A DNA stretch of 64,000 nucleotides from Bolinopsis microptera (Eukaryota > Ctenophora > Tentaculata > Lobata > Bolinopsidae): positions 7,542,902 to 7,606,901 of the forward strand of contig NC_087076.1 of the NCBI RefSeq assembly GCF_026151205.1. The letters run 5' to 3'. How positions within the stretch are numbered: the first letter of the stretch is position 1; the number at the start of each line of letters is the position of its first letter. The notes beneath the pieces are model-generated. The model did no database searches and was not told the origin of the DNA. It saw only the letters and a program-made list of their open reading frames with translations. Both the position numbers and the translations under genes were made by a program. This document shows, piece by piece, positions 1 to 64,000 of this stretch.

Positions 1-135
1 GGTTCGCTTTTCAGAAATAGTGCATCTTCCACTGTTTTTGTAATTACGAATAATTACTGCAGTAATCACTTTACAACTATCAGCAGGGTCACGAAATCCT
101 CTCCGAACCTCCACGTGGCGTGGCCTGGTTGGCAC

Positions 136-505
136 CGCTCCTACTAAATCGCTCGCCCAAATTTTAAGAAAATTCTTGTGAAAAGGCCCTTTAGGCATGA
201 AAGTGATCTACATAGGTGTATTTTTGAACGCTGATTCCGAATCACCCCCCATGACGTAGGGTTAAAATGCTTCCCTGGAGAGTTATGGGCAAAAAACCGT
301 TTAGGTCACGTGACAGGCTAGTAAAACGTGAATTCGATTATTTAGGGCTCGGGTTGGGGTTAGGGTTGTGGTTAAGATTATGGATAGCTTCGGGGTTATG
401 GTTAGGGTTGGAATTAGGGTTTATGTAAAAACCGTTTTGTACGGCTGCAAAACCAAAAAAACCAAAGTCACGTGAAATTTTTGGGCGAGCGATTTAGTAA
501 GAGCC
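136..505. mobile_element. MULE-like MITE with 9-bp target-site duplication
   Basis: Terminal inverted repeats of about 28 bp (outer motif CTACTAAATCGCTCGCCC) lie at 137-165 and 475-505. They are bracketed by a perfect 9-bp direct repeat GGTTGGCAC at 127-135 and 506-514. A 9-bp duplication with long inverted ends is typical of Mutator-like elements. No coding capacity is seen. The middle (340-425) is a degenerate GGGTTA/GGGTTG-rich stretch. A diverged relative sits around 22870-23530. The flanks 1-126 hold nothing recognisable. Confidence 0.75.
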
Positions 506-514
506 GGTTGGCAC

Positions 515-1194
515 TAACGGGTGGTGTGCTCTCTTGAGTACTAAGGTTGGGACTTGCCAACTCAAAGCTCCCATAGGAACCAGGAATTTAACACTAACAG
601 CTACCAAGCACCAGGAAATTTCTCTTTCAGATATCAGGTTACAAGATAGTACACACACAAATGACGATACGTTAGACACAGATACCTAGCTCTAACATCT
701 AAGAGTTATTAAATCACCAGGAAATTCTCTTTCAGCTTTCAGGTCCCATCGAAGTCACCCACCACAGAGCTAGGGATTCCAATTCGCTCAATGAGTAGTC
801 TTGGCACAATTCTCCCTCCAGTAACCACTTTTCAGGTCTTTTCAGTTAAGACAGCTAATGCGTAAGGGCTGACACACGCTAGACACAGGCTCGTGATAAG
901 ACAGAATTAGGGATTTCAACTCTGACTACGAGGACACACTGATAACGAGAATTCCTGGCACTTCTTCCTCCAGTAACCACTTTTCAGGGGACCGGGTTAG
1001 CTTTGCCACACGCTTTATTGAAGTGTGACTGGACGCTCTACAATCATCTAGTAGCAGCAGAGTTTGACTGACACCCTTACTGGTTCTATTCAGTTTCTAC
1101 AGCGGAAGATCTCAACGCTCGAAACAGTTCATCTCGGACATCCTGCAGAGATGCTTTATCACAGCCTGCCCCATTACACGGGGAACCCTTAGAT
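515..1194. other. no gene seen; repeated fragments
   Basis: No plausible exon was found. A roughly 21-bp sequence containing CCAGTAACCACTTTTCAGG occurs twice, near 816-836 and 968-988, and related segments recur around 580-745. This may be decayed 5' sequence of the retrotransposon fragment that follows. Confidence 0.4.
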
Positions 1195-2069
1195 CTACAG
1201 TACCCTGGTGGACAGCATAGCTCGCTAAAGCATAGTGGACCTCTTTAGTTCTGAGACGCAAAGCTAACCGGACCAGGAATAAACATCAATGCAATGCTTA
1301 GGGGATGCAAATAGGACATACAACGTTTAACGATTTACTCGAACTTTTGATTCTTTTTTAAGCTCGACGTTACATGGTATCAATTCAGGACAGATATTTC
1401 TTCTTCAGGTTATTGAGGAAATCGTACCCGCTATTTGCGTTATATATGGCAAGTATCTGGACTAATGATAACTTAGGATCTCAATCAATCATAAAATTCC
1501 TCTCAGATTCCCAGGCTGCATTTAAAGCCCTTAACAGCACCAATTTTAACTCCAGGTTCGTTTTGAACATCTTAGACCAACTCAACTCGCTAGGTTTTCT
1601 CATCGAGTAGAACTTTGTTCCAGGACATGAAGGAGTATACGGTAAAGACCTAGTGGACGAATTCGCAAGGGACGTTCAATCCAACAGCATCCCCATAGGA
1701 CCAGAACCCTTCCTCCCAAATAGGCCACACTCAGTGACAAAGGAACATTCCACTTGAGATGTTCCTCGGACACAACTATAAATACAGGAACTTTAATTTT
1801 TCTAGAACACACATCAGATGGCTAACATGGTCGTTTTCAGGATAGGTCACAGCCCACTAGTTTATTTTCAGAACGTGGCAAACAACGTCAACTTCGAGAC
1901 GCAAGATTGTGAACACTTTTCAGGAGAATCAGAAACATCCCAGCACCTCCTCTGCAAGTGCATCCAGATCATGACGTTCAGAATGAGGATAATTGGTAAA
2001 CTCTACCTTAATAACAGTGAACTACAATCATATCTTCAAATTTGTGGAACAGTCGACAAGACTGGATAG
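1195..2069 (+). mobile_element. degenerate non-LTR retrotransposon (RNase H and C-terminal region)
   Basis: From 1197 a broken frame reads TVPWWT followed by an LRRKANRTRNK-like stretch, which resembles the linker between endonuclease and reverse transcriptase in non-LTR elements. From 1374 an RNase H-like frame carries SDSQAAFKALNS and, after an in-frame stop at 1608, PGHEGVYGKDLVDEFARD, which is the classic RNase H PGHxGvxGNExAD block. At 1818-2069 follow GHSPLVYF and SETSQHLLCKC, typical of the cysteine-containing C-terminus of such elements. Stops, frame changes and the absence of a reverse transcriptase domain show that it is dead. The clade cannot be assigned by eye. Confidence 0.7.
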
Positions 2070-2569
2070 GGAAAACCCTTTTGGGTAACCTCCTAGGATT
2101 CTTCACCAGGAACTTTCGCTAAATCCCATACTAGGAGCTCAACCTAGGCCCATCTCCGCATAGAGACATATCTCCCAGGCTTTGACCTTGCTCGGAAGTC
2201 CCTTGTCTGCCCGCAGAAGTACTACAACGGAAGTGGGTTTGCTCTGAGACAGGTAGTGACAGCTTCAAGACTCCAGGGGTCTGTTGCATTGATGTTTATT
2301 ATTTTATGATTTCGTATATACTTTGGGAGTCCTGGCGTGCAGCTAGCAGGAGTTGCATTCTGTGGGCACGGCGAGAAGGCTTCCCTCGTATAGTAAGAGG
2401 CCAGAAACCGTTGACCAGAACAGAGAGAGAGAGACTACTATCAGCAGAGCACGATACGGGAAAATAAACTGTGGGCGAAATACGCTAGAAATTAGTATGT
2501 ATCAGTATAACTATATACTGATACATCTTAACATAGTTACAAATATACAATTGGTTTTTAGCCGTTAAT

Positions 2570-4413
2570 TTGTGTAGATTTATACTTATTTTTTCGAATA
2601 TAGCTTCTCGGTTCATAAAATTAAAGAAAGCAATTCAATGTTATTATGATACATATATAAATATAATTATAATGTTTGCACAGTCGCAATATAATATATA
2701 TCCTGAGCGAAATTGAAAACATATTTTAGACAGGGCCGATGGGGCCCTAGCCCCTATCAGAGGCCCAGAGGCTGTATTGGTGAAACTTCTTCCAATAATA
2801 CACTGTTCGTGACCTGTCCATTAAAGATAAACTTTTAGTCAATATGTGTATTGTGTTATCATTTGACTTCAGCTGTTATTTGGTTTGCAGATATTTCCCG
2901 ATAACTTCGTTTACCATTTGACATGTCTCTGTGTGAACAAGTCATCTCCCAATGCAACAGTATAACTTATCGATCACTATTCGCGCTCGGCCGGACCTAA
3001 CTTCTGCGCTATTTGGATCCGAACGGGGGCGACATTAAATATTATTACGTACAATTTTGAGAAGAAAACATCACTGTCACTGAAGTATTGGCATTAATAT
3101 GTCTTGAAGGGCGCAAGGAGGTTCATTTTTAGGGAGCAACAAATTGGGAAAAAATGCTGGGTCCTTAGCTTTGAAATCAGTCTCTAGTTGCGGATCAAAG
3201 TGACAAGTGAAGGGAGATCATGATGTAGAGCTAGAGAGACTGGAGAGCTGCTCTACCGCCACCGGAACGTCTAATTAAGTGGATTTTGGGTGCATTACGC
3301 CATTTCGGTGTGATACATACACTAGGAGTAGGAGTCCGAGTAGGGCTACTATTCCATCGTGATTAAGGTATAACTATAAGGTAGGTGTCTTTTTGCTCTC
3401 ATTTCCATACTCTTTCCACTGGCGTCTGGCAGTGCACTTATGATATTACACGCCTTGCCATATTACATTTACATACTATTTTTATTTTCATTTCATTGAA
3501 TATTGATCGTCATGGTTCCCGGTGAATATTATATTCATGATTTTCCGCATCGTCTAGTTTGTAGTTGCTTTGCCTTTCATGTTATATACTATATAGTAAC
3601 GTCACAAAATAAATATTAATATGTTGTGTTACTATAACATATTATGTAGTAATATGTTACTATTTACTTATAAAAAGCATTTGCAAATCATGCTGTTGTA
3701 ATCTAATATAGTTAGGGAATTATGAATTCTTTCTGGGGATCTAATTTGCCACTTGAAACGTTTATAATTATAAAATATATATATATATATGTATATATAG
3801 AATATGTCGTACATATAGTCCCAGGAACCACCTAAAAGTAAGAAGAGTTGTAAAAGTAAAACTAAAAGTAGATATGACAGTACGACAGCTTGTTATATTA
3901 AAAACATTTCTTCTCCAGGCGCCTACGAACAAAGTCTCCGAATATTCAAATTATAAACCCAGCTTCGATCTTTGAATCTCAACTTACAGTAAAAGAGTAA
4001 AGTGGCCTAATCATGTTACCTGACCCATTCAGATGAGCGGCCTGCAAAGCGTGCGGTGTAATTTGTTGCAATAATGATAACGGATCCAAAATGCCCGAAT
4101 TTGTAAGTCTGCAGCGTAGTGTCGTGCATTATAATCGATTATGTTAAACTTAAAGTATTGGGGTCATTTCTTACTTCACTTTGACAATTATGTTAACGTG
4201 TAATTCAACTGCGATAATATAGTTTCTGCTAATAGTTACTGTCAAAATGATATTTTTCATTTTTAGTGGTCTGTTGCGTTCGTTGCATTTTAAGTTATTA
4301 TTTTACCTTAACACTAAATATATTTTCAAATTTTATCAGTAGACACTTCACACTTGTATTGATGCCTATATTTATGCATATGCAATGTGCATTTATTCAC
4401 ATTTTGTTGTTTA
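2570..4413. other. intergenic, no gene seen
   Basis: AT-rich sequence with an (AT)n run near 3774-3800. I found no supportable exon, RNA gene or element with clear ends. Short open frames here are expected by chance. Confidence 0.5.
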
Positions 4414-4416
4414 TAA

Positions 4417-4591
4417 GGGGTCGTTCACATATTACGTAATCATTTTTTGGAACATTTTTACCCCCCCCCCCCCCCTCCGTAATCAGTTTTACACATAGCT
4501 ATTATGTCAAAATACACTAGCGTAATCATTCGGAACCCCCCGCCCCCCCCCCCCCCCCCCTCAGCTGATTACGTAATATGTGAACGACCCC
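4417..4591. mobile_element. PIF/Harbinger-like MITE, TAA duplication
   Basis: Perfect 26-bp terminal inverted repeats (outer motif GGGGTCGTTCACATATTACG) at 4417-4442 and 4566-4591 are flanked by the trinucleotide TAA at 4414-4416 and 4592-4594. A 3-bp TWA duplication with GGG-starting ends is characteristic of PIF/Harbinger and related ISL2EU-type elements. The interior has two long C runs (about 4451-4466 and 4542-4560) and no coding capacity. Confidence 0.75.
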
Positions 4592-4594
4592 TAA

Positions 4595-5836
4595 TTAAGT
4601 TGCAGCGATAGTTTACTTTTACATTTAATAGCCCCTTGTCTATTTTTGCTTTAAAATGTTTAATTTTTTTCATCGGACACGAAGATTTGGAGATACTAAG
4701 CGTAGCCGTAGATATTATTAAAAGCAAACCCAGCGAATCATTCGAGCAGTAAATCATTAGTCATGATCAATAATACCGCATAATCATGAATGTAAGTCTA
4801 ACCCTGCATACAACTCCTAGGATTGAATTTATACTTCATTCAACGATCTATATTTCATGTTAATCTTTGACTCGCAGCTTAACCGCACAGGTGATGGGTA
4901 CCCTCAAAATCATTGTTTTTATCGAATAGGTAATTTGTGATTTTATTGCCTGGTCGTATAATTTATATCATTGGTTTCCAATTACCTCTAGCAAGACTAT
5001 GACCGGCGATAATTCAAGATATGCCTGTTTATTAGCCGGATTAAGACGGGGCTTTATTCAAGCTAAGAGTAACTTTAAGCCTAACTGTGACATCAGACAC
5101 ATTGTACTCTGTTTACTAGGAGTACGGATTTTTTAAGTTTTCCATTTTCTAGCATTGACCACAGCTAGCACAACCCTTATTAAAAGCTGTTTGAGCTGAA
5201 GAAAGGGACATTTTAATTTTTAAATCATTATGTGACTGAAATATAGGAGCCAGAATATTATATACATCTCGTATCAATATTTCTAGTACGTCACACTCAA
5301 AGCAGAAGTTATAGCGATGTAACTGTAAGTGTATCCTACTACGTTTAATCCTGCTTGATGGCCTAGTCATTTGTTAGTCACCGTCCAATAGGTACCAGGT
5401 TCAGCCTATGAGGTGTAAATACTACTTTTAGAGCGAAAAAATCTAAAATATTAGCAAGATATGAATGGTTTTTAGTTGGCGAATGGCTGTTTATAGTTAT
5501 CCGGATGATGCTAATGGCAGCTAGTAATAAGCCATGCTATCTGGTAAGAGTAATCGTTAGTCTTCACTATTGGATGGTGTACATGTAAATTAGAGGATCC
5601 TCAGGTGGCATTAAATTTAAACTTCACGTCTCACGTTGCGACCTCAACTATTTTTCAGCAATAGATTGTGTATTTAATCTAGACTTAGTAGTCTAGGATA
5701 ACCCTATTGAAAGCCGTATTCAGCAAGATTAATCACGATTTCGTTCAGGTAAGTGGCATCAGTCCACTGTGGAATCAAAAAGAAAATGTACAGTTAAGGA
5801 ACGATGCCCAACCAAAGGTGACTTAAACCTACAAAC
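4595..5836. other. intergenic upstream of sulfotransferase gene 1
   Basis: AT-rich, with no coding exon or recognisable element. It must contain the promoter of the downstream gene, but no convincing core motif stands out. Confidence 0.45.
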
Positions 5837-5881
5837 TGGAGTGGATTAGCTACTAATAGTGGAGTGGATTAGCTACTAATA
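5837..5881 (+). repeat. 23-bp direct duplication just before a start codon
   Basis: The unit TGGAGTGGATTAGCTACTAA plus three bases occurs twice back to back, ending 7 bp before the ATG at 5889. Each copy contains TACTAAT, which looks like a splicing branch point, but no good acceptor lies between it and the ATG. Confidence 0.7.
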
Positions 5882-5888
5882 TATCATC

Positions 5889-7448
5889 ATGAGTTTCGGT
5901 AGATTCTTTCTCTGGGTCCTCTTTATCATTCTGATCAACACCGCTCTTCTTGCGTGCTACTTTCGTGATACAATTATTAAGTTCAAGTTGATGTCTACTG
6001 CCTCCATTTCAATTTCAAGTCAGAAATTGAGCACTGGCGATGAACAGATCCAGCAAGCCTTGGTGTTGAGAGAAATAGAGAAGATGTGGGAGGAGCAGCT
6101 TATTGAGAATTTGTTTAGAGGCACTGCAGCACCACAAAATATAGTGATGGAGGGGAGTGAGCATGAGCATGAGGAGGGATGGGGAGGCACTGCAGCACCA
6201 CCAAATATCGTGATGGAGGGGAGTGAGCATGAGCATGAGGAAGGATGGGGAGGGGTTGACAGAAATATAACAACAATTGTCATCGAAGAGGTTAATGAAG
6301 ATGAACGCCTGTTAGGAGAGAAGATGAAAAATGATCCTAAACCCAATACGCCTTTGCAGAATCTAGACGATAAACTTGACAAAACCGACTCTAATAAGCA
6401 AAATGAGAACACATTTCAAACGGCTCAAGAAAAAGACCAAACTAATCACAGAAAACCAAAAATGGTGTTAGTTCTGACCCAGAGCCGACATGGATCTACC
6501 TGGCTGATGGACATGTTAGGATACAAGGACGATGCTGTCCCTGTTTTTGAGCCGCTTAACTGTGGTGGATTCCTCAAGATGTACGCAACTTCTGATGAGA
6601 TTAGAAATGAAGCACTTGCAGAGGGCTTCGATCCAGTAAAGTATGATGATTGGCACGAGGTCATCTTAGCTCGGATTTGTTTATGTGATTGGTACGGTAT
6701 AAAAATACCAGGTAAATCCGACAGGAAATATGGGACCATTCGCGGACTGTGGTACAAAGGAAAGCGGATGAATCCGGATTCAGTAGGCCCGTCTAATGAG
6801 AGCCTAGCCAGAACTAAATGTACAGAAGAGGGTTCAATGATGGTACCCAAGACCATTAGGTACTATAACATGTCGAAGATGCATAGAATCAATGAATTCG
6901 GGTGCGAAGATTTCAAAGTCATTCATCTTGTAAGAGATCCTAGAGCTGTTATGAACTCTCGAATGACTGTGTTTTCCGAGCTATTTGATGGCAATGCGTT
7001 GTTAGGAATGCGAATGGAAAACTACAAGTTGGGTCAATTTGGATACGACGAAGCTTACATGACAAGAGCAGCTGATCACCTGTGTTCTCATCATCTTTAC
7101 AACTATAAACTAGGCATGAACCCTCCACCCTGGCTGAAAGGACGGTACAAAATGGTCAGGTACGAGGATTTAGCAGATCATCCCCAACATTGGACCCGAG
7201 AACTGTTGCATTTCATAGGAGTAAAATACACTGCCAAGTATCAAGAATATGTCTACAATTTAACTCATCTAAAAGACAGAGGGAAGATTGATAATGGATG
7301 GTATGGAGTGGAGAGACAAACTAGTGAAATTTCGAACAGCTGGAAGGAGAAACTGGTTGAGCCTCATTGGAGAACTATTGAGAAAGTTTGTGCAAAAATG
7401 ATGAAAGCATTCGACTACAAACCTACGTTTTCAAATTCAGAAGATTGA
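5889..7448 (+). CDS. carbohydrate sulfotransferase-like type II membrane protein (paralogue 1)
   Basis: A 519-residue intact reading frame without introns. It has a short cytoplasmic N-terminus, one membrane anchor (about residues 5-24), a low-complexity stem (about 35-190) and a catalytic domain. The 5'-phosphosulfate loop is SRHGSTWL at about 199-206; the 3'-phosphate motif is VRDPRAVMNSR at 348-358. These identify a PAPS-dependent Golgi sulfotransferase of the CHST1/3-like carbohydrate 6-O-sulfotransferase group, probably acting on secreted or cell-surface glycans; the substrate is unknown. The stem holds a tandem duplication (about residues 78-99 and 100-121, motif EGSEHEHEEGWGG). The ATG was chosen because the hydrophobic anchor follows directly. 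A paralogue lies 3 kb downstream on the same strand. Confidence 0.9.
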   Translation: MSFGRFFLWVLFIILINTALLACYFRDTIIKFKLMSTASISISSQKLSTGDEQIQQALVLREIEKMWEEQLIENLFRGTAAPQNIVMEGSEHEHEEGWGGTAAPPNIVMEGSEHEHEEGWGGVDRNITTIVIEEVNEDERLLGEKMKNDPKPNTPLQNLDDKLDKTDSNKQNENTFQTAQEKDQTNHRKPKMVLVLTQSRHGSTWLMDMLGYKDDAVPVFEPLNCGGFLKMYATSDEIRNEALAEGFDPVKYDDWHEVILARICLCDWYGIKIPGKSDRKYGTIRGLWYKGKRMNPDSVGPSNESLARTKCTEEGSMMVPKTIRYYNMSKMHRINEFGCEDFKVIHLVRDPRAVMNSRMTVFSELFDGNALLGMRMENYKLGQFGYDEAYMTRAADHLCSHHLYNYKLGMNPPPWLKGRYKMVRYEDLADHPQHWTRELLHFIGVKYTAKYQEYVYNLTHLKDRGKIDNGWYGVERQTSEISNSWKEKLVEPHWRTIEKVCAKMMKAFDYKPTFSNSED

Positions 7449-7911
7449 TTCGAATTCTGATGTATAATAATAATAATATTAACCTTTGATAATCATAACA
7501 TGAATTCGATATGTAGCTTTTCGTTTCCTTTTTAAATTCATGAAGTGGAACCATATTCTCAACCTAATCTAAATTCAAATTTCTAATCAACGGATTGACA
7601 AGTTGACTTTACAAAGTTTACATGTTTTATTCTTGGGAAACGATTTCTTGTGTTTGAAATCTTACGACGCGATACCTTTTAACTTTTACTTCGATGATAA
7701 GTAGTTTAGATTCACGAAAACTGAGTAGGCCTAGGGTATCCTGCATAAAAGCAGATACTGTTCTAGTCGAAATGGGGTCGAATCTTGTTCGGAACTGAAA
7801 TATCATTTGTCCACTGCGTGTGGTACGGAGTAGAAAATACTAGGCACGAAGCCTGGTTATGTCAAATTTACCATACTGTATAATATGTGTTTTATCAACA
7901 TATTATATGTA

Positions 7912-8641
7912 CAGGGTGAGTTGAAAATAGTGTGTGGAAAGTAAATGGCTTTAATTTTTTTGACAAATGAAATTTCCACTTAATTTTTGCATATTTAGGT
8001 AATGAAAATATATACTTTTTATAATAATACAATTAAAATACTTAATAATTAATAATTTGCTCAACCCATCGTCCTTTATTAGCTAGGACATATTGATAAC
8101 GTGTAAGACAATTGTCTATAGCCGACTTGACTGTATTATGGGGGCAGGGGGTCTTCATGGAATTTTTCTCAAAATCGACTTTTTAGTTAGTTGTTTCTGA
8201 TAGAGGGGAGTAATATCTATCAGATGCTTTTTATGCCGTGGAAAAATATCGTTCCTAGCCGAAATTATTGCCGGTCAAAGGTCAGCGCGTGTGTGGTAAT
8301 TGTATTGCGCGAGCGATTTTTGGTCGCGTGCCCTGAAAATCGAGTCTAAAAATCTATATTCTCCTACATTTTTAAAGCAATCACCCTGAAACTTTCAGTA
8401 TATGTTCTAAGGATCATTTAGAAGAGATGAGCCAGACAGAATTTTGAGATAGGCCTTTACAAAATTTTTATTCGATTTTGAAAATCTTGTACCTCGTTTT
8501 TTGATGATTTTTTGAGGTCCAAGATTTTCAAAATCGAATAAAATTTTTTAAAAGGCCTAGCAATTCACCTTTCAAAATTTGCTCCTTCATAAAAAAAATT
8601 ATCGATTTTTACTTTCCACACACTATTTTCAACTCACCCTG
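7912..8641. mobile_element. mariner-type element, 34-bp TIRs, TA duplication
   Basis: Perfect 34-bp terminal inverted repeats (outer motif CAGGGTGAGTTGAAAATAG) at 7912-7945 and 8608-8641 are flanked by TA at 7910-7911 and 8642-8643. On the minus strand near 8045-8135 a short frame reads like the C-terminus of a DDE transposase (motif LTRYQYVLANKGRWVEQI), so this may be a deletion derivative of an autonomous element. No full transposase remains. Confidence 0.75.
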
Positions 8642-8643
8642 TA

Positions 8644-10507
8644 TGTGGTAAAAATGTCCAACTAATTTTGGAGTTGACCACACGTCAACCGCATTTCGGC
8701 AGCCCTTATATTTTGACCGAACCTGTAACGTGTCTGTAGCGGGACAAAACTTTATTAACTTGAACCGAAGTACTCATGTTCGATTCCGGATTTTTAGTCT
8801 GGTACTGATTGAGATTCATACATTGTTATTATACTTGGCGACAGTGACAATTCACTGGCCTTTTGAAAAAAATCAGGACAAAATTAGTTTAAGAAAATGT
8901 ACAGCAGATTACACAAGCGAAAAATATAACTATGAATGAAAGTTTAAAATTATAAGGTAAGGTGCCTTGAGAATGTAATCTACGTCGATGGACTCCTCTC
9001 TCTGTTTGGGGAATAAAGAAACCACAAATAATAGAGACGGTGGTCGCCGTACGCTATGTCCCCTCGTACAACTCGTCCCCTCGTACAAGTTTCAAAAATT
9101 TGGTACACGATGGATGCTTTTTTTCCGATATACTGTTACTATAACAGGGAATTAGGAAAACATCTTTCGTAAAAGTATCTATAGTTATTATGAAAATCCG
9201 GCAGCAATTTTTGGGACATGGGTCTAGAAGTAGATAAAAGGTTGTCAAATGGTGGCAAGAGTTTGGTAACCAGATACCAAGTAGGTATTCCATGTGCTGC
9301 AGTTTGTATCATACAGGGGGGGGGGGTCATGAGTACCCCCCCCCCCCCTCTTACAGACTTAACACTTAGCTTCTAAGTTCACACCCGACGCAATCACACG
9401 GCTTTGAGATGAAGTCCGGGTGAAGTCATTAACATTCGGGCAGTTCGGACCGTTTATGCGGAGAATATTTTATTCTTATATATAATATTTATATATTTGA
9501 TTCTCCACGTCATATTACACTCATATATCTTGTTGAGTTGGTACATGAGTACTGTTATTTTATACGTTATTTTCTGGTTACATTTCACTCACAAAATAAT
9601 AAATAAGTTTAAAAGTTTTTACACTATTTTGTGTTTGGCTACAAATCTGTTGATAGCTGGCAGAGTGGTAGCACTAGACATAAGTGTGTACACTGCTATG
9701 CCAGCCTTGGCACATCTTTATCTCAGTCATAATTCATGTAATTAGATGAATATTGATCATATTTGGATGGAATTTAACAGTTAATGTTTGAAAAGGCAGC
9801 ATGTTTCTAATAGTGCTTCTCTGATATAGGTACCAGTACCTAATTGCAACCTGCTTGTTCCCCTCGGAGTAAGGGAGTGACTAGACTCGGATAGCTGGTA
9901 CATTCCATTTCATGATATGTTCAGAGTAAACTTGATAATTAATTAGTTATTCATTAGTTATTCCAAATTATCGTGCGGTACTGACAAAAAGATGAACCAT
10001 TGACCTGCAGGGTGAACTTTGTAGCTATGATGTTGGACTGAGTGCTCAATCATTGAGACAACTTAATTTAGTTAATTGTGATAACTTCAAATGTATACCC
10101 ATTTGTTATTTGACCCAGCAGTTAGAGCCGGCTACAGCGCAGGGGAGTCAGGGACAGAATCTTCATGACTTAATATCAGGCTGCCCAAATCAGGTTACTG
10201 TTAACAAAATATAGTAACTCAATAAAAACCATCAAGTGTAGGTACACTACATTTTATACCAATACTTGTTGTTACGATTGTACGTCTTACCACTACACAC
10301 TCTACAATGTCACTGTGTTCTTAAATGCATTCTTGTTTCGTTCTGTTTTGATACATTTCACAGTATTAGTAATCTGATATTTTAATTATATAATAAAATA
10401 ATACGCTCATCGTTACTTTTTCGATATAGTTGATCGTCATTTTGTAAAGCGTGTTACTACATTTACTAGTTGTGTTTAAGGGTCCCACATTTTCAGTAAA
10501 CAATGTC
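8644..10507. other. intergenic, no gene seen
   Basis: AT-rich interval between the two sulfotransferase genes. Apart from the G/C hairpin at 9316-9348, no gene or bounded element is visible. Just upstream of the second gene, TTTTCAG near 10497 looks like a 3' splice site followed 11 bp later by the chosen ATG, so a 5' untranslated exon may lie further upstream. Confidence 0.4.
9316..9348. repeat. G-run/C-run palindrome
   Basis: A run of 11 G (9316-9326) is followed after a 9-base spacer by 13 C (9336-9348), giving a very stable hairpin. Both strands can also form G-quadruplex-like runs. Confidence 0.8.
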
Positions 10508-12280
10508 ATGGACTCACGAGGCTGCTTGCTCTGGTTATCTGCTGTTTTCCTGATTTACACTGTTGTCCTTCTGTGCTTCTTTCAAGACATTATCATTGAA
10601 CTGAAGCTGAAAACATCGGCTTCTATTTCATTTACCAATCATGTGTCGGGTAAAAGTGATGAGGTAGGAGAACTGGAGAAACAGTGGCAAGAGAAGCTTA
10701 TAGAGGACTTGTTCAGAGAAACTGTACTAGTTTCTGAAGACACTCCAGATCAACAAGAGGGTCCTACTACTGAGTTTTATAGAAAGCATACTGTGACACC
10801 ACAACTTCTAGATGTAGAGGATAACTTTGGTGATCAAGAATTGAGGGAGAGTGTTTTAAAGGATATGTCACCTGACGAAAAGGAATCTTTGACTGGGAGA
10901 AAAGAAACACAGTCGCAAAATATAGCTAATATTATCGAGGAGGCAGTTATGCAAGATCCAATACTCAAAATAGGTTCTGTCGAAAATGAATCTACGGAAA
11001 TTAATGCTATAATTGAACCTGCTGGTATTGAGCAGCAGAACAATCAACTGAATCAAATAGCTGGAGGTAAGTTTGTAGAAGATGTGGAGAAACAAAACCT
11101 CGAACTGGTAGTGGAAGCGGATAAGCTAGCAAAAGAGCACGGAAATGTGACATTAGCAGCTGCTAATGAACCCAAGATGAAGCTTACTCTGAGACCAAAT
11201 GACACAGCAAAACTCCCAGCCACGCCTACAATATCAAGCCGGCCTAATAACACAGCAAAACTCCCAGCCCCGCCTACAATATCAAGCCGGCCTAAAATGG
11301 TGATAGTTCTGACCCAGAGCCGACATGGGTCCACTTGGTTGATGGATGTGTTGGGGTACGGGGACGAAGCTGTCCCTGTGTTTGAGCCGCTAAACAGCTC
11401 TAAATTCCTCAAAATGTACGCCATATTAAACCGATTCAGAGAAGAGGCCCTCGCAGACGGCTACGACCCGGAAATATATAAGGATTGGAGAGAGGTCTAC
11501 TTAGCGAGGATCTGTTTATGTGATTGGCACGGGGTGTTAATACCAGGGAAAAAAGATAAACATTTTGAAGGAATCAGAGGTTTAAAATACAAAGCCTCGC
11601 GATTAAACAAAGATCCTGAGTCCAAACCGACAGAGATAAAAGCTAGAGAGATGTGTTTTAAGAAAGAATCGATTATGATACCAAAAACCATTCGGTACTA
11701 CAACATTTCAACTCTGTATAAAATCCAAGATTTTGGTTGTGGAAATTTCAAAGTCGTACATCTTGTCAGAGATCCTAGGGCTGTAATGAACTCTCGCATG
11801 TCAGTATTCCATGAGCTTTACGATGGCAATGCTCTCCTTGGGGCGCAGAAACCGTTTAATGAAGGACAAACTTCCTTTGAAGAGTCTTACATGACAGAAG
11901 CAGCTCATTGGATGTGTTCTCATCATCTTTACAACTACAAACTAGGCATGAACCCTCCACCCTGGCTGAAAGGACGGTACAAAATGGTCAGGTACGAGGA
12001 TTTAGCAGAATCTCCAGAGTACTGGACAATTGATCTGCTTCAATTCTTAGGGATAAACTATACTGGTCAATACAAAGAGTATGTTTATAATATTACTCAT
12101 GTAAAGGATAGAGGAGAGAGGGCTAACGGTGTTTACGGAGTTGAGAGACAGTCAAGTGAAATTGTAGACAGATGGAAGGAGAAACTTATTGAACCTCATT
12201 GGAGGACTATTGAGAGAGTTTGTGCAGAAATGATGAGGACCTTTGATTATAAACCAACATTTTTTGAAACAGAAGATTGA
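10508..12280 (+). CDS. carbohydrate sulfotransferase-like type II membrane protein (paralogue 2)
   Basis: A 590-residue protein when started at MDSRGCLLWL. The open frame continues upstream to 10451, but this start aligns with paralogue 1 and follows an acceptor-like TTTTCAG. The layout is the same: N-terminal anchor (about residues 5-24), long acidic stem, catalytic domain with SRHGST at 271-276 and VRDPR at 420-424. The stem is longer than in paralogue 1 and ends with a duplicated block (motif NTAKLPAPPTISSRP) just before the catalytic domain. It is predicted to be a PAPS-dependent Golgi sulfotransferase with unknown acceptor. The stretch 11913-12009 is almost identical in DNA to 7081-7177 of paralogue 1, while the neighbouring sequence is far more diverged. 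Confidence 0.9.
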   Translation: MDSRGCLLWLSAVFLIYTVVLLCFFQDIIIELKLKTSASISFTNHVSGKSDEVGELEKQWQEKLIEDLFRETVLVSEDTPDQQEGPTTEFYRKHTVTPQLLDVEDNFGDQELRESVLKDMSPDEKESLTGRKETQSQNIANIIEEAVMQDPILKIGSVENESTEINAIIEPAGIEQQNNQLNQIAGGKFVEDVEKQNLELVVEADKLAKEHGNVTLAAANEPKMKLTLRPNDTAKLPATPTISSRPNNTAKLPAPPTISSRPKMVIVLTQSRHGSTWLMDVLGYGDEAVPVFEPLNSSKFLKMYAILNRFREEALADGYDPEIYKDWREVYLARICLCDWHGVLIPGKKDKHFEGIRGLKYKASRLNKDPESKPTEIKAREMCFKKESIMIPKTIRYYNISTLYKIQDFGCGNFKVVHLVRDPRAVMNSRMSVFHELYDGNALLGAQKPFNEGQTSFEESYMTEAAHWMCSHHLYNYKLGMNPPPWLKGRYKMVRYEDLAESPEYWTIDLLQFLGINYTGQYKEYVYNITHVKDRGERANGVYGVERQSSEIVDRWKEKLIEPHWRTIERVCAEMMRTFDYKPTFFETED

Positions 12281-13769
12281 TACTTTACAATTAAGCGTTT
12301 ATATCTTACAAACGTTTGTAATTTTAAATTGGATAACTTGAATATGCTGAACAAATGTTGATACATTTTTGATATATAAGTGGAAAAACTTTACAATCAA
12401 TTAGACAAAATTAACCGTTATAAACTGTTTGTTAGTTTTGATATCGCATATCTGACATGAGATTGAAGAGGACAATGCTTCAGCGGATTATGAAAAAACG
12501 CAACGAATTTGCTTAAATCTGCAGCTTCAAACTTTACAGCAGAAAAAATATTGACAATATGGACTAATAAGCTCAATTCAATGCAATATCAACGAACTAT
12601 AAAATCTCTAAAAACTTTTCTGTCATAAAATCTTTCGATAAACACTCTACTTTAATCGTCTAACCTTTCCAACAAGTTCATTATAAAACACCTATTTATT
12701 CAACAATAATTAGCGCTACTTTCTTTCTCATTAGATGAGGTCATTTAAATACAAAGATTATATGAAAAATTTAACATTTCAAATTTCCCATACCAAATTA
12801 ACTGCAACATCAACTATTTAACTGTTCGCGTACATCTCAAGTCGAAGCTGTACTTCGTTACAAAATTCAAGTCGAAATCACAACTATGAAGTTGGTCTTG
12901 ACACTGTTGGCCTATCTGAACATAGAACAATTGATCAATGCTAGGAGGAATCGTCATCCTTCACATAACTGAACAGGAATCTGAAATGGTTCGAGTGAAT
13001 TTATGTGCACATTTGGATCATCGGAAAAAATGAAGTGTGATTAAATTTTTGATCATTGTTAAGAGGTAAAAAAGAGGTTTTTTACACGAAATGTTATCAA
13101 AATCCACACTCAATACACTCGACTAATGAACTACTGAAATTGCTGACACGTGCAAAAACGGTATATTATAGCCACACGTAAAAGTAGCGGGTATCAAGTA
13201 TTGCAGATTCGGAGTACTATTGCGGTACTATAATAATTAATATTCACGAGATGCAGTTTTCTGGTTTGTTTTAAAAGAAATTAAGAAAGCTGCTGTTGAT
13301 TTGCTGAATGCGAAGAAATGCTGACACATTTTTGCAGTCAGCAAATTTGGCGAACAGATATATTCGTAGACGATCAGAGAAGTTTTTGGTCGTTAATTGT
13401 AAGTGGCTTTAAGGCAATCTAAATAAATATTGCTCCTGATAAAATAAAGAACAGAGAATCGCCCACAAAAATCTTGCTGAAGAAATGAAAGAAACGTCAA
13501 ACAGTACTCTATAAAGTACAGAAGTTTGTAATGAGACAATATCTCACAGAAAGTCGTCAGCTCCTTTTATATCTGTGTTTCAGTGCTGAAACTATTGAGA
13601 AAACTTTGATTCGTCATTTTCGTCCAAAGATAGGCAAGTCGTGAATTGTGGACTGATTACGGTTGGTGTGCATTATATGTTCAATGTTCATGATATTGAT
13701 ATACAAATACTAAATAGTTTCATGTTGTTTCATGTGAGAAAGTGTAAAAGATAAAAATATAAAACTCAC
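12281..13769. other. intergenic, no gene seen
   Basis: AT-rich sequence between the convergent sulfotransferase and ULK3-like genes. A last ULK3 exon could lie here if the exon ending at 13770 is not terminal, but I could not identify one. Confidence 0.4.
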
Positions 13770-16700
13770 AAGTTGTCTCTTCCTCTACCTCGTCCCCTTT
13801 ATCTACGTCCCTCCCCGCTGACTTTACTCTGTTCCGCACGTCAGCGCTAGAGGCAGGGCGCTGTGGTCGGCCGTCCTCAATAGTGGGAGTGGACTGAGTG
13901 GCTGCACTCACGGCAGTACGAGGGTTGGGAAGAGTGTGGTAGTTGTACAGACTCGGCTCTCCGTTCCGGACAGTCTGGAGAAATAGAGTCTGTTGATTTG
14001 TTAGTACGGGATGTAAATGAAGAAACAATTCATGCCATCATTTTTAAATACTACATAGGCTAACGGAAACGAAGATTTTTGTATACAGTAAAAATATGAG
14101 ATAGTATGAAGAAAGCAGAAGACGTTTCCCTGAAATGTGTATGCGATTTTGTATGCGATTTGCGCGCCGCACGTACGTTAAAATAATTATATTTGTAGAA
14201 TTTATGACGGTAACCCTTTAAAAGTCAAAATAAACTGCTCGTATATTTATAGACACTATGATATGAATAACTAAATAACACCTTGAACCCAACTTGGAAC
14301 CACATCCAAGGGCCGCACCGACCCCAGAAAAGCTATAATTCAAGTCAAAAATCTTTACTCGGCCCTGTATGTGATTTGTGTTCCGGGGTAGTGGACAGAT
14401 GTTTTATACTAAAACATGGGCCACCTACCCCGGAACATAAATCGCATACGGGGGTAAAGATTTTCAATCTTGATGTTACCAGGATTTCAGCTATTTTGGG
14501 ATGGGCGTGGCCCCTGGGAGTGGCCTGAGTGGGTTGGGAGGTCGAAACTTGATTTTTATGATGGTTTGGTACAGGTACTAACTATTTAAAACCCTAAACC
14601 TGTTTCAAATACCCCGGAACACAAATCGCATACAGGGGTGAAATCGCATACAAATCGCATACACAAATCAAGGAAACGTGCTCTCGAAGAAAGAATGAAA
14701 TACCATAAATAATATTTATATAAAGAATGAAATACCATAAATAATATTTTAGAAATTGCATACCTGCAAAAAGCTTTTTATTTCTTCGGCTCGTCTCATA
14801 TGTTTATTCACCTGAAAAAAAACAAGGTTTCGATTTTCGGTGCCTTTTCATATCTATTGCCTATTGCAATTAAAAAGTACCAGAGACATTTCTCGGTAAT
14901 TATTTATCTAATTGGCGTGGTTTCAAATTATCCAAAATCGAAGGACATGTCGAAATGGATTTGACTCCAAAAGTATCAGCCTTTTGGAGGAAGATAATGA
15001 CAAATGTTTCTGCTGCTCTGCAGTTTCCAGATCATTTGAATACAAATTCAATAAATAATAAACATATTCTTGTGTGACATTTACCTCCCCTCTGAGAAGT
15101 TCCTTTTTCCGTCCCTGTGATTTGTTGTGCACTTTCAAGAGTGCCTCCAGCGCATTCTCGTACAGACCCAGTGCTAACGTAAACTCGCCCTTTTCGTCCT
15201 GACAGAGGCTATTTAGAGCTGACGTGGAATGAATTCTCAAATTGTGTAATTCGATCTAGATGGTAATAATCTTTAGTGTTGGCTGTAGTCCAGCATTGTT
15301 GAGTGTAGTCCAGCAATGTTTCAGTAATACTCACTTTATCAAATGCTACTTTTAGCTTCGACAGCGCTGCCTTCAAATGGGAGTCATTGTTGGAAATCTG
15401 AACTGAGGGAAGGGAATATTTTGAGCATTTGGATAAAATGTAAAATTCGATATTTGAGCATTCCAGAATCGGACATCTGTTTCTCGTCTCAATGTTGTAT
15501 TATTCAGGCACACTCGTGAATTCTTGTGCTTGATGTTCACATTTGAAATAATGACGACACGATGTCTTCATAAATCACACGATTTACTAATCATAAACAC
15601 GCATAATGCACGCGGTAGAAGTGACAACGGTCTCCTCCCTTCCAGAAACGACACAGATTATTTTATCATGCATGATCTGCTGCCCAGACAGATAACTTTA
15701 TAATGCAGTTGTTAAAGCAGCAAAAACGCGCATATCATGCATAAATATTCGCGTGACGCGCGTTGCAAATAAACGAGAGAGGTTCGCGCGTGACGTCAAA
15801 ACGTTTATGTAGACCCTTTTGTATCAACATTGATTCTTGGAATATTTCCAATTTTTCTCAAGACCAACAAAATCAACTCATTAAGTAAAATCACTGCCAC
15901 AATTCTAATTAAAAATTTACTTAGGAGTTGATTGGGGATGAGTTCGTCACCGGACGCTACTCGGGGCCTTCCTTCACGGAGCAAAGTTTTCAATTCCTCG
16001 GCACGGGACATATATTTGGTAACTTTGCCTCGAAGTGCATCCTTCCTCTCTTCACTGTCCTCATCTGAGGAAAGGGAAATGTTACATATATTGTGAATGA
16101 GTGCTAGTTTGAGCCGCAATATTCGTGCTCACTAATTCAATTATACGGAAACAGATGTGTGTATTTACAATGTATTGCAGCCATGAAATGATCCAGGGAC
16201 TTTGTGTAGAGCCTGATAGCATTCTCGTAGTCTCCCTCGTTATCTCGACAAACAGCTTCCTCCACCAAATCCCTCTGTAATTTGATTATAGTGGTAATGT
16301 GTAAGTAATATATTTATTGTAATCATTACATCAATTAATATACACATATTTGTGTACATTATTCAATAGGACTACGGTAAGTACAATTAATGTATCAATC
16401 CTATGTGGAAATTGAAAAAGATATCTGAGACGTTCCCAGAATTACCAGTAATACATTTCCACTCTAGATTCTACCATAATAACTACTAATTACTAATAAA
16501 CGACATACAGCAGCAGGTAATGATGATGGGGTAGGGGCGTGTTCCATGTCCAAGAAAGGATGATGATAAAACTTCTGAAAACACAATCTGAACTGGGGAT
16601 CTCGTTCCAACAACTTCTCGATCAAAGAGATGCACATTTTACTGGCACTGACAGCGCCCTCAACTTGTACGGGGGTTTTAGCAGCGATTTTGTTCAGTAA

Positions 16701-18005
16701 TTCGTCGTAAGTGCGAGACGCGAAGGGTGCGCGGCCACATAAACACTCGAATATCATAACCCCAACAGACCACATGTCAGCTAAAGTTCCATCGTACTCT
16801 GACCTTGAGAGGATTATCTCTGGGGCCATGTAGAGAAGCGAACCTCTTAAGGACGCATCTGAGGAGGGGGCACTGGTTTTGAGGATCTTTGCAAAACCGA
16901 AATCTGCTACTTTTATCTTAGGTTCTTTCTTACTTCCTGTCAGTAAAATGTTCTGTGGTTTTAAGTCCATGTGTGCAACTTTTTTCTTGTTCATGTAACG
17001 CAGCGCTAGCGCTAGCTGTTGCATGAGATCTTTGACTAAAGTCTCACTGAGTTTCCCATTTTGTGCGATGAGACTTGAGAGATCGCCCAGTTTACAAAAC
17101 TCCAATATCAGATAGATGTGGTCATCGTCATACTGAAACGAACAAATAATTAGATAGTTGGGATAAAACAATGTGATGAAGACAGATTATTAGGAAATAA
17201 TATATCTTAATTACGAAAACATTGCGACTGTTCATGTTTGAGTCATGTATGATCCAACACAACTTTGAACTGACAACAAACATTATCGTTTCCCTGCTAC
17301 ATTGCTTCTGAACAGAGTTCTATCGCTGATAGGGGCTTATAACTTAACTAATAACCATTGTTTAATTCTAACTTTAAATATCAAATATATGAATTAATAC
17401 AACGTACAGTAAAGTCGTGTAGCTGAACAATGTGTCGATGTTTCAAATCCTTCAGCACTTGAATCTCCGTAATCAGATTATCAGCCCCTCTTTTACTCAA
17501 CGACTTCTTCTTGATACATTTTATAGCTACATTCTGTCCACTCACATCCTGAAAACATTAACTGATTTAGAACCCTCCCCTCCTACCCTGGCTCACGCAC
17601 CTGCACGTGTGCGTGTTTAATTTACTGATAATGACTCTATTCTAGGTAGGTACTGAAGAAGAACAATCGGGATAAACATTTGGTACTAAGGAACTGTGAC
17701 CACGCATAATGACTAATGTTTAATAGTTGACACGTGTATGCAAATAATGGAGCTTATAATCTCTCTTCTATATCATTCGTTTTTTCATTAAATAGATAAT
17801 TAAGTTTTATTTGCCTATTGACATTTGTTTGGGCTTCCTTTTAATTAAAATACGTTATCGCATAGGTATTAAGTATGATAATATGTGCTAAATGGAGAAT
17901 GTTTCATAGAGAATACTTCACCTTTGCTTTTAGGACAGTTGCGTAAGTTCCCGTTCCAAGCTTCTCGTAAAATTTGTAACCCTCAACTTTGAACTTGCCA
18001 GCCAT
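13770..18005 (-). CDS. ULK3: ULK3-type serine/threonine kinase with MIT domains
   Basis: Exons in transcript order: 18005-17922, 17548-17408, 17132-16509, 16274-16169, 16064-15921, 15402-15335, 15198-15085, 14811-14764, 13974-13770. Phases join throughout. The kinase domain shows the glycine loop GTGTYATV, VAIKCI (catalytic lysine), HMDLKPQN, DFG and APE, so it should be active. After it, two exon groups resemble tandem MIT helical domains (starts GDYENAIRLYTKSLDH and GEFTLALGLYENALEALL). Sequence and architecture match ULK3, known for roles in autophagy, Hedgehog signalling and the abscission checkpoint through ESCRT-III binding. The 3' end is uncertain: the last exon either splices at 13770 (GTGAGT donor) or reads through to a stop at 13720. 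Length so far is about 511 residues; human ULK3 has 472. Confidence 0.88.
14116..14685. mobile_element. hAT-like MITE in ULK3 intron 8, 8-bp duplication
   Basis: Inverted ends of about 45 bp share ACGTTTCC...TGTGTATGCGATTT and a second GTATGCGATTT, at about 14116-14163 and 14637-14685. They are flanked by the 8-bp direct repeat GAAGAAAG at 14108-14115 and 14686-14693. An internal, nearly perfect palindrome (arms about 14346-14409 and 14410-14466, core TTCCGGGGTAG) adds a long hairpin. There is no coding capacity. The 8-bp duplication suggests hAT-type mobilisation. Confidence 0.65.
14690..14749 (+). repeat. 32-bp direct duplication in ULK3 intron 8
   Basis: Two near-identical 32-bp units (motif AAAGAATGAAATACCATAAA) lie directly next to the hAT-like MITE. 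They end about 15 bp below exon 14764-14811. Confidence 0.7.
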
Positions 18006-20465
18006 TTATCATCTCTGGTTCTGTGAACTTCACGTCATGTGTAACTCCCAGTTCTTAGAATCTTTGTCTTTCTCGAATTAAGGGCTTGACTTTGACATAA
18101 TCCTATTTTGGAGTGTCGTGTCAGAGAGTGTATCAAATTAGTTTGTAATATGACACTCAGATATCGTTCGCTAATTTTAAATTTAGTAACCAGGAAATTG
18201 ATAATACATTTCAGAGCAAATCTGATTAGATCCTGAAAACATGAATTTCATTTTAAATAATTGAATATCATGCAGTGATTGGCTTAAAAGCATTAATAAC
18301 TTAAAACTTAGTAGACCATACTTTGGAAGCAGTGCCAGACGTTTAGACGTTAAATCAGCTGCTGTAGAAGCGGCTGATTTTCAAAATGTCAAAGAAAATC
18401 TTTCCAAAAAATACGATTTCATCGTTATCATATTGACATCACACAGCAAAAATTTCACCTTGTCCAATTATGGACACCTTTAAGTAAGATACTGAAGACA
18501 ATGACTGAATGACTTCAGAGCAACCACATAACTATCCATAGACACACGTTTATAGTGTTCAATTCATTATTTTTGCTTGCTTGATTGCACCGACGAAACA
18601 TGTTATAGTTTTACTCACAGGTTTTCTGTAAAGCATTTTAATTGGCTAATCTTAAGAATTTAGAGCAATTTACAGAAATTCAGAGCACAGGTCATTACTT
18701 GGTTCTTTGCCAATAAGTATATATCATATTTTCAAATCTATTTGATTAATTGTGATCATTAGAACCACTCTTTTAGCCGTTAAATTATCATGATCCCACT
18801 GTCTGATCTAAAGGGTCCGACTAGACAGGAAGTCATTACAAATGTTGGCTTTCTTATTATGTCTGGATTAATAAAGCGCATTACACAAAGCCAATTTCAG
18901 ACTTTTCCGGCTAAAAGTATGGTGCTATTTGTTAATGTACAGTGTACACCACAGAGGAATGGAAGAGATGTAAGTGATAATTTTAACGAAGAGGTAAAAT
19001 GAATATTTAACACTGATCAATTGCGTCATGATCACGTGATCAATGTTCTGATCATTGCCGGCCTAATTTAAATATTAATAGATACGACACTTATGAACCT
19101 TTAAATCAATTCAACAGCTCTCTGTGCTTCATTAGCCAGTTACCCTGAATTCAATTATTCGTTGTCGTTTCAGATCATGCAACCAACTGCACGAAGTAAT
19201 ACACTATTATTAATAATAATATAGATACAGGTTGGCCCAGAAGTAACTGCCCACACGCAACCCTTTAAAGCTTTAATAATTCACGTCATTCATGTCAGAA
19301 TTGCACACAAATTTCAGAGTTAATATATACCCTGAAATCGATTAAAGTGGTTTCGTCACTCAATCAATGGCCTGCTCGGCTCAATGGCACCGCAACTCGT
19401 AGAATACAATCCAGTGGGGCTATACTAAGTTTAAAATTAAAGTTTATAAATAATATGCATAAACCATTGATCAATTTCAATAGTTTGTATTATAAAGATG
19501 CATTAGCTCAGATAAGTTGGCCCCTTGGCTCCAGGCCAATATCATCTAATCAGCAAGTCATTAGTATCACATTGTTTGACGATCATTATCATCTGATTAT
19601 GCAAATAGGATCAGTTAGTTCTACCTGTGGAACAAGTTGTATTGCAGTCAATAGAGTGGCTCTTCATTTCGTTGTATTTTCAGATTCACTAGACCAAATA
19701 TTACCTCTTCCCATGAGCAAGTTTCGGTCTTGTAGAAATTGGATATCAGATATTGGTTTTTAAAAGCTGTGTAGTTACAAACTATTTAATTAAAACCTGC
19801 AAAGAAAGTACTAATCTTACCAATGAGAAGATGAGAGTTTATACTATCCCATTTCTTGAACCATTATCCAATAATACCTTGATATAAAACAATAAAACAG
19901 AATTTTAATGGACAATTCCAAACTTATCAGTTAAACGGCAATAATTGCAGCCATGTGACACACCCAAAGTGACCCAACCACACACAAAACATTAGACAAT
20001 GAGTTAGACAATGGAACACAATGTTGTTTGGCGAAGGGGTCAGTGCTCCTTTCACTCAGAGATGTCTTCTATTAATTGTGATTGTTAATCATGTCAATAA
20101 TATTATACATGTTTTAGGATTGTGGAAATGGAATAACCGTTTTCCTGTTAATTAATTAATGTTTTGCATAGTTGCATTTCAGTTCATGAATTTTAATAAC
20201 ACACACAGTCTCCAACAATTTGTTAAAACCTGGAAATCCACACTCACCTAGGAAATGTGTTTTGGTAACTTTGCAGCACCCTTGTGATGTTTTTGTGAAA
20301 ACTACTTGTTTAATATATTAGTTCAGGTTCGCATAAATTTCACCTCATTTTACTCTCTTCACTGTTAATCAAATATTGGTAATTTGGACTATAATAATAA
20401 AATAATATACTTTTATTTACAGTATTTGTTAACTAATGTAATTAAAACTACCCAGGATCTGAAAC
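18006..20465. other. intergenic between ULK3 and a GPCR gene
   Basis: A divergent intergenic region: ULK3 starts leftward at 18005 and a GPCR starts rightward at 20466. No convincing gene is seen. A 138-codon open frame at 19347-19763 has no recognisable domain and is probably chance. Near 19231 the sequence TTGGCCCAGAAGTAACTGCCC resembles one end of a mariner-type MITE (compare 44190), but no matching second end was found. Confidence 0.4.
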
Positions 20466-21584
20466 ATGGCTGGTGAAAATTTTACGATAACAGATTCTGT
20501 TTTTGCAGTGATAAACACATCAATAACATTGCCTGTAATCGCTCTGAACGTATTTGTGGTCCATTTCTACAAAAAAGACTTCAGGAAATTTGTACCCTGT
20601 ATCTATTTACTCATTTCAATTTGTGATGGACTGACAGCTGCTTTTGCTATCATCAATTCCAGTCTGATAATGAAAGTGTATTGGAGCAGTCCTGATCACA
20701 CTACACTAAATGAGGATTCATTAGAGATGTTACTTCCACCAACACATCAGACTACATTAGCTGACGAGGACTCTATAATAAAGACGTTGCAGCCACCAAC
20801 AGATCAGAATATGTCAGATGAAATGTCTTATGCGCTTATCATCACCACAACTGGATGGGAAGTATTCTACAGAGTTTCAGTTTATCTAAACCTGCTCTTG
20901 TCCATAGCCAGAACAATCAAAATCAAATCACCTTTCTTCCATATCAAAACAAAGGCAGCGCTTCTTTCAGTGGCTGTTTACTCTGCTTTGTGGCTGGCAA
21001 TAGCTGTGATGGATATCGTAAAAGGTAAGCTTTCCGCCACCGTATCATATGTGAAAGAAGGGAAACTGGGGTTGACTATCGGAGGAATCATGTCTTTCAA
21101 ATATGGAGACATTGAAAATGGCACCTACTATGGAGCAACCACTGAATTGATTTTGATCGTCATTCCTTTCATCATTCCAGCAATCCTGAGCTGCATTTGT
21201 CTTGGTATGTTGTCACAGTCTCTGTCACAGCCAGCACCAAGTCAACAATCTGCAGCAAAACAGAGACATGTCACTGTTACTGTCACATATCTGACGTTAC
21301 TTTTCTGTGTGTGCAACAGTGTCTCCACTCTCTATTTTCTTTTTGCAGAGTACATCTATGTGCTCTTTCTAAAAAATGATCCAATTGCAGGTGATGGTTT
21401 ATTTACAGCTGTCTTTAGTCTTACTCTGCCACTTCTTAATGCAGCAATTAGCCCATTAATCATCATTACTCGGAGTACGGAATTAACCAGCAAGATAAGA
21501 CAACTTCTTCAGGGTGCAATCCCAACGGAGTCCACTCGTCATGTTGGGATCTCTGAGATGAGCCACAATACTAGAGCTATCTAG
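20466..21584 (+). CDS. intronless rhodopsin-like seven-helix receptor
   Basis: 372 residues with seven hydrophobic segments at about 12-35, 45-68, 137-157, 165-186, 225-248, 268-298 and 308-335. This is the layout of a class A GPCR. Helix 6 (about 268-298) and helix 7, ending NAAISPLIII, fit the family. Key motifs are eroded: helix 3 ends SIARTIKI where DRY is usual, and NPxxY is replaced by SPLII. The loop between helices 2 and 3 is long and contains two related copies of an acidic segment (about residues 76-93 and 94-113, motifs LLPPTHQTTLADEDS and TLQPPTDQNMSDE). Ligand unknown. Kozak-like AAACATGG supports the start. Confidence 0.75.
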   Translation: MAGENFTITDSVFAVINTSITLPVIALNVFVVHFYKKDFRKFVPCIYLLISICDGLTAAFAIINSSLIMKVYWSSPDHTTLNEDSLEMLLPPTHQTTLADEDSIIKTLQPPTDQNMSDEMSYALIITTTGWEVFYRVSVYLNLLLSIARTIKIKSPFFHIKTKAALLSVAVYSALWLAIAVMDIVKGKLSATVSYVKEGKLGLTIGGIMSFKYGDIENGTYYGATTELILIVIPFIIPAILSCICLGMLSQSLSQPAPSQQSAAKQRHVTVTVTYLTLLFCVCNSVSTLYFLFAEYIYVLFLKNDPIAGDGLFTAVFSLTLPLLNAAISPLIIITRSTELTSKIRQLLQGAIPTESTRHVGISEMSHNTRAI

Positions 21585-22576
21585 TGTGAAAATAGCCTTT
21601 CTTCCAACAGGGGCAAAGTGATCATCCAACATAAACACCAGAGCACCTAAACAACTTGTACTAGTTATGAGAGCTATCATTACTCTTGATTTTGATGGTG
21701 GTCTGAAGATGGATTTTGTAGATTTTGTCAATATCATGTACAGTGTATTAAAAACTATAAAATTGTATATTATGTGACTCAAAATTGTTCTATCAAAGAA
21801 TTAATTGAAAGCTTCTTAGCACCGATCCTTCTATTGCGTACCTATTGGATACTACAACATCCGATGGCTGATTAGACTTAATAGGGACATGTTCTATTTG
21901 TGGTGAATGGGGTTGTCACAATGCGACTTTAACAGAAGGTTCCCCATTCATTGTAGTCCGATAGTTTCACTGCATCCTGTTATTTAGCCTGCATGAATTG
22001 CATCTTCAATTTCGCGACTATATACTATATATAGTGCAGCTCAACAAATGATACGTACTGTAGTTCGACATCTTGCGTTTCCATAGCGGTCACATTTGCG
22101 TGATTTCGCAACCCCAAAAATAACCATAAATACCATCCCTATTTTGAAATCGGAGGGAATGATAGGTATTTATGGTGTTGCCTTGCCCCCCCCCCCCCCC
22201 CCCCCTCTTAAAACAACTCAACTTGAGAAAAATAAACTTGAGTTGTTTCGACTATCTGAGTAGACGAGGCTTAGCAAACATCATCCTGATGAGCCTGGAA
22301 CTATAATATAAGATAGTGAATAGTGATGTATTATTTCTTACTATAATATAATACTATTTCTTATACTATTTCTTACTATTTGCTTTATGAAAACTCTTTT
22401 AAACTCTTCGATTACAATGTGATGCTTTTTGATTACCTCTGAGGCTTATTAACGGTGTTAGAATTGAAACCCTTCCCTATATAACGTAGTCTATCTCATA
22501 TGACAACTTAAATTCGTATTATATACCGATACATCAGTTCGTATAATTTATACTTGAAGGTCCGATTATTGGTGAT
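21585..22576. other. intergenic, no gene seen
   Basis: Contains a short inverted repeat (CCATAAATACC near 22122 and GGTATTTATGG near 22166), a long C run (about 22187-22205), and a small palindrome AAACAACTCAA...TTGAGTTGTTT (22210-22248). These look like remains of small DNA elements. No exon seen. Confidence 0.4.
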
Positions 22577-25500
22577 ATGACTTTGGTGACCAATTCACGA
22601 ATGCTACTTGTATCATTGACATGTATAATAATGATCTTGGAATGTCGTGGCTCAGGTATGTCATTACTTGTTATAATATCCCCAAAAGCCGGGAGCACTG
22701 AGCACTGATAAGTGTATGTGAGTCTTCAGGACATAATATTATAAAACTCCCATTCACAGTCCGAGAAAGAGCGTGATTTATATTTTTAATCGCATAATAC
22801 CTCCGACCTTTATTAGAGTTTATGGATGATTTGTGAATTGGACAAGTTAATATCCAATGGCGCATGTTATTTTGGCCACGTGACAGGCTGGAAAAACACT
22901 AATTTAATTTTTTCCTTTTCACCCTTTTGAAAAAAGGCAATAGTGAAAGGTTACGAATGGAGGTTTTTGCAGAAAAACGTGGATTTTGGAGAACGAGATA
23001 GGTGGGTTTAAATATGTCGTGTGTTCGTTCGTTACCATGCAACGAAAAAGTTGGGCGCGCGCGAGGATTGCTTGCGGAGATGTGATGTATAGAAGTATAG
23101 ATAGCCTGTGATCTATGAATGCGCGGCGCGACTGTGTATATGATGCATGTAATGTATAATATTACTATTAGGTAATACACCCAATTTGTACGTGGCACGC
23201 GTAGTGTATTGATGTGTACACGAGTATAGTTTACCTTTGCTGATAATTTCTTGAATTACAGATACAAGTTAAGTTCTACGGCAATTGAACTGAATTTCAA
23301 GTGTTTCCCGTATTTGATGCATAATTGATCAATATTATTATCATGAAGATTGAAGTGAGCTGATTGGAGCTTATAGTTATACTTAAATTTATAGTAAATG
23401 TGAAATGGATTATGGCTGGAGTTAAGGTTAGAGTTGTGGTTAGGGTTACCGGACATGGTCAGCTTTGGGGTTATGGTTAGAGTTGGGGTTTAGGTTAGTC
23501 ACGTGATAATTTGTTGGTGAGCGAAATAATTTAAAAATGGTGTTAAAAACAAAATGTCTGAAAAAAGTCTTCTATCTTGGTCGTCAAACAAAGCCACGTT
23601 TTGTGTTGTTTTGAATGAATAAATTTCTGCAGATTGGGAAATAAAAGAAGCCACTCTAGTCCGACAACTTGATAACGGGACATTAATCTGGAGTGGAAGT
23701 GAGGGAACTTTGATCGTAACGCTTTTCTTTAACCAAACCGGAGAAAAAAGAAAAGGGACAGTTTGTGATATCCTCTACTCCGAAACTTTCAACGTGTATG
23801 CGTGTAGGCTATTTTGTCAGAAAGTTGGTTTTCAAGTAGAAAGTGGAGATTGGTATTTCAAACGTTACAAATATACTCCTGAGTAAGTCAACATGATTCG
23901 CAGAAAATATGAGATTATTATAAACTTTACAATTTTAAAATTAACTCAAAAAATATTTCGTCCAAATAAAAGATGGAAAAATGTATCAATTTATGACCAT
24001 ACTGACTTGTGAAACAATATTAAATTTTTTTTAATGCAATTTTTACGACAAAATGGGATAACTACGCCAAACTTTTTTGTCGCCGTTTTAAATGTCTTAC
24101 ATTTTTCTGTAAAAGTGAATAGATTCTCTCCTAAGGAAAGATAAGGATATATTCTTACAGTATCTTCCTAACTATGATCATTAACAGTTCATATTTACAG
24201 GAGCTGGTTATACAAGAAGGATGTTTCGGCTGTTATTGAAGATGTGGAGTGTAATGAAGATGATAAAAGTATATCCGACTGTTATATCAATACTAGCTCA
24301 CGTGACTGTTCTGAGTCGGCCATCTGGCTGGAATGCAAGGGTAAGTACAGAGCACCAATAATTACAGGTCAACTGACAGCTTGAAACCGATCATCAAGAC
24401 AGCTATTCATGGTCAATTGAAGCTGAGATTATATGAGGGATATTATTTTATACATACAAACTCAAAGCCGACGTCTGATTCACAGATTAAATCAAGACCA
24501 TCTAAAATCTATCGCAGATTGGGAATTTAAAGATGCCACTTTAGTCAGACAACTTGATAACGAAACTGTAATTTGGACTGGCAATGAGGGTATGCTGTTT
24601 GTAACATTAGTTGCCAAACAGACTGGGGAGACGAAAACAGGGACAGTGTGTTCGGATGATTTTTACTCGGATGATTTTTCCGCCAGTGTATTGTGTAAGA
24701 GTATGGGATACCCATATGGAGTCTGGGGGACTTATCCAAGAAATTACCAGTACTTGTCTGAGTTAGTCTATTACACATTAACATTTGTCTTCAACAAAAA
24801 TTGAAATTCTGATTCTAGTGAATATTCCTTGCAGCGAGCACAGAGCTGACAATGAAATTCAAATCCATGATACCAACCATGGTTAACAGATCTTTTTTAG
24901 GCTAAAATTACGTGGATGGACATAATTTTGGTCTGACCTAATTATGGATGCACAACTCCTTTTTAAATGTACATTGTAGCCGTACTTTAATTTAGGTGAA
25001 TATCACGTGAATGCCTACCAGCGTTCACGTAATGTCCAACCAAGTAAGTTCGATAAGGAACAACAATCATATCATCCGACACTCTTTACATTATATGCAC
25101 TGACAAGCGAGTAAAAAATGCAAAGTCAAACGAACCCCTAAAAAATAAAGAAAATCACTTACAAAATCTAAAGTGACAAAAATGTACCATTTGACAATCG
25201 ACTCAGTACTTCATCAGTACAATCAACAGGTCCTGGCTAATGGATAACAACGTTACTGTCCTTGATAATGGTTTTTGCAATCTGGAACGTGAAGGCAGTG
25301 ATGTGTGGGTTCACTGCAGCAACAAGACAGGTAGCCACAAAATATATATGTAATATATGTACATCGTTTCTAACATTTCCATAACAAAAATAGTGTCTTT
25401 ACGTGAATCGTAGCGAGATAAACTGTAAATTTGAGCATTGGTATTGGTTATGATATTTTATTATTGCCAGGTGATCTACAAAGATGGAGAGATGACGAAC

Positions 25501-28500
25501 AATGTGGTCCAGATTTACCTCTACCAGATGGTTTACCAGCAGAATGTAACCCTGACGGGGATCTGCCTTGTTGTGATAAAAACGGGATGTGCGGGATTGG
25601 AATATCATCTTGTTTGTGTGATGGGTGTGTGAATTACAGGAATGCATCGGCGATGCCGTGTCGTGTAAGAAATGAAGGGAACTTTCTGAAGAACGAGTGC
25701 TTTAATGAGACCGATCAAGAGTATCACTTTAAATGTATCTCCTCCGATATGTACTATTTAATATCCGAACGCTTTACAACGTTAGGTACTTCATGGTTTG
25801 CTTCCGCTAAGTGTGACAATGATCCTTACGCTTATCAGGCGTGTGGCCGGTTTGATTTTATCTATCGCTCAGATATATTTTCTAACATTGATTTGAACAT
25901 TGATGTGCTGTGCGAAGGCTTCTTTTGTAACATGAGACCAGGAGAAAATAAATATCAAAAGTGCTCTCACAGTTGTAGCCTTGATTTCCAAGCTGAATGT
26001 TCTATAACTAGTGATGAAACAAAAGATCTCGAATGTGATGACAAATGTGACACATTCGAATGTGCAGATGAAAATAACTGTCACGGCTACCAGTACGGGG
26101 TCCTCTGTCACTCATTAGTAAGCAAATCGAATCGTGTCTCCATACAGCAGGTTTGTAATGGAGAAGCTGATTGTGAAGATGGAGAGGACGAACGGGACTG
26201 TAAAGTGACTGATAATACAGGTTACACTTGTACGCAATATTACGCCATGAAAGTGGGCTATCCTGAAAGGAATTTAACCGTGCCAATACTCAACTATACG
26301 AGATGTGGGCTGTTTGATTTAAGGCCTAGTCCTTTGTACCATGTAAGTCCATATTGTTTGAACTATTTAGACCAAACAAACTGTTCTGAAAAAGAACGAG
26401 TCGGTGGATACTGTAAAATTGGTGGCTTTATGTCAAATGTGTCTAAGCAAGTGGTTTGTTATAAAAACGAACCTGTTGAGTTATGTGACGATAATTTGCA
26501 AAATATTTGCCTATCACCATCTGATATCACTGACTGTAGAGTGCACAAACACTGTATGTGTGATGGAGTGACAGATTGTAATGACGGCAGTGATGAAATC
26601 CATGACATGTGTAGTTTTATGGTTAACAGAATCAAATGTAAACGTAGATTCAGTCTTGGTGATAGAATCAGCATTCCAATTTCTTGGATAATGGACGGAA
26701 TAGAGGATTGTCTGAACGGTGAAGATGAACAAGATGCTCAGTGGGAATTCTGTGGCACAAAGTCTGAAGAAACTCTGCGAATTAGACTAGATAACAAACA
26801 GTGCCAAGACGTCTATATGTGTGCTGGAAGCAGTAAGTCATATGTTCAGTTTAAACATTTATGTGATGGAGTTGAATCTTGCGGTGATGATAAAGAGAAT
26901 GATGTTTGTAAGATTGCTAGACATTTCCCAACAATCTCCAAGACGACTCTTTATCAAGGAAAAATTCGAGATGTTTGTCATTTATTACCGACAGACTGCC
27001 AAGTAAAGGAGTTCAAAAGGCCATGGGGTGATGTATTTGGAGATACAAAAATAGAGGTATCTGTTCCGATCTCTAAAGTTGATTGTAGTCGTCAATTCGG
27101 AGAAAATTATCTCTTTCTCAGTTGCATGAACATGTGTCTCCAGGAGGATGCCATATGTCCTCTTCATAATAAGAAGCTAATGCACAATTCTTGTCCAAAA
27201 CAGTACCCTGGTAGAGTATTTACCCTCGCCAACAACTCTTTCTTAACGTTTGTTATGCCAAAAAACAATGGATATCACCAGGACTACTTTCGATGTAAAA
27301 ACAGCAGATGTGTCGAATACAGCCAGGTTTGTGATCTTATTGACGATTGTGGAGATTCCAGTGATGAAGAAACATGCATAAATCACATGGTTTGCAAAGA
27401 AACTATTGACAAACATAAGAAGCACTTGATATCGATAGACCAGAGATGTGATGGAATTTATGATTGTTTTGATCTATCAGACGAATGCAACGAGCTCTGC
27501 GGGAAGCGAATACTTCGAAATTGGGCACTGAGGCTGATATGCTGGTTGGTAGGTATTATAGCCTTTGTTTGTAATTCATACACCACCGTTAATGGATTCA
27601 TGACAATAAGTGAGAGTGAAACTGGACGTATGTTGGTAACCAGAGTTCTTGTCAGTCTTATCAGTTTAGGTGATTTTTTTATTGGAATATACCTCATATT
27701 GCTCTCTGTATACGACAGTTTTGTATATGGAAGCGAGTACTGCAAACATCAGGCAGAATGGTTGACAGGGGGACCATGCCTGGTATTAGGGATCCTCAGC
27801 ACAGTCGGTTCCCAAGTTTCTCTCTTTGCGATGGCAGCCTTGAGTGTTATCAGAATGCTTGGGTTAACATTAAATATGAGTGTTCCTGGTCCAGCTGATA
27901 AAAGAGCTTTCTTCAGGGCCATATTTCTGGTTATAATGGTCGTTAGTTTCTCATTTGCTGTTGCTGTTATACCTTTGGTTCCTTATTTTGAGGATTATTT
28001 TGTACAAGGAATTTACTATGACCCTAATGAAAATCAAAAAGTTTTCATCGGATTTCCGAACAAGCAGAGGCATGTTAGGGTTCTTCAAACACACTACGAG
28101 ACCAAAAACATCACCACGGACATGACTTGGCCAGAAATCAAAGAAAAAGTGGACAGTATGTTCACTCAGCAATATGGGATATTTGGTAGACGACCAGTTC
28201 ATTTCTATGGCAACGATGGAGTGTGTTTGTTTAAATATTTTGTTAGGAGTGACGATGCCAGAAGAAGCAGACAATTAACTCAAACAGGAGCTGATATAAC
28301 AGATAACAAAGGAGATGCTGCAGTGTGGATCATGCTAGCTGTCAACCTATCCTTATTCTTAATTATTGCTTGCTCGTACATAGTTATATCTTTTCAGATC
28401 AAATATTCATCACAGGATTCAGGACAAAATGATAACCCTGAGAGAGTGAGGCTTGATAAGGCTACGCAAAACAAAATAACTGTCATAGTTGCAACCGATT

Positions 28501-28841
28501 TCTTGAGCTGGGTTCCGTTCATCATCGTTTGTGCTGTCCATAACCTAGGCATTATCGATGCAACGTATTGGTATGATGCTTTTGCGATGATAGTCCTACC
28601 AATTAACTCTGTCATTAATCCTATAATCTACGAAAAAAAGCTGCAAATTTTCATAGGTAAAACGATCAGCAGGATAGTAATAGTATTAAGACTCTGTTCC
28701 TCCAAGTTTATAACTGCAAGAAACGAAGACGGGTCGAGTGAAAACAAAGAGACAGACATTTCTCCCATAGAAAATCTGCAATTATCGAATGATATTGCTG
28801 CCATGGAGCCTTGCTTTAATGAACAAGACACCCATAATTAA
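22577..28841 (+). CDS. SRCR-LDLa seven-helix receptor (LGR/relaxin-receptor-like)
   Basis: Six exons with matching phases: 22577-22655, 23633-23882, 24201-24340, 24518-24761, 25230-25330, 25471-28841; 1,394 residues. Exon 1 is a signal peptide (a second in-frame ATG is at 22601). Exons 2-3 and 4-5 each encode one SRCR-like domain (WEIKEATLVRQLDN, GTVCDILYSETF; WEFKDATLVRQLDN, GTVCSDDFYSDDF). The last exon holds a Cys-rich stretch, about six LDLa motifs (for example CNGEADCEDGEDE, CDGVTDCNDGSDE, CDLIDDCGDSSDE, CDGIYDCFDLSDEC) and a seven-helix domain. SLGDFFIGIYLILLSVYD in helix 2 and NPIIY in helix 7 resemble LGR/relaxin receptors; the DRY position reads VIRM. There are no leucine-rich repeats. 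It is probably a surface receptor for a secreted ligand. The second SRCR domain's second half is degenerate. Confidence 0.85.
22870..23530. mobile_element. diverged relative of the MITE at 136-505, in receptor intron 1
   Basis: CACGTGACAGGCT near 22877 and the GGTTAGGGTT/GGGGTTATGGTTAGAG-rich stretch at 23420-23500, followed by GTCACGTGA and GGTGAGCGAAAT, match the interior and right end of the 136-505 element in the same order. Ends and target-site duplication are not clear, so the limits are approximate. Confidence 0.45.
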
Positions 28842-28849
28842 TTGATTGA

Positions 28850-28855
28850 AATAAA
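28850..28855 (+). promoter_or_regulatory. poly(A) signal of the SRCR-LDLa receptor gene
   Basis: AATAAA lies 9 bp after the stop codon at 28839-28841 and is the first canonical signal downstream. Confidence 0.55.
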
Positions 28856-29748
28856 TTTTCGTGCACATACAGAATGAATGGTTAATAATTTAATATATAT
28901 GTAGACCAAGCTCTGTGCACGGGATGCTTCCTGGAAGAATCCAGTTCTTTTAGCGGGGCACCCTACCTAAAGCCAAATTGAGATATAATAATCATATTCC
29001 TAGAGAAATAATCAGAAATCGAATACCAATCAAATAATATGATATATATGAGTAGTAACCATATTTACTATGCAAAATGCCCCAACCACATAGTGTAAAT
29101 TTATATAGAATTCAAATTCCATATCATCATTAAACCTCAATACCTAGTCAATATAATAGCCCAAGCAAAATTAAATAACTTCTTATATAGCTTACTGTCA
29201 TACTACAAATTAATTAAACATTTGAAATCTGTTGACCAGAGAATAAATTTCTAAGCCTAATGCAAGTGAAATAATTTAGATGCAATAATGAATGCCTAAT
29301 GTGAGTATCATTTGTCAATGTCCTTGTAAAAAAGTCTGTACAAGAGATATGAGTAACTAATATAGAAGAAAAAACAGGAAGTTGTCGTCTGTTGTAAAAT
29401 AAATAAAATATCTAGAATATAAATTAGAATATAAAATAACATTCAGTCAATGTGTCGTCAATAAACTGTACAATTATCAAATGTTAAAACTGGGTGATAC
29501 AGTCACCAAAAAAAAATACTAAGTATGCTAAGTTAATAAATTAAATGTGGTCTATAAAACTACCACTAAGTATAATAGGTCAATAAATTAAAAGTGGTTT
29601 ATAAAACTACCACTGTGGGAACCCCTTCTCCAGTTAAAACATGTCAGTCATGTGCAAAATCAATCAGAATGGTAAGGTGGTAAAAAAGGGAATATCTTTT
29701 CGATACATCAATTATATATGCCTCAGATTTAAAAGAATTAGAAGTTAC
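28856..29748. other. intergenic, no gene seen
   Basis: AT-rich. A roughly 55-bp segment around 29545-29615 is tandemly duplicated (motif ATAAAACTACCACT). Nothing else is recognisable. Confidence 0.4.
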
Positions 29749-30048
29749 TTAGTTATCGGCGACTATGATTGCAGTGTAAAATTTGTCATATGAATTGTCG
29801 ACGGTATAATTAGGGTCTGTTGTTATAGATGATAGTAGCTGTTTCTTATACGAATCACTAAAACTTTTAACATCGGGCAGATTTCGTAGATCTGTTGGAA
29901 CATTATTCCAACATTTTGCCCCCAAGTATTGAAAGTTTTTATGTGATGTTGATCTATTGACATAAAGGTTGCAGCTTTCGCCGCTCCTACTACCTCCTGA
30001 TATGTAACTAAATTTGTTCATAAAGTTTGTAGGACAATTGTAGGACAA
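29749..30048 (-). mobile_element. C-terminal end of a non-LTR retrotransposon ORF2
   Basis: The 99-codon frame ends with NFQYLGAKCWNNVPTDLRN followed by SFSDSYKKQLL. This matches the block near the C-terminus of many CR1/L2/RTE-type reverse transcriptases (yrGAklWNsLPxxlR...sFkkxlk). Upstream, to about 30265, related sequence continues in broken frames. It is a 5'-truncated relic. Confidence 0.65.
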
Positions 30049-30269
30049 TTGTCATGGATGATTCTAAACATATAATTTGACAGATGGAGTTGTCGTCTAA
30101 GATGGAGTGGTAACCATTAATATACATACAATCAGATACAGAAAAGAAAAGAATATTCAAACAATATACACATAATATAGCAATGGCCAATTGGCTGACT
30201 ATAAGGTCATGGCCTGAACAAACAATTTTTTTTAAATAGTCAAGTGATGCTAAAGCAGAGCACAAATGT

Positions 30270-31399
30270 GTAATAATTTAATAGATTAAAAAACTGATTC
30301 ATGTGATGCATTCGCAGAGCACAGATAAAAATACTGATTCAATGATTAAAATTATAGCTGTGAGTGTCAATAAATTACTGTGTCGTAAAAAAAGGAACGA
30401 TGTACACGTGATCTGAAATACCAATATCTCAATATCAAAAGGATAGTGTCTAGAAACATTCATAGTCCATGGTGGCAGGTATCAAGTTAAACGAAGTTAC
30501 ACTGACTGGCAATGTATACGATTGCCGTCTCCCTCTCTCACCCCTGACCGCTATCAGGGTGCTCCTGAGGATTGAGAATCTAATCCTAATACAATCAGAT
30601 ACTCGTCAACTCAGCAGCAGTTTCCGTCCGTGTGATGTGTTGTCCTTTTCCTTTCTGTGTTTTTTATAACATGTAGTAGTGTTTTAAGCAAATATTTCAA
30701 TCGAACTTAATAATAACATACACAAATACTAGACACTTAACTTTGTAACATGTATTATATTATTTATTATGAAACTTTTACATCCTTATATGCAATATTC
30801 AATAGTATTTACAAGCAATATATGATATAGTATCATATAATAGTATGGCGCACATTATGTCTCCGCCAAAAGCACATCCAATTTGATACGTATGAAATAT
30901 GTCTATAACTTCCTTGATTATGCACTAAGTTAGCGCTCCTCGACCAAAATTGAACGGGGAATCGTTTAAGATCACTTTCGAGGCACCTCGACAAAAGCTT
31001 CTTACGCTATTATGCTTTTTATGCAGAAATACGTCAGTAGCGTTTTTGAGCTTGTTATTTTTTTCAAAAGTATTCCAAGTGATTTGTATAAGAGCATATA
31101 TTAATTCTGAATACATTGCAGAATAATTTATCTCGATTCATGAAGTTTGAACGAAGTTACAGCAATGCGCGCGATTTGGGGAGTGTGATTTTGGCGGGAT
31201 ATAAACTGCACCATAATAGTATTATATACCCATAATATAGCAATGACCTTATTTAACGGGTGATACTTGAAAAATATTTTTCCGAGTTGGACTCGCGCGA
31301 CGATCGTCCAACTCGGCGCGCGTTCTGGTAGGTTGTATAAAAATTCAGTATAAAAATTCAATACAAATCTTAGTAAATTTTAAAGTATTTGCTTGACGG
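30270..31399. other. intergenic, no gene seen
   Basis: AT-rich sequence turning CpG-rich near 31280. A short palindrome GAGTTGGA...TCCAACTC sits at about 31283-31313. No exon seen. Confidence 0.35.
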
Positions 31400-31560
31400 A
31401 TGTTAAGCGTGTCCAAATTTCCTCGAAGTAGCGCGCGCCGCTTTCTTCTCGAAATATTGGCCCGCTGGCAAGTGCTACGAAGTAGCGCGCCGGGCCAGAC
31501 CATTAACAATGGTCAAAGTATTTACAAAATGATTTGTTATGAAAATCCTGAAACAATTTA
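31400..31560 (+). repeat. GC-rich dispersed repeat, copy 1
   Basis: Shares the ordered motifs TCGAAGTAGCGCGC, TCTCGAAATATTG, GGCAAGTGCTACGA and GAAGTAGCGCGC with 32690-32860. The block is CpG-rich within AT-rich surroundings. The element boundaries and class are not clear. Confidence 0.6.
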
Positions 31561-31962
31561 TAAGTTTGTGCTAGGCTGATATCATGCTTGGGGTGCAGTG
31601 CTTTAAAAGTTATTGGGCCGCGTTCAGCCCATGTCATTCCGCCTAATCTCTATATATTTGTTTATCTATATGTATTGATCGTTTATCTATATGTTTTATT
31701 TAATTGATGATGTCAATTCTTCGCAGCTCGGCGCGGTACAGTAGCGCATTTCGCCGATCGCTGTGAGAAGCCTCGTTGAGTGCGCCGCGCGGCGCGGCAC
31801 AGTAACGCAACGCGCTACAAATGTTTTATCTATATGTTTATAAACACATCGTCGCGTGACCCCCTGTCATTGCACGAAGTGGTTTTGTGGCGAAAGCCAT
31901 GAATGCGCGCTACTGCAAGCGAGAGGGCTTTGAATAGAGCAAGTAATATGGCAATAAAATTT

Positions 31963-32010
31963 AAATTTTGTTTTACTTAAATTTTGTTTTACTTAAATTT
32001 TGTTTTACTT
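31963..32010 (+). repeat. 16-bp tandem repeat, three copies
   Basis: The unit AAATTTTGTTTTACTT occurs three times head to tail. Confidence 0.8.
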
Positions 32011-32689
32011 ACTTTCAAAATTGTTTGACAACTCTTTAACATCAAATTCACTGTTACTGTGCAGTGTGCGGTGTAGTGTAGTGCCAGTTTCTCTCTCCGC
32101 TGAATCTTAGGTTGTTACTTGTTGTTCAACAACAACGCATTTTAGGTTTATAATCTATCAATGATCATCAATATGGGCGCCGAGTTGTCAACAGTCTTGT
32201 TGCTTGTTATATTGTGAACGGGTGTTACTCGTAAAATATTTGTTTCAACTGATCGCGGCGCGCGTCCGGCTTGATTGCTGATAGGTTATAAACCTACAAC
32301 ATGAACAAGATTGTTGCAGGTTGCTTTGTTAATTCGCAGATCAGCAATGATCTGGAACTGGAAGGGTTGACATCGTTAATTTGTAATTGTTAATCAATTA
32401 TATTTCATAGGTATCAATTATAAAATTAGATTGTGTGTTGTGACTGTGCTTTCGGTGGAGAATAAAGATAGCGCGTGCCTTTTTCAAAATGGCCCGACAG
32501 GCGACAGTTTGCAGTTGAATCCAAGTTCAATCGATAAATTTTCAAAACACCCTACGTATCACGTATGACATATGGTTTAAACTTAAAATGCTCCATTAGC
32601 GAGATATCGGGCAAAGTTAAAATTACTGCATCAATCACGTTACACGTAAGTTGGTTTTATTTCTTGTTAGGGTTTCAGCTTGACAGATT

Positions 32690-32860
32690 CGATGATACTC
32701 GTCTAAATTTCTTCGAAGTAGCGCGCACTGCTATCTTTTCGAAATATTGACCAGAGGCAAGTGCTACGATACGAAGTAGCGCGCGCCGGGTCAGTTCATT
32801 AAGTTTAACACTAACTGCTAACAGTGGACAAGGTTTCAGCATATGATTTAGTTATGCCTA
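32690..32860 (+). repeat. GC-rich dispersed repeat, copy 2
   Basis: Direct-orientation copy of 31400-31560 (motifs TCGAAGTAGCGCGC, TTCGAAATATTGACC, GAAGTAGCGCGC), diverged by scattered substitutions and small indels. Between the two copies lies a further CpG-rich segment at about 31720-31815 with GGCGCGGTACAGTAGCGC and GGCGCGGCACAGTAACGC. Confidence 0.6.
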
Positions 32861-32869
32861 TGGATTGGG

Positions 32870-34285
32870 TTACGATAAGAGTAGGTAGTGCGCCATCGAC
32901 AGTGAGCCGCGCGTGCCGACTGTACGATGGTTTTTAGCGCTTATAGTTATTTCGGCCAGCACACAATTCTTGAAACAAAACCGTTTTGAGTAACCTTCCC
33001 TTGGTCCAATTTTAACAAAAATTGGTTAGCTTACTCATAAACTTACAAAGAAAGTGTCCGAAAAATTTAAAGCATTTCCAACCATCAGACATTATGTTAC
33101 AGCTAAAAGCAGGAACCAAAAGTATGACAGAACAATACGACCAAAATCAACGTATTTCGTTAAATTACGTGACTTTAAAAAAAAACCCATTTACGCCTAC
33201 TTTTGCTTTAAAAGCCGCGCACGATCAAGTATGGCACCTAGGCGTAACTCACTGATCTTTCTAAAAAGGTGTAACAAATTTTGTACAGTGAAAATTCTCA
33301 CAGTCTCTAGAAAACAATGGTACACAAATTTTGAAAATCCGAGTAAGTTTATTTTTATCGTCAATCCTGCACCCCCTAATCAGAACAAAAGGATAGGGTT
33401 TCGGTTAGTCTTTCAGGGACCGTGTTAAAAAGTCACATGACAGTAGAGTCAGTTAAATAAAAATGTGTCTAACTGACTCTCTGCATGGGTGACATTATCA
33501 GTGCCCAGTGTTCACGACTTTTTGGGGATATAATTCCCGGTAGAGGAATTACGGGGAGAATTATAAATGTAAGTAGCATGTTCAATGTTGGTTCCAACAG
33601 TCGGGCCCTTTTAAAAGAGTTTCAAAGTTCCAGTGTGAGTGATTTAGCACGCTCGTTGTGATCTACAGCTCAATATCCCAAATGTTTTTTTAAATATAGT
33701 GTTATTGCATAATGCATATTGACAATTGATAACTGCCTTCTAGTTCTGTATCCTGAAAGTGAATCCGTTCAAGATTCATTATTTTGTATTTGAGTACAAA
33801 ACATATACAGAGTCATAAAATGTTCTCTAAATGTATTTCTTATTCAAAATCATTTAAACTCGCGTAATACTTTTAAAAACACAAGTATATCTGAAATATC
33901 AATTAAATAAAATACGAATAAAATCTTTGCAAAACCACTTCCCTGTAATTGGGTTGAGAATGGATATGGATTTTTAAATTCATAGTTTTATTTGAGAAAA
34001 TACGAAATAAAAATGTAAATCAGAGTGTGGAAAGCCAATTTCAGTAAAAATGTGGTAAATTTAACAAGATGCGTACTTAGCAACAATGAAATATTTTTTT
34101 GTAATTAAACACCTTGCGAATTCATTTAAGTTTGAATTTTTATGAGCGATATGCAAAGATAAAGCGATATCGAAGAACCTTAATAAAAAGTTCAGTCAAA
34201 AGCTAACAGCTTAATCTGATCACAGTATTGCACTATCTTGAAGAGCACAAATAGTTTAAAAACACTATTATTCGTTTTAAAAGTT
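32870..34285. other. intergenic downstream of POLE
   Basis: Contains two overlapping short open frames (33022-33428) with no recognisable domain, and a palindrome AGAGTCAGTT...AACTGACTCT (33445-33482). TTTATT at about 33985 would read as AATAAA on the POLE strand. No gene is supported. Confidence 0.35.
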
Positions 34286-37200
34286 TTAAGGGTCGTGTAT
34301 TTGACCCTTGGTCCACTCAACAAGACCAGCAAGGAGCGTTAGATCAAAATGCTGAGAGATATTATCCAACACCAGGAGGAACCGCTGCATATCCGTCATG
34401 TGAAGAAGTGTTACAAAACTTCCCGCGCACATACAATAATCCGACATGTTGGTGTTCTTGACGTCGTTACACTTGCTACACAACAGATCCTGTAGGGTGT
34501 GCGACACTAACTTTTGCTGCAGATACGCAACCAGGCGCTCTTCGATCATGTCCCTATCGTAGGGTCGTTGACAGTGAGCACAGAGCCACTGCGGGGGTGG
34601 ACCTTGATCTAAATAGGGGTCTCGGCATAAGTCCAGATCTCTGCAGTTACTGCACTTATTACAGATAACTTCAGGCAGCACGAATGACAGACAGGGGTCC
34701 TTGAATATGCTGGCTTCTGAAAATTCCCCCACCGATACCAGACGCAGAAGATCCTTCTTCAGCTTGTGCACTTGAGCAGAGATTGTGCTGTCAAGGCTGA
34801 GGACTTTACAGACACATTTGATGAACTCCAACGAGGGATTTTTTAACTCCAGATGTGAACCTGCAGATGAAAATGATCAATACTTTAAAAAGGTTAAGTT
34901 TGAGCAGAAGTAAGTAAGCAGGTCTCGGTACAATCAACAAAGCTGAAAGGTATCGTAATAATTTCAAAGTATCAAGACAACGTACCAGGCAGTTTGGGGA
35001 AGACGTCCCTCTCGCCCAGCATGTTACTGGGCATGTTATTGTGAACCCTCTGAACAATACTATACAGTTGGGTGACCAGTTTGTCTGCCACGAACTCCTG
35101 AATGGCAGACTTGTCCAGGGAGTCTGTTTTCTGTGAGGCTCGTCTGATGGGGGTCTCTCCAGGCACGTGATCCTCAAGAGACTGGGTTATCGTCTTGTTC
35201 ACCGCCTGTTAGAGGGATAATTACTGAAGAGGAGAACGGTGTTCTACTATACTGGGGGGGGGTGTCATGTCCGTCTATGTCCGCCTATGTCCTGTCCTTT
35301 TTGGATTCTATGAGACAACGGACGTGTTTTTTGGGACATTGGCGGACACGGACGGACATTGGCGGACTTGGACGGACATTGGCGGACTCGGACGGACATT
35401 GGCGGACTCGGACGGACATTGGCGGACCCGGACGGACATTGGCGGACTTGGATGGACATTGGTGGACATTAGCAGACATTGGTGGACATCAGCGGACAAA
35501 CATTTTGAGGACTGAAGAGTACTGAAGAGTACTGAAGAGTACTGAGAAGGATGGCTGCGAAGGATGGCTGAGGAGGAGGAGGACTGAGGAGGAGGACTGA
35601 GGAGGACTGAGAAGGAGGAGGACTGAGGAGGATGGCTGAGGAGGATGACTGAGAGGGAGGAGGAGGAGGAAGAGGAGGAAGAGGACTGAGGAGGAGGAGG
35701 AGAAGGACTGAGGAGGAGAAGGAGGACCCAGGAGGAGGAGGAGGACCCAGGAGGAGGAGGACCCAGGAGGAGGACCCAGGAAAAGGCCCCAGGAGGAGGA
35801 GGAGGACTGGGGAGGAGGAGAACTGTTGAGGACTGATGAGGATGACTGAGGACGAGGAGGAAGAGTAGGAGGAGGACTGAGGAGGGGAGGAGAAGGACTG
35901 AGGAGGAGAAGGAGGACCCAGGAGGAGGAGGACCCAAGAGGAGGAGGACCCAGGAGGAGGACCCAGGAAAAGGCCCCAGGAGGAGAAGGAGGACTGGGGA
36001 GGAGGAGAACTGTTGAGGACTGATGAGGACGAGGAGGAAGAGTAGGAGGAGGACTGAGGAGGGGAGGAGGAAGAGGACTGGGGAGGATCAGGAAGACCCA
36101 GGAGGACCCAGGAGGAGGAGGAGGACTGAGGAGGATGGCTGAAGAGGATGACTGAGAGGGAGGAGGAGGAGGAAGAGGAGGAAGAGGACTGAGGAGGAGG
36201 AGGAGAAGGACTGAGGAGGAGAAGGAGGACCCAGGAGGAGGAGGACCCAGGAGGAGGACCCAGGAAAAGGCCCCAGGAGGAGGAGGAGGACTGGGGAGGA
36301 GGAGAACTGTTGAGGACTGATGAGGATGACTGAGGACGAGGAGGAAGAGTAGGAGGAGGACTGAGGAGGGGAGGAGGAAGAGGACTGGGGAGGATCAGGA
36401 AGACCCAGGAGGACCCAGGAGGAGGAGGAGGACCCAGGAGGAGGAGGAGGAGGACTGAGGAGGATGGCTGAGGAGGATGACTGAGAGGGAGGAGGAGGAG
36501 GAAGAGGAGGAAGAGGACTGAGGAGGAGGAGGAGGAGGAGAAGGACTGAGGAGGAGTCGAGAAGGAGGACCCAGGAGGAGGAGGACCCAGGAGGAGGAGG
36601 ACCCAGGAGGAGGACCCAGGAAAAGGCCCCAGGAGGAGGAGGAGGACCCAGGAGGAGGAGGAGGAGGACTGAGGAGGATGGCTGAGGAGGATGACTGAGA
36701 GGGAGGAGGAGGAGGAAGAGGAGGAAGAGGAATGAGGAGGAGGAGGAGGAGGAGAAGGACTGAGGAGGAGAAGGAGGACCCAGGAGGAGGAGGACCCAGG
36801 AGGAGGACCCAGGAAAAGGCCCCAGGAGGAGGAGGAGGACTGGGGAGGAGGAGAACTGTTGAGGACTGATGAGGATGACTGAGGACGAGGAGGAAGAGTA
36901 GGAGGAGGACTGAGGAGGGGAGGAGAAGGAGGACCCAGGAGGAGGAGGACCCAGGAGGAGGACCCAGGAGGAGAACCCAGGAAAAGGCCCCAGGAGGAGG
37001 AGGAGGACTGGGGAGGAGGAGAACTGTTGAGGACTGATGAGGATGACTGAGGACGAGGAGGAAGAGGAGGAGGATGAAGAGGAGGAGGAGGACCCAGGAG
37101 GAGGAGGACTGAGGAGGATGGCTGAGGAGAATGACTGAGAGGGAAGAGGAGGAGGAGGAGGAGGAGGACTGAGGAGGACTGAGAAGGAGGAGGAGGAGGA

Positions 37201-37905
37201 CTGAATAGGAGGAGGAGGGGGACTGGGGGAGGACTGAGGATGAGGAGGAGGACTGAGGAGGACTGAGGACTGAGGAGGAAGAGGAGGAGGATGAAGAGGA
37301 GGAGGACCCAGGAGGAGGACTGGGGAGGAGGAGGACTGTTGAGGACTGATGAGGAGGACTGAGGACGAGGAGGAGGAGTAGGAGGAGGACTGAGGAGGGG
37401 AGGAGGAAGAGGACTGAGGAAGATCAGGAAGACCCAGGGGGAGGAGGAGGAAGAGTAGGAGGAGGAAGCATCTAAATGTTATTTCCATTTTTTCCCGTTT
37501 TTGTCCATTTTTGTCCGTTTTTGTCCGCTCTATTTTTTGTCCGTTTTGAAAATATAGGGTACCGAACGGACAAAAAACATGATCCCCCTATAACAGCAAA
37601 AATTGAACATTTTATTTAGCAATTTAGGTGTCCATTAATGTCCGCCTAAACGCTTAGTGGTGCCAGAGGAGTTGGACCAGACAGGTGTAACATAGCGACT
37701 ACTTTAACGCCGTCTTATTTCGCCTCTCTCTTCCACACTCAACCACCACTTAAGCGTTTATCTATGACACACCCCACAACACTTACCATCATCCTTAATT
37801 ACACATTTTGATTCCACTGGCATCCTCCCACAGGACTGCCATACCCCAGAGGTAGGCAAAGCATTCATATGCTATCCTCTCGTGGGCCAACCAGGCCCAG
37901 CCTCT

Positions 37906-37942
<37 letters not shown>

Positions 37943-40900
37943 TCCGCCTATGTCCGTCTATGTCCGTCTATGTCCGCCTATGTCCGCCTATGTCCGCCTA
38001 TGTCCGCCTATGTCCGCCTATGTCCTGTCCTTTTTGGATTCTATGAGACAAGCGGACATGGACGGACGTGACACCCCCCCTATACTTATATAGTTTCGGG
38101 GTGCGTTTTAAGTCATCACATGGCACCTTTTTAGTATTAATCGATGACCCAAACCATGAACAATCGGTAAATTTTTGATAACCCAATCGCAACTTTTTAA
38201 GGAAGAGTTAAGTACTTACTTGGATATATCCAGCGATAATGAGCTGGAAGAATTTCTGTAAACTACCATCCTCCGGTAAGAACTTCTTGAGGTTCCAGTT
38301 CATCTGAATAGTGGGAGCTAAGTCCCCGGACTTCCGTAATGCTCCACCGTTGTTCACACTATCCAGCCACAGCAGATTCTCCCAACTCTTTGTGATCTGA
38401 TAAAACGGAATAAGAATTAAATCAACAATTTAAAGGAATCGTTAAAAGAAAAAATTATTACCGCTCGCTATAGAGGACCAAGCTAATTTATTGAAAAAAA
38501 AGGATATTAAAACTTGAAGACACGAACCTGGAGTCCGATGCAGCCAAAGAGTTCCTGGGAAGTGATACTGTTGATGATGTAGTTAGTGTAGTTGTGGGCA
38601 TCTTCTATTGTCCGTTTCTTGGTGGCAACAATGATCCTGTTCATGTCACAGTACACGATAGAGGAGCCCAGTTTCTTGACCTGGAGATACAAATAAACAT
38701 ATACAATATACAATATACATTATACATTGTACATTATACATACAAATATACAATATACATACATAACGGTATTTGCGATACGGTAAATTGCTTATACTCT
38801 AGGTCACAACAATTAACAATGCTTCAGAATTTTGTTATTCTAGCGGAATAAGAGAGCCTCATTTGATCTCCCAAATTTTACAAAACAACAAACCTCCATA
38901 ATTAACTGCAGGAAGAGTTTCTTGATGCTGCTGTTAACCACCCTAGCTAGGGCGGGGTCGTGAAGAAGGGAGCTGGAGTTAGTCAACCAGCGGTAGAAAT
39001 GTATCAGTTGGGTATCAGCGTACTGGTTATTTCCACTCGATACCTGGGGTACGTGTTTGTGTGTATCAGTTGGGTATCAGCGTACTGGTTATTTACACTC
39101 GATACCTGGGGTACGTGTTTGTGTGTATCAGTTGGGTATCAGCGTACTGTTGTACTTGTTATTTCCACTCGATACCTGGGGTACGTGTTTGTGTGTATCA
39201 GTTGAATATCAGCGTACTGGTTATTTCCACTCGATACCTGGGGTACGTGTTTGTGTGGGGTACCGAGAGGAGGGGCCCTGAACCTACAGGCTACATTCTA
39301 ACTTGTCGATATTGAGCATTCTATATTCAGTACCAAATGAATCGAGGTTTACAATAAATCGAGGTACGGTAAATCGAGGTTCCATTTTATAAGGATTTAA
39401 TAGAAATAGTTTGGACAGTTTGTGTAGAGTAGCTGCTAAACGAGGGGAGGGGATGTAAACCTGGTGAAGCCAGCTGATAACCATAGATTTGAGGACTTTG
39501 AAAGCAGAGCTGACTTGTGCTGCCTCGTCGTAGGCGGTGATTGTCGAGCTGCCCTCTCCGCCGGTGATACCCACCTGGCATTTTCAAACCGTTATCACAC
39601 TTTCAGTTCCAATTCAAATTTAATAAACCCGATTGATATTCGATAAAACATAATATTATAACTTAAATTCGAAAGTTTGATTAACCACCAGTGATTGGAT
39701 AACAAAGTATGGATATTGGATAAATAACTACCTGTTTATTGACGGTATCTAGAGAAACAGTACTGACTCCCTCCAAATCATTGACGTGGTGGCTGTGTAG
39801 AATGGTGTTTACTGCTAACCCTTCTAGATTGATCTGTCAAAGAGAGATTATCACAATTGTGAAGTTGTGAGCGCAATTTCTGATGCAGTTAAACAAATGT
39901 AAATATACTTGCCAATATTAGCTTTAGAGTAGTAACCGTTTCTTGCTTATTCTACGAGAACAAGATATTATAGCCACGAGCTCGACAAACTTCTTGAGGA
40001 TATAGTTCGCAATTCTGTAACACTAAGAACTGTTTTGTCAGGTAACAGTTCACTGGCCATATTATACTTGATAGTATCCACAACTTATCTACAGTTATAA
40101 AGCCATGATAACTCCTATCCGCCCCCCCCCCCCCTTGAATGTACACCATCTTATCTCTAAGCCGACTAACCTCTACACAAACGGTGTTGTAAGCTGCAGG
40201 GAAGTTCAAGGAAAGCACGTGATCTTGATCAGAGCTGGTCAGCCTGTGGTCGTCCTCCTCCTTACCGCCCAGATCCGGCGCAGGTGCGTTACTCGCCCAC
40301 AGCACGTGGTTCTGCTTGAGGAGGTGGCGCGCGTAGAATATATCAGCTGCCAACATAGACAGATCTTCTGGCACATTGCCAATGGGCACGTGGACATACC
40401 GCGCGTAAGTTAGGTTGTGTTCTAACCACTTTAGACAACTGGAAATAGACGATAATCAGTTGATCAGTGTTAATTGCAGAGTTGCTGATATACATCAACA
40501 ATACGTCTCATTCAGTTAAAGGACATAAAACCATTAAAATAACTAACTAACGTCATGCATACGCCAAAAACGCATTTAAGTATCTACCTGAAATAATTTG
40601 AAAGCATTTTTCTTGCAGAATGTCTTTGCCAGTCTAACATCGCAATGGAATCGCTCGAATCAAACGGTACTTTAATAACCGGAAACGTGTTTATCGCTGG
40701 AACCTGAAACAGATTTAAATGCACTTTTCAATTATCAGAATACGTTTCAGTGGTGTTTTGAAAAAATGAAAACTGAAATGTCTGATAAAAATGTGAGCAA
40801 TAAATACTTTGTTGTTTTATGGTTTAGTGTTTACAAATCTGTAAGTTTCCTACCTGCATGCTCGCCTGATCGAATGACTGGAGAACCACAACAACTGATT

Positions 40901-43900
40901 TGTGTCTGTCCTTGTAGTCCGCCAGATACCGCTGTATTGCCCGAGCTGTACCTTTCATGTTCGCCTCAACTCTCACCTGAAACGGAACAAGTACTACAAA
41001 GTAGACAAAGTAGACAAATCCGGCGTTATAATGGTAGAGTTGCCTAAACGGTGCTTTACAGTTTACACCCAGCTATTATAGGTGTTTGTGTGGCACACAA
41101 TCAATATGATCGGGGGGTCATACTCGTAGGGATGTGTTGGTAGGATTGGAGTCACAGCTAATCAGGGTATGTAACTTCTTGATACACTGGTACGATTTGA
41201 TCCAATGCCTGATTTTGTGTATCGTACTGTCCTACTCCTATTATAACACCATCCCACACTGTTTAATGCACTCCATCTCAACCAGAGAGAGGAACAATCT
41301 CACGAGAAATGTTACAGTACGTGCTTTTCTTAATTTAATATGCATTTGTTGTGAGAGTTGTTAAACATTTTATAAATATAGCTTTATCATATCATGCACA
41401 CTCGGTTACAAAATTTAGATTAAGGCGGAAAGTTGACTCTCATATGATCGATCTGGCCAGGCCCATTCATAATATTCAACTGGTCGTCACGGAAATCGAC
41501 GATACTGCACGATAAAGTATTTTAAATTCTTTCTCGACGACTTGGGCTCATGCCAATGTGATGGATATATTAATCATAGAGCGATTGATAAAGCGGCAGA
41601 TTCAGAGATTGTTTTTTATCCAACTGCCTTTATATATCTTCTCTGCGACTAAAAGTAGATAATGGTTCTGATTCGTGTTTAAGAATCTTCTAGCTACGTG
41701 TTTTGTCTCAAACTTTCATTTCAATGAATTGTCGTGTCTTTCTTCTAGATAATGACTAAGATGAACCTCATTATATTTATAGCCGCAAACTTGGGCGGTT
41801 GCTAAACCTCGTTTCAGAACACCGGAAATTCTTCTTTTACTTAAAACCAGTATTCTCTCAGGATGAAGCCAATTTTAGCGTTAACGGCGCTAATTGTGTT
41901 GGCTGCTGACGCTCGAAGTACAAGACAAAGTGATGACGAAGAAAGGAACTATGAGGAACCGTTCCTGCCCAAAGATCCTATGGTAATCCAGCTTAACAAG
42001 AAAGACCATTATGAAAGCGATCCTCCAAGGATCACATACCGAGGCTGTCACAAGTTTTGTGTGGGAACTGTTGAAGGACGTCCGGATTCTGACTCCGTTT
42101 GGAACCCATTCAACCTGAGCGCAGACGAGCTTTACTACTTCCGATACGTCAAGGTAAACATGAGGGAGTGCAAATGGGCAGTCAACATGCCCCGACAGTT
42201 CCAAATCCTTGAACTCTTCTTCGCTGACGACGAGGAGGATAACGGTTACGTTATCTCCCGGCCAGTGGATCAGCTTACATGGGACAGCTTCCATTTCCTT
42301 ATCTACAATCCAGACAGTGAACCAAGTAGGAACTTTAGGGTACGATGGACAAGTTACATGAACGTTTGTGATGCTAAAGAAACTGAGGCTCCGATAGATA
42401 CACACTACGAACCAAATGCCTTTGATCCAGCCGAATACGTCAGCGTCTTCCAGGATTACGTGGAGCCTTGACTTCAACCAGACAAACAGTTTTATTATTA
42501 TTCCCATTAATCAAATATTTAATACAGATATAATGCTATTTCAATTCTTAGATAAAGAATAGCGGACTTACCTTTATAGTGGCATTATTTGGAGATAAAA
42601 GTGTCAAATTTCTAAGAATTTGCAGTAATTTCTAAGAATTTGCAGTAATTTTGCTTCATATTAAAATAATGATTCTGACACGAGACTGGGATCTATTTAT
42701 AAATATCGTATGCACGTTGCTGATGTACTTGTAGATTGAAAATTTTAAGATTCTTGATTTACGTAAATTTGCAATAAGATGAGAGCAGTCTGAACTCTGA
42801 ATATAATATGACAAATATAAAATGTATTCATCAAGTTATGACATGAAAAAAATGCTTCTCTTTTCTTCATAACCATACATTAAATCATGAGCTAACCTCG
42901 AATCCCATATCATTTGGAGGGAGATACGTATCAGATATCCCTTCTGCCTGGTCGCCGTATATCGACTTATAATGATTCCCTGGAAATAAATGATGATCTT
43001 CAGTTTCGCGAGTCTGAATCAGAAAGTTGCCTTATACTCTTTATACTTTTATAGAATAAAGCACTTGTTTGTCATTCCCAGGTACAAAACTAGAAAGTTG
43101 AGCATGAAAACCTATAAAAGAAAAGTTAACAAGGAAAAAGCACATAAGCAACGAATACTAACCAAGATTTCCGACACTATTAGTCTTAGCGGAATCCGAA
43201 ACAAATACTGTAGTCTTATGTTCGGCTTTAGAGAAGACGCCAACAAGGTTCCTGCCAGCATTGCTTATCTCGTAGATGTAGAGGTACTGAACGTTGCTCA
43301 TGTACGAGATTTCAGCTTCTGATTTGAACTGCAGGTTGGTTAACTGAAACGTGTCCGAGGTGTCGTTTGTTAGAGACCTGTAGAGAGAGGGGAAATTAGT
43401 AGATTAGTTGAAAGATTTAAATACGGAGAGGAAATCAGACGGTAGAATCTTTAGAGTTAAATTTTCAAAGATTTATGTCAGCGTACAATTCGACAGTTTG
43501 TCAGAAATTGTATCATAATTGAAGATTTGAGCACCAACCTGAAGCGTGCATGTTCGGAGGTGACAGAACAAGCACAGCCAAGTTCCACAAGAACTCTGAA
43601 TAGAGCCGGGACATTAGTCTCGTACACTCCCTCCACATCCGGGCCAGCTAGCTCAGTTGATATCTCACCTGGGGAGGGCATTAAGTGTTGTGGTAGAATT
43701 CTGAACCGCTGTACTAGCCTTCCTTAGTTTCTAACCAAAATTGCGGGTCATAGAGTTATAGAGCGAATGAGGCATGAAATATTGTAGGGGAGAAAACTAG
43801 CAATGGAAAATTTGTATGAGATCGTATTCTAACGGTAAAATTAGAAATGAGAATAGAGCTATTTCAGGATAAAATAATGAGATAGTAACCTGCGTGCTGC

Positions 43901-46900
43901 TGAAATATATCCTCAGGCACAGTGTACTCGTACAAATTGAGAACAGGAACAGACCGAGGTAGGGTTCTACTTGTTCTCCTCCACAGTTCCCCGACCTCTT
44001 GGTCTTTGGGGGTCCGGCAGTTTACGTAGAATATTCGCGGCACTGTTACCTGAAGAACGACAAATTTAGTCTACCATAAATTTAGTCAAACTTTTGACTA
44101 CATTTTTCGGCGACTAATTTTGAAGTAGACCAAAATTTTAGTAGAGCATATATGAATTACATTTTATTGAGCTTACATTCTTTATCATACAGGGTGGGCC
44201 AAAAGTCAGTACCCATACGTTGGCCTTAATAGCTCCGCCGTGTTTTATATTTGAGAGCTGTTGCTTTGCAGATGGCATACTGTACTTACTGGTTCGAGGA
44301 TTCCGTCGTCAAAATTTGAAAATTCGAATATTTTAGACCACGCCCATTCAATATTAAAACACCTATATTGTTTTCTCTGAACATACTGAACGCCTAATTT
44401 TTTTCAGAGACGGTAGATTATTAAATGTTGCATATATGATCTGAAAACATGGGGCAAAACGGATTAGAAATGACGAAGTTATCAAGCATTTTCTGTATCT
44501 CGTTAACAATATTGACTGGGTGATTATGTGACACCGTGACACGACACCTTAATTGGGCACCCTTAACAATTCCCATAATGTTTAACGGGGTAGTTAACGG
44601 GGGCACCTTATCACGTGATTAGGTAAACCAATCACCTAAGCACACGTAATGAATAAACTCGTTATGCTTCATATCTCGGTCATCTGAGAAGCTACAGTTC
44701 TAATTCTTTCAGGACAAACGTAATTCGAATGGCCAAACACAATTCAATAACATTTAGCTTGATCCGACTATCCAAACTATCAAATAAATGTGAAAATGAA
44801 CCTCCATTTGAAAAAAATGAACGCGAATATTTTTCGAGTTGACAAATTCCTCGAACCAGTGGTGGTACTAAGTCATACCAGAAAGAAGTATTTAAATTGG
44901 GCACTCAGTGACTGAGCTATAAAGGCCAACGTATGGGTACTGACTTTTGGCCCACCCTGTATGTTTATGATAAACAGTTAAATATCGCTAAATGTACACA
45001 TAACAGGTCCCTACTGCTCTAATAAGAAATTGTATGCTATGATATGTAACAGTTCACGTAGAATATGCGCGGCACTGTTACCTGAAACAGTTGTTGAATG
45101 AGTGGCTAACAAAACTATAACCGATTTAAATTATAATTGGCAATAACATTGAATATCGAGGCCAGGGACACTGAAATCATATCATTCACAAAAGAGAACT
45201 GCAGTTATGTGCAGCGCCTCAGCCCTCGTTCCTAAGTTACCGAAGTACAACCTTAACATTCTGTCAAATACAATTAGCACAGGGTTACCTAACGTTCATG
45301 ATATCAGTGAAAGCCTGAACCCCTTTACCTTTAGCTGCTGTATATTCCCATCGATTGATACCCAGAGTCTGAAAAGACCAGGGGTATCTAGAGGCAGGAT
45401 CTGGATCACCTCCCACACGCTTTTCAATAAGTTCTTCTGCCCCTGACGGAGAAACGTGTCCATGGTACGGTGAGCTGACGTTCTGGAAGGTTCGGAAGTA
45501 CCTCGAGCTGAGATCTGGAGAGTGGAAGTTGAACATAATTGATATATTATAACAGAACAATTGACATAATATAACAGAACAATTGAACGTCACCATGGAA
45601 ATGCGTCATTTCATCTTTAAAGCATTAACAATGTAGTATAAACCAGTTGAACCAAGAGACAACTTTAAAAAGTATTCAACAATAAAAACCTTGTTTGAGG
45701 CGTTGTGTTGTCGTATCTTCTTCTGTAGCTTCCACTTCTCCTTGTGAAATGATAACCATGACTTGAACTGAGCTGCTCCTTCCTTGAATATAGGTGCTTC
45801 TCCTGAGGAAGATTGAGTATGGTGATTCTAATTACTGCCCTTGTTCAAAATAACTATTTACTCACAACACCGGGACTATAAGGGCGACGAGAAAGAATCA
45901 ATTGGAGAAAACAAATCATGTTTATCGTATATTCAAAAAAAATGTAGATGTTGCATCAAAATATTGCTAATATTTTTGATATGCCGAAATATAAGTGGCT
46001 GATTAGGAGAATACACATAGTGAATGTGATGGTAGAAAAGGGACACAGTCAACGGTAAAGTCCTCTCAAGTCCCAACATCTCATACAGTTAGTTTAGTTC
46101 AAGACCAGAAACCAACAGATTTTAAAAGGCTCACAAACCCAAATCATCTTTCCAATGGTTAGGTATCTGTTCCTGGGGCCGCCCTCTCTTGGTCTGCTTA
46201 CTAACAGTGGGAGGTTTAGCTGCTGCTCGAGGAACTGTTCCCATTGTTTCTATGTCAGGGATGTTTGAGTTGGTGTTCGTCCCCAGCGGCTTCTTTACAG
46301 CCTGGAATGAGTGAGTGGGACATAAAGGATCCTGCAATATTTAATATTAACCGTGAAAAGTAAATGCGGTAATTTTTTTCTTTACTAGGTAATTTAGTTT
46401 ACTTACTAGCTAATTAAGTTTACTTACTAGCTAATTAAGTTTATACTAGCTTGATTTTCACACTTTCAGTTTCACTATGTTCGAAATTAACTCATACCTG
46501 GGACTTCGACATAACTCTGAATTTTCATGTCGAAACGACCGAACTAACACTTAAGTTATAAATAATCAATCCCACCCTCTTTTGTAAAAAACCCAACTAC
46601 CAGATGTATTATAATTCACAATGCGCTGTGAATTAAATTCTACAAAAATCTTCAATTTTTATTGTTAGAGTTAGTCTAAGAGCGGTTCAGAATGGATTGT
46701 GTTAGTTCATTAGGATTAATTTTGTTAATTCTCACGACACTACAAAAAATTATCGCAGCTGCTTTAAAAGTGGCACCAAGAATTACTGCCAGTTCACAGA
46801 ACACGTTCTGTAACATCCATCCTAAACATTTGGCGACATAATAATTATATTGGCATTATTTATGAGTAAGCACGATATTTCTGTCACTCCACTGCAGCCG

Positions 46901-49900
46901 CGATGCTGACGACAAAATTAACAGTAAACAAGTACGTGTAAGCAAGGTCTGTATCTATGACAATAAGCTAACAGTGAGGCGTGAGCCTTCTCGCTGGCTT
47001 AATAAGATCTTGGGGAGTGACGAAAAACTACTTAATTCACAGAAAAGTATAAAACACGCGACACGAAAGTATCACGTGACTGTTTCACATGGCAGCAGGA
47101 GGTTTCTCACCTTGCCGAACATATCTGTGATCTTTTTCTGTTGGAACACGTCGTTCTTCTCCGCCATCATCTTATAAAGCCAATCTGGGTGCTGGACCCT
47201 CGGTACTGGGTTCCTTACTCCTGGGAGAGAAGGGGCATTTAGTTTTACCTCATAGAGACGGTTCCTTTCGGGATAAGTCTGCGAACTTAGATTAGATTTA
47301 AGGTTAAAGGGTTAATATCTTCCCAATTGTGCTAGTACACCGGTCACTGTGTCTTTTGTCTGTAAAACTGACGTTGTACGAGGGGTTCATTGATTAGCTC
47401 GGAATATGGAGCTGCTCTGGTGCAATGAGCTGGAGCCTGCGGCCTGCCCTGCCCTGGGTCATAAGGGAATGAGCACTAGACAGTAAGTTTCTCTACCATC
47501 ACTCGCCCCATCTCATAATAGAAATATAATGAAGCTGACAGTCGCCACATCCCTCATTATGTCAGATCTGTAAACCCTCGCCTAACTCAGCTGCATTATA
47601 AACCAATCAATGTCCTCTTAGCTCGACCAGCTGTGCAAAGAAATAAATAAATAACCTCTCAGATATTAAGATTGAAGGGTATCTAACTCATGACCCTTTC
47701 TTTACCAGGTGTATTCACCAACCATCTCACGTCTCATTGCTAACAGTCTAGGTTACCGTAAAACTGACATTCTGTCGACAACTCCATTTGAGTTACATTA
47801 TCCGGAATTGTTTTTTCTTCTTTATATCATTCAGGAGGTGTTACACAACTCCGGCGTAATTTAGATCAACTGTTGAACACTGATATTATATCGGGCGGTG
47901 TTAATGATAATAGCGATCGCCAGGTTTCCCTCACGAAAAACTCCAATGAGACACAAAGAAATTGCAATTTAAATATTTATCTCTTATTGACAGGAGGTGA
48001 CCGGGACATGATTTCAGGCCTGACCGGGACCGGGACCGGGACCGGGATACAAAATGTGACTTGACCGGGACCGGGACCGGGATAGCTCAAAATTGAGATT
48101 ATCAATTTACCGGGACCGGGACCGGGATAGCTCAAAATTGCCAATCCCGGTACCGGGATTCCCGGTACCGGGAATTCCGGTCGATTACTGGTTAATTCAT
48201 GATCATAATTTATTACTCAAACTTGTTTAGCAATTTTAAACATTGTTGTATTTGGCTCAGAGGATGTTTAAAGATGAAATTCACAATGAATGAAAGGAAA
48301 AACTTGAAATCACAGTGAATGAAATTATGTAAAAGATCCCGGTCAAATCCCGGCTAATTTGAGTGATTGACCGGGACCGGGACTGGGACCGGGACCAAGA
48401 ATCCCGAATTAACCGGGACCGGGACCGGGACCGGGATCATAAATAAATAAATCAGCATTTGACCGGGACCGGGACCGAGATAGCTCAAAATTGCCAATCC
48501 CGGTACCGGTATTCCCGGAACCGGGAATCCCGGTCACCTCCTGCTTATTGATCGTTCAACGTTCCCATTTTTCGGTTAATACATTTTTTTCTTTGATTGC
48601 ATCTCGTATGGCCGCATGTTTTCTAAGACTAATAATGTTGCCGACAAAATAATTTTATCATTCGTTTGTAGCTTGTTTTTGCAGTCATTAAATTAGCATT
48701 ATATCATTTAAATTATATTAGGCCGGCCTCATGTAATGGATGCGTCAATGAAGGTATGACCCTCAGTTAAATTGACTATAGATTCCCAGTAAAACTGGTT
48801 TGAATCAGCTAATATTCTAACTTCATCATATCGATTGACAGGAGTACAAGATGTTCCTTCTAGTGATCTCTCTTCTGGTTCCTGCTGTCCTCTCTTTGGA
48901 GGTCCCCTGTGCGGAGTATCTGATAGTGGAACGATGGAACAACGGATGGAAGGGAAACCTCAATATTCCCATTCCAAAAGACACCAAGCGATGGAAGATA
49001 GACGCCTCATTCGACAACAAAATCCAAGCTGGGGACTTCTGGGCGGGGCAAAAGTTCTGGAGCAATGACAAGCTGTCGGTCCGAGTTGTAGGAAACGACT
49101 GGTCAGCTAAACAGAAGGCAGGAGACGTGTTCAAGACAGGTTTCACAGTCAACTACCCTGAACACGGACCTGAAGTGAACTTTAAGACCCTGCAGATAAC
49201 CCTGTGTTGGGCTGATGGTAGTGGGTGTCAGACCTGCAGCCCTCTGGAGGTGGAACCTGAGGAATGCACCGGTGGATTCCAGGGAGCTGAGAGCGAGGAG
49301 GAGGAAGTGAGTCGGGGGCAGGTTCGGATCATGTCAACAGAATGTTACTCTAGCATGCCGGATGTTACAGTGATGTTCTCCAATGACGTGGAGCAGGTCG
49401 AGGTAGGTGAGAACTTCTCAGCAAGCTGTACCGGCAATGAGTGTATCGTGTCAAGTGAACAGGGAGTGGGGATAAACGAGCTGATCATAATTGATCTGAA
49501 ATACCCGTCCAACACTAAAGTGGTCGGAGTTCTCTTCATAGGACAGGAACTATGTGACGTAGAACCTGAACAGATGAGGGTGGATCTCTCACTGGACCCA
49601 ACTCAGGAACCAGGGCCTACATCTCCTGCCATCACCACTGAAGGACCAGATCTATTTGACGGGTGTGCCATGTACGAGATAGTGGAGACCTGGAGGAATG
49701 GCTGGAAGGGAAACCTCTCAATCCCCATCAAGCATGATACTTCCAAATGGCGGATTGATGCAGAGTTCAACAAGCCAGTAGTGGCTGATTTCTGGGCTGG
49801 GTTACCTGAGAGATGGAGTAACGGTGGAACCAGGGTGGTAGTTTTAGGACAGGACTGGTCTGCAACCCAGAAAGCTGGTACCTTCTTCGTTACCGGGTTC

Positions 49901-52900
49901 ACTGCCAACCACAAAGAAGGAGCCAATGTCTACATCAAGTGGATGAAGCTGAAGAAATGCTGGGCAACTGGAGGATGCACCACATGTGACATTGTTAAAG
50001 AAGAGTGCTCAAGCCGCCGCGCAGGAGCTATCAGCATCTCCAAAGTAAAGAATGGTGTCGCTCTCTCAAAATCTCTCTCCGGAGTGTTCGCTACGGAGGT
50101 GAAGGAATGCTCAAACGACATGCCCCCAGTTGAGATAGAGTTCTCCAGCAGGGTCAAGAGGCTGATTGTTGGAAGAGGACGTTACCAAGCAAGCTGCTCC
50201 AAGTACAAGTGTACCATCTCCACCACCAAGCCCATCAAGATGGTAGCTGGGACTCAGCTGAAGATCAAGTTTACAGCGGTATTTTGGGAAAAACCAGGCA
50301 AACTTGTGGGCCTGAACTATGGAGACGAAGATATGTGCCACGACTAGGGCTCTAAGAATAAAATAGGGACAATCACAATCTAATTCAATAACGATATTTT
50401 ATGTTAAATTACCATTCATCAATTTTTATCTGACACTGGTGTTTTATTGTTAATAAATACTAAAATTCTCATAATGCGTTCTAAATCTATAATTAATGTA
50501 TAAAAAGGGATCCACAAAAAGAAAATGAAGAACAATATACCTTGAAGAGCAGCTGGAATAGTTATAATCTTCATGATAGCACTGCCAAACCGCTCCTTGT
50601 AATAATCCCAATCCAAAATATCCCTGATATCGAAATCAGTAGCTCCTGGGGTCTTCAGCCAGCGTCGTAGATAATATCTTCTTACAGCTGGTTCTGCTTG
50701 GAATATTGCTACCGGGATCGCTCGCTCCGTAACGGGAGTTCCTTCCGGCTTCCGGGCTATGATAAACTTGCAATTTAGGCCTTTGTCTTTGGTCATTTGA
50801 TCTCCGAGAAACTCAGCGATACGTTTCGCAGTGCTGAAAAATGGAGCCTAGTAAGCTAGAGGGAGTTTTCATTTCGTAATATAAAATTTATAGATTATTT
50901 TGACTATCATGAACTGTTTATTAGCATCAAACGCAAAAAAACAGTATTTATAACTAAGGCCAAGGTCTGCATCATAATTATTATAACGATCGAGCCTGGC
51001 AACTGGCCCAATTTCTGAACTGGACTTCGAATTGGACTATAAAACGTTGTTACCAAACACAGTAGACTCCTTCCCTTGAACCTCGTTCCCAATACCCAGG
51101 GTTTTGCTATATTTTATATCTAGTAAAGTTGTAAGAATCTAAACTGACCTAATCGATGTACTCTTCTGTGTTCCGTACTCTTCTAGTTTTTTAGACATGC
51201 TCCTCTGAGAACTGATCAAGTCAAACAGTTCATCGTCTGGCATGTTCTCTGCTTTGGAGAACAATATGTCCAACCAATAGTCCGCCACCTGAATTAGCAA
51301 GCTAAACTATAGTGAAACTAAAGTGAAATTAAAGCTAAATTAGGGTGAAATTAAAGTGAAACTAAAGTGAAATTAAAGCTAAATTAAAGTGAAACTAAGG
51401 TGAAAGTAAAGTGAAACTAAAATTAAATTAAAATGAAACTATAGTGAAACTAAAGAGTAACCCGACAAAGAAAGGCATTCGTATTAGTTTTTCAAACCTT
51501 AGCTACGGCAGCATAAACTTCTTCTATATTGTTGCCCTCCAGGAACGCGCTGAACACAGAGGATTGGAAGTTCTTTATCAGCTGTAACTCTCCTCGCCGT
51601 TTTAACTGCAATATCAACAACTTAGGAAATAGGATATTTCAAGTCTCAACCCTGACCTCTAGCTCATTCTTCAGACAGCTGCCCTTGGTCTCCGAGTGAC
51701 AACATTAACATTTCACTTATGACTTCCACACGTGCAGACTTATTAGGGGTAGTGATTAACGAACCTCAAATCCTTTCAGTTCAGCCAAGCTTCCATCAAA
51801 GTTAAAGACAGCGTATCTCTTCTTCAGCTTCTTACCCTCCTCCTTGGCTGCAGGAAGTATCATTGCCAGATATGGTCCGTCCACCTGAAGAGAGACATTA
51901 GTAAGTATTAAATATAAATTTAGAAATGAATTTTTAACTGAGTCAATGCGCAGCGGAATCGAAACTAGATTTAACCAATTTAAAGAAAGGGACCTTGAAC
52001 ATACCTCAAAGAAGATACTGTTTTCAGATTTGACGGAGTAAGAAAGAGTCTTAGGATCCTCCAGATCGTGGTACTGATCGTTAGTGAAGTGTCTGAATAC
52101 CATGACATTCAACATGGCACCAGGGTATGAGATCGTTACTTTCTGTTTTCTGGGATCTAGAGTAATCAGTGTAATTCGTTGCAGAATAAAATGGAAAAGC
52201 TATTTTATTTTTTGTTCTTGTTTTAAAAATATACCATGATTTGCTTGTTAAGATGGGAATAGCTGAATAAAGTAAGATGTTGTTCACGCCTATACAAAAC
52301 AGGAGACTCATAATATGGCGGAATAACTGGAGTAAGGACGGGCAAGATTTCAAATACAACAAAATCCAACCACAACACAATAAAACACAATATAAACACA
52401 ATATAAACACAATATAAAAACAATATAAACACAATATAAACACAATATAAACACAATATAAAAAATATATAAACACAATATAAACACAATATAAACACAA
52501 TATAAACCTGGGTGGTTAGTTTTGAACTCATAGTTCTCGGGGAATGATCCAGGAAGACAGCACCAAATACCATCAGTATCAAGTTCCAGGGGTCTTCCTA
52601 TCTGCTCTACTATCTCTCGTGCTTTCTTGATTATGTTTGCTCCTGTGAGACAGAGACTTTTATTTTTAATTGAGTTATGTAATCAGCTGGACACCAGATA
52701 TGGAACATTTTTGATTCAAAACTTTTTATTCATAGTTAAAGCTGAAAAGCTGAACCACTTCAAATATCTAAGTTTTCTCTCCACCCCTTATCTAAACCTG
52801 TGTAACAAACGATACCAGCCATCTCCATACTATACCACCGAGCTCCCTTCCTCATAACATAGCCGTAGAAAGAGTTGAGGATGCACTTGTGAGCAAGCTG

Positions 52901-55900
52901 CAGAGAATCGTACAGCACCACCTGCCCTGCCATCCTCTTAATCTCTGCTGGGTCTCCCTTCTTCACTGCCTCCCCGTGCTTCTTGGCAGCCTGCAAATTC
53001 ACGGCTCATTATCTTGGTGAGATACTACGAGTTGTGTAAAATAGAGAATTCCGGTATCACAGCCCTAACATGTTACCCGTACATTAATTTCCCAAAATAG
53101 AGAATAAAATGGGATAAATTCCCTTGTTTTACCTGTTTGTTAAGAGCTTTGTACTCGTACCGCCGGTCTCTGAATGACTTCACAGTGTTGATATAGAAGG
53201 GATGTTCACGCTGGCAGATGGTGCTGTGACGGTTTTCTGTTCTAGTTACTTTCACCTGGAGTACAGTCGTGTAATTGACACGCTCTATATTGGGGGGGGG
53301 GGGGTGACATGTCTCCAATGTCTCCAATGTCTTTTGTCTTTTTTGAAAAGATAGGGTGCAGAGACATGTCCTGGAGACATTGGAGACATTGGAGACACAG
53401 CTTTTGGAGACATTGGAGACATTGGAGACATTGGGGACATTGGAGACATTGGAGACAAAGCTTTTGGAGACATTGGAGACATTGGAGACACTGGAGACGT
53501 AGATGTATGATTGGAGAAGGAGGAGGATCTAGGAGGAGGATGACCCAGGAGGAGGACTCAGGAGGAGAAGGAGGAGGATGAGGACTCAGGAAGAGGACTG
53601 ACAAGGAGGAGGACTGAGGTGTACTGAGGAGGATGGCTGAGGACGATGGCTGAGGAGGATGGCTGTGGAGGATGGCTGAGGAGGATGGCTGAGGAGGATG
53701 ACTGAGGAGGAGGACCTAGGAGGAGGAGGACCCAGGAGGAGGAGGACCCAGGAGGAGGACTCAGGAGGAGGAGGAGGAGGACCCAGGAAGAGGACTCAGG
53801 AGGACAGAGAAGGAAAAGGACTGAGGAGTACTAAGGAGGATGGCTGAGGAGGATGACTGAGGAGGATGACTGAGAGGGAGGAGGAGGAGAACAATGACTG
53901 AGGAGAAGGAGAAGGAGGAGGACCTAGGAGGATGAGGACCCAGGAGGAGGACTCAGGAGGAAGAGGAGGAGGAGGACTCAGGAGGACTGAAAAGGAAGAG
54001 GACTGAGGAAAACTGAGGAGGAGGAGGACTGAATAGGAGGAGGAGGAGGGGGACTGGGGGAGGACTGAGGATGAAGAAGACTGACAAGAAGGATGAGGAG
54101 GAGGACTGAGGACTGAGGAGGATGACGAGAAGGAAGACCCAGGAGGAGGAGGGATGAGGACTGAGGAGGATGGCTGAGGAGGATGACTGAGAGGGAGGAG
54201 GAGGAGGAGGAGGAGGAAGAGGACTGAGGAGGAAGAGGACTGAGGAGGAGGAGTAGGACTGAGGAGGAGAAGGAGGAGGACCTAGGAGGAGGACCCAGAA
54301 GGAGGACTCAGGAGGAGGAGGAGGAGAACTCAGGAAAAGGACTGAGAAGGAGGAGGACTCAGGAGTACTGAAGAGGTTGACTGAGGAGGAGGAGGAGGAG
54401 GAGGAGAAGGACTGAGGAGGATAAGGAGAAGGTGGAGGAACTAGGAGGAGGATGAACCAGGAGGAGGACTCAGGAGGAAGAGGAGGAGGACTCAGGAGGA
54501 GGACTTAGGAGGAATGAGAAGGAGGAGGACTGAGGAGACCTGAGGAGGAGGAGGAGGACTGAATAGGAGGAGGGGGACTGGGGAGGACTGAGGAGGAGGA
54601 GGACTGACTCGAAGGATGAGGAGGAGGACTGAGGACTGAGGACTGAGGAGGAAGAGGAGGAGGATGAAGAGGAGGAAGAGGACCCGGGAGGAGGAGGACT
54701 GAAGAGGACGATGAGGATGAGGACTGAGGAGGAGGAGGAGGACTGAGGAGGATGGCTGAGGAGGATGACTGAGAGGGAGGAGGAGGAGGACTGAGGAGGA
54801 GGAGGAGAAGGACTGAGGAGGAGAAGGAGGAGGACCTAGGAGGAGGAGGACCCAGGAGGAGGACTCAGGAGGAGGACTCAGGAGGAGGAGGAGGACTCAG
54901 GAGGAAGACTCAGGATAACTGAGGAGGAGGAGGAGTGAATGGGAGGAGGAGGGGGACTGGGGAGGACTGAGGAGGAGGAGGACTAAGGAGAAGGATGAGG
55001 AGGAGGACTGAGGACTGAGGAGGAGGACTGAGGAGTACTGATGAGGATGGCTGAGGAGGACGGCTGAGGAGGATGGCTGAGGAGGATGACTGAGGAGGAT
55101 GACTGAGAGGGAGGAGGAGGAGGAGGAGAAGGAGGAGGACCTAGGAGGAGGACTCAGGAAGAGGACTCAGGAGAACTGAGGAGGAGGAGGATGAGGACTG
55201 AATAGGAGGAGGGGGACTGGGGGAGGACTGAGGAGGAGGGGGACTTGGGGAGCACTGAGGAGAAGGAGGAAGACTGACGAGAAGGATGAGGAGGAGGACT
55301 GAGGAGGAGGACTGATGATTGAGGAGGAAGAGGAGGAGGATGAAGAGGAGTAGGAGGACTCAGGAGGAGGAGGAGAACGACTGAGGAGGACTGAGGAGGA
55401 GGAGGAGGAGGAGGAGGAGGAGGAGGAGGAAGAGGAGGAGGAGGAGGAGGAGGAAGAGGAGGAGGAGTCTCCAAAAGCTGTGTCTCCAATGTCTCCAATG
55501 TCTCCAAAAGCTGTGTCTCTAATGTCCCCAATGTCCCAAATGTCCCCAATGTCTCCAATGTCTCCAAAAGCTGTGTCTCCAATGTCTCCAATGTCTCCAA
55601 TGTCTCCAATGTCTTTGTCTTTTTCGAAAAGATAAGGTGCGGGAGACATTGGAGACATGTCACCCCCCCCCCTATATTGTTGTAATCATTATACCAAAGG
55701 TTGGAGCGGATCATAGATTACTAAATCCCATTCCAGAATTTAGACTAAACGTTATCACGAAAGAATATGGATTTAAAAATGGAAAAATATGGTTAAAACT
55801 TATCAAAAGTCAACATTATTACACAAAAATGTTTAAAGTTTCAAACGTCAAAGTTCAAATAAACCTTGCCGTAAGCTCTCTTGCAGTACTGAGCAAGTCG

Positions 55901-58900
55901 CTGTTTCTCCACCTCAGCCCTATCCATTGGACTCAGCTCGTGGAAGGATCGAGCAGGTTCCCCGGGGACCTTGGAGGGGATCTTTTCGCTCTCCAGCTGC
56001 TGTTTGATACTCTGGTACTCTGCCCGGGACGCTGGCTGGAAGTCCCCGCGCCACGCCCACTCCATCGTACGCTGACATCTGAAGAAATGCGAAGTATTTG
56101 AGATACTGACGTGGGTCTGATAGAGTCGAACAGCTACTAAAATGTGGAGACTGTGCTTAAAAAGACAAAAACCTCTCACTAAAACAGTTGTTTACCTTGC
56201 GCCGGGTTTATTGAAATCACAAGCAGCACACGTGACCTCATCAATCAGAGCGGAAGGCTGCAGTCTGTTGGTGAGAATGATGTTGGGGTACATAGCCCCC
56301 ACGTCTAAATGATATATCATAGGCTTCTCCAGTCTGTTGGGAGTATCTCTCAAGTCCGATAATATCTTCTTTATCTCCCCTATTACCTGTCAAGGTTACT
56401 CAATACTCATCGTTATATATTAAAACATGTCACAACTCACCTATGGAGAATGAGTAGGAAACTGCTTTCGAAAAACGAATCTTAAATCGACAGATATAAA
56501 CCTCATCAAAATTTGTCACATATTCCATGGGTACTTTCTCCTCCGTCTCTATGGAAAATTTCATCGTTTCCTCCACTTCGTCGATAAGGGTTTGAAACGC
56601 CGACGGAGTAACTCTGAACTTTATCGGAATATCCGCCCGGAAAACTCCTGAGGTGGACCATTTATCATCATTCATCATACTATCGTCCTACGCGTACGGT
56701 TACTTACAATTACATAATTTAACTGACTTAAACTAAACTTGAACCCAAAATTCAGTTTCCTCATCTCATGGGATCTGAAAACAAACCTGACTCCAGCACT
56801 TCAATATGACCCCCAACATACCTGACTCCAGCGCTTCAAAATGACCCCCGACATACCTGACTCCAGTGCTTCATCATGACCCCCAACATACCTGACTCCA
56901 GCGCTTCAACATGACCCCCGACATACCTGACTCCAGCACTTCAATATGACCCCCAACATACCTGACTCCAGTGCTTCAACATGACCCCCGACATACCTGA
57001 CTCCAGCGCTTCAACATGACCCCCAACATACCTGACTCCAGCGCTTCAACATGACCCCCAACATACCTGACTCCAGCGCTTCAACATGACCCCCAACATA
57101 CCTGACTCCAGCGCTTCAACATGACCCCCAACATACCTGACTCCAGCGCTTCAACATGACCCCAGACATACCTGACTCCAGCGCTTCAACATGACCCCCG
57201 ACATACCTAACTCCAGCGCTTCAACATGACCCCCAACATACCTGACTCCAGCGCTTCAACATGACCCCCCAACATACCTGACTCCAGCGCTTCAACATGA
57301 CCTCCAACATACCTGACTCCTGCGCTTCAACATGACCCCAACATACCTGACTCCAGCGCTTTAACATGACCCCCAACATACCTGACTCCAGCGCTTCAAC
57401 ATGACCCCCAACATAAGTCTCAGTCTCCAGGAGATGCCCGTCGTCAGTCAGCTTGTTCAGGATTGCTCTCTGCTTGTTAGGAAATATTATATTTTCCCTG
57501 AAACAATGGAATCGTTAACTCTATCATAAGAAACAGTAACAGTAGGATAATTAATCGCGAGATTTATCGATCTACCAAGATAAACTCCTTCATCAAAACA
57601 GTTCAGAGGAACCCCCCCCCCCCCCCTTAATATATTGAAGGAACTCACCAAACACAGAAACAAGGACTAACCTCTCAGCCTGGACCATGAGAAGGGCTTC
57701 ACAAAGAGTCCCTGATCCCTTCCTTAGAACCTCGTCAGGTGGCATGGGTATAATGGTGCACAGAGCGAAGGTGAAGGGGTGCACGTATTTCATGTAGAGG
57801 TAGTAGGTAGCCACTGCGTCGGACACACTGTATGTGCTCATGTCCTGTGGAGTATGGCTAAGTAATGAGGTTGCCCCCCCCCCCCCCCCCCCCCAGTATT
57901 GCACTGTTCTCTGTTAGTAGGGGATCTGAGAGGCAACGATTTCTCAATTCTAAGTTTAAAACTGCTGTCTCTTATTAGGGAATCTTCATTTACTGGACTC
58001 AAACGTTTGAAAAGTGATAAAACAAATAAAACATTTAGCACCTATTATCAAGAAACAAAGCCTTGCTAAATGGAGCACTGCATTGTCTCGCCCTGTGGCA
58101 ACTATAAAAGGGAGTGCTTCAACCAGGAATTTAGTTTTTATAAATCTTTCTGAGCAGTCACAAAATGATGAAGCTACTATTGACTGTACTGCTGTTCGCC
58201 GTAGTTTTGATTTGCGATGCGGAGGGTGAGAAAAAGAAAGGAAAGGGCAGGAAATTTGTTCTCTTCGACAACGAATTGGAAGGTCTGTATTTTATGTAGT
58301 TTTATGAAATTTTTCAATTAAAATCTTAGAAGTGATGGCTTCTATATAACAGCCCCCCGCTTGAGTATCACAAAGTTTTTAATGTTCAATTATTCTAACT
58401 TTTATGTGATTTTACTATTGCAGATGGTTCAGTAGAAGATGATACGACAGGATTCGAGAGTCTGGTGAAAAGAGATGCACCTCGCAGGAAGAAACCACAT
58501 GTTTTGTTTGACAAAGAAGATCAGTAAGATTGTAAGAGTGATAGAAGGAGATTACTGACACGGTGATGAATCAGCCAATGTGGCAGAGGAGGGATGTGTC
58601 TAAAGAATGATGACTGATTTATTGATTACTCGGGTTTAAAAATCGATTTTCAAACACTAAAAAAATGAGTTACTTTTGCTTTTGGTGTTTTAAATAGACA
58701 TCAGTAAGCTATTCCTTACTCCCCTGTAATCTATATTGCTTAAATTGATATCAATATTATTTCTTATCTCTATATCGAGTGTTTTACTGTTTCCCTACCT
58801 GAGGCTGTTCAGCAGCCATTCGGCACATATCCTCCGGGTCAACCTCAACCGGATCATATCTGAGCTTAGCTTTAGCAACAGCTTTGAGATTCTGGGAACC

Positions 58901-61768
58901 TATAGGGAGGTAACTGTCACGCTGAACCCAGTAGAACGCGTCCAAGTGTGAACAGTGCCGTGATAGCCATTGTCCTGATCCTGACTCCTCCTTGAACCCT
59001 ATCTCTTCGTACATGTTCAAACCTGGACAGGAGATTAGTTTGAGATGGCAATTTAAAAAATACAGTAGCAAAGTTAACGTTTTATGATTTGACATGATTA
59101 TTTCAATCCTCATAGCAAAAAATACAATGACAATCCAGATTCGAAGGCTGGTGAATTTAGAATGACGATCGATTTTTAAACAATGTTTCATAATTCACCA
59201 TGAAATTCAGCTCGTGCGGAGACATAAGGGAAATCGAAGAAATCCCCGTTGTATGTAACGATAATATTAGGCGCTAGCTCCTGTATGTGCTCGAAGAACT
59301 TCAGTATCAAGTTCTTCTCATTTTCCTCATTTAGAATTATAAAGGGTCCCTCAAACTCCGGTCTGGGAGTGTACTCGAAATCTTCTATATCTTCCCCCAC
59401 AACCTGGCCAATAAACACCATTATAAAATCGTATTTTTAGCATCTGTAACATAAACATGTTTATCTTGCAATCTATAAAATAAAACACATTAAAAACGAA
59501 CAAATTTACGAAAACATCAAATTAAAAAGTGTCCGCAAAACCTCTCTGTTAGTGATCAGATAGCCCTGGCCGTCCACCATGTAACTAATCATCATGATAG
59601 AGTCAATAGCAGAATCAGGGAATTTGAGCGGCAGTTTGGTGGTCTCGATATCGTAGGCAAAGACCACCGGGTCAGGCGGGTCGATTATGTCTGGCCGTTT
59701 TGTGAGAATAGGATCGTCCTGACCTTGACCAACTACTGAGTACCTGCGAGTTTGGAAAATAGCTCATTATACTCTAGTAGCTACTCCCTGCTACAGGCTA
59801 CTGGAGTATTAGGTGGACGTGGCACCCCCCCCCCCTCATTAGGTGAGATTAAAAATCAAGTTTCTGCCATGAAATTACATCATTTTGTTTTGACTACCTC
59901 TCAGAACAATACATAAATATTTCGCTCTACGATGAAATAAAATAGAATCGATAATTAGAAGAAGCCTAAAGGCCGATAGGCTTCCCTAACATACCAATGA
60001 GCTACGAAGAGACTCTTATCAATGTTAGACCGCACATTATAGGGTACATCATACTCTCTCATGTCTATAATGTGTGTGCTGTGATCTGTATGTACTTTTG
60101 GACCTGAAAAATAAAAAACACGTTAAAAGTAGAATAATAATTAGTGCGTCTTACACCTAAACCACAGCCCCAAAAGGCAACCGTAAAACTCTCAAAATTA
60201 CAATACATTTCTGCTAAATCACAACATCAAGAAGTTTATCTCGGCGGTTAAACAGTAGCCGTTAGCACCCGGAAGAGCGGGATGTTACCGTAGTTAGTTT
60301 TGGTGGCGTGATGAGGTGCCATCATCTCTCGATACACATCTTCCTGTTTATCTTTCGTCTTGTTCTTGTTCACAACTGATGTGATGTATTTCCTTACCTA
60401 GCAGGACATGCCACCTTTAATAACTGTCTTAAATTAAGAAGCTTGAATATTGGATGTAAGATTTTTTTTAAAGATATCGTTGCGGATATATATATTCTGT
60501 AATACATTTTCATTTTCAGTAGTACATACAAGGATGTGCATTGTGCCTAGTAAACATCAAAGAAAAACTGTACCCTATTTAAAATTGGGGGACTTACCTT
60601 CAGTAAGTCACCGTTCGTCAAGAAAGAGAGTTTGATGTATATTTGCTGAAGTCCGATCAAATGGTTCTTGAGGTCTAAGTCTTCCTTTGATACCTGCACC
60701 ACCCCCATTGCAGTCCCACTGAATCTTTTACTGCAGAATTTTGTCCATTATTGTGAAATTCAGTCAAGCGAGTAGTGATCACTACCAGTTATATTGATTC
60801 GTTTGGAAAATCAGCACCATCTTTTAACTAATTTGCTATTTGGGATGGCAATATTTTCGGAAATGAAAATTTCTCGTACCAAGGCCAATATGGAAAGTTG
60901 ATTATCAAGAGAAACGTCATTGTCGGACGTGAGGAGAGCGAGGACTCCTCAAAAGCTCTAACTACATTAAATATATATGAATAAAACGCTGGCAACCGTC
61001 TCTCGGTTATTTCAAACAGTTACCTGAGGAAAGAGCAAACATCTTGTTCAGCACCGGCAGTGGCCCGTACGAAGAAGTACGGTTTGTACGGGATGGAAAC
61101 TTTGAACCTCCCACCATCCTCTGAAAAATTTCTTAATAATGGGATCTGCGTTCCACTTTAAAGTGCTTAAACATTTAAACAGTAAAATATTTAAAACATG
61201 GTTGATAAGCTGGAAAACATAAGATATTTCCCACTAATTATATAACCTTGTATGAAATAGTAATCCATGGCCGATACCAGTCTCTTCTCCTCGTCGATGA
61301 TCTCGGTTGGTTGCATGTTGACCATCCAGCCCACCTTTTCAGCAGGCTCGGTATGTCGACCGTACCCGAACCTCAAGTCCAGGTTATCATTGAACCTGTG
61401 TAGATAATTATAATTGTCCAGGTTATCATTGAACCTGTGTAGATAATTATAATTGAATAATTGTTTCTTATCAGATTCAACAATAAATATGTTTTTAAAG
61501 AAGAAATAATTGTCCAGATCTCGATCCGGATTTAACGTAGGTCTCTGCGTTTGTGTTTCTAAGAATTGAAACTCCAGGACTAATTATCAGCTATAAATTT
61601 CAATGACCAGATGTCATGCGATTATTCCACATAATGACATGTAAATGGAAGCCACAATGATATTAATTACCTGGCAGTTCGGACCCTGGCTTCATAGTTC
61701 TCATTTTGATCAGTTTTATCCTCATCCCGAGTAGAGCCAGCTCCGTAGCGTTGGTATCGCCCCGACAT
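34286..61768 (-). CDS. POLE: DNA polymerase epsilon catalytic subunit
   Basis: Complete leading-strand replicative polymerase with 3'-5' proofreading; nuclear. Forty exons, all phases joining, 2,195 residues (human 2,286). Exons: 61768-61671, 61395-61247, 61120-61024, 60730-60598, 60397-60289, 60103-59995, 59743-59542, 59403-59199, 59022-58799, 57844-57672, 57497-57382, 56647-56502, 56386-56196, 56078-55865, 53255-53133, 52990-52798, 52642-52508, 52156-52005, 51884-51765, 51605-51498, 51288-51149, 50833-50541, 47220-47111, 46301-46139, 45802-45690, 45514-45329, 44049-43890, 43668-43539, 43377-43163, 42979-42897, 40976-40854, 40703-40588, 40438-40171, 39833-39732, 39574-39461, 39043-38894, 38680-38528, 38396-38220, 35205-34986, 34860-34286. 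Intact motifs: exonuclease [13 protein letters not shown] (exon 7), TYNGDFFD (8), [11 protein letters not shown] (10); polymerase [15 protein letters not shown] (13), [17 protein letters not shown] (16), ELDTDGIWC (17); C-terminal CysA/CysB zinc sites CNKCSNC, WLCAHC, LLCSKC, YCMC (40). Exon 24 carries an AT-hook-like KRGRPQ. Several exon edges are duplicated into introns, three introns host opposite-strand genes, and two introns carry elements with long purine cores. Confidence 0.95.
35254..38079. mobile_element. composite element A in POLE intron 38 (hAT-like, purine core)
   Basis: The ends are G-run + TGTCATGTCC (35254-35270) and GGACGTGACA + C-run (to 38079), flanked by CTATACT at 35247-35253 and 38080-38086. 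Each end holds a palindromic module: TGTCCGCCTA-type repeats, a spacer CTTTTTGGATTCTATGAGAC, then GGACATTGGC-type repeats. The spacer is in the same orientation at both ends (about 35298 and 38027). Between the modules lies about 2 kb (35515-37470) of nearly pure G+A made of GGAGGACTGA-like units and a higher-order block with GGATGGCTGAGGAGGATGAC. There is no coding capacity. Long Pro/Ser/Leu-rich open frames on the minus strand are repeat artefacts. Confidence 0.7.
37649..37940 (+). mobile_element. putative SINE-like retroposon with poly(A) tail inside element A
   Basis: Unique sequence of about 260 bp ends in about 34 A (37907-37940). It is bracketed by TGTCCGCCTA at 37639-37648 and 37941-37950, as expected for retroposition. 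However, that decamer is also the repeat unit of element A, so the target-site duplication is not independent evidence. No clear tRNA A/B boxes were seen. Confidence 0.4.
39001..39256 (-). repeat. 62-bp tandem array built from the POLE exon 36 acceptor
   Basis: Four units (39001-39062, 39063-39124, 39125-39194 with an 8-bp insertion, 39195-39256). Read on the POLE strand, each contains 19 bp of intron ending CGTACCCCAG and then 43 bp of exon 36 coding sequence starting GTATCGAGTG. Only the unit at 39001 joins the rest of the exon. Using any of the other three acceptors (39105, 39175, 39237) runs into a stop codon. Confidence 0.9.
41771..41781 (+). promoter_or_regulatory. possible TATA box of the nested 202-aa gene
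   Basis: TTATATTTATA lies about 82 bp before the ATG at 41863 on the same strand. Position and sequence suit a core promoter. AT-rich surroundings weaken the case. Confidence 0.4.
41863..42471 (+). CDS. secreted orphan protein nested in POLE intron 30
   Basis: 202 residues in one exon, antisense to POLE, between POLE exons 30 and 31. Residues 1-17 ([17 protein letters not shown]) form a signal peptide. The mature part is acidic, with four cysteines (GCHKFC, REC and NVC) that could form two disulfides. It contains alternating hydrophobic stretches ([36 protein letters not shown]), suggesting a beta-rich extracellular domain. I do not recognise a family. CTCTCAGG immediately before the ATG looks like a 3' splice (possibly trans-splice) site. 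The opposite strand also has an open frame of similar length, but it lacks these features. Confidence 0.75.
   Translation: MKPILALTALIVLAADARSTRQSDDEERNYEEPFLPKDPMVIQLNKKDHYESDPPRITYRGCHKFCVGTVEGRPDSDSVWNPFNLSADELYYFRYVKVNMRECKWAVNMPRQFQILELFFADDEEDNGYVISRPVDQLTWDSFHFLIYNPDSEPSRNFRVRWTSYMNVCDAKETEAPIDTHYEPNAFDPAEYVSVFQDYVEP
44190..44959. mobile_element. mariner-type MITE in POLE intron 26
   Basis: Perfect 38-bp terminal inverted repeats (outer motif CAGGGTGGGCCAAAAGTCAG) at 44190-44227 and 44922-44959 are flanked by TA at 44188-44189 and 44960-44961. No transposase is recognisable. It separates exon 27 from the partial copy of exon 27 at 45050. Confidence 0.8.
45050..45086 (-). repeat. partial copy of POLE exon 27 with its acceptor
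   Basis: 37 bp match 44018-44054, the first 32 bp of exon 27 plus its TTCAG acceptor, with two differences. Both differences (CGA to CGC and GTA to GTG) would be synonymous. The copy has no obvious full exon downstream, although TAC|GTGAAC could act as a donor and define an in-frame 24-nt microexon. Confidence 0.85.
47991..48543. mobile_element. composite element C in POLE intron 22 (hAT-like, CCGGGA repeats)
   Basis: The inverted ends CAGGAGGTGACCGGGA (47991-48006 and 48528-48543) are flanked by the 8-bp duplication CTTATTGA (47983-47990 and 48544-48551). The interior holds GACCGG tandem repeats and two direct copies of a palindromic module (about 48118-48180 and 48468-48538): CCGGGA repeats, spacer ATAGCTCAAAATTGCCAAT, then inverted CCCGGT repeats. 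There is no coding capacity. The right end lies about 300 bp upstream of the nested CBM2-like gene. Confidence 0.8.
48851..50347 (+). CDS. secreted protein with two CBM2-like modules, nested in POLE intron 22
   Basis: 498 residues, one exon, antisense to POLE. A signal peptide (about 1-16) is followed by a twice-repeated unit of a CBM2-like module and a Cys-bearing beta module. The CBM2-like modules lie at about 20-120 and 272-372, with matching [13 protein letters not shown] and [18 protein letters not shown] and RIDAEF, DFWAG, and [10 protein letters not shown] and [10 protein letters not shown]; conserved tryptophans are those expected to face polysaccharide. The second modules (about 155-235 and 410-498) share [16 protein letters not shown] and ASC. 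No catalytic domain is present, so binding of cellulose, chitin or another glycan in the extracellular space is the likely role. Family 2 assignment rests on pattern only. TTGACAG lies 9 bp before the ATG. Confidence 0.85.
   Translation: MFLLVISLLVPAVLSLEVPCAEYLIVERWNNGWKGNLNIPIPKDTKRWKIDASFDNKIQAGDFWAGQKFWSNDKLSVRVVGNDWSAKQKAGDVFKTGFTVNYPEHGPEVNFKTLQITLCWADGSGCQTCSPLEVEPEECTGGFQGAESEEEEVSRGQVRIMSTECYSSMPDVTVMFSNDVEQVEVGENFSASCTGNECIVSSEQGVGINELIIIDLKYPSNTKVVGVLFIGQELCDVEPEQMRVDLSLDPTQEPGPTSPAITTEGPDLFDGCAMYEIVETWRNGWKGNLSIPIKHDTSKWRIDAEFNKPVVADFWAGLPERWSNGGTRVVVLGQDWSATQKAGTFFVTGFTANHKEGANVYIKWMKLKKCWATGGCTTCDIVKEECSSRRAGAISISKVKNGVALSKSLSGVFATEVKECSNDMPPVEIEFSSRVKRLIVGRGRYQASCSKYKCTISTTKPIKMVAGTQLKIKFTAVFWEKPGKLVGLNYGDEDMCHD
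50357..50362 (+). promoter_or_regulatory. poly(A) signal of the nested CBM2-like gene
   Basis: AATAAA 10 bp after the stop codon, on the strand of the nested gene, about 180 bp before POLE exon 22. Confidence 0.55.
51295..51450 (+). repeat. 12-bp-type tandem repeat in POLE intron 20
   Basis: Imperfect tandem copies of AAACTAAAGTGA and variants fill most of the short intron between exons 20 and 21. Confidence 0.75.
52378..52506 (+). repeat. 11-bp tandem repeat at the POLE exon 17 donor
   Basis: About eleven copies of AAACACAATAT run up to the donor of exon 17 (52508). On the POLE strand the intron therefore begins with the repeat itself, reading GTTTATATTGTG. Confidence 0.85.
53293..55671. 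mobile_element. composite element B in POLE intron 14 (hAT-like, purine core)
   Basis: The ends are G-run + TGACATGTCTCC and GGAGACATGTCA + C-run, flanked by the 8-bp repeat CTATATTG (53285-53292 and 55672-55679). Each end has a module of TGTCTCCAA-type repeats, spacer CTTTTT(T/C)GAAAAGATA, then GGAGACATT-type repeats, with the spacer in the same orientation at both ends. The centre (about 53515-55470) is almost pure G+A and shares the block GGATGGCTGAGGAGGATGAC with element A, so the two belong together. No coding capacity. Confidence 0.75.
56787..57381 (-). repeat. 35-bp minisatellite built from the POLE exon 11 end and donor
   Basis: About 17 tandem units of 35 bp, plus the exon copy itself (57382-57415). 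On the POLE strand a unit starts GTATGTTGGGGGTCATGTTG and ends GGAGTCAG. Its last 34 bases equal the last 34 coding bases of exon 11 (codons for [11 protein letters not shown]). The junction CAG|GTATGT is the functional donor and recurs in every unit. The first intronic bases of intron 11 are therefore themselves a copy of exon sequence. Extension to donors beyond the second unit meets a TGA. Confidence 0.92.
58103..58110 (+). promoter_or_regulatory. TATA box of the nested peptide gene
   Basis: TATAAAAG lies 55 bp before the first ATG at 58165, on the coding strand of the nested gene. This is the best core-promoter match in the window. Confidence 0.65.
58165..58527 (+). CDS. small secreted peptide precursor-like gene nested in POLE intron 9
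   Basis: Two exons (58165-58282, 58424-58527) with a 141-bp GT-AG intron; 73 residues, antisense to [25 protein letters not shown] is a signal peptide. The mature part carries two related segments, [12 protein letters not shown] and [11 protein letters not shown], each preceded by basic residues. An acidic spacer contains [10 protein letters not shown], a plausible prohormone-convertase site. Duplicated short motifs between dibasic sites suggest a neuropeptide or peptide-hormone precursor. There is no C-terminal Gly for amidation. An alternative is a small structural or antimicrobial secreted protein. A second in-frame ATG follows immediately at 58168. Confidence 0.7.
61379..61456 (-). repeat. 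39-bp in-frame duplication of the POLE exon 2 acceptor
   Basis: Two units (61379-61417 and 61418-61456). Each has, on the POLE strand, the intron end TTATCTACACAG and the exon start GTTCAATGATAACCTGG. The proximal acceptor starts exon 2 at 61395; the distal one starts at 61434. Because 39 is divisible by 3 and no stop intervenes, using the distal site would insert 13 residues. Confidence 0.88.
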
Positions 61769-61810
61769 CGGGCCTGGCTAAGCTAATGTAAGAGTAGTGT
61801 AGTTAAATAC

Positions 61811-62118
61811 TGACAGTAAGTTGAGTTTGTTGATAGATACTGACAGTATTAGTTGAGTGTGTTGATATATACTGACAGTAAGTTGAGTTTGTTGATAGAT
61901 ACTGACATTAAGTTGAGTTTGTTGATAGATACTGACAGTATTAGTTGAGTTTGTTGATAGATACTGACAGTAAGTTGAGTTTGTTGATAGATACTGACAG
62001 TAAGTTGAGTTTGTTGATAGATACTGACAGTAAGTTGAGTTTGTTGATAGATACTGACAGTATTAGTTGAGTGTGATCAGATACTGACAGTAAGTTAAGT
62101 GTGTTGATAGATACTTAA
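61811..62118. repeat. 30-bp minisatellite between NCDN-like gene and POLE
   Basis: About ten copies of a 30-31 bp unit (ACTGACAGTAAGTTGAGTTT plus GTTGATAGAT) begin roughly 40 bp upstream of the POLE start codon, in what should be its promoter or 5' untranslated region. The remaining gap (62119-62271) shows nothing. Confidence 0.85.
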
Positions 62119-62271
62119 TTTTAGATTAAGATTTTAAGAAATTAACTATTCTAATAGAGGGTCACAGGTATTTGGTAATCAGTAATTGTGTTGGCAGTGA
62201 AAACACAAGAAACGGATAAATTAAATTTGTTAAAAAAATATAATATATTAGCGGTTAAATATTTTTAAATG

Positions 62272-64000
62272 TCAACTTGAACTGACAATGAGTGACAACA
62301 ACTCTTCAAGTGCCCCGGCAACCTCATCCCCAACCTCTGAATAGTTCGCACTTTTCCTGATCAAAACATCCATATCCACACCATCGAACAGAATCTCCTC
62401 GGAGGATTTTTCAATCAAATCATAAATGGAATGTACTGAGCTCAGCCACACATTTTTTAAACCGGCCAAATCCTCTGAAGATTCCACTCCTCTGAAAGGA
62501 GAGATGAGGTAATTAATGGCTTTACAAGTCCATCCACTGCTGGTGTAATGGCCACACACGGACTGCAGTGGTTGATTTCTCTTGGTAAGACACAATAACA
62601 GATAGGAACAAACTTGTATCTGACATAGCGAGGAGGTCGATAAAACCTTGTCCTCGTGACAAAAGAGGTTACATAAACTCTGGGATACTCCTTCCCCTTC
62701 AGATACTTTTTCCAAGTCCAAAAATATGTCATATGTTAAAAGATCGTTGAATATTGGAGCAAGTACAAAGGGTTCGAGGAGTTCTGACCACCAAGAGAAA
62801 TTTCGAGTAAAAAGTAAACCAAATCATTTTGAACGTATTCTCTAAATTTCTTGTCCTCCATCTGGAAAATGACAGCAGAAACCAAAAAGCCCCCATAGTC
62901 GGAGTAGTTTTGATTAATAAAATAAAAGTCTTTGAGAGCACTAAAAGTGGAGATTATTTCGTTAACATCCGTTGAATCGTCCGAAAGCCACCGCATGAAC
63001 AACCTCAAAGCAGGTACAAATGTGGCTTGCTCGTAGAGTCCCTTCTGTATGTAAAACATGATGCTTGTCATCGCCATTCGGATATCATCAATAATCCCCT
63101 GCAATACTTCACCTTCCAATTTATTGTTCTCATCGACCATCTCACTAATGCAATTCTCAATAGTTCCACAACACACCACAACAGTCTCCAGACACCTATC
63201 TGACACTCCAACCTCTTCTGACTCCTCAAATCTGTGCACCAGCTCCTCCAGGGCTAGCTTCAGTTCAATGCATGTCAAGGAGTAGCAAATCTTAGTGCCT
63301 CCCCAGGAAGAACACGAGTAAACCTCCGTTAGAAAGGGAGCTACTTTTAAAAGGACTTGTCGTTTATTAGCTGGAATTTTAGACTTGAAGAGGTTCTCAG
63401 TACAGATAGGACTGTGGAGAAGCTAGGGATCTTTTGGTAGAGGAGAGGGGTGCTGGATACAAGTTGAATAGCACCAACCAGCAAGTTCAAATTCTTATCC
63501 ACTGAGGTCGGAGACTCAGTTTCAACGCTGTTTATGACTTTTTCAGCTGTCGAAATATAGCTCTTTTCGGTTTTGCTATTGCTGTGTCCACCTTGATGAA
63601 GTTTCCTGAACAAAAGACCTATCAAAGAACACCAATCGATCACATCCTCAAAGTCCTGAACATTAACTGATAACAGTTTGTCTAATAGCTGTACCCCCTG
63701 TTCTGGGCTGATGGCGTGGGCTAAAAACTGGAATATGCCCAGAACGTCTTGTTTGAGATCAGTCTCTTTGGATTCGAGTGTTACCTGAAGTAATCGACAA
63801 TATGAAAATGTAAAAATGTAAACATGTAAACACGGTAAAATGCGCTGACGTGAAATATTTGATAACCTTCGTGTAGTGTTTCCAAAAAATCTTATGTAGT
63901 AGATATTATCAATGGTAGATTGTTAAATAATCGTGAGCTCAATTCGTGGTACTTGATTCATAATGAATACACTCACTTCGATGAGACGATCAGCACACTC
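62272..64000 (-). CDS. NCDN: neurochondrin-like protein, 3' part of gene, two frame breaks
   Basis: Partial: the gene continues beyond the right edge. One exon ends at 63977 (reading ECADRLIE before a GTGAGT donor). The next starts at 63784 and runs, apart from two breaks, to a stop at 62272. The predicted helical repeats include CIELKLALEELV, VVVCCGTIENCI and PALRLFMRWLSDD, which fit conserved neurochondrin blocks; neurochondrin is a cytoplasmic regulator of neuronal signalling. The frame shifts at about 63398-63403 and again at about 62793-62798. In both cases similarity continues at once in the next frame as if one base were missing (after STVLSV, and at EIS/WWSELLEP). Either the gene is damaged or the assembly has two one-base errors. 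Confidence 0.7.

Follow-up and report, generated by a model that had tools for sequence, protein, structure and literature searches.

Introns can be gained by tandem duplication of an exon segment that contains AGGT (Rogers 1989; ATP2A1, Hellsten 2011; both as told in a passage of PMC4974935), where the duplicated coding sequence supplies the donor and the protein is left unchanged. Several tandem AGGT exon copies can also form intron sequence, as in a known case in which the intron spans two or four duplicates. In the potato RdRp gene, a single duplication of an intron–exon unit recruited ten bases of the new intron 5′ end from the exon, and a cryptic GTAAG became the donor (described in the same part of PMC4974935). 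The choice among identical donors, on the other side of the problem, has been followed in minigenes. As reported in the relevant section of PMC9225289, only the upstream donor was used in human minigenes that had identical donors and introns of 365 nt, and near-equal donors in human cells follow an exon-proximal rule when introns are long, while short introns favour the donor nearest the acceptor.

The array described here, at the border of exon 11 and intron 11 of POLE in the comb jelly Bolinopsis microptera, shares features with each of these systems. As in the Rogers and ATP2A1 cases outlined in PMC4974935, duplicated AGGT coding sequence supplies a donor and the protein is unchanged; by contrast, the acceptor and the 3′ part of the intron appear to be pre-existing in POLE, where the duplication results in a shifted donor and a longer intron. 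Several copies form intron sequence, as in the tandem AGGT case, but here 17 copies appear to have been added to a pre-existing intron, and a genome-wide set of similar arrays accompanies them. Exon bases were recruited to the intron 5′ end as in potato RdRp, which has no array in the account given. Identical donors compete for one acceptor as in the minigenes of PMC9225289, which carry two designed donors, whereas POLE has 18 natural ones in an essential gene. Minisatellites at exon ends or in comb jelly introns were not found in openly licensed PubMed Central articles, judged by titles and abstract openings.

On the minus strand of the window (i.e. the whole analysed stretch of 64,000 nt) is POLE, the gene for the catalytic subunit of DNA polymerase epsilon. 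A hand-joined prediction of the N-terminal part (733 residues) matches human POLE residues 20–735, the next predicted stretch matches residues 745–1187, and pieces of the C-terminal half match also. Introns were placed by a purpose-written spliced alignment to human POLE. The model has 22 introns in its first part and 13 in its second (35 in total, human residues 1188–1266 and those beyond 1927 being left out), with a median length of 185 nt. Intron 11 follows the first base of human codon 550, and the conserved reading frame runs on without a break when its first donor (D1) is spliced to the present acceptor. The human gene carries an intron after c.1686, i.e. after codon 562 (human intron 15; given in a part of PMC5972231). 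It lies 12 codons away and in another phase, and thus is not at the comb jelly position (codon 550, phase 1).

Table 1. Features of POLE with their positions in the window, and sampled arrays elsewhere in the assembly that abut an exon with homology (a slash marks the splice border)
Feature	Position	Strand	Description
POLE exon 11	57382..57497	-	116 nt, ends ...GAGTCAG; spliced alignment to human POLE, reading frame
POLE exon 12	56502..56647	-	begins GA GTT TTC (GVFRADIP...); spliced alignment, reading frame
POLE intron 11	57381 to 56648	-	734 nt, phase 1
35-bp array	56780..57415		18.2 copies, 94% matches, score 1123 (TRF)
Unit 1	57381..57415	-	last 34 coding bases of exon 11 and intron base +1; donor D1 CAG/GTATGT
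Units 2-18	56786..57380	-	17 intronic copies, 595 nt, 18 substitutions, two units with a 1-bp indel
Unit 3	57312..57345	-	34 nt (1-bp deletion); donor D3, G at 57312
Probable ancestral intron	56648..56786	-	139 nt, from donor CAG/GTTTGT (D18) to acceptor; not array-like
Acceptor-side duplication, POLE intron 1/exon 2	61377..61455	-	39 bp twice, 19 exon bases
Acceptor-side array, 33rd of 35 modelled POLE introns	39000..39257	-	about four ∼62-bp copies, acceptor and 44 exon bases
11-bp array, POLE intron 17	52374..52507	-	starts exactly at intron base +1 (GTTTAT...), 0 exon bases
L010			SLC6 transporter; Pfam 5.1e-33, both flanking exons joined
L013			dynein heavy chain; Pfam 5.5e-7
L017			Wnt; Pfam 1.2e-7
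L023			WD40; Pfam 4.1e-10
L011			TTC8/BBS8; PDB 7.4e-21
L016			sushi (weak); Pfam 0.002 for upstream exon alone, below cut-off; 5.6e-9 joined to next exon
L030			SHMT; Pfam 1e-23
L028			class-V aminotransferase; Pfam 2.4e-7
L026			C2H2 zinc finger; Pfam 1.6e-5
L027			kinase (weak); Pfam 1e-4, below cut-off

The array at this border is confirmed. The initial annotation had described about 17 tandem 35-bp copies of the last 34 coding bases of exon 11 filling the start of the intron, and TRF together with cutting into units recovers this array: 18 units, of which the first is coding and the other 17 are intronic. Each unit corresponds to 34 coding bases (11 residues and one base) plus intron base +1, and all intronic units are 35 nt long except units 3 (34 nt) and 5 (36 nt). 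Compared with the exon copy, substitutions in the intronic units amount to 3.0% and number 5, 5 and 8 at codon positions one, two and three, respectively. The exon copy is identical to the array consensus (0 differences) and its 11-residue peptide is identical to human POLE residues 539–549, which identifies the coding sequence as the source of the array. Unit 14 has the same sequence as unit 18, and T6C is common to units 13, 15 and 17, a pattern that points to re-amplification within the array. With head-to-tail units in the ∼10–60 bp range and high identity, the array has the structure of an intronic minisatellite. In the 264.65-Mb assembly, this stretch was found once by a DNA search that passes over simple repeats and common words. 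Exons 11–13, used as a protein query, matched POLE itself alone, and no retrocopy was seen.

More than one consensus donor is available for a single acceptor: all 18 sites have the donor consensus, which bears out the earlier count of about 18 competing donors. The sequence CAG/GTATGT had been annotated in every copy and is present at 16 of the 18 sites, D6 being TAG/GTATGT and D18 CAG/GTTTGT. The functional donor had been described as exon-derived, and this holds save for base +1: D1 is a hybrid in which TATGTT comes from Tyr-Val codons, as the Rogers model has it for the donor, and the G comes from the old intron. On scores built from the 34 other POLE donors, a small set, CAG/GTATGT (11.4) and CAG/GTTTGT (11.75) both rank above all 34, and TAG/GTATGT (8.87) ranks above 15 of them. 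Judged against this small set, the array donors are not weak sites, nor does D1 stand out among them. Because most donors are the same, there is hardly any local mark of the correct site; the sequence just upstream is repeated too, which leaves position as the main distinguishing feature of D1. Donor choice by RNA structure was considered and rejected, as the fold of the first seven units is poorer than that of every one of 200 shuffles (z = +5.0), with no sign of a special structure.

Reading frames were tested by joining exon 11 with 0–17 extra units to exon 12. The frame is open for D1 and D3 only, and the other 16 donors lead to a stop. The expectation that the first or a very near donor alone would keep the frame was therefore nearly right: D3, the sole open one of the 17 extra donors, adds 69 nt (23 amino acids) and stays open because of the 1-bp deletion in unit 3.

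We propose that the array arose by duplication across a splice border, which pushed the donor inward and left extra donors that are tolerated, and that the same process has acted genome-wide; we assign this reading a probability of about 0.72. An initial 35-bp tandem duplication across the exon 11/intron 11 border would have joined the first G of the intron to the Tyr codon TAT to give GTATGT, a junction visible in the sequence, so that each new copy would bring its own CAG/GTATGT. The old donor CAG/GTTTGT would have been displaced downstream with each copy and would now lie 595 nt inside the intron, as the order of the sites and the donor forms of POLE suggest. Later slippage or unequal exchange may then have raised the number of units to 18. 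The extra donors may be tolerated because the splicing machinery takes the exon-proximal copy, and the same process would have given rise to many donor- and acceptor-side arrays across the genome.

That such arrays persist in conserved genes suggests use of the exon-proximal copy, i.e. the first donor and the last acceptor. Growth of the array lengthens the intron, and a longer intron would, by the human-cell rule, tip the choice toward one made across the exon, and with it toward the first donor. Since intron 11 measures 734 nt from D1 and 139 nt from D18, the long-intron and short-intron rules predict opposite outcomes. POLE introns are short, so the human short-intron rule would pick D18 and break the frame, which counts against our explanation.

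The POLE array is one of many such arrays in the genome and not a one-off. We counted donor words occurring three times at short spacing in the whole assembly, on both strands, and used the reverse of each word as its control. The counts were 731 versus 97 for CAGGTAWGT, 1271 versus 73 for AAGGTAWGT and 1488 versus 46 for CAGGTTWGT, i.e. a 7- to 32-fold excess in overlapping windows rather than arrays, so that the counts are clumped, and for words whose single occurrences may also be more frequent. With a scrambled word the count was 0 triplets, and with its reverse 157. As single words in the window outside the array, CAGGTAWGT and AAGGTAWGT occur twice each, their reverses 0 and 0 times, the scramble 0 times and its reverse once. 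Among the matches listed, distinct arrays number seven on C1 and C2 for CAGGTAWGT, five on C1 for AAGGTAWGT and ten on the first 16.3 Mb of C1 for CAGGTTWGT. Scaling by length gives roughly 38, 50 and 162 arrays, respectively, or about 250 in total, as a crude extrapolation.

We then inspected 26 arrays with their flanks, which are all of those among the matches listed (16/16 for the first two words and 10/10 for the third). The first set comprises 15 arrays on C1 and C2 and one on C3, and the second was chosen before the flanks were seen. Ten of the 26 arrays abut an exon with Pfam or PDB homology (Table 1): six of the 16 in the first set and four of the ten in the second. For eight of these ten exons, the match exceeds the curated cut-off or is a strong one in PDB; for the sushi domain at L016, the best stretch of the joined match falls in the next exon. 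Next to another 11 arrays there is only an open frame whose border resembles a splice site, as judged by eye, on the donor side (L008, L012, L019, L020, L025, L029 and L032) or on the acceptor side (L014, L015, L021 and L033). An adjoining exon was not seen for the remaining five (L009, L018, L022, L024 and L031). Homology searches covered the arrays other than L009, L018, L022 and L031, which have no clear open exon frame alongside. Pfam gave no match for L008, L012, L014, L015, L019, L020, L021, L024, L025, L029 and L033, and a single match below its cut-off for L032 (E 0.034); a PDB search with the L020 exon gave no match.

The exon-derived part of each array was measured as the bases before D1 that match those before D2. 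It is 45 at L008, 47 at L016, 50 at L028 (12 against D3) and 31 at L030, and 3–19 in the other donor-side arrays with an exon, L032 excepted: there, counting begins within the array and the measure breaks down. POLE, at 34 exon bases, falls in the minority of arrays whose coding part is long. High values also occur in some arrays that have no donor-side exon (45 at L009, 26 at L015, 200 at L018 and 25 at L022), where the measure reflects the repeat only. At L017, the true donor may be a GTAAGG just before the first counted site.

Extra donors rarely keep the frame in these arrays either: across 14 donor-side arrays whose exon frame is open, 15 of 267 do so (15/179 in eight arrays and 0/88 in six), nine of them in L008, two in L011 and four in L023. 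This count set aside L010, L017 and L032 (because of structure or an uncertain first donor) as well as acceptor-side and unassigned arrays. The 48-bp unit of L008 is open through ten donors. The locus itself (L008:2261-3300) is one small open frame with a 24-bp repeat at its start, followed by the 48-bp array of exon end plus donor; ten consecutive donors would keep the frame, and a variable repeat protein, for which homology was not found, could be made. The SLC6 transporter intron (L010:2019-2525) has another appearance, resembling a tandem of whole mini-introns that ends in an acceptor, with a donor and an acceptor in each unit (CTACAG/GTATGT), like recursive splice sites.

Further arrays lie at splice borders within POLE itself (Table 1). 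In the 33rd modelled intron, the last of the four acceptors alone keeps the frame open. At intron 1/exon 2, two acceptors lie 39 bp apart, and the upstream one, if used, would add 13 residues in frame. Three of the 15 intronic arrays in POLE cross a border, compared with 2.7 expected if position is neutral and borders are tolerated; in this small test, no special targeting of borders is needed. The neutral expectation is 2(u − 1)/(l + u − 1), where u is the unit and l the ancestral intron length, and the value of 2.7 was obtained for 15 arrays with rough ancestral lengths and a 132-bp period for the acceptor array (∼2.4 by hand with 62 bp). This class of arrays could be accounted for by frequent tandem duplication together with short introns and tolerance.

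The initial annotation had allowed that duplication of coding sequence might either create or extend an intron, and extension is the part that stands, along with the exon origin of the array and of most of the present donor. Under the Rogers model, an unbroken exon with CAGG would have been duplicated to give donor and acceptor at once, with the acceptor and the rest of the intron derived from the duplicated segment. The position of the human intron, 12 codons off and in another phase according to the part of PMC5972231 concerned, agrees with such an origin, as does the unbroken conserved frame from D1 to the present acceptor. However, copies of the unit cannot be recognised in the acceptor or in the 139 nt that precede it: this tail begins GTTTGTTTTCAG... 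and runs to the acceptor, and its likeness to the unit is not above chance (568 of 1000 shuffles score as well). Furthermore, a good local donor comes directly after the last unit. T occurs at +3 in 18 of the 34 other POLE donors, which makes GTTTGT a usual donor form for this gene, and D18 can thus be read as the donor with which a short intron of the usual kind started out. Before the duplication, an intron of normal length was therefore probably already in place, as far as the sequence can tell, and creation of the intron by duplication, which we consider quite improbable, was set aside.

Alternatively, the array might be a regulatory device, in which copy number or leaky inner donors set the POLE level via frameshift and mRNA decay. 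The loss of frame at 16 of the 17 extra donors would suit such a role, as would a human POLE variant by which 47 bp of intron 15 are retained and which was found with a second faulty allele in patients (reported in a section of PMC5972231); tolerance of the array in a comb jelly would be notable for the same reason. However, unrelated genes have such arrays too, and border crossing in POLE is no commoner than the neutral expectation, which makes a regulatory function unlikely. An assembly artefact, in which the assembler would have expanded or miscounted a real but short duplication, has a still lower probability and seems very hard to sustain. The B. microptera assembly was made by wtdbg2 and polished with short reads (as stated in a part of PMC10232365), so that the copy number is uncertain, but the units hold distinct, interspersed variants and the same architecture is found at unrelated loci.

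The POLE array is a natural test of questions usually addressed with designed constructs, namely the choice among identical splice sites and intron-first versus exon-first recognition. It has 18 near-identical donors in a row, of which the first and third alone are open, and many more arrays are available in known genes. It also offers a concrete route by which introns lengthen with coding sequence, as a step between intron gain by tandem duplication and ordinary intron growth. More tentatively, our results might mean that (i) splice junctions are common, tolerated seeds of minisatellites (∼250 donor-word arrays, a rough figure, with 21 of the 26 sampled adjoining a known or possible exon); (ii) exons feed their own ends into introns, which grow from the exon side; and (iii) this works only with a strict preference of the splicing machinery for the exon-proximal copy, at donors and acceptors alike, despite short introns. 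If true, this would amount to exon definition in a lineage that branches near the base of animals, with hundreds of natural arrays in which to test it.

Several other features were observed in the window. Two long GAG/GGA-rich repeat tracts occur in the POLE region (53371-55614 and 35334-38025). Short-unit arrays border each of them in opposite orientation (TGGAGACAT/TGTCTCCAA and GGACAT.../ATGTCC...), and the tracts are possibly one type of mobile or fold-back repeat. Open frames on the opposite strand are present in three POLE introns: one of 502 amino acids in intron 22 (48839-50347), with a CBM2-like cellulose-binding domain (Pfam 4.2e-7); one seen by eye in intron 9 (about 58160-58527); and one, also by eye and with no Pfam match, in the 28th modelled intron (41845-42471). 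Elsewhere, two similar open frames lie in tandem at 5880-12280, the first with sulfotransferase domains, and each contains a small tandem repeat whose unit length is divisible by three (66 and 48 bp; TRF).
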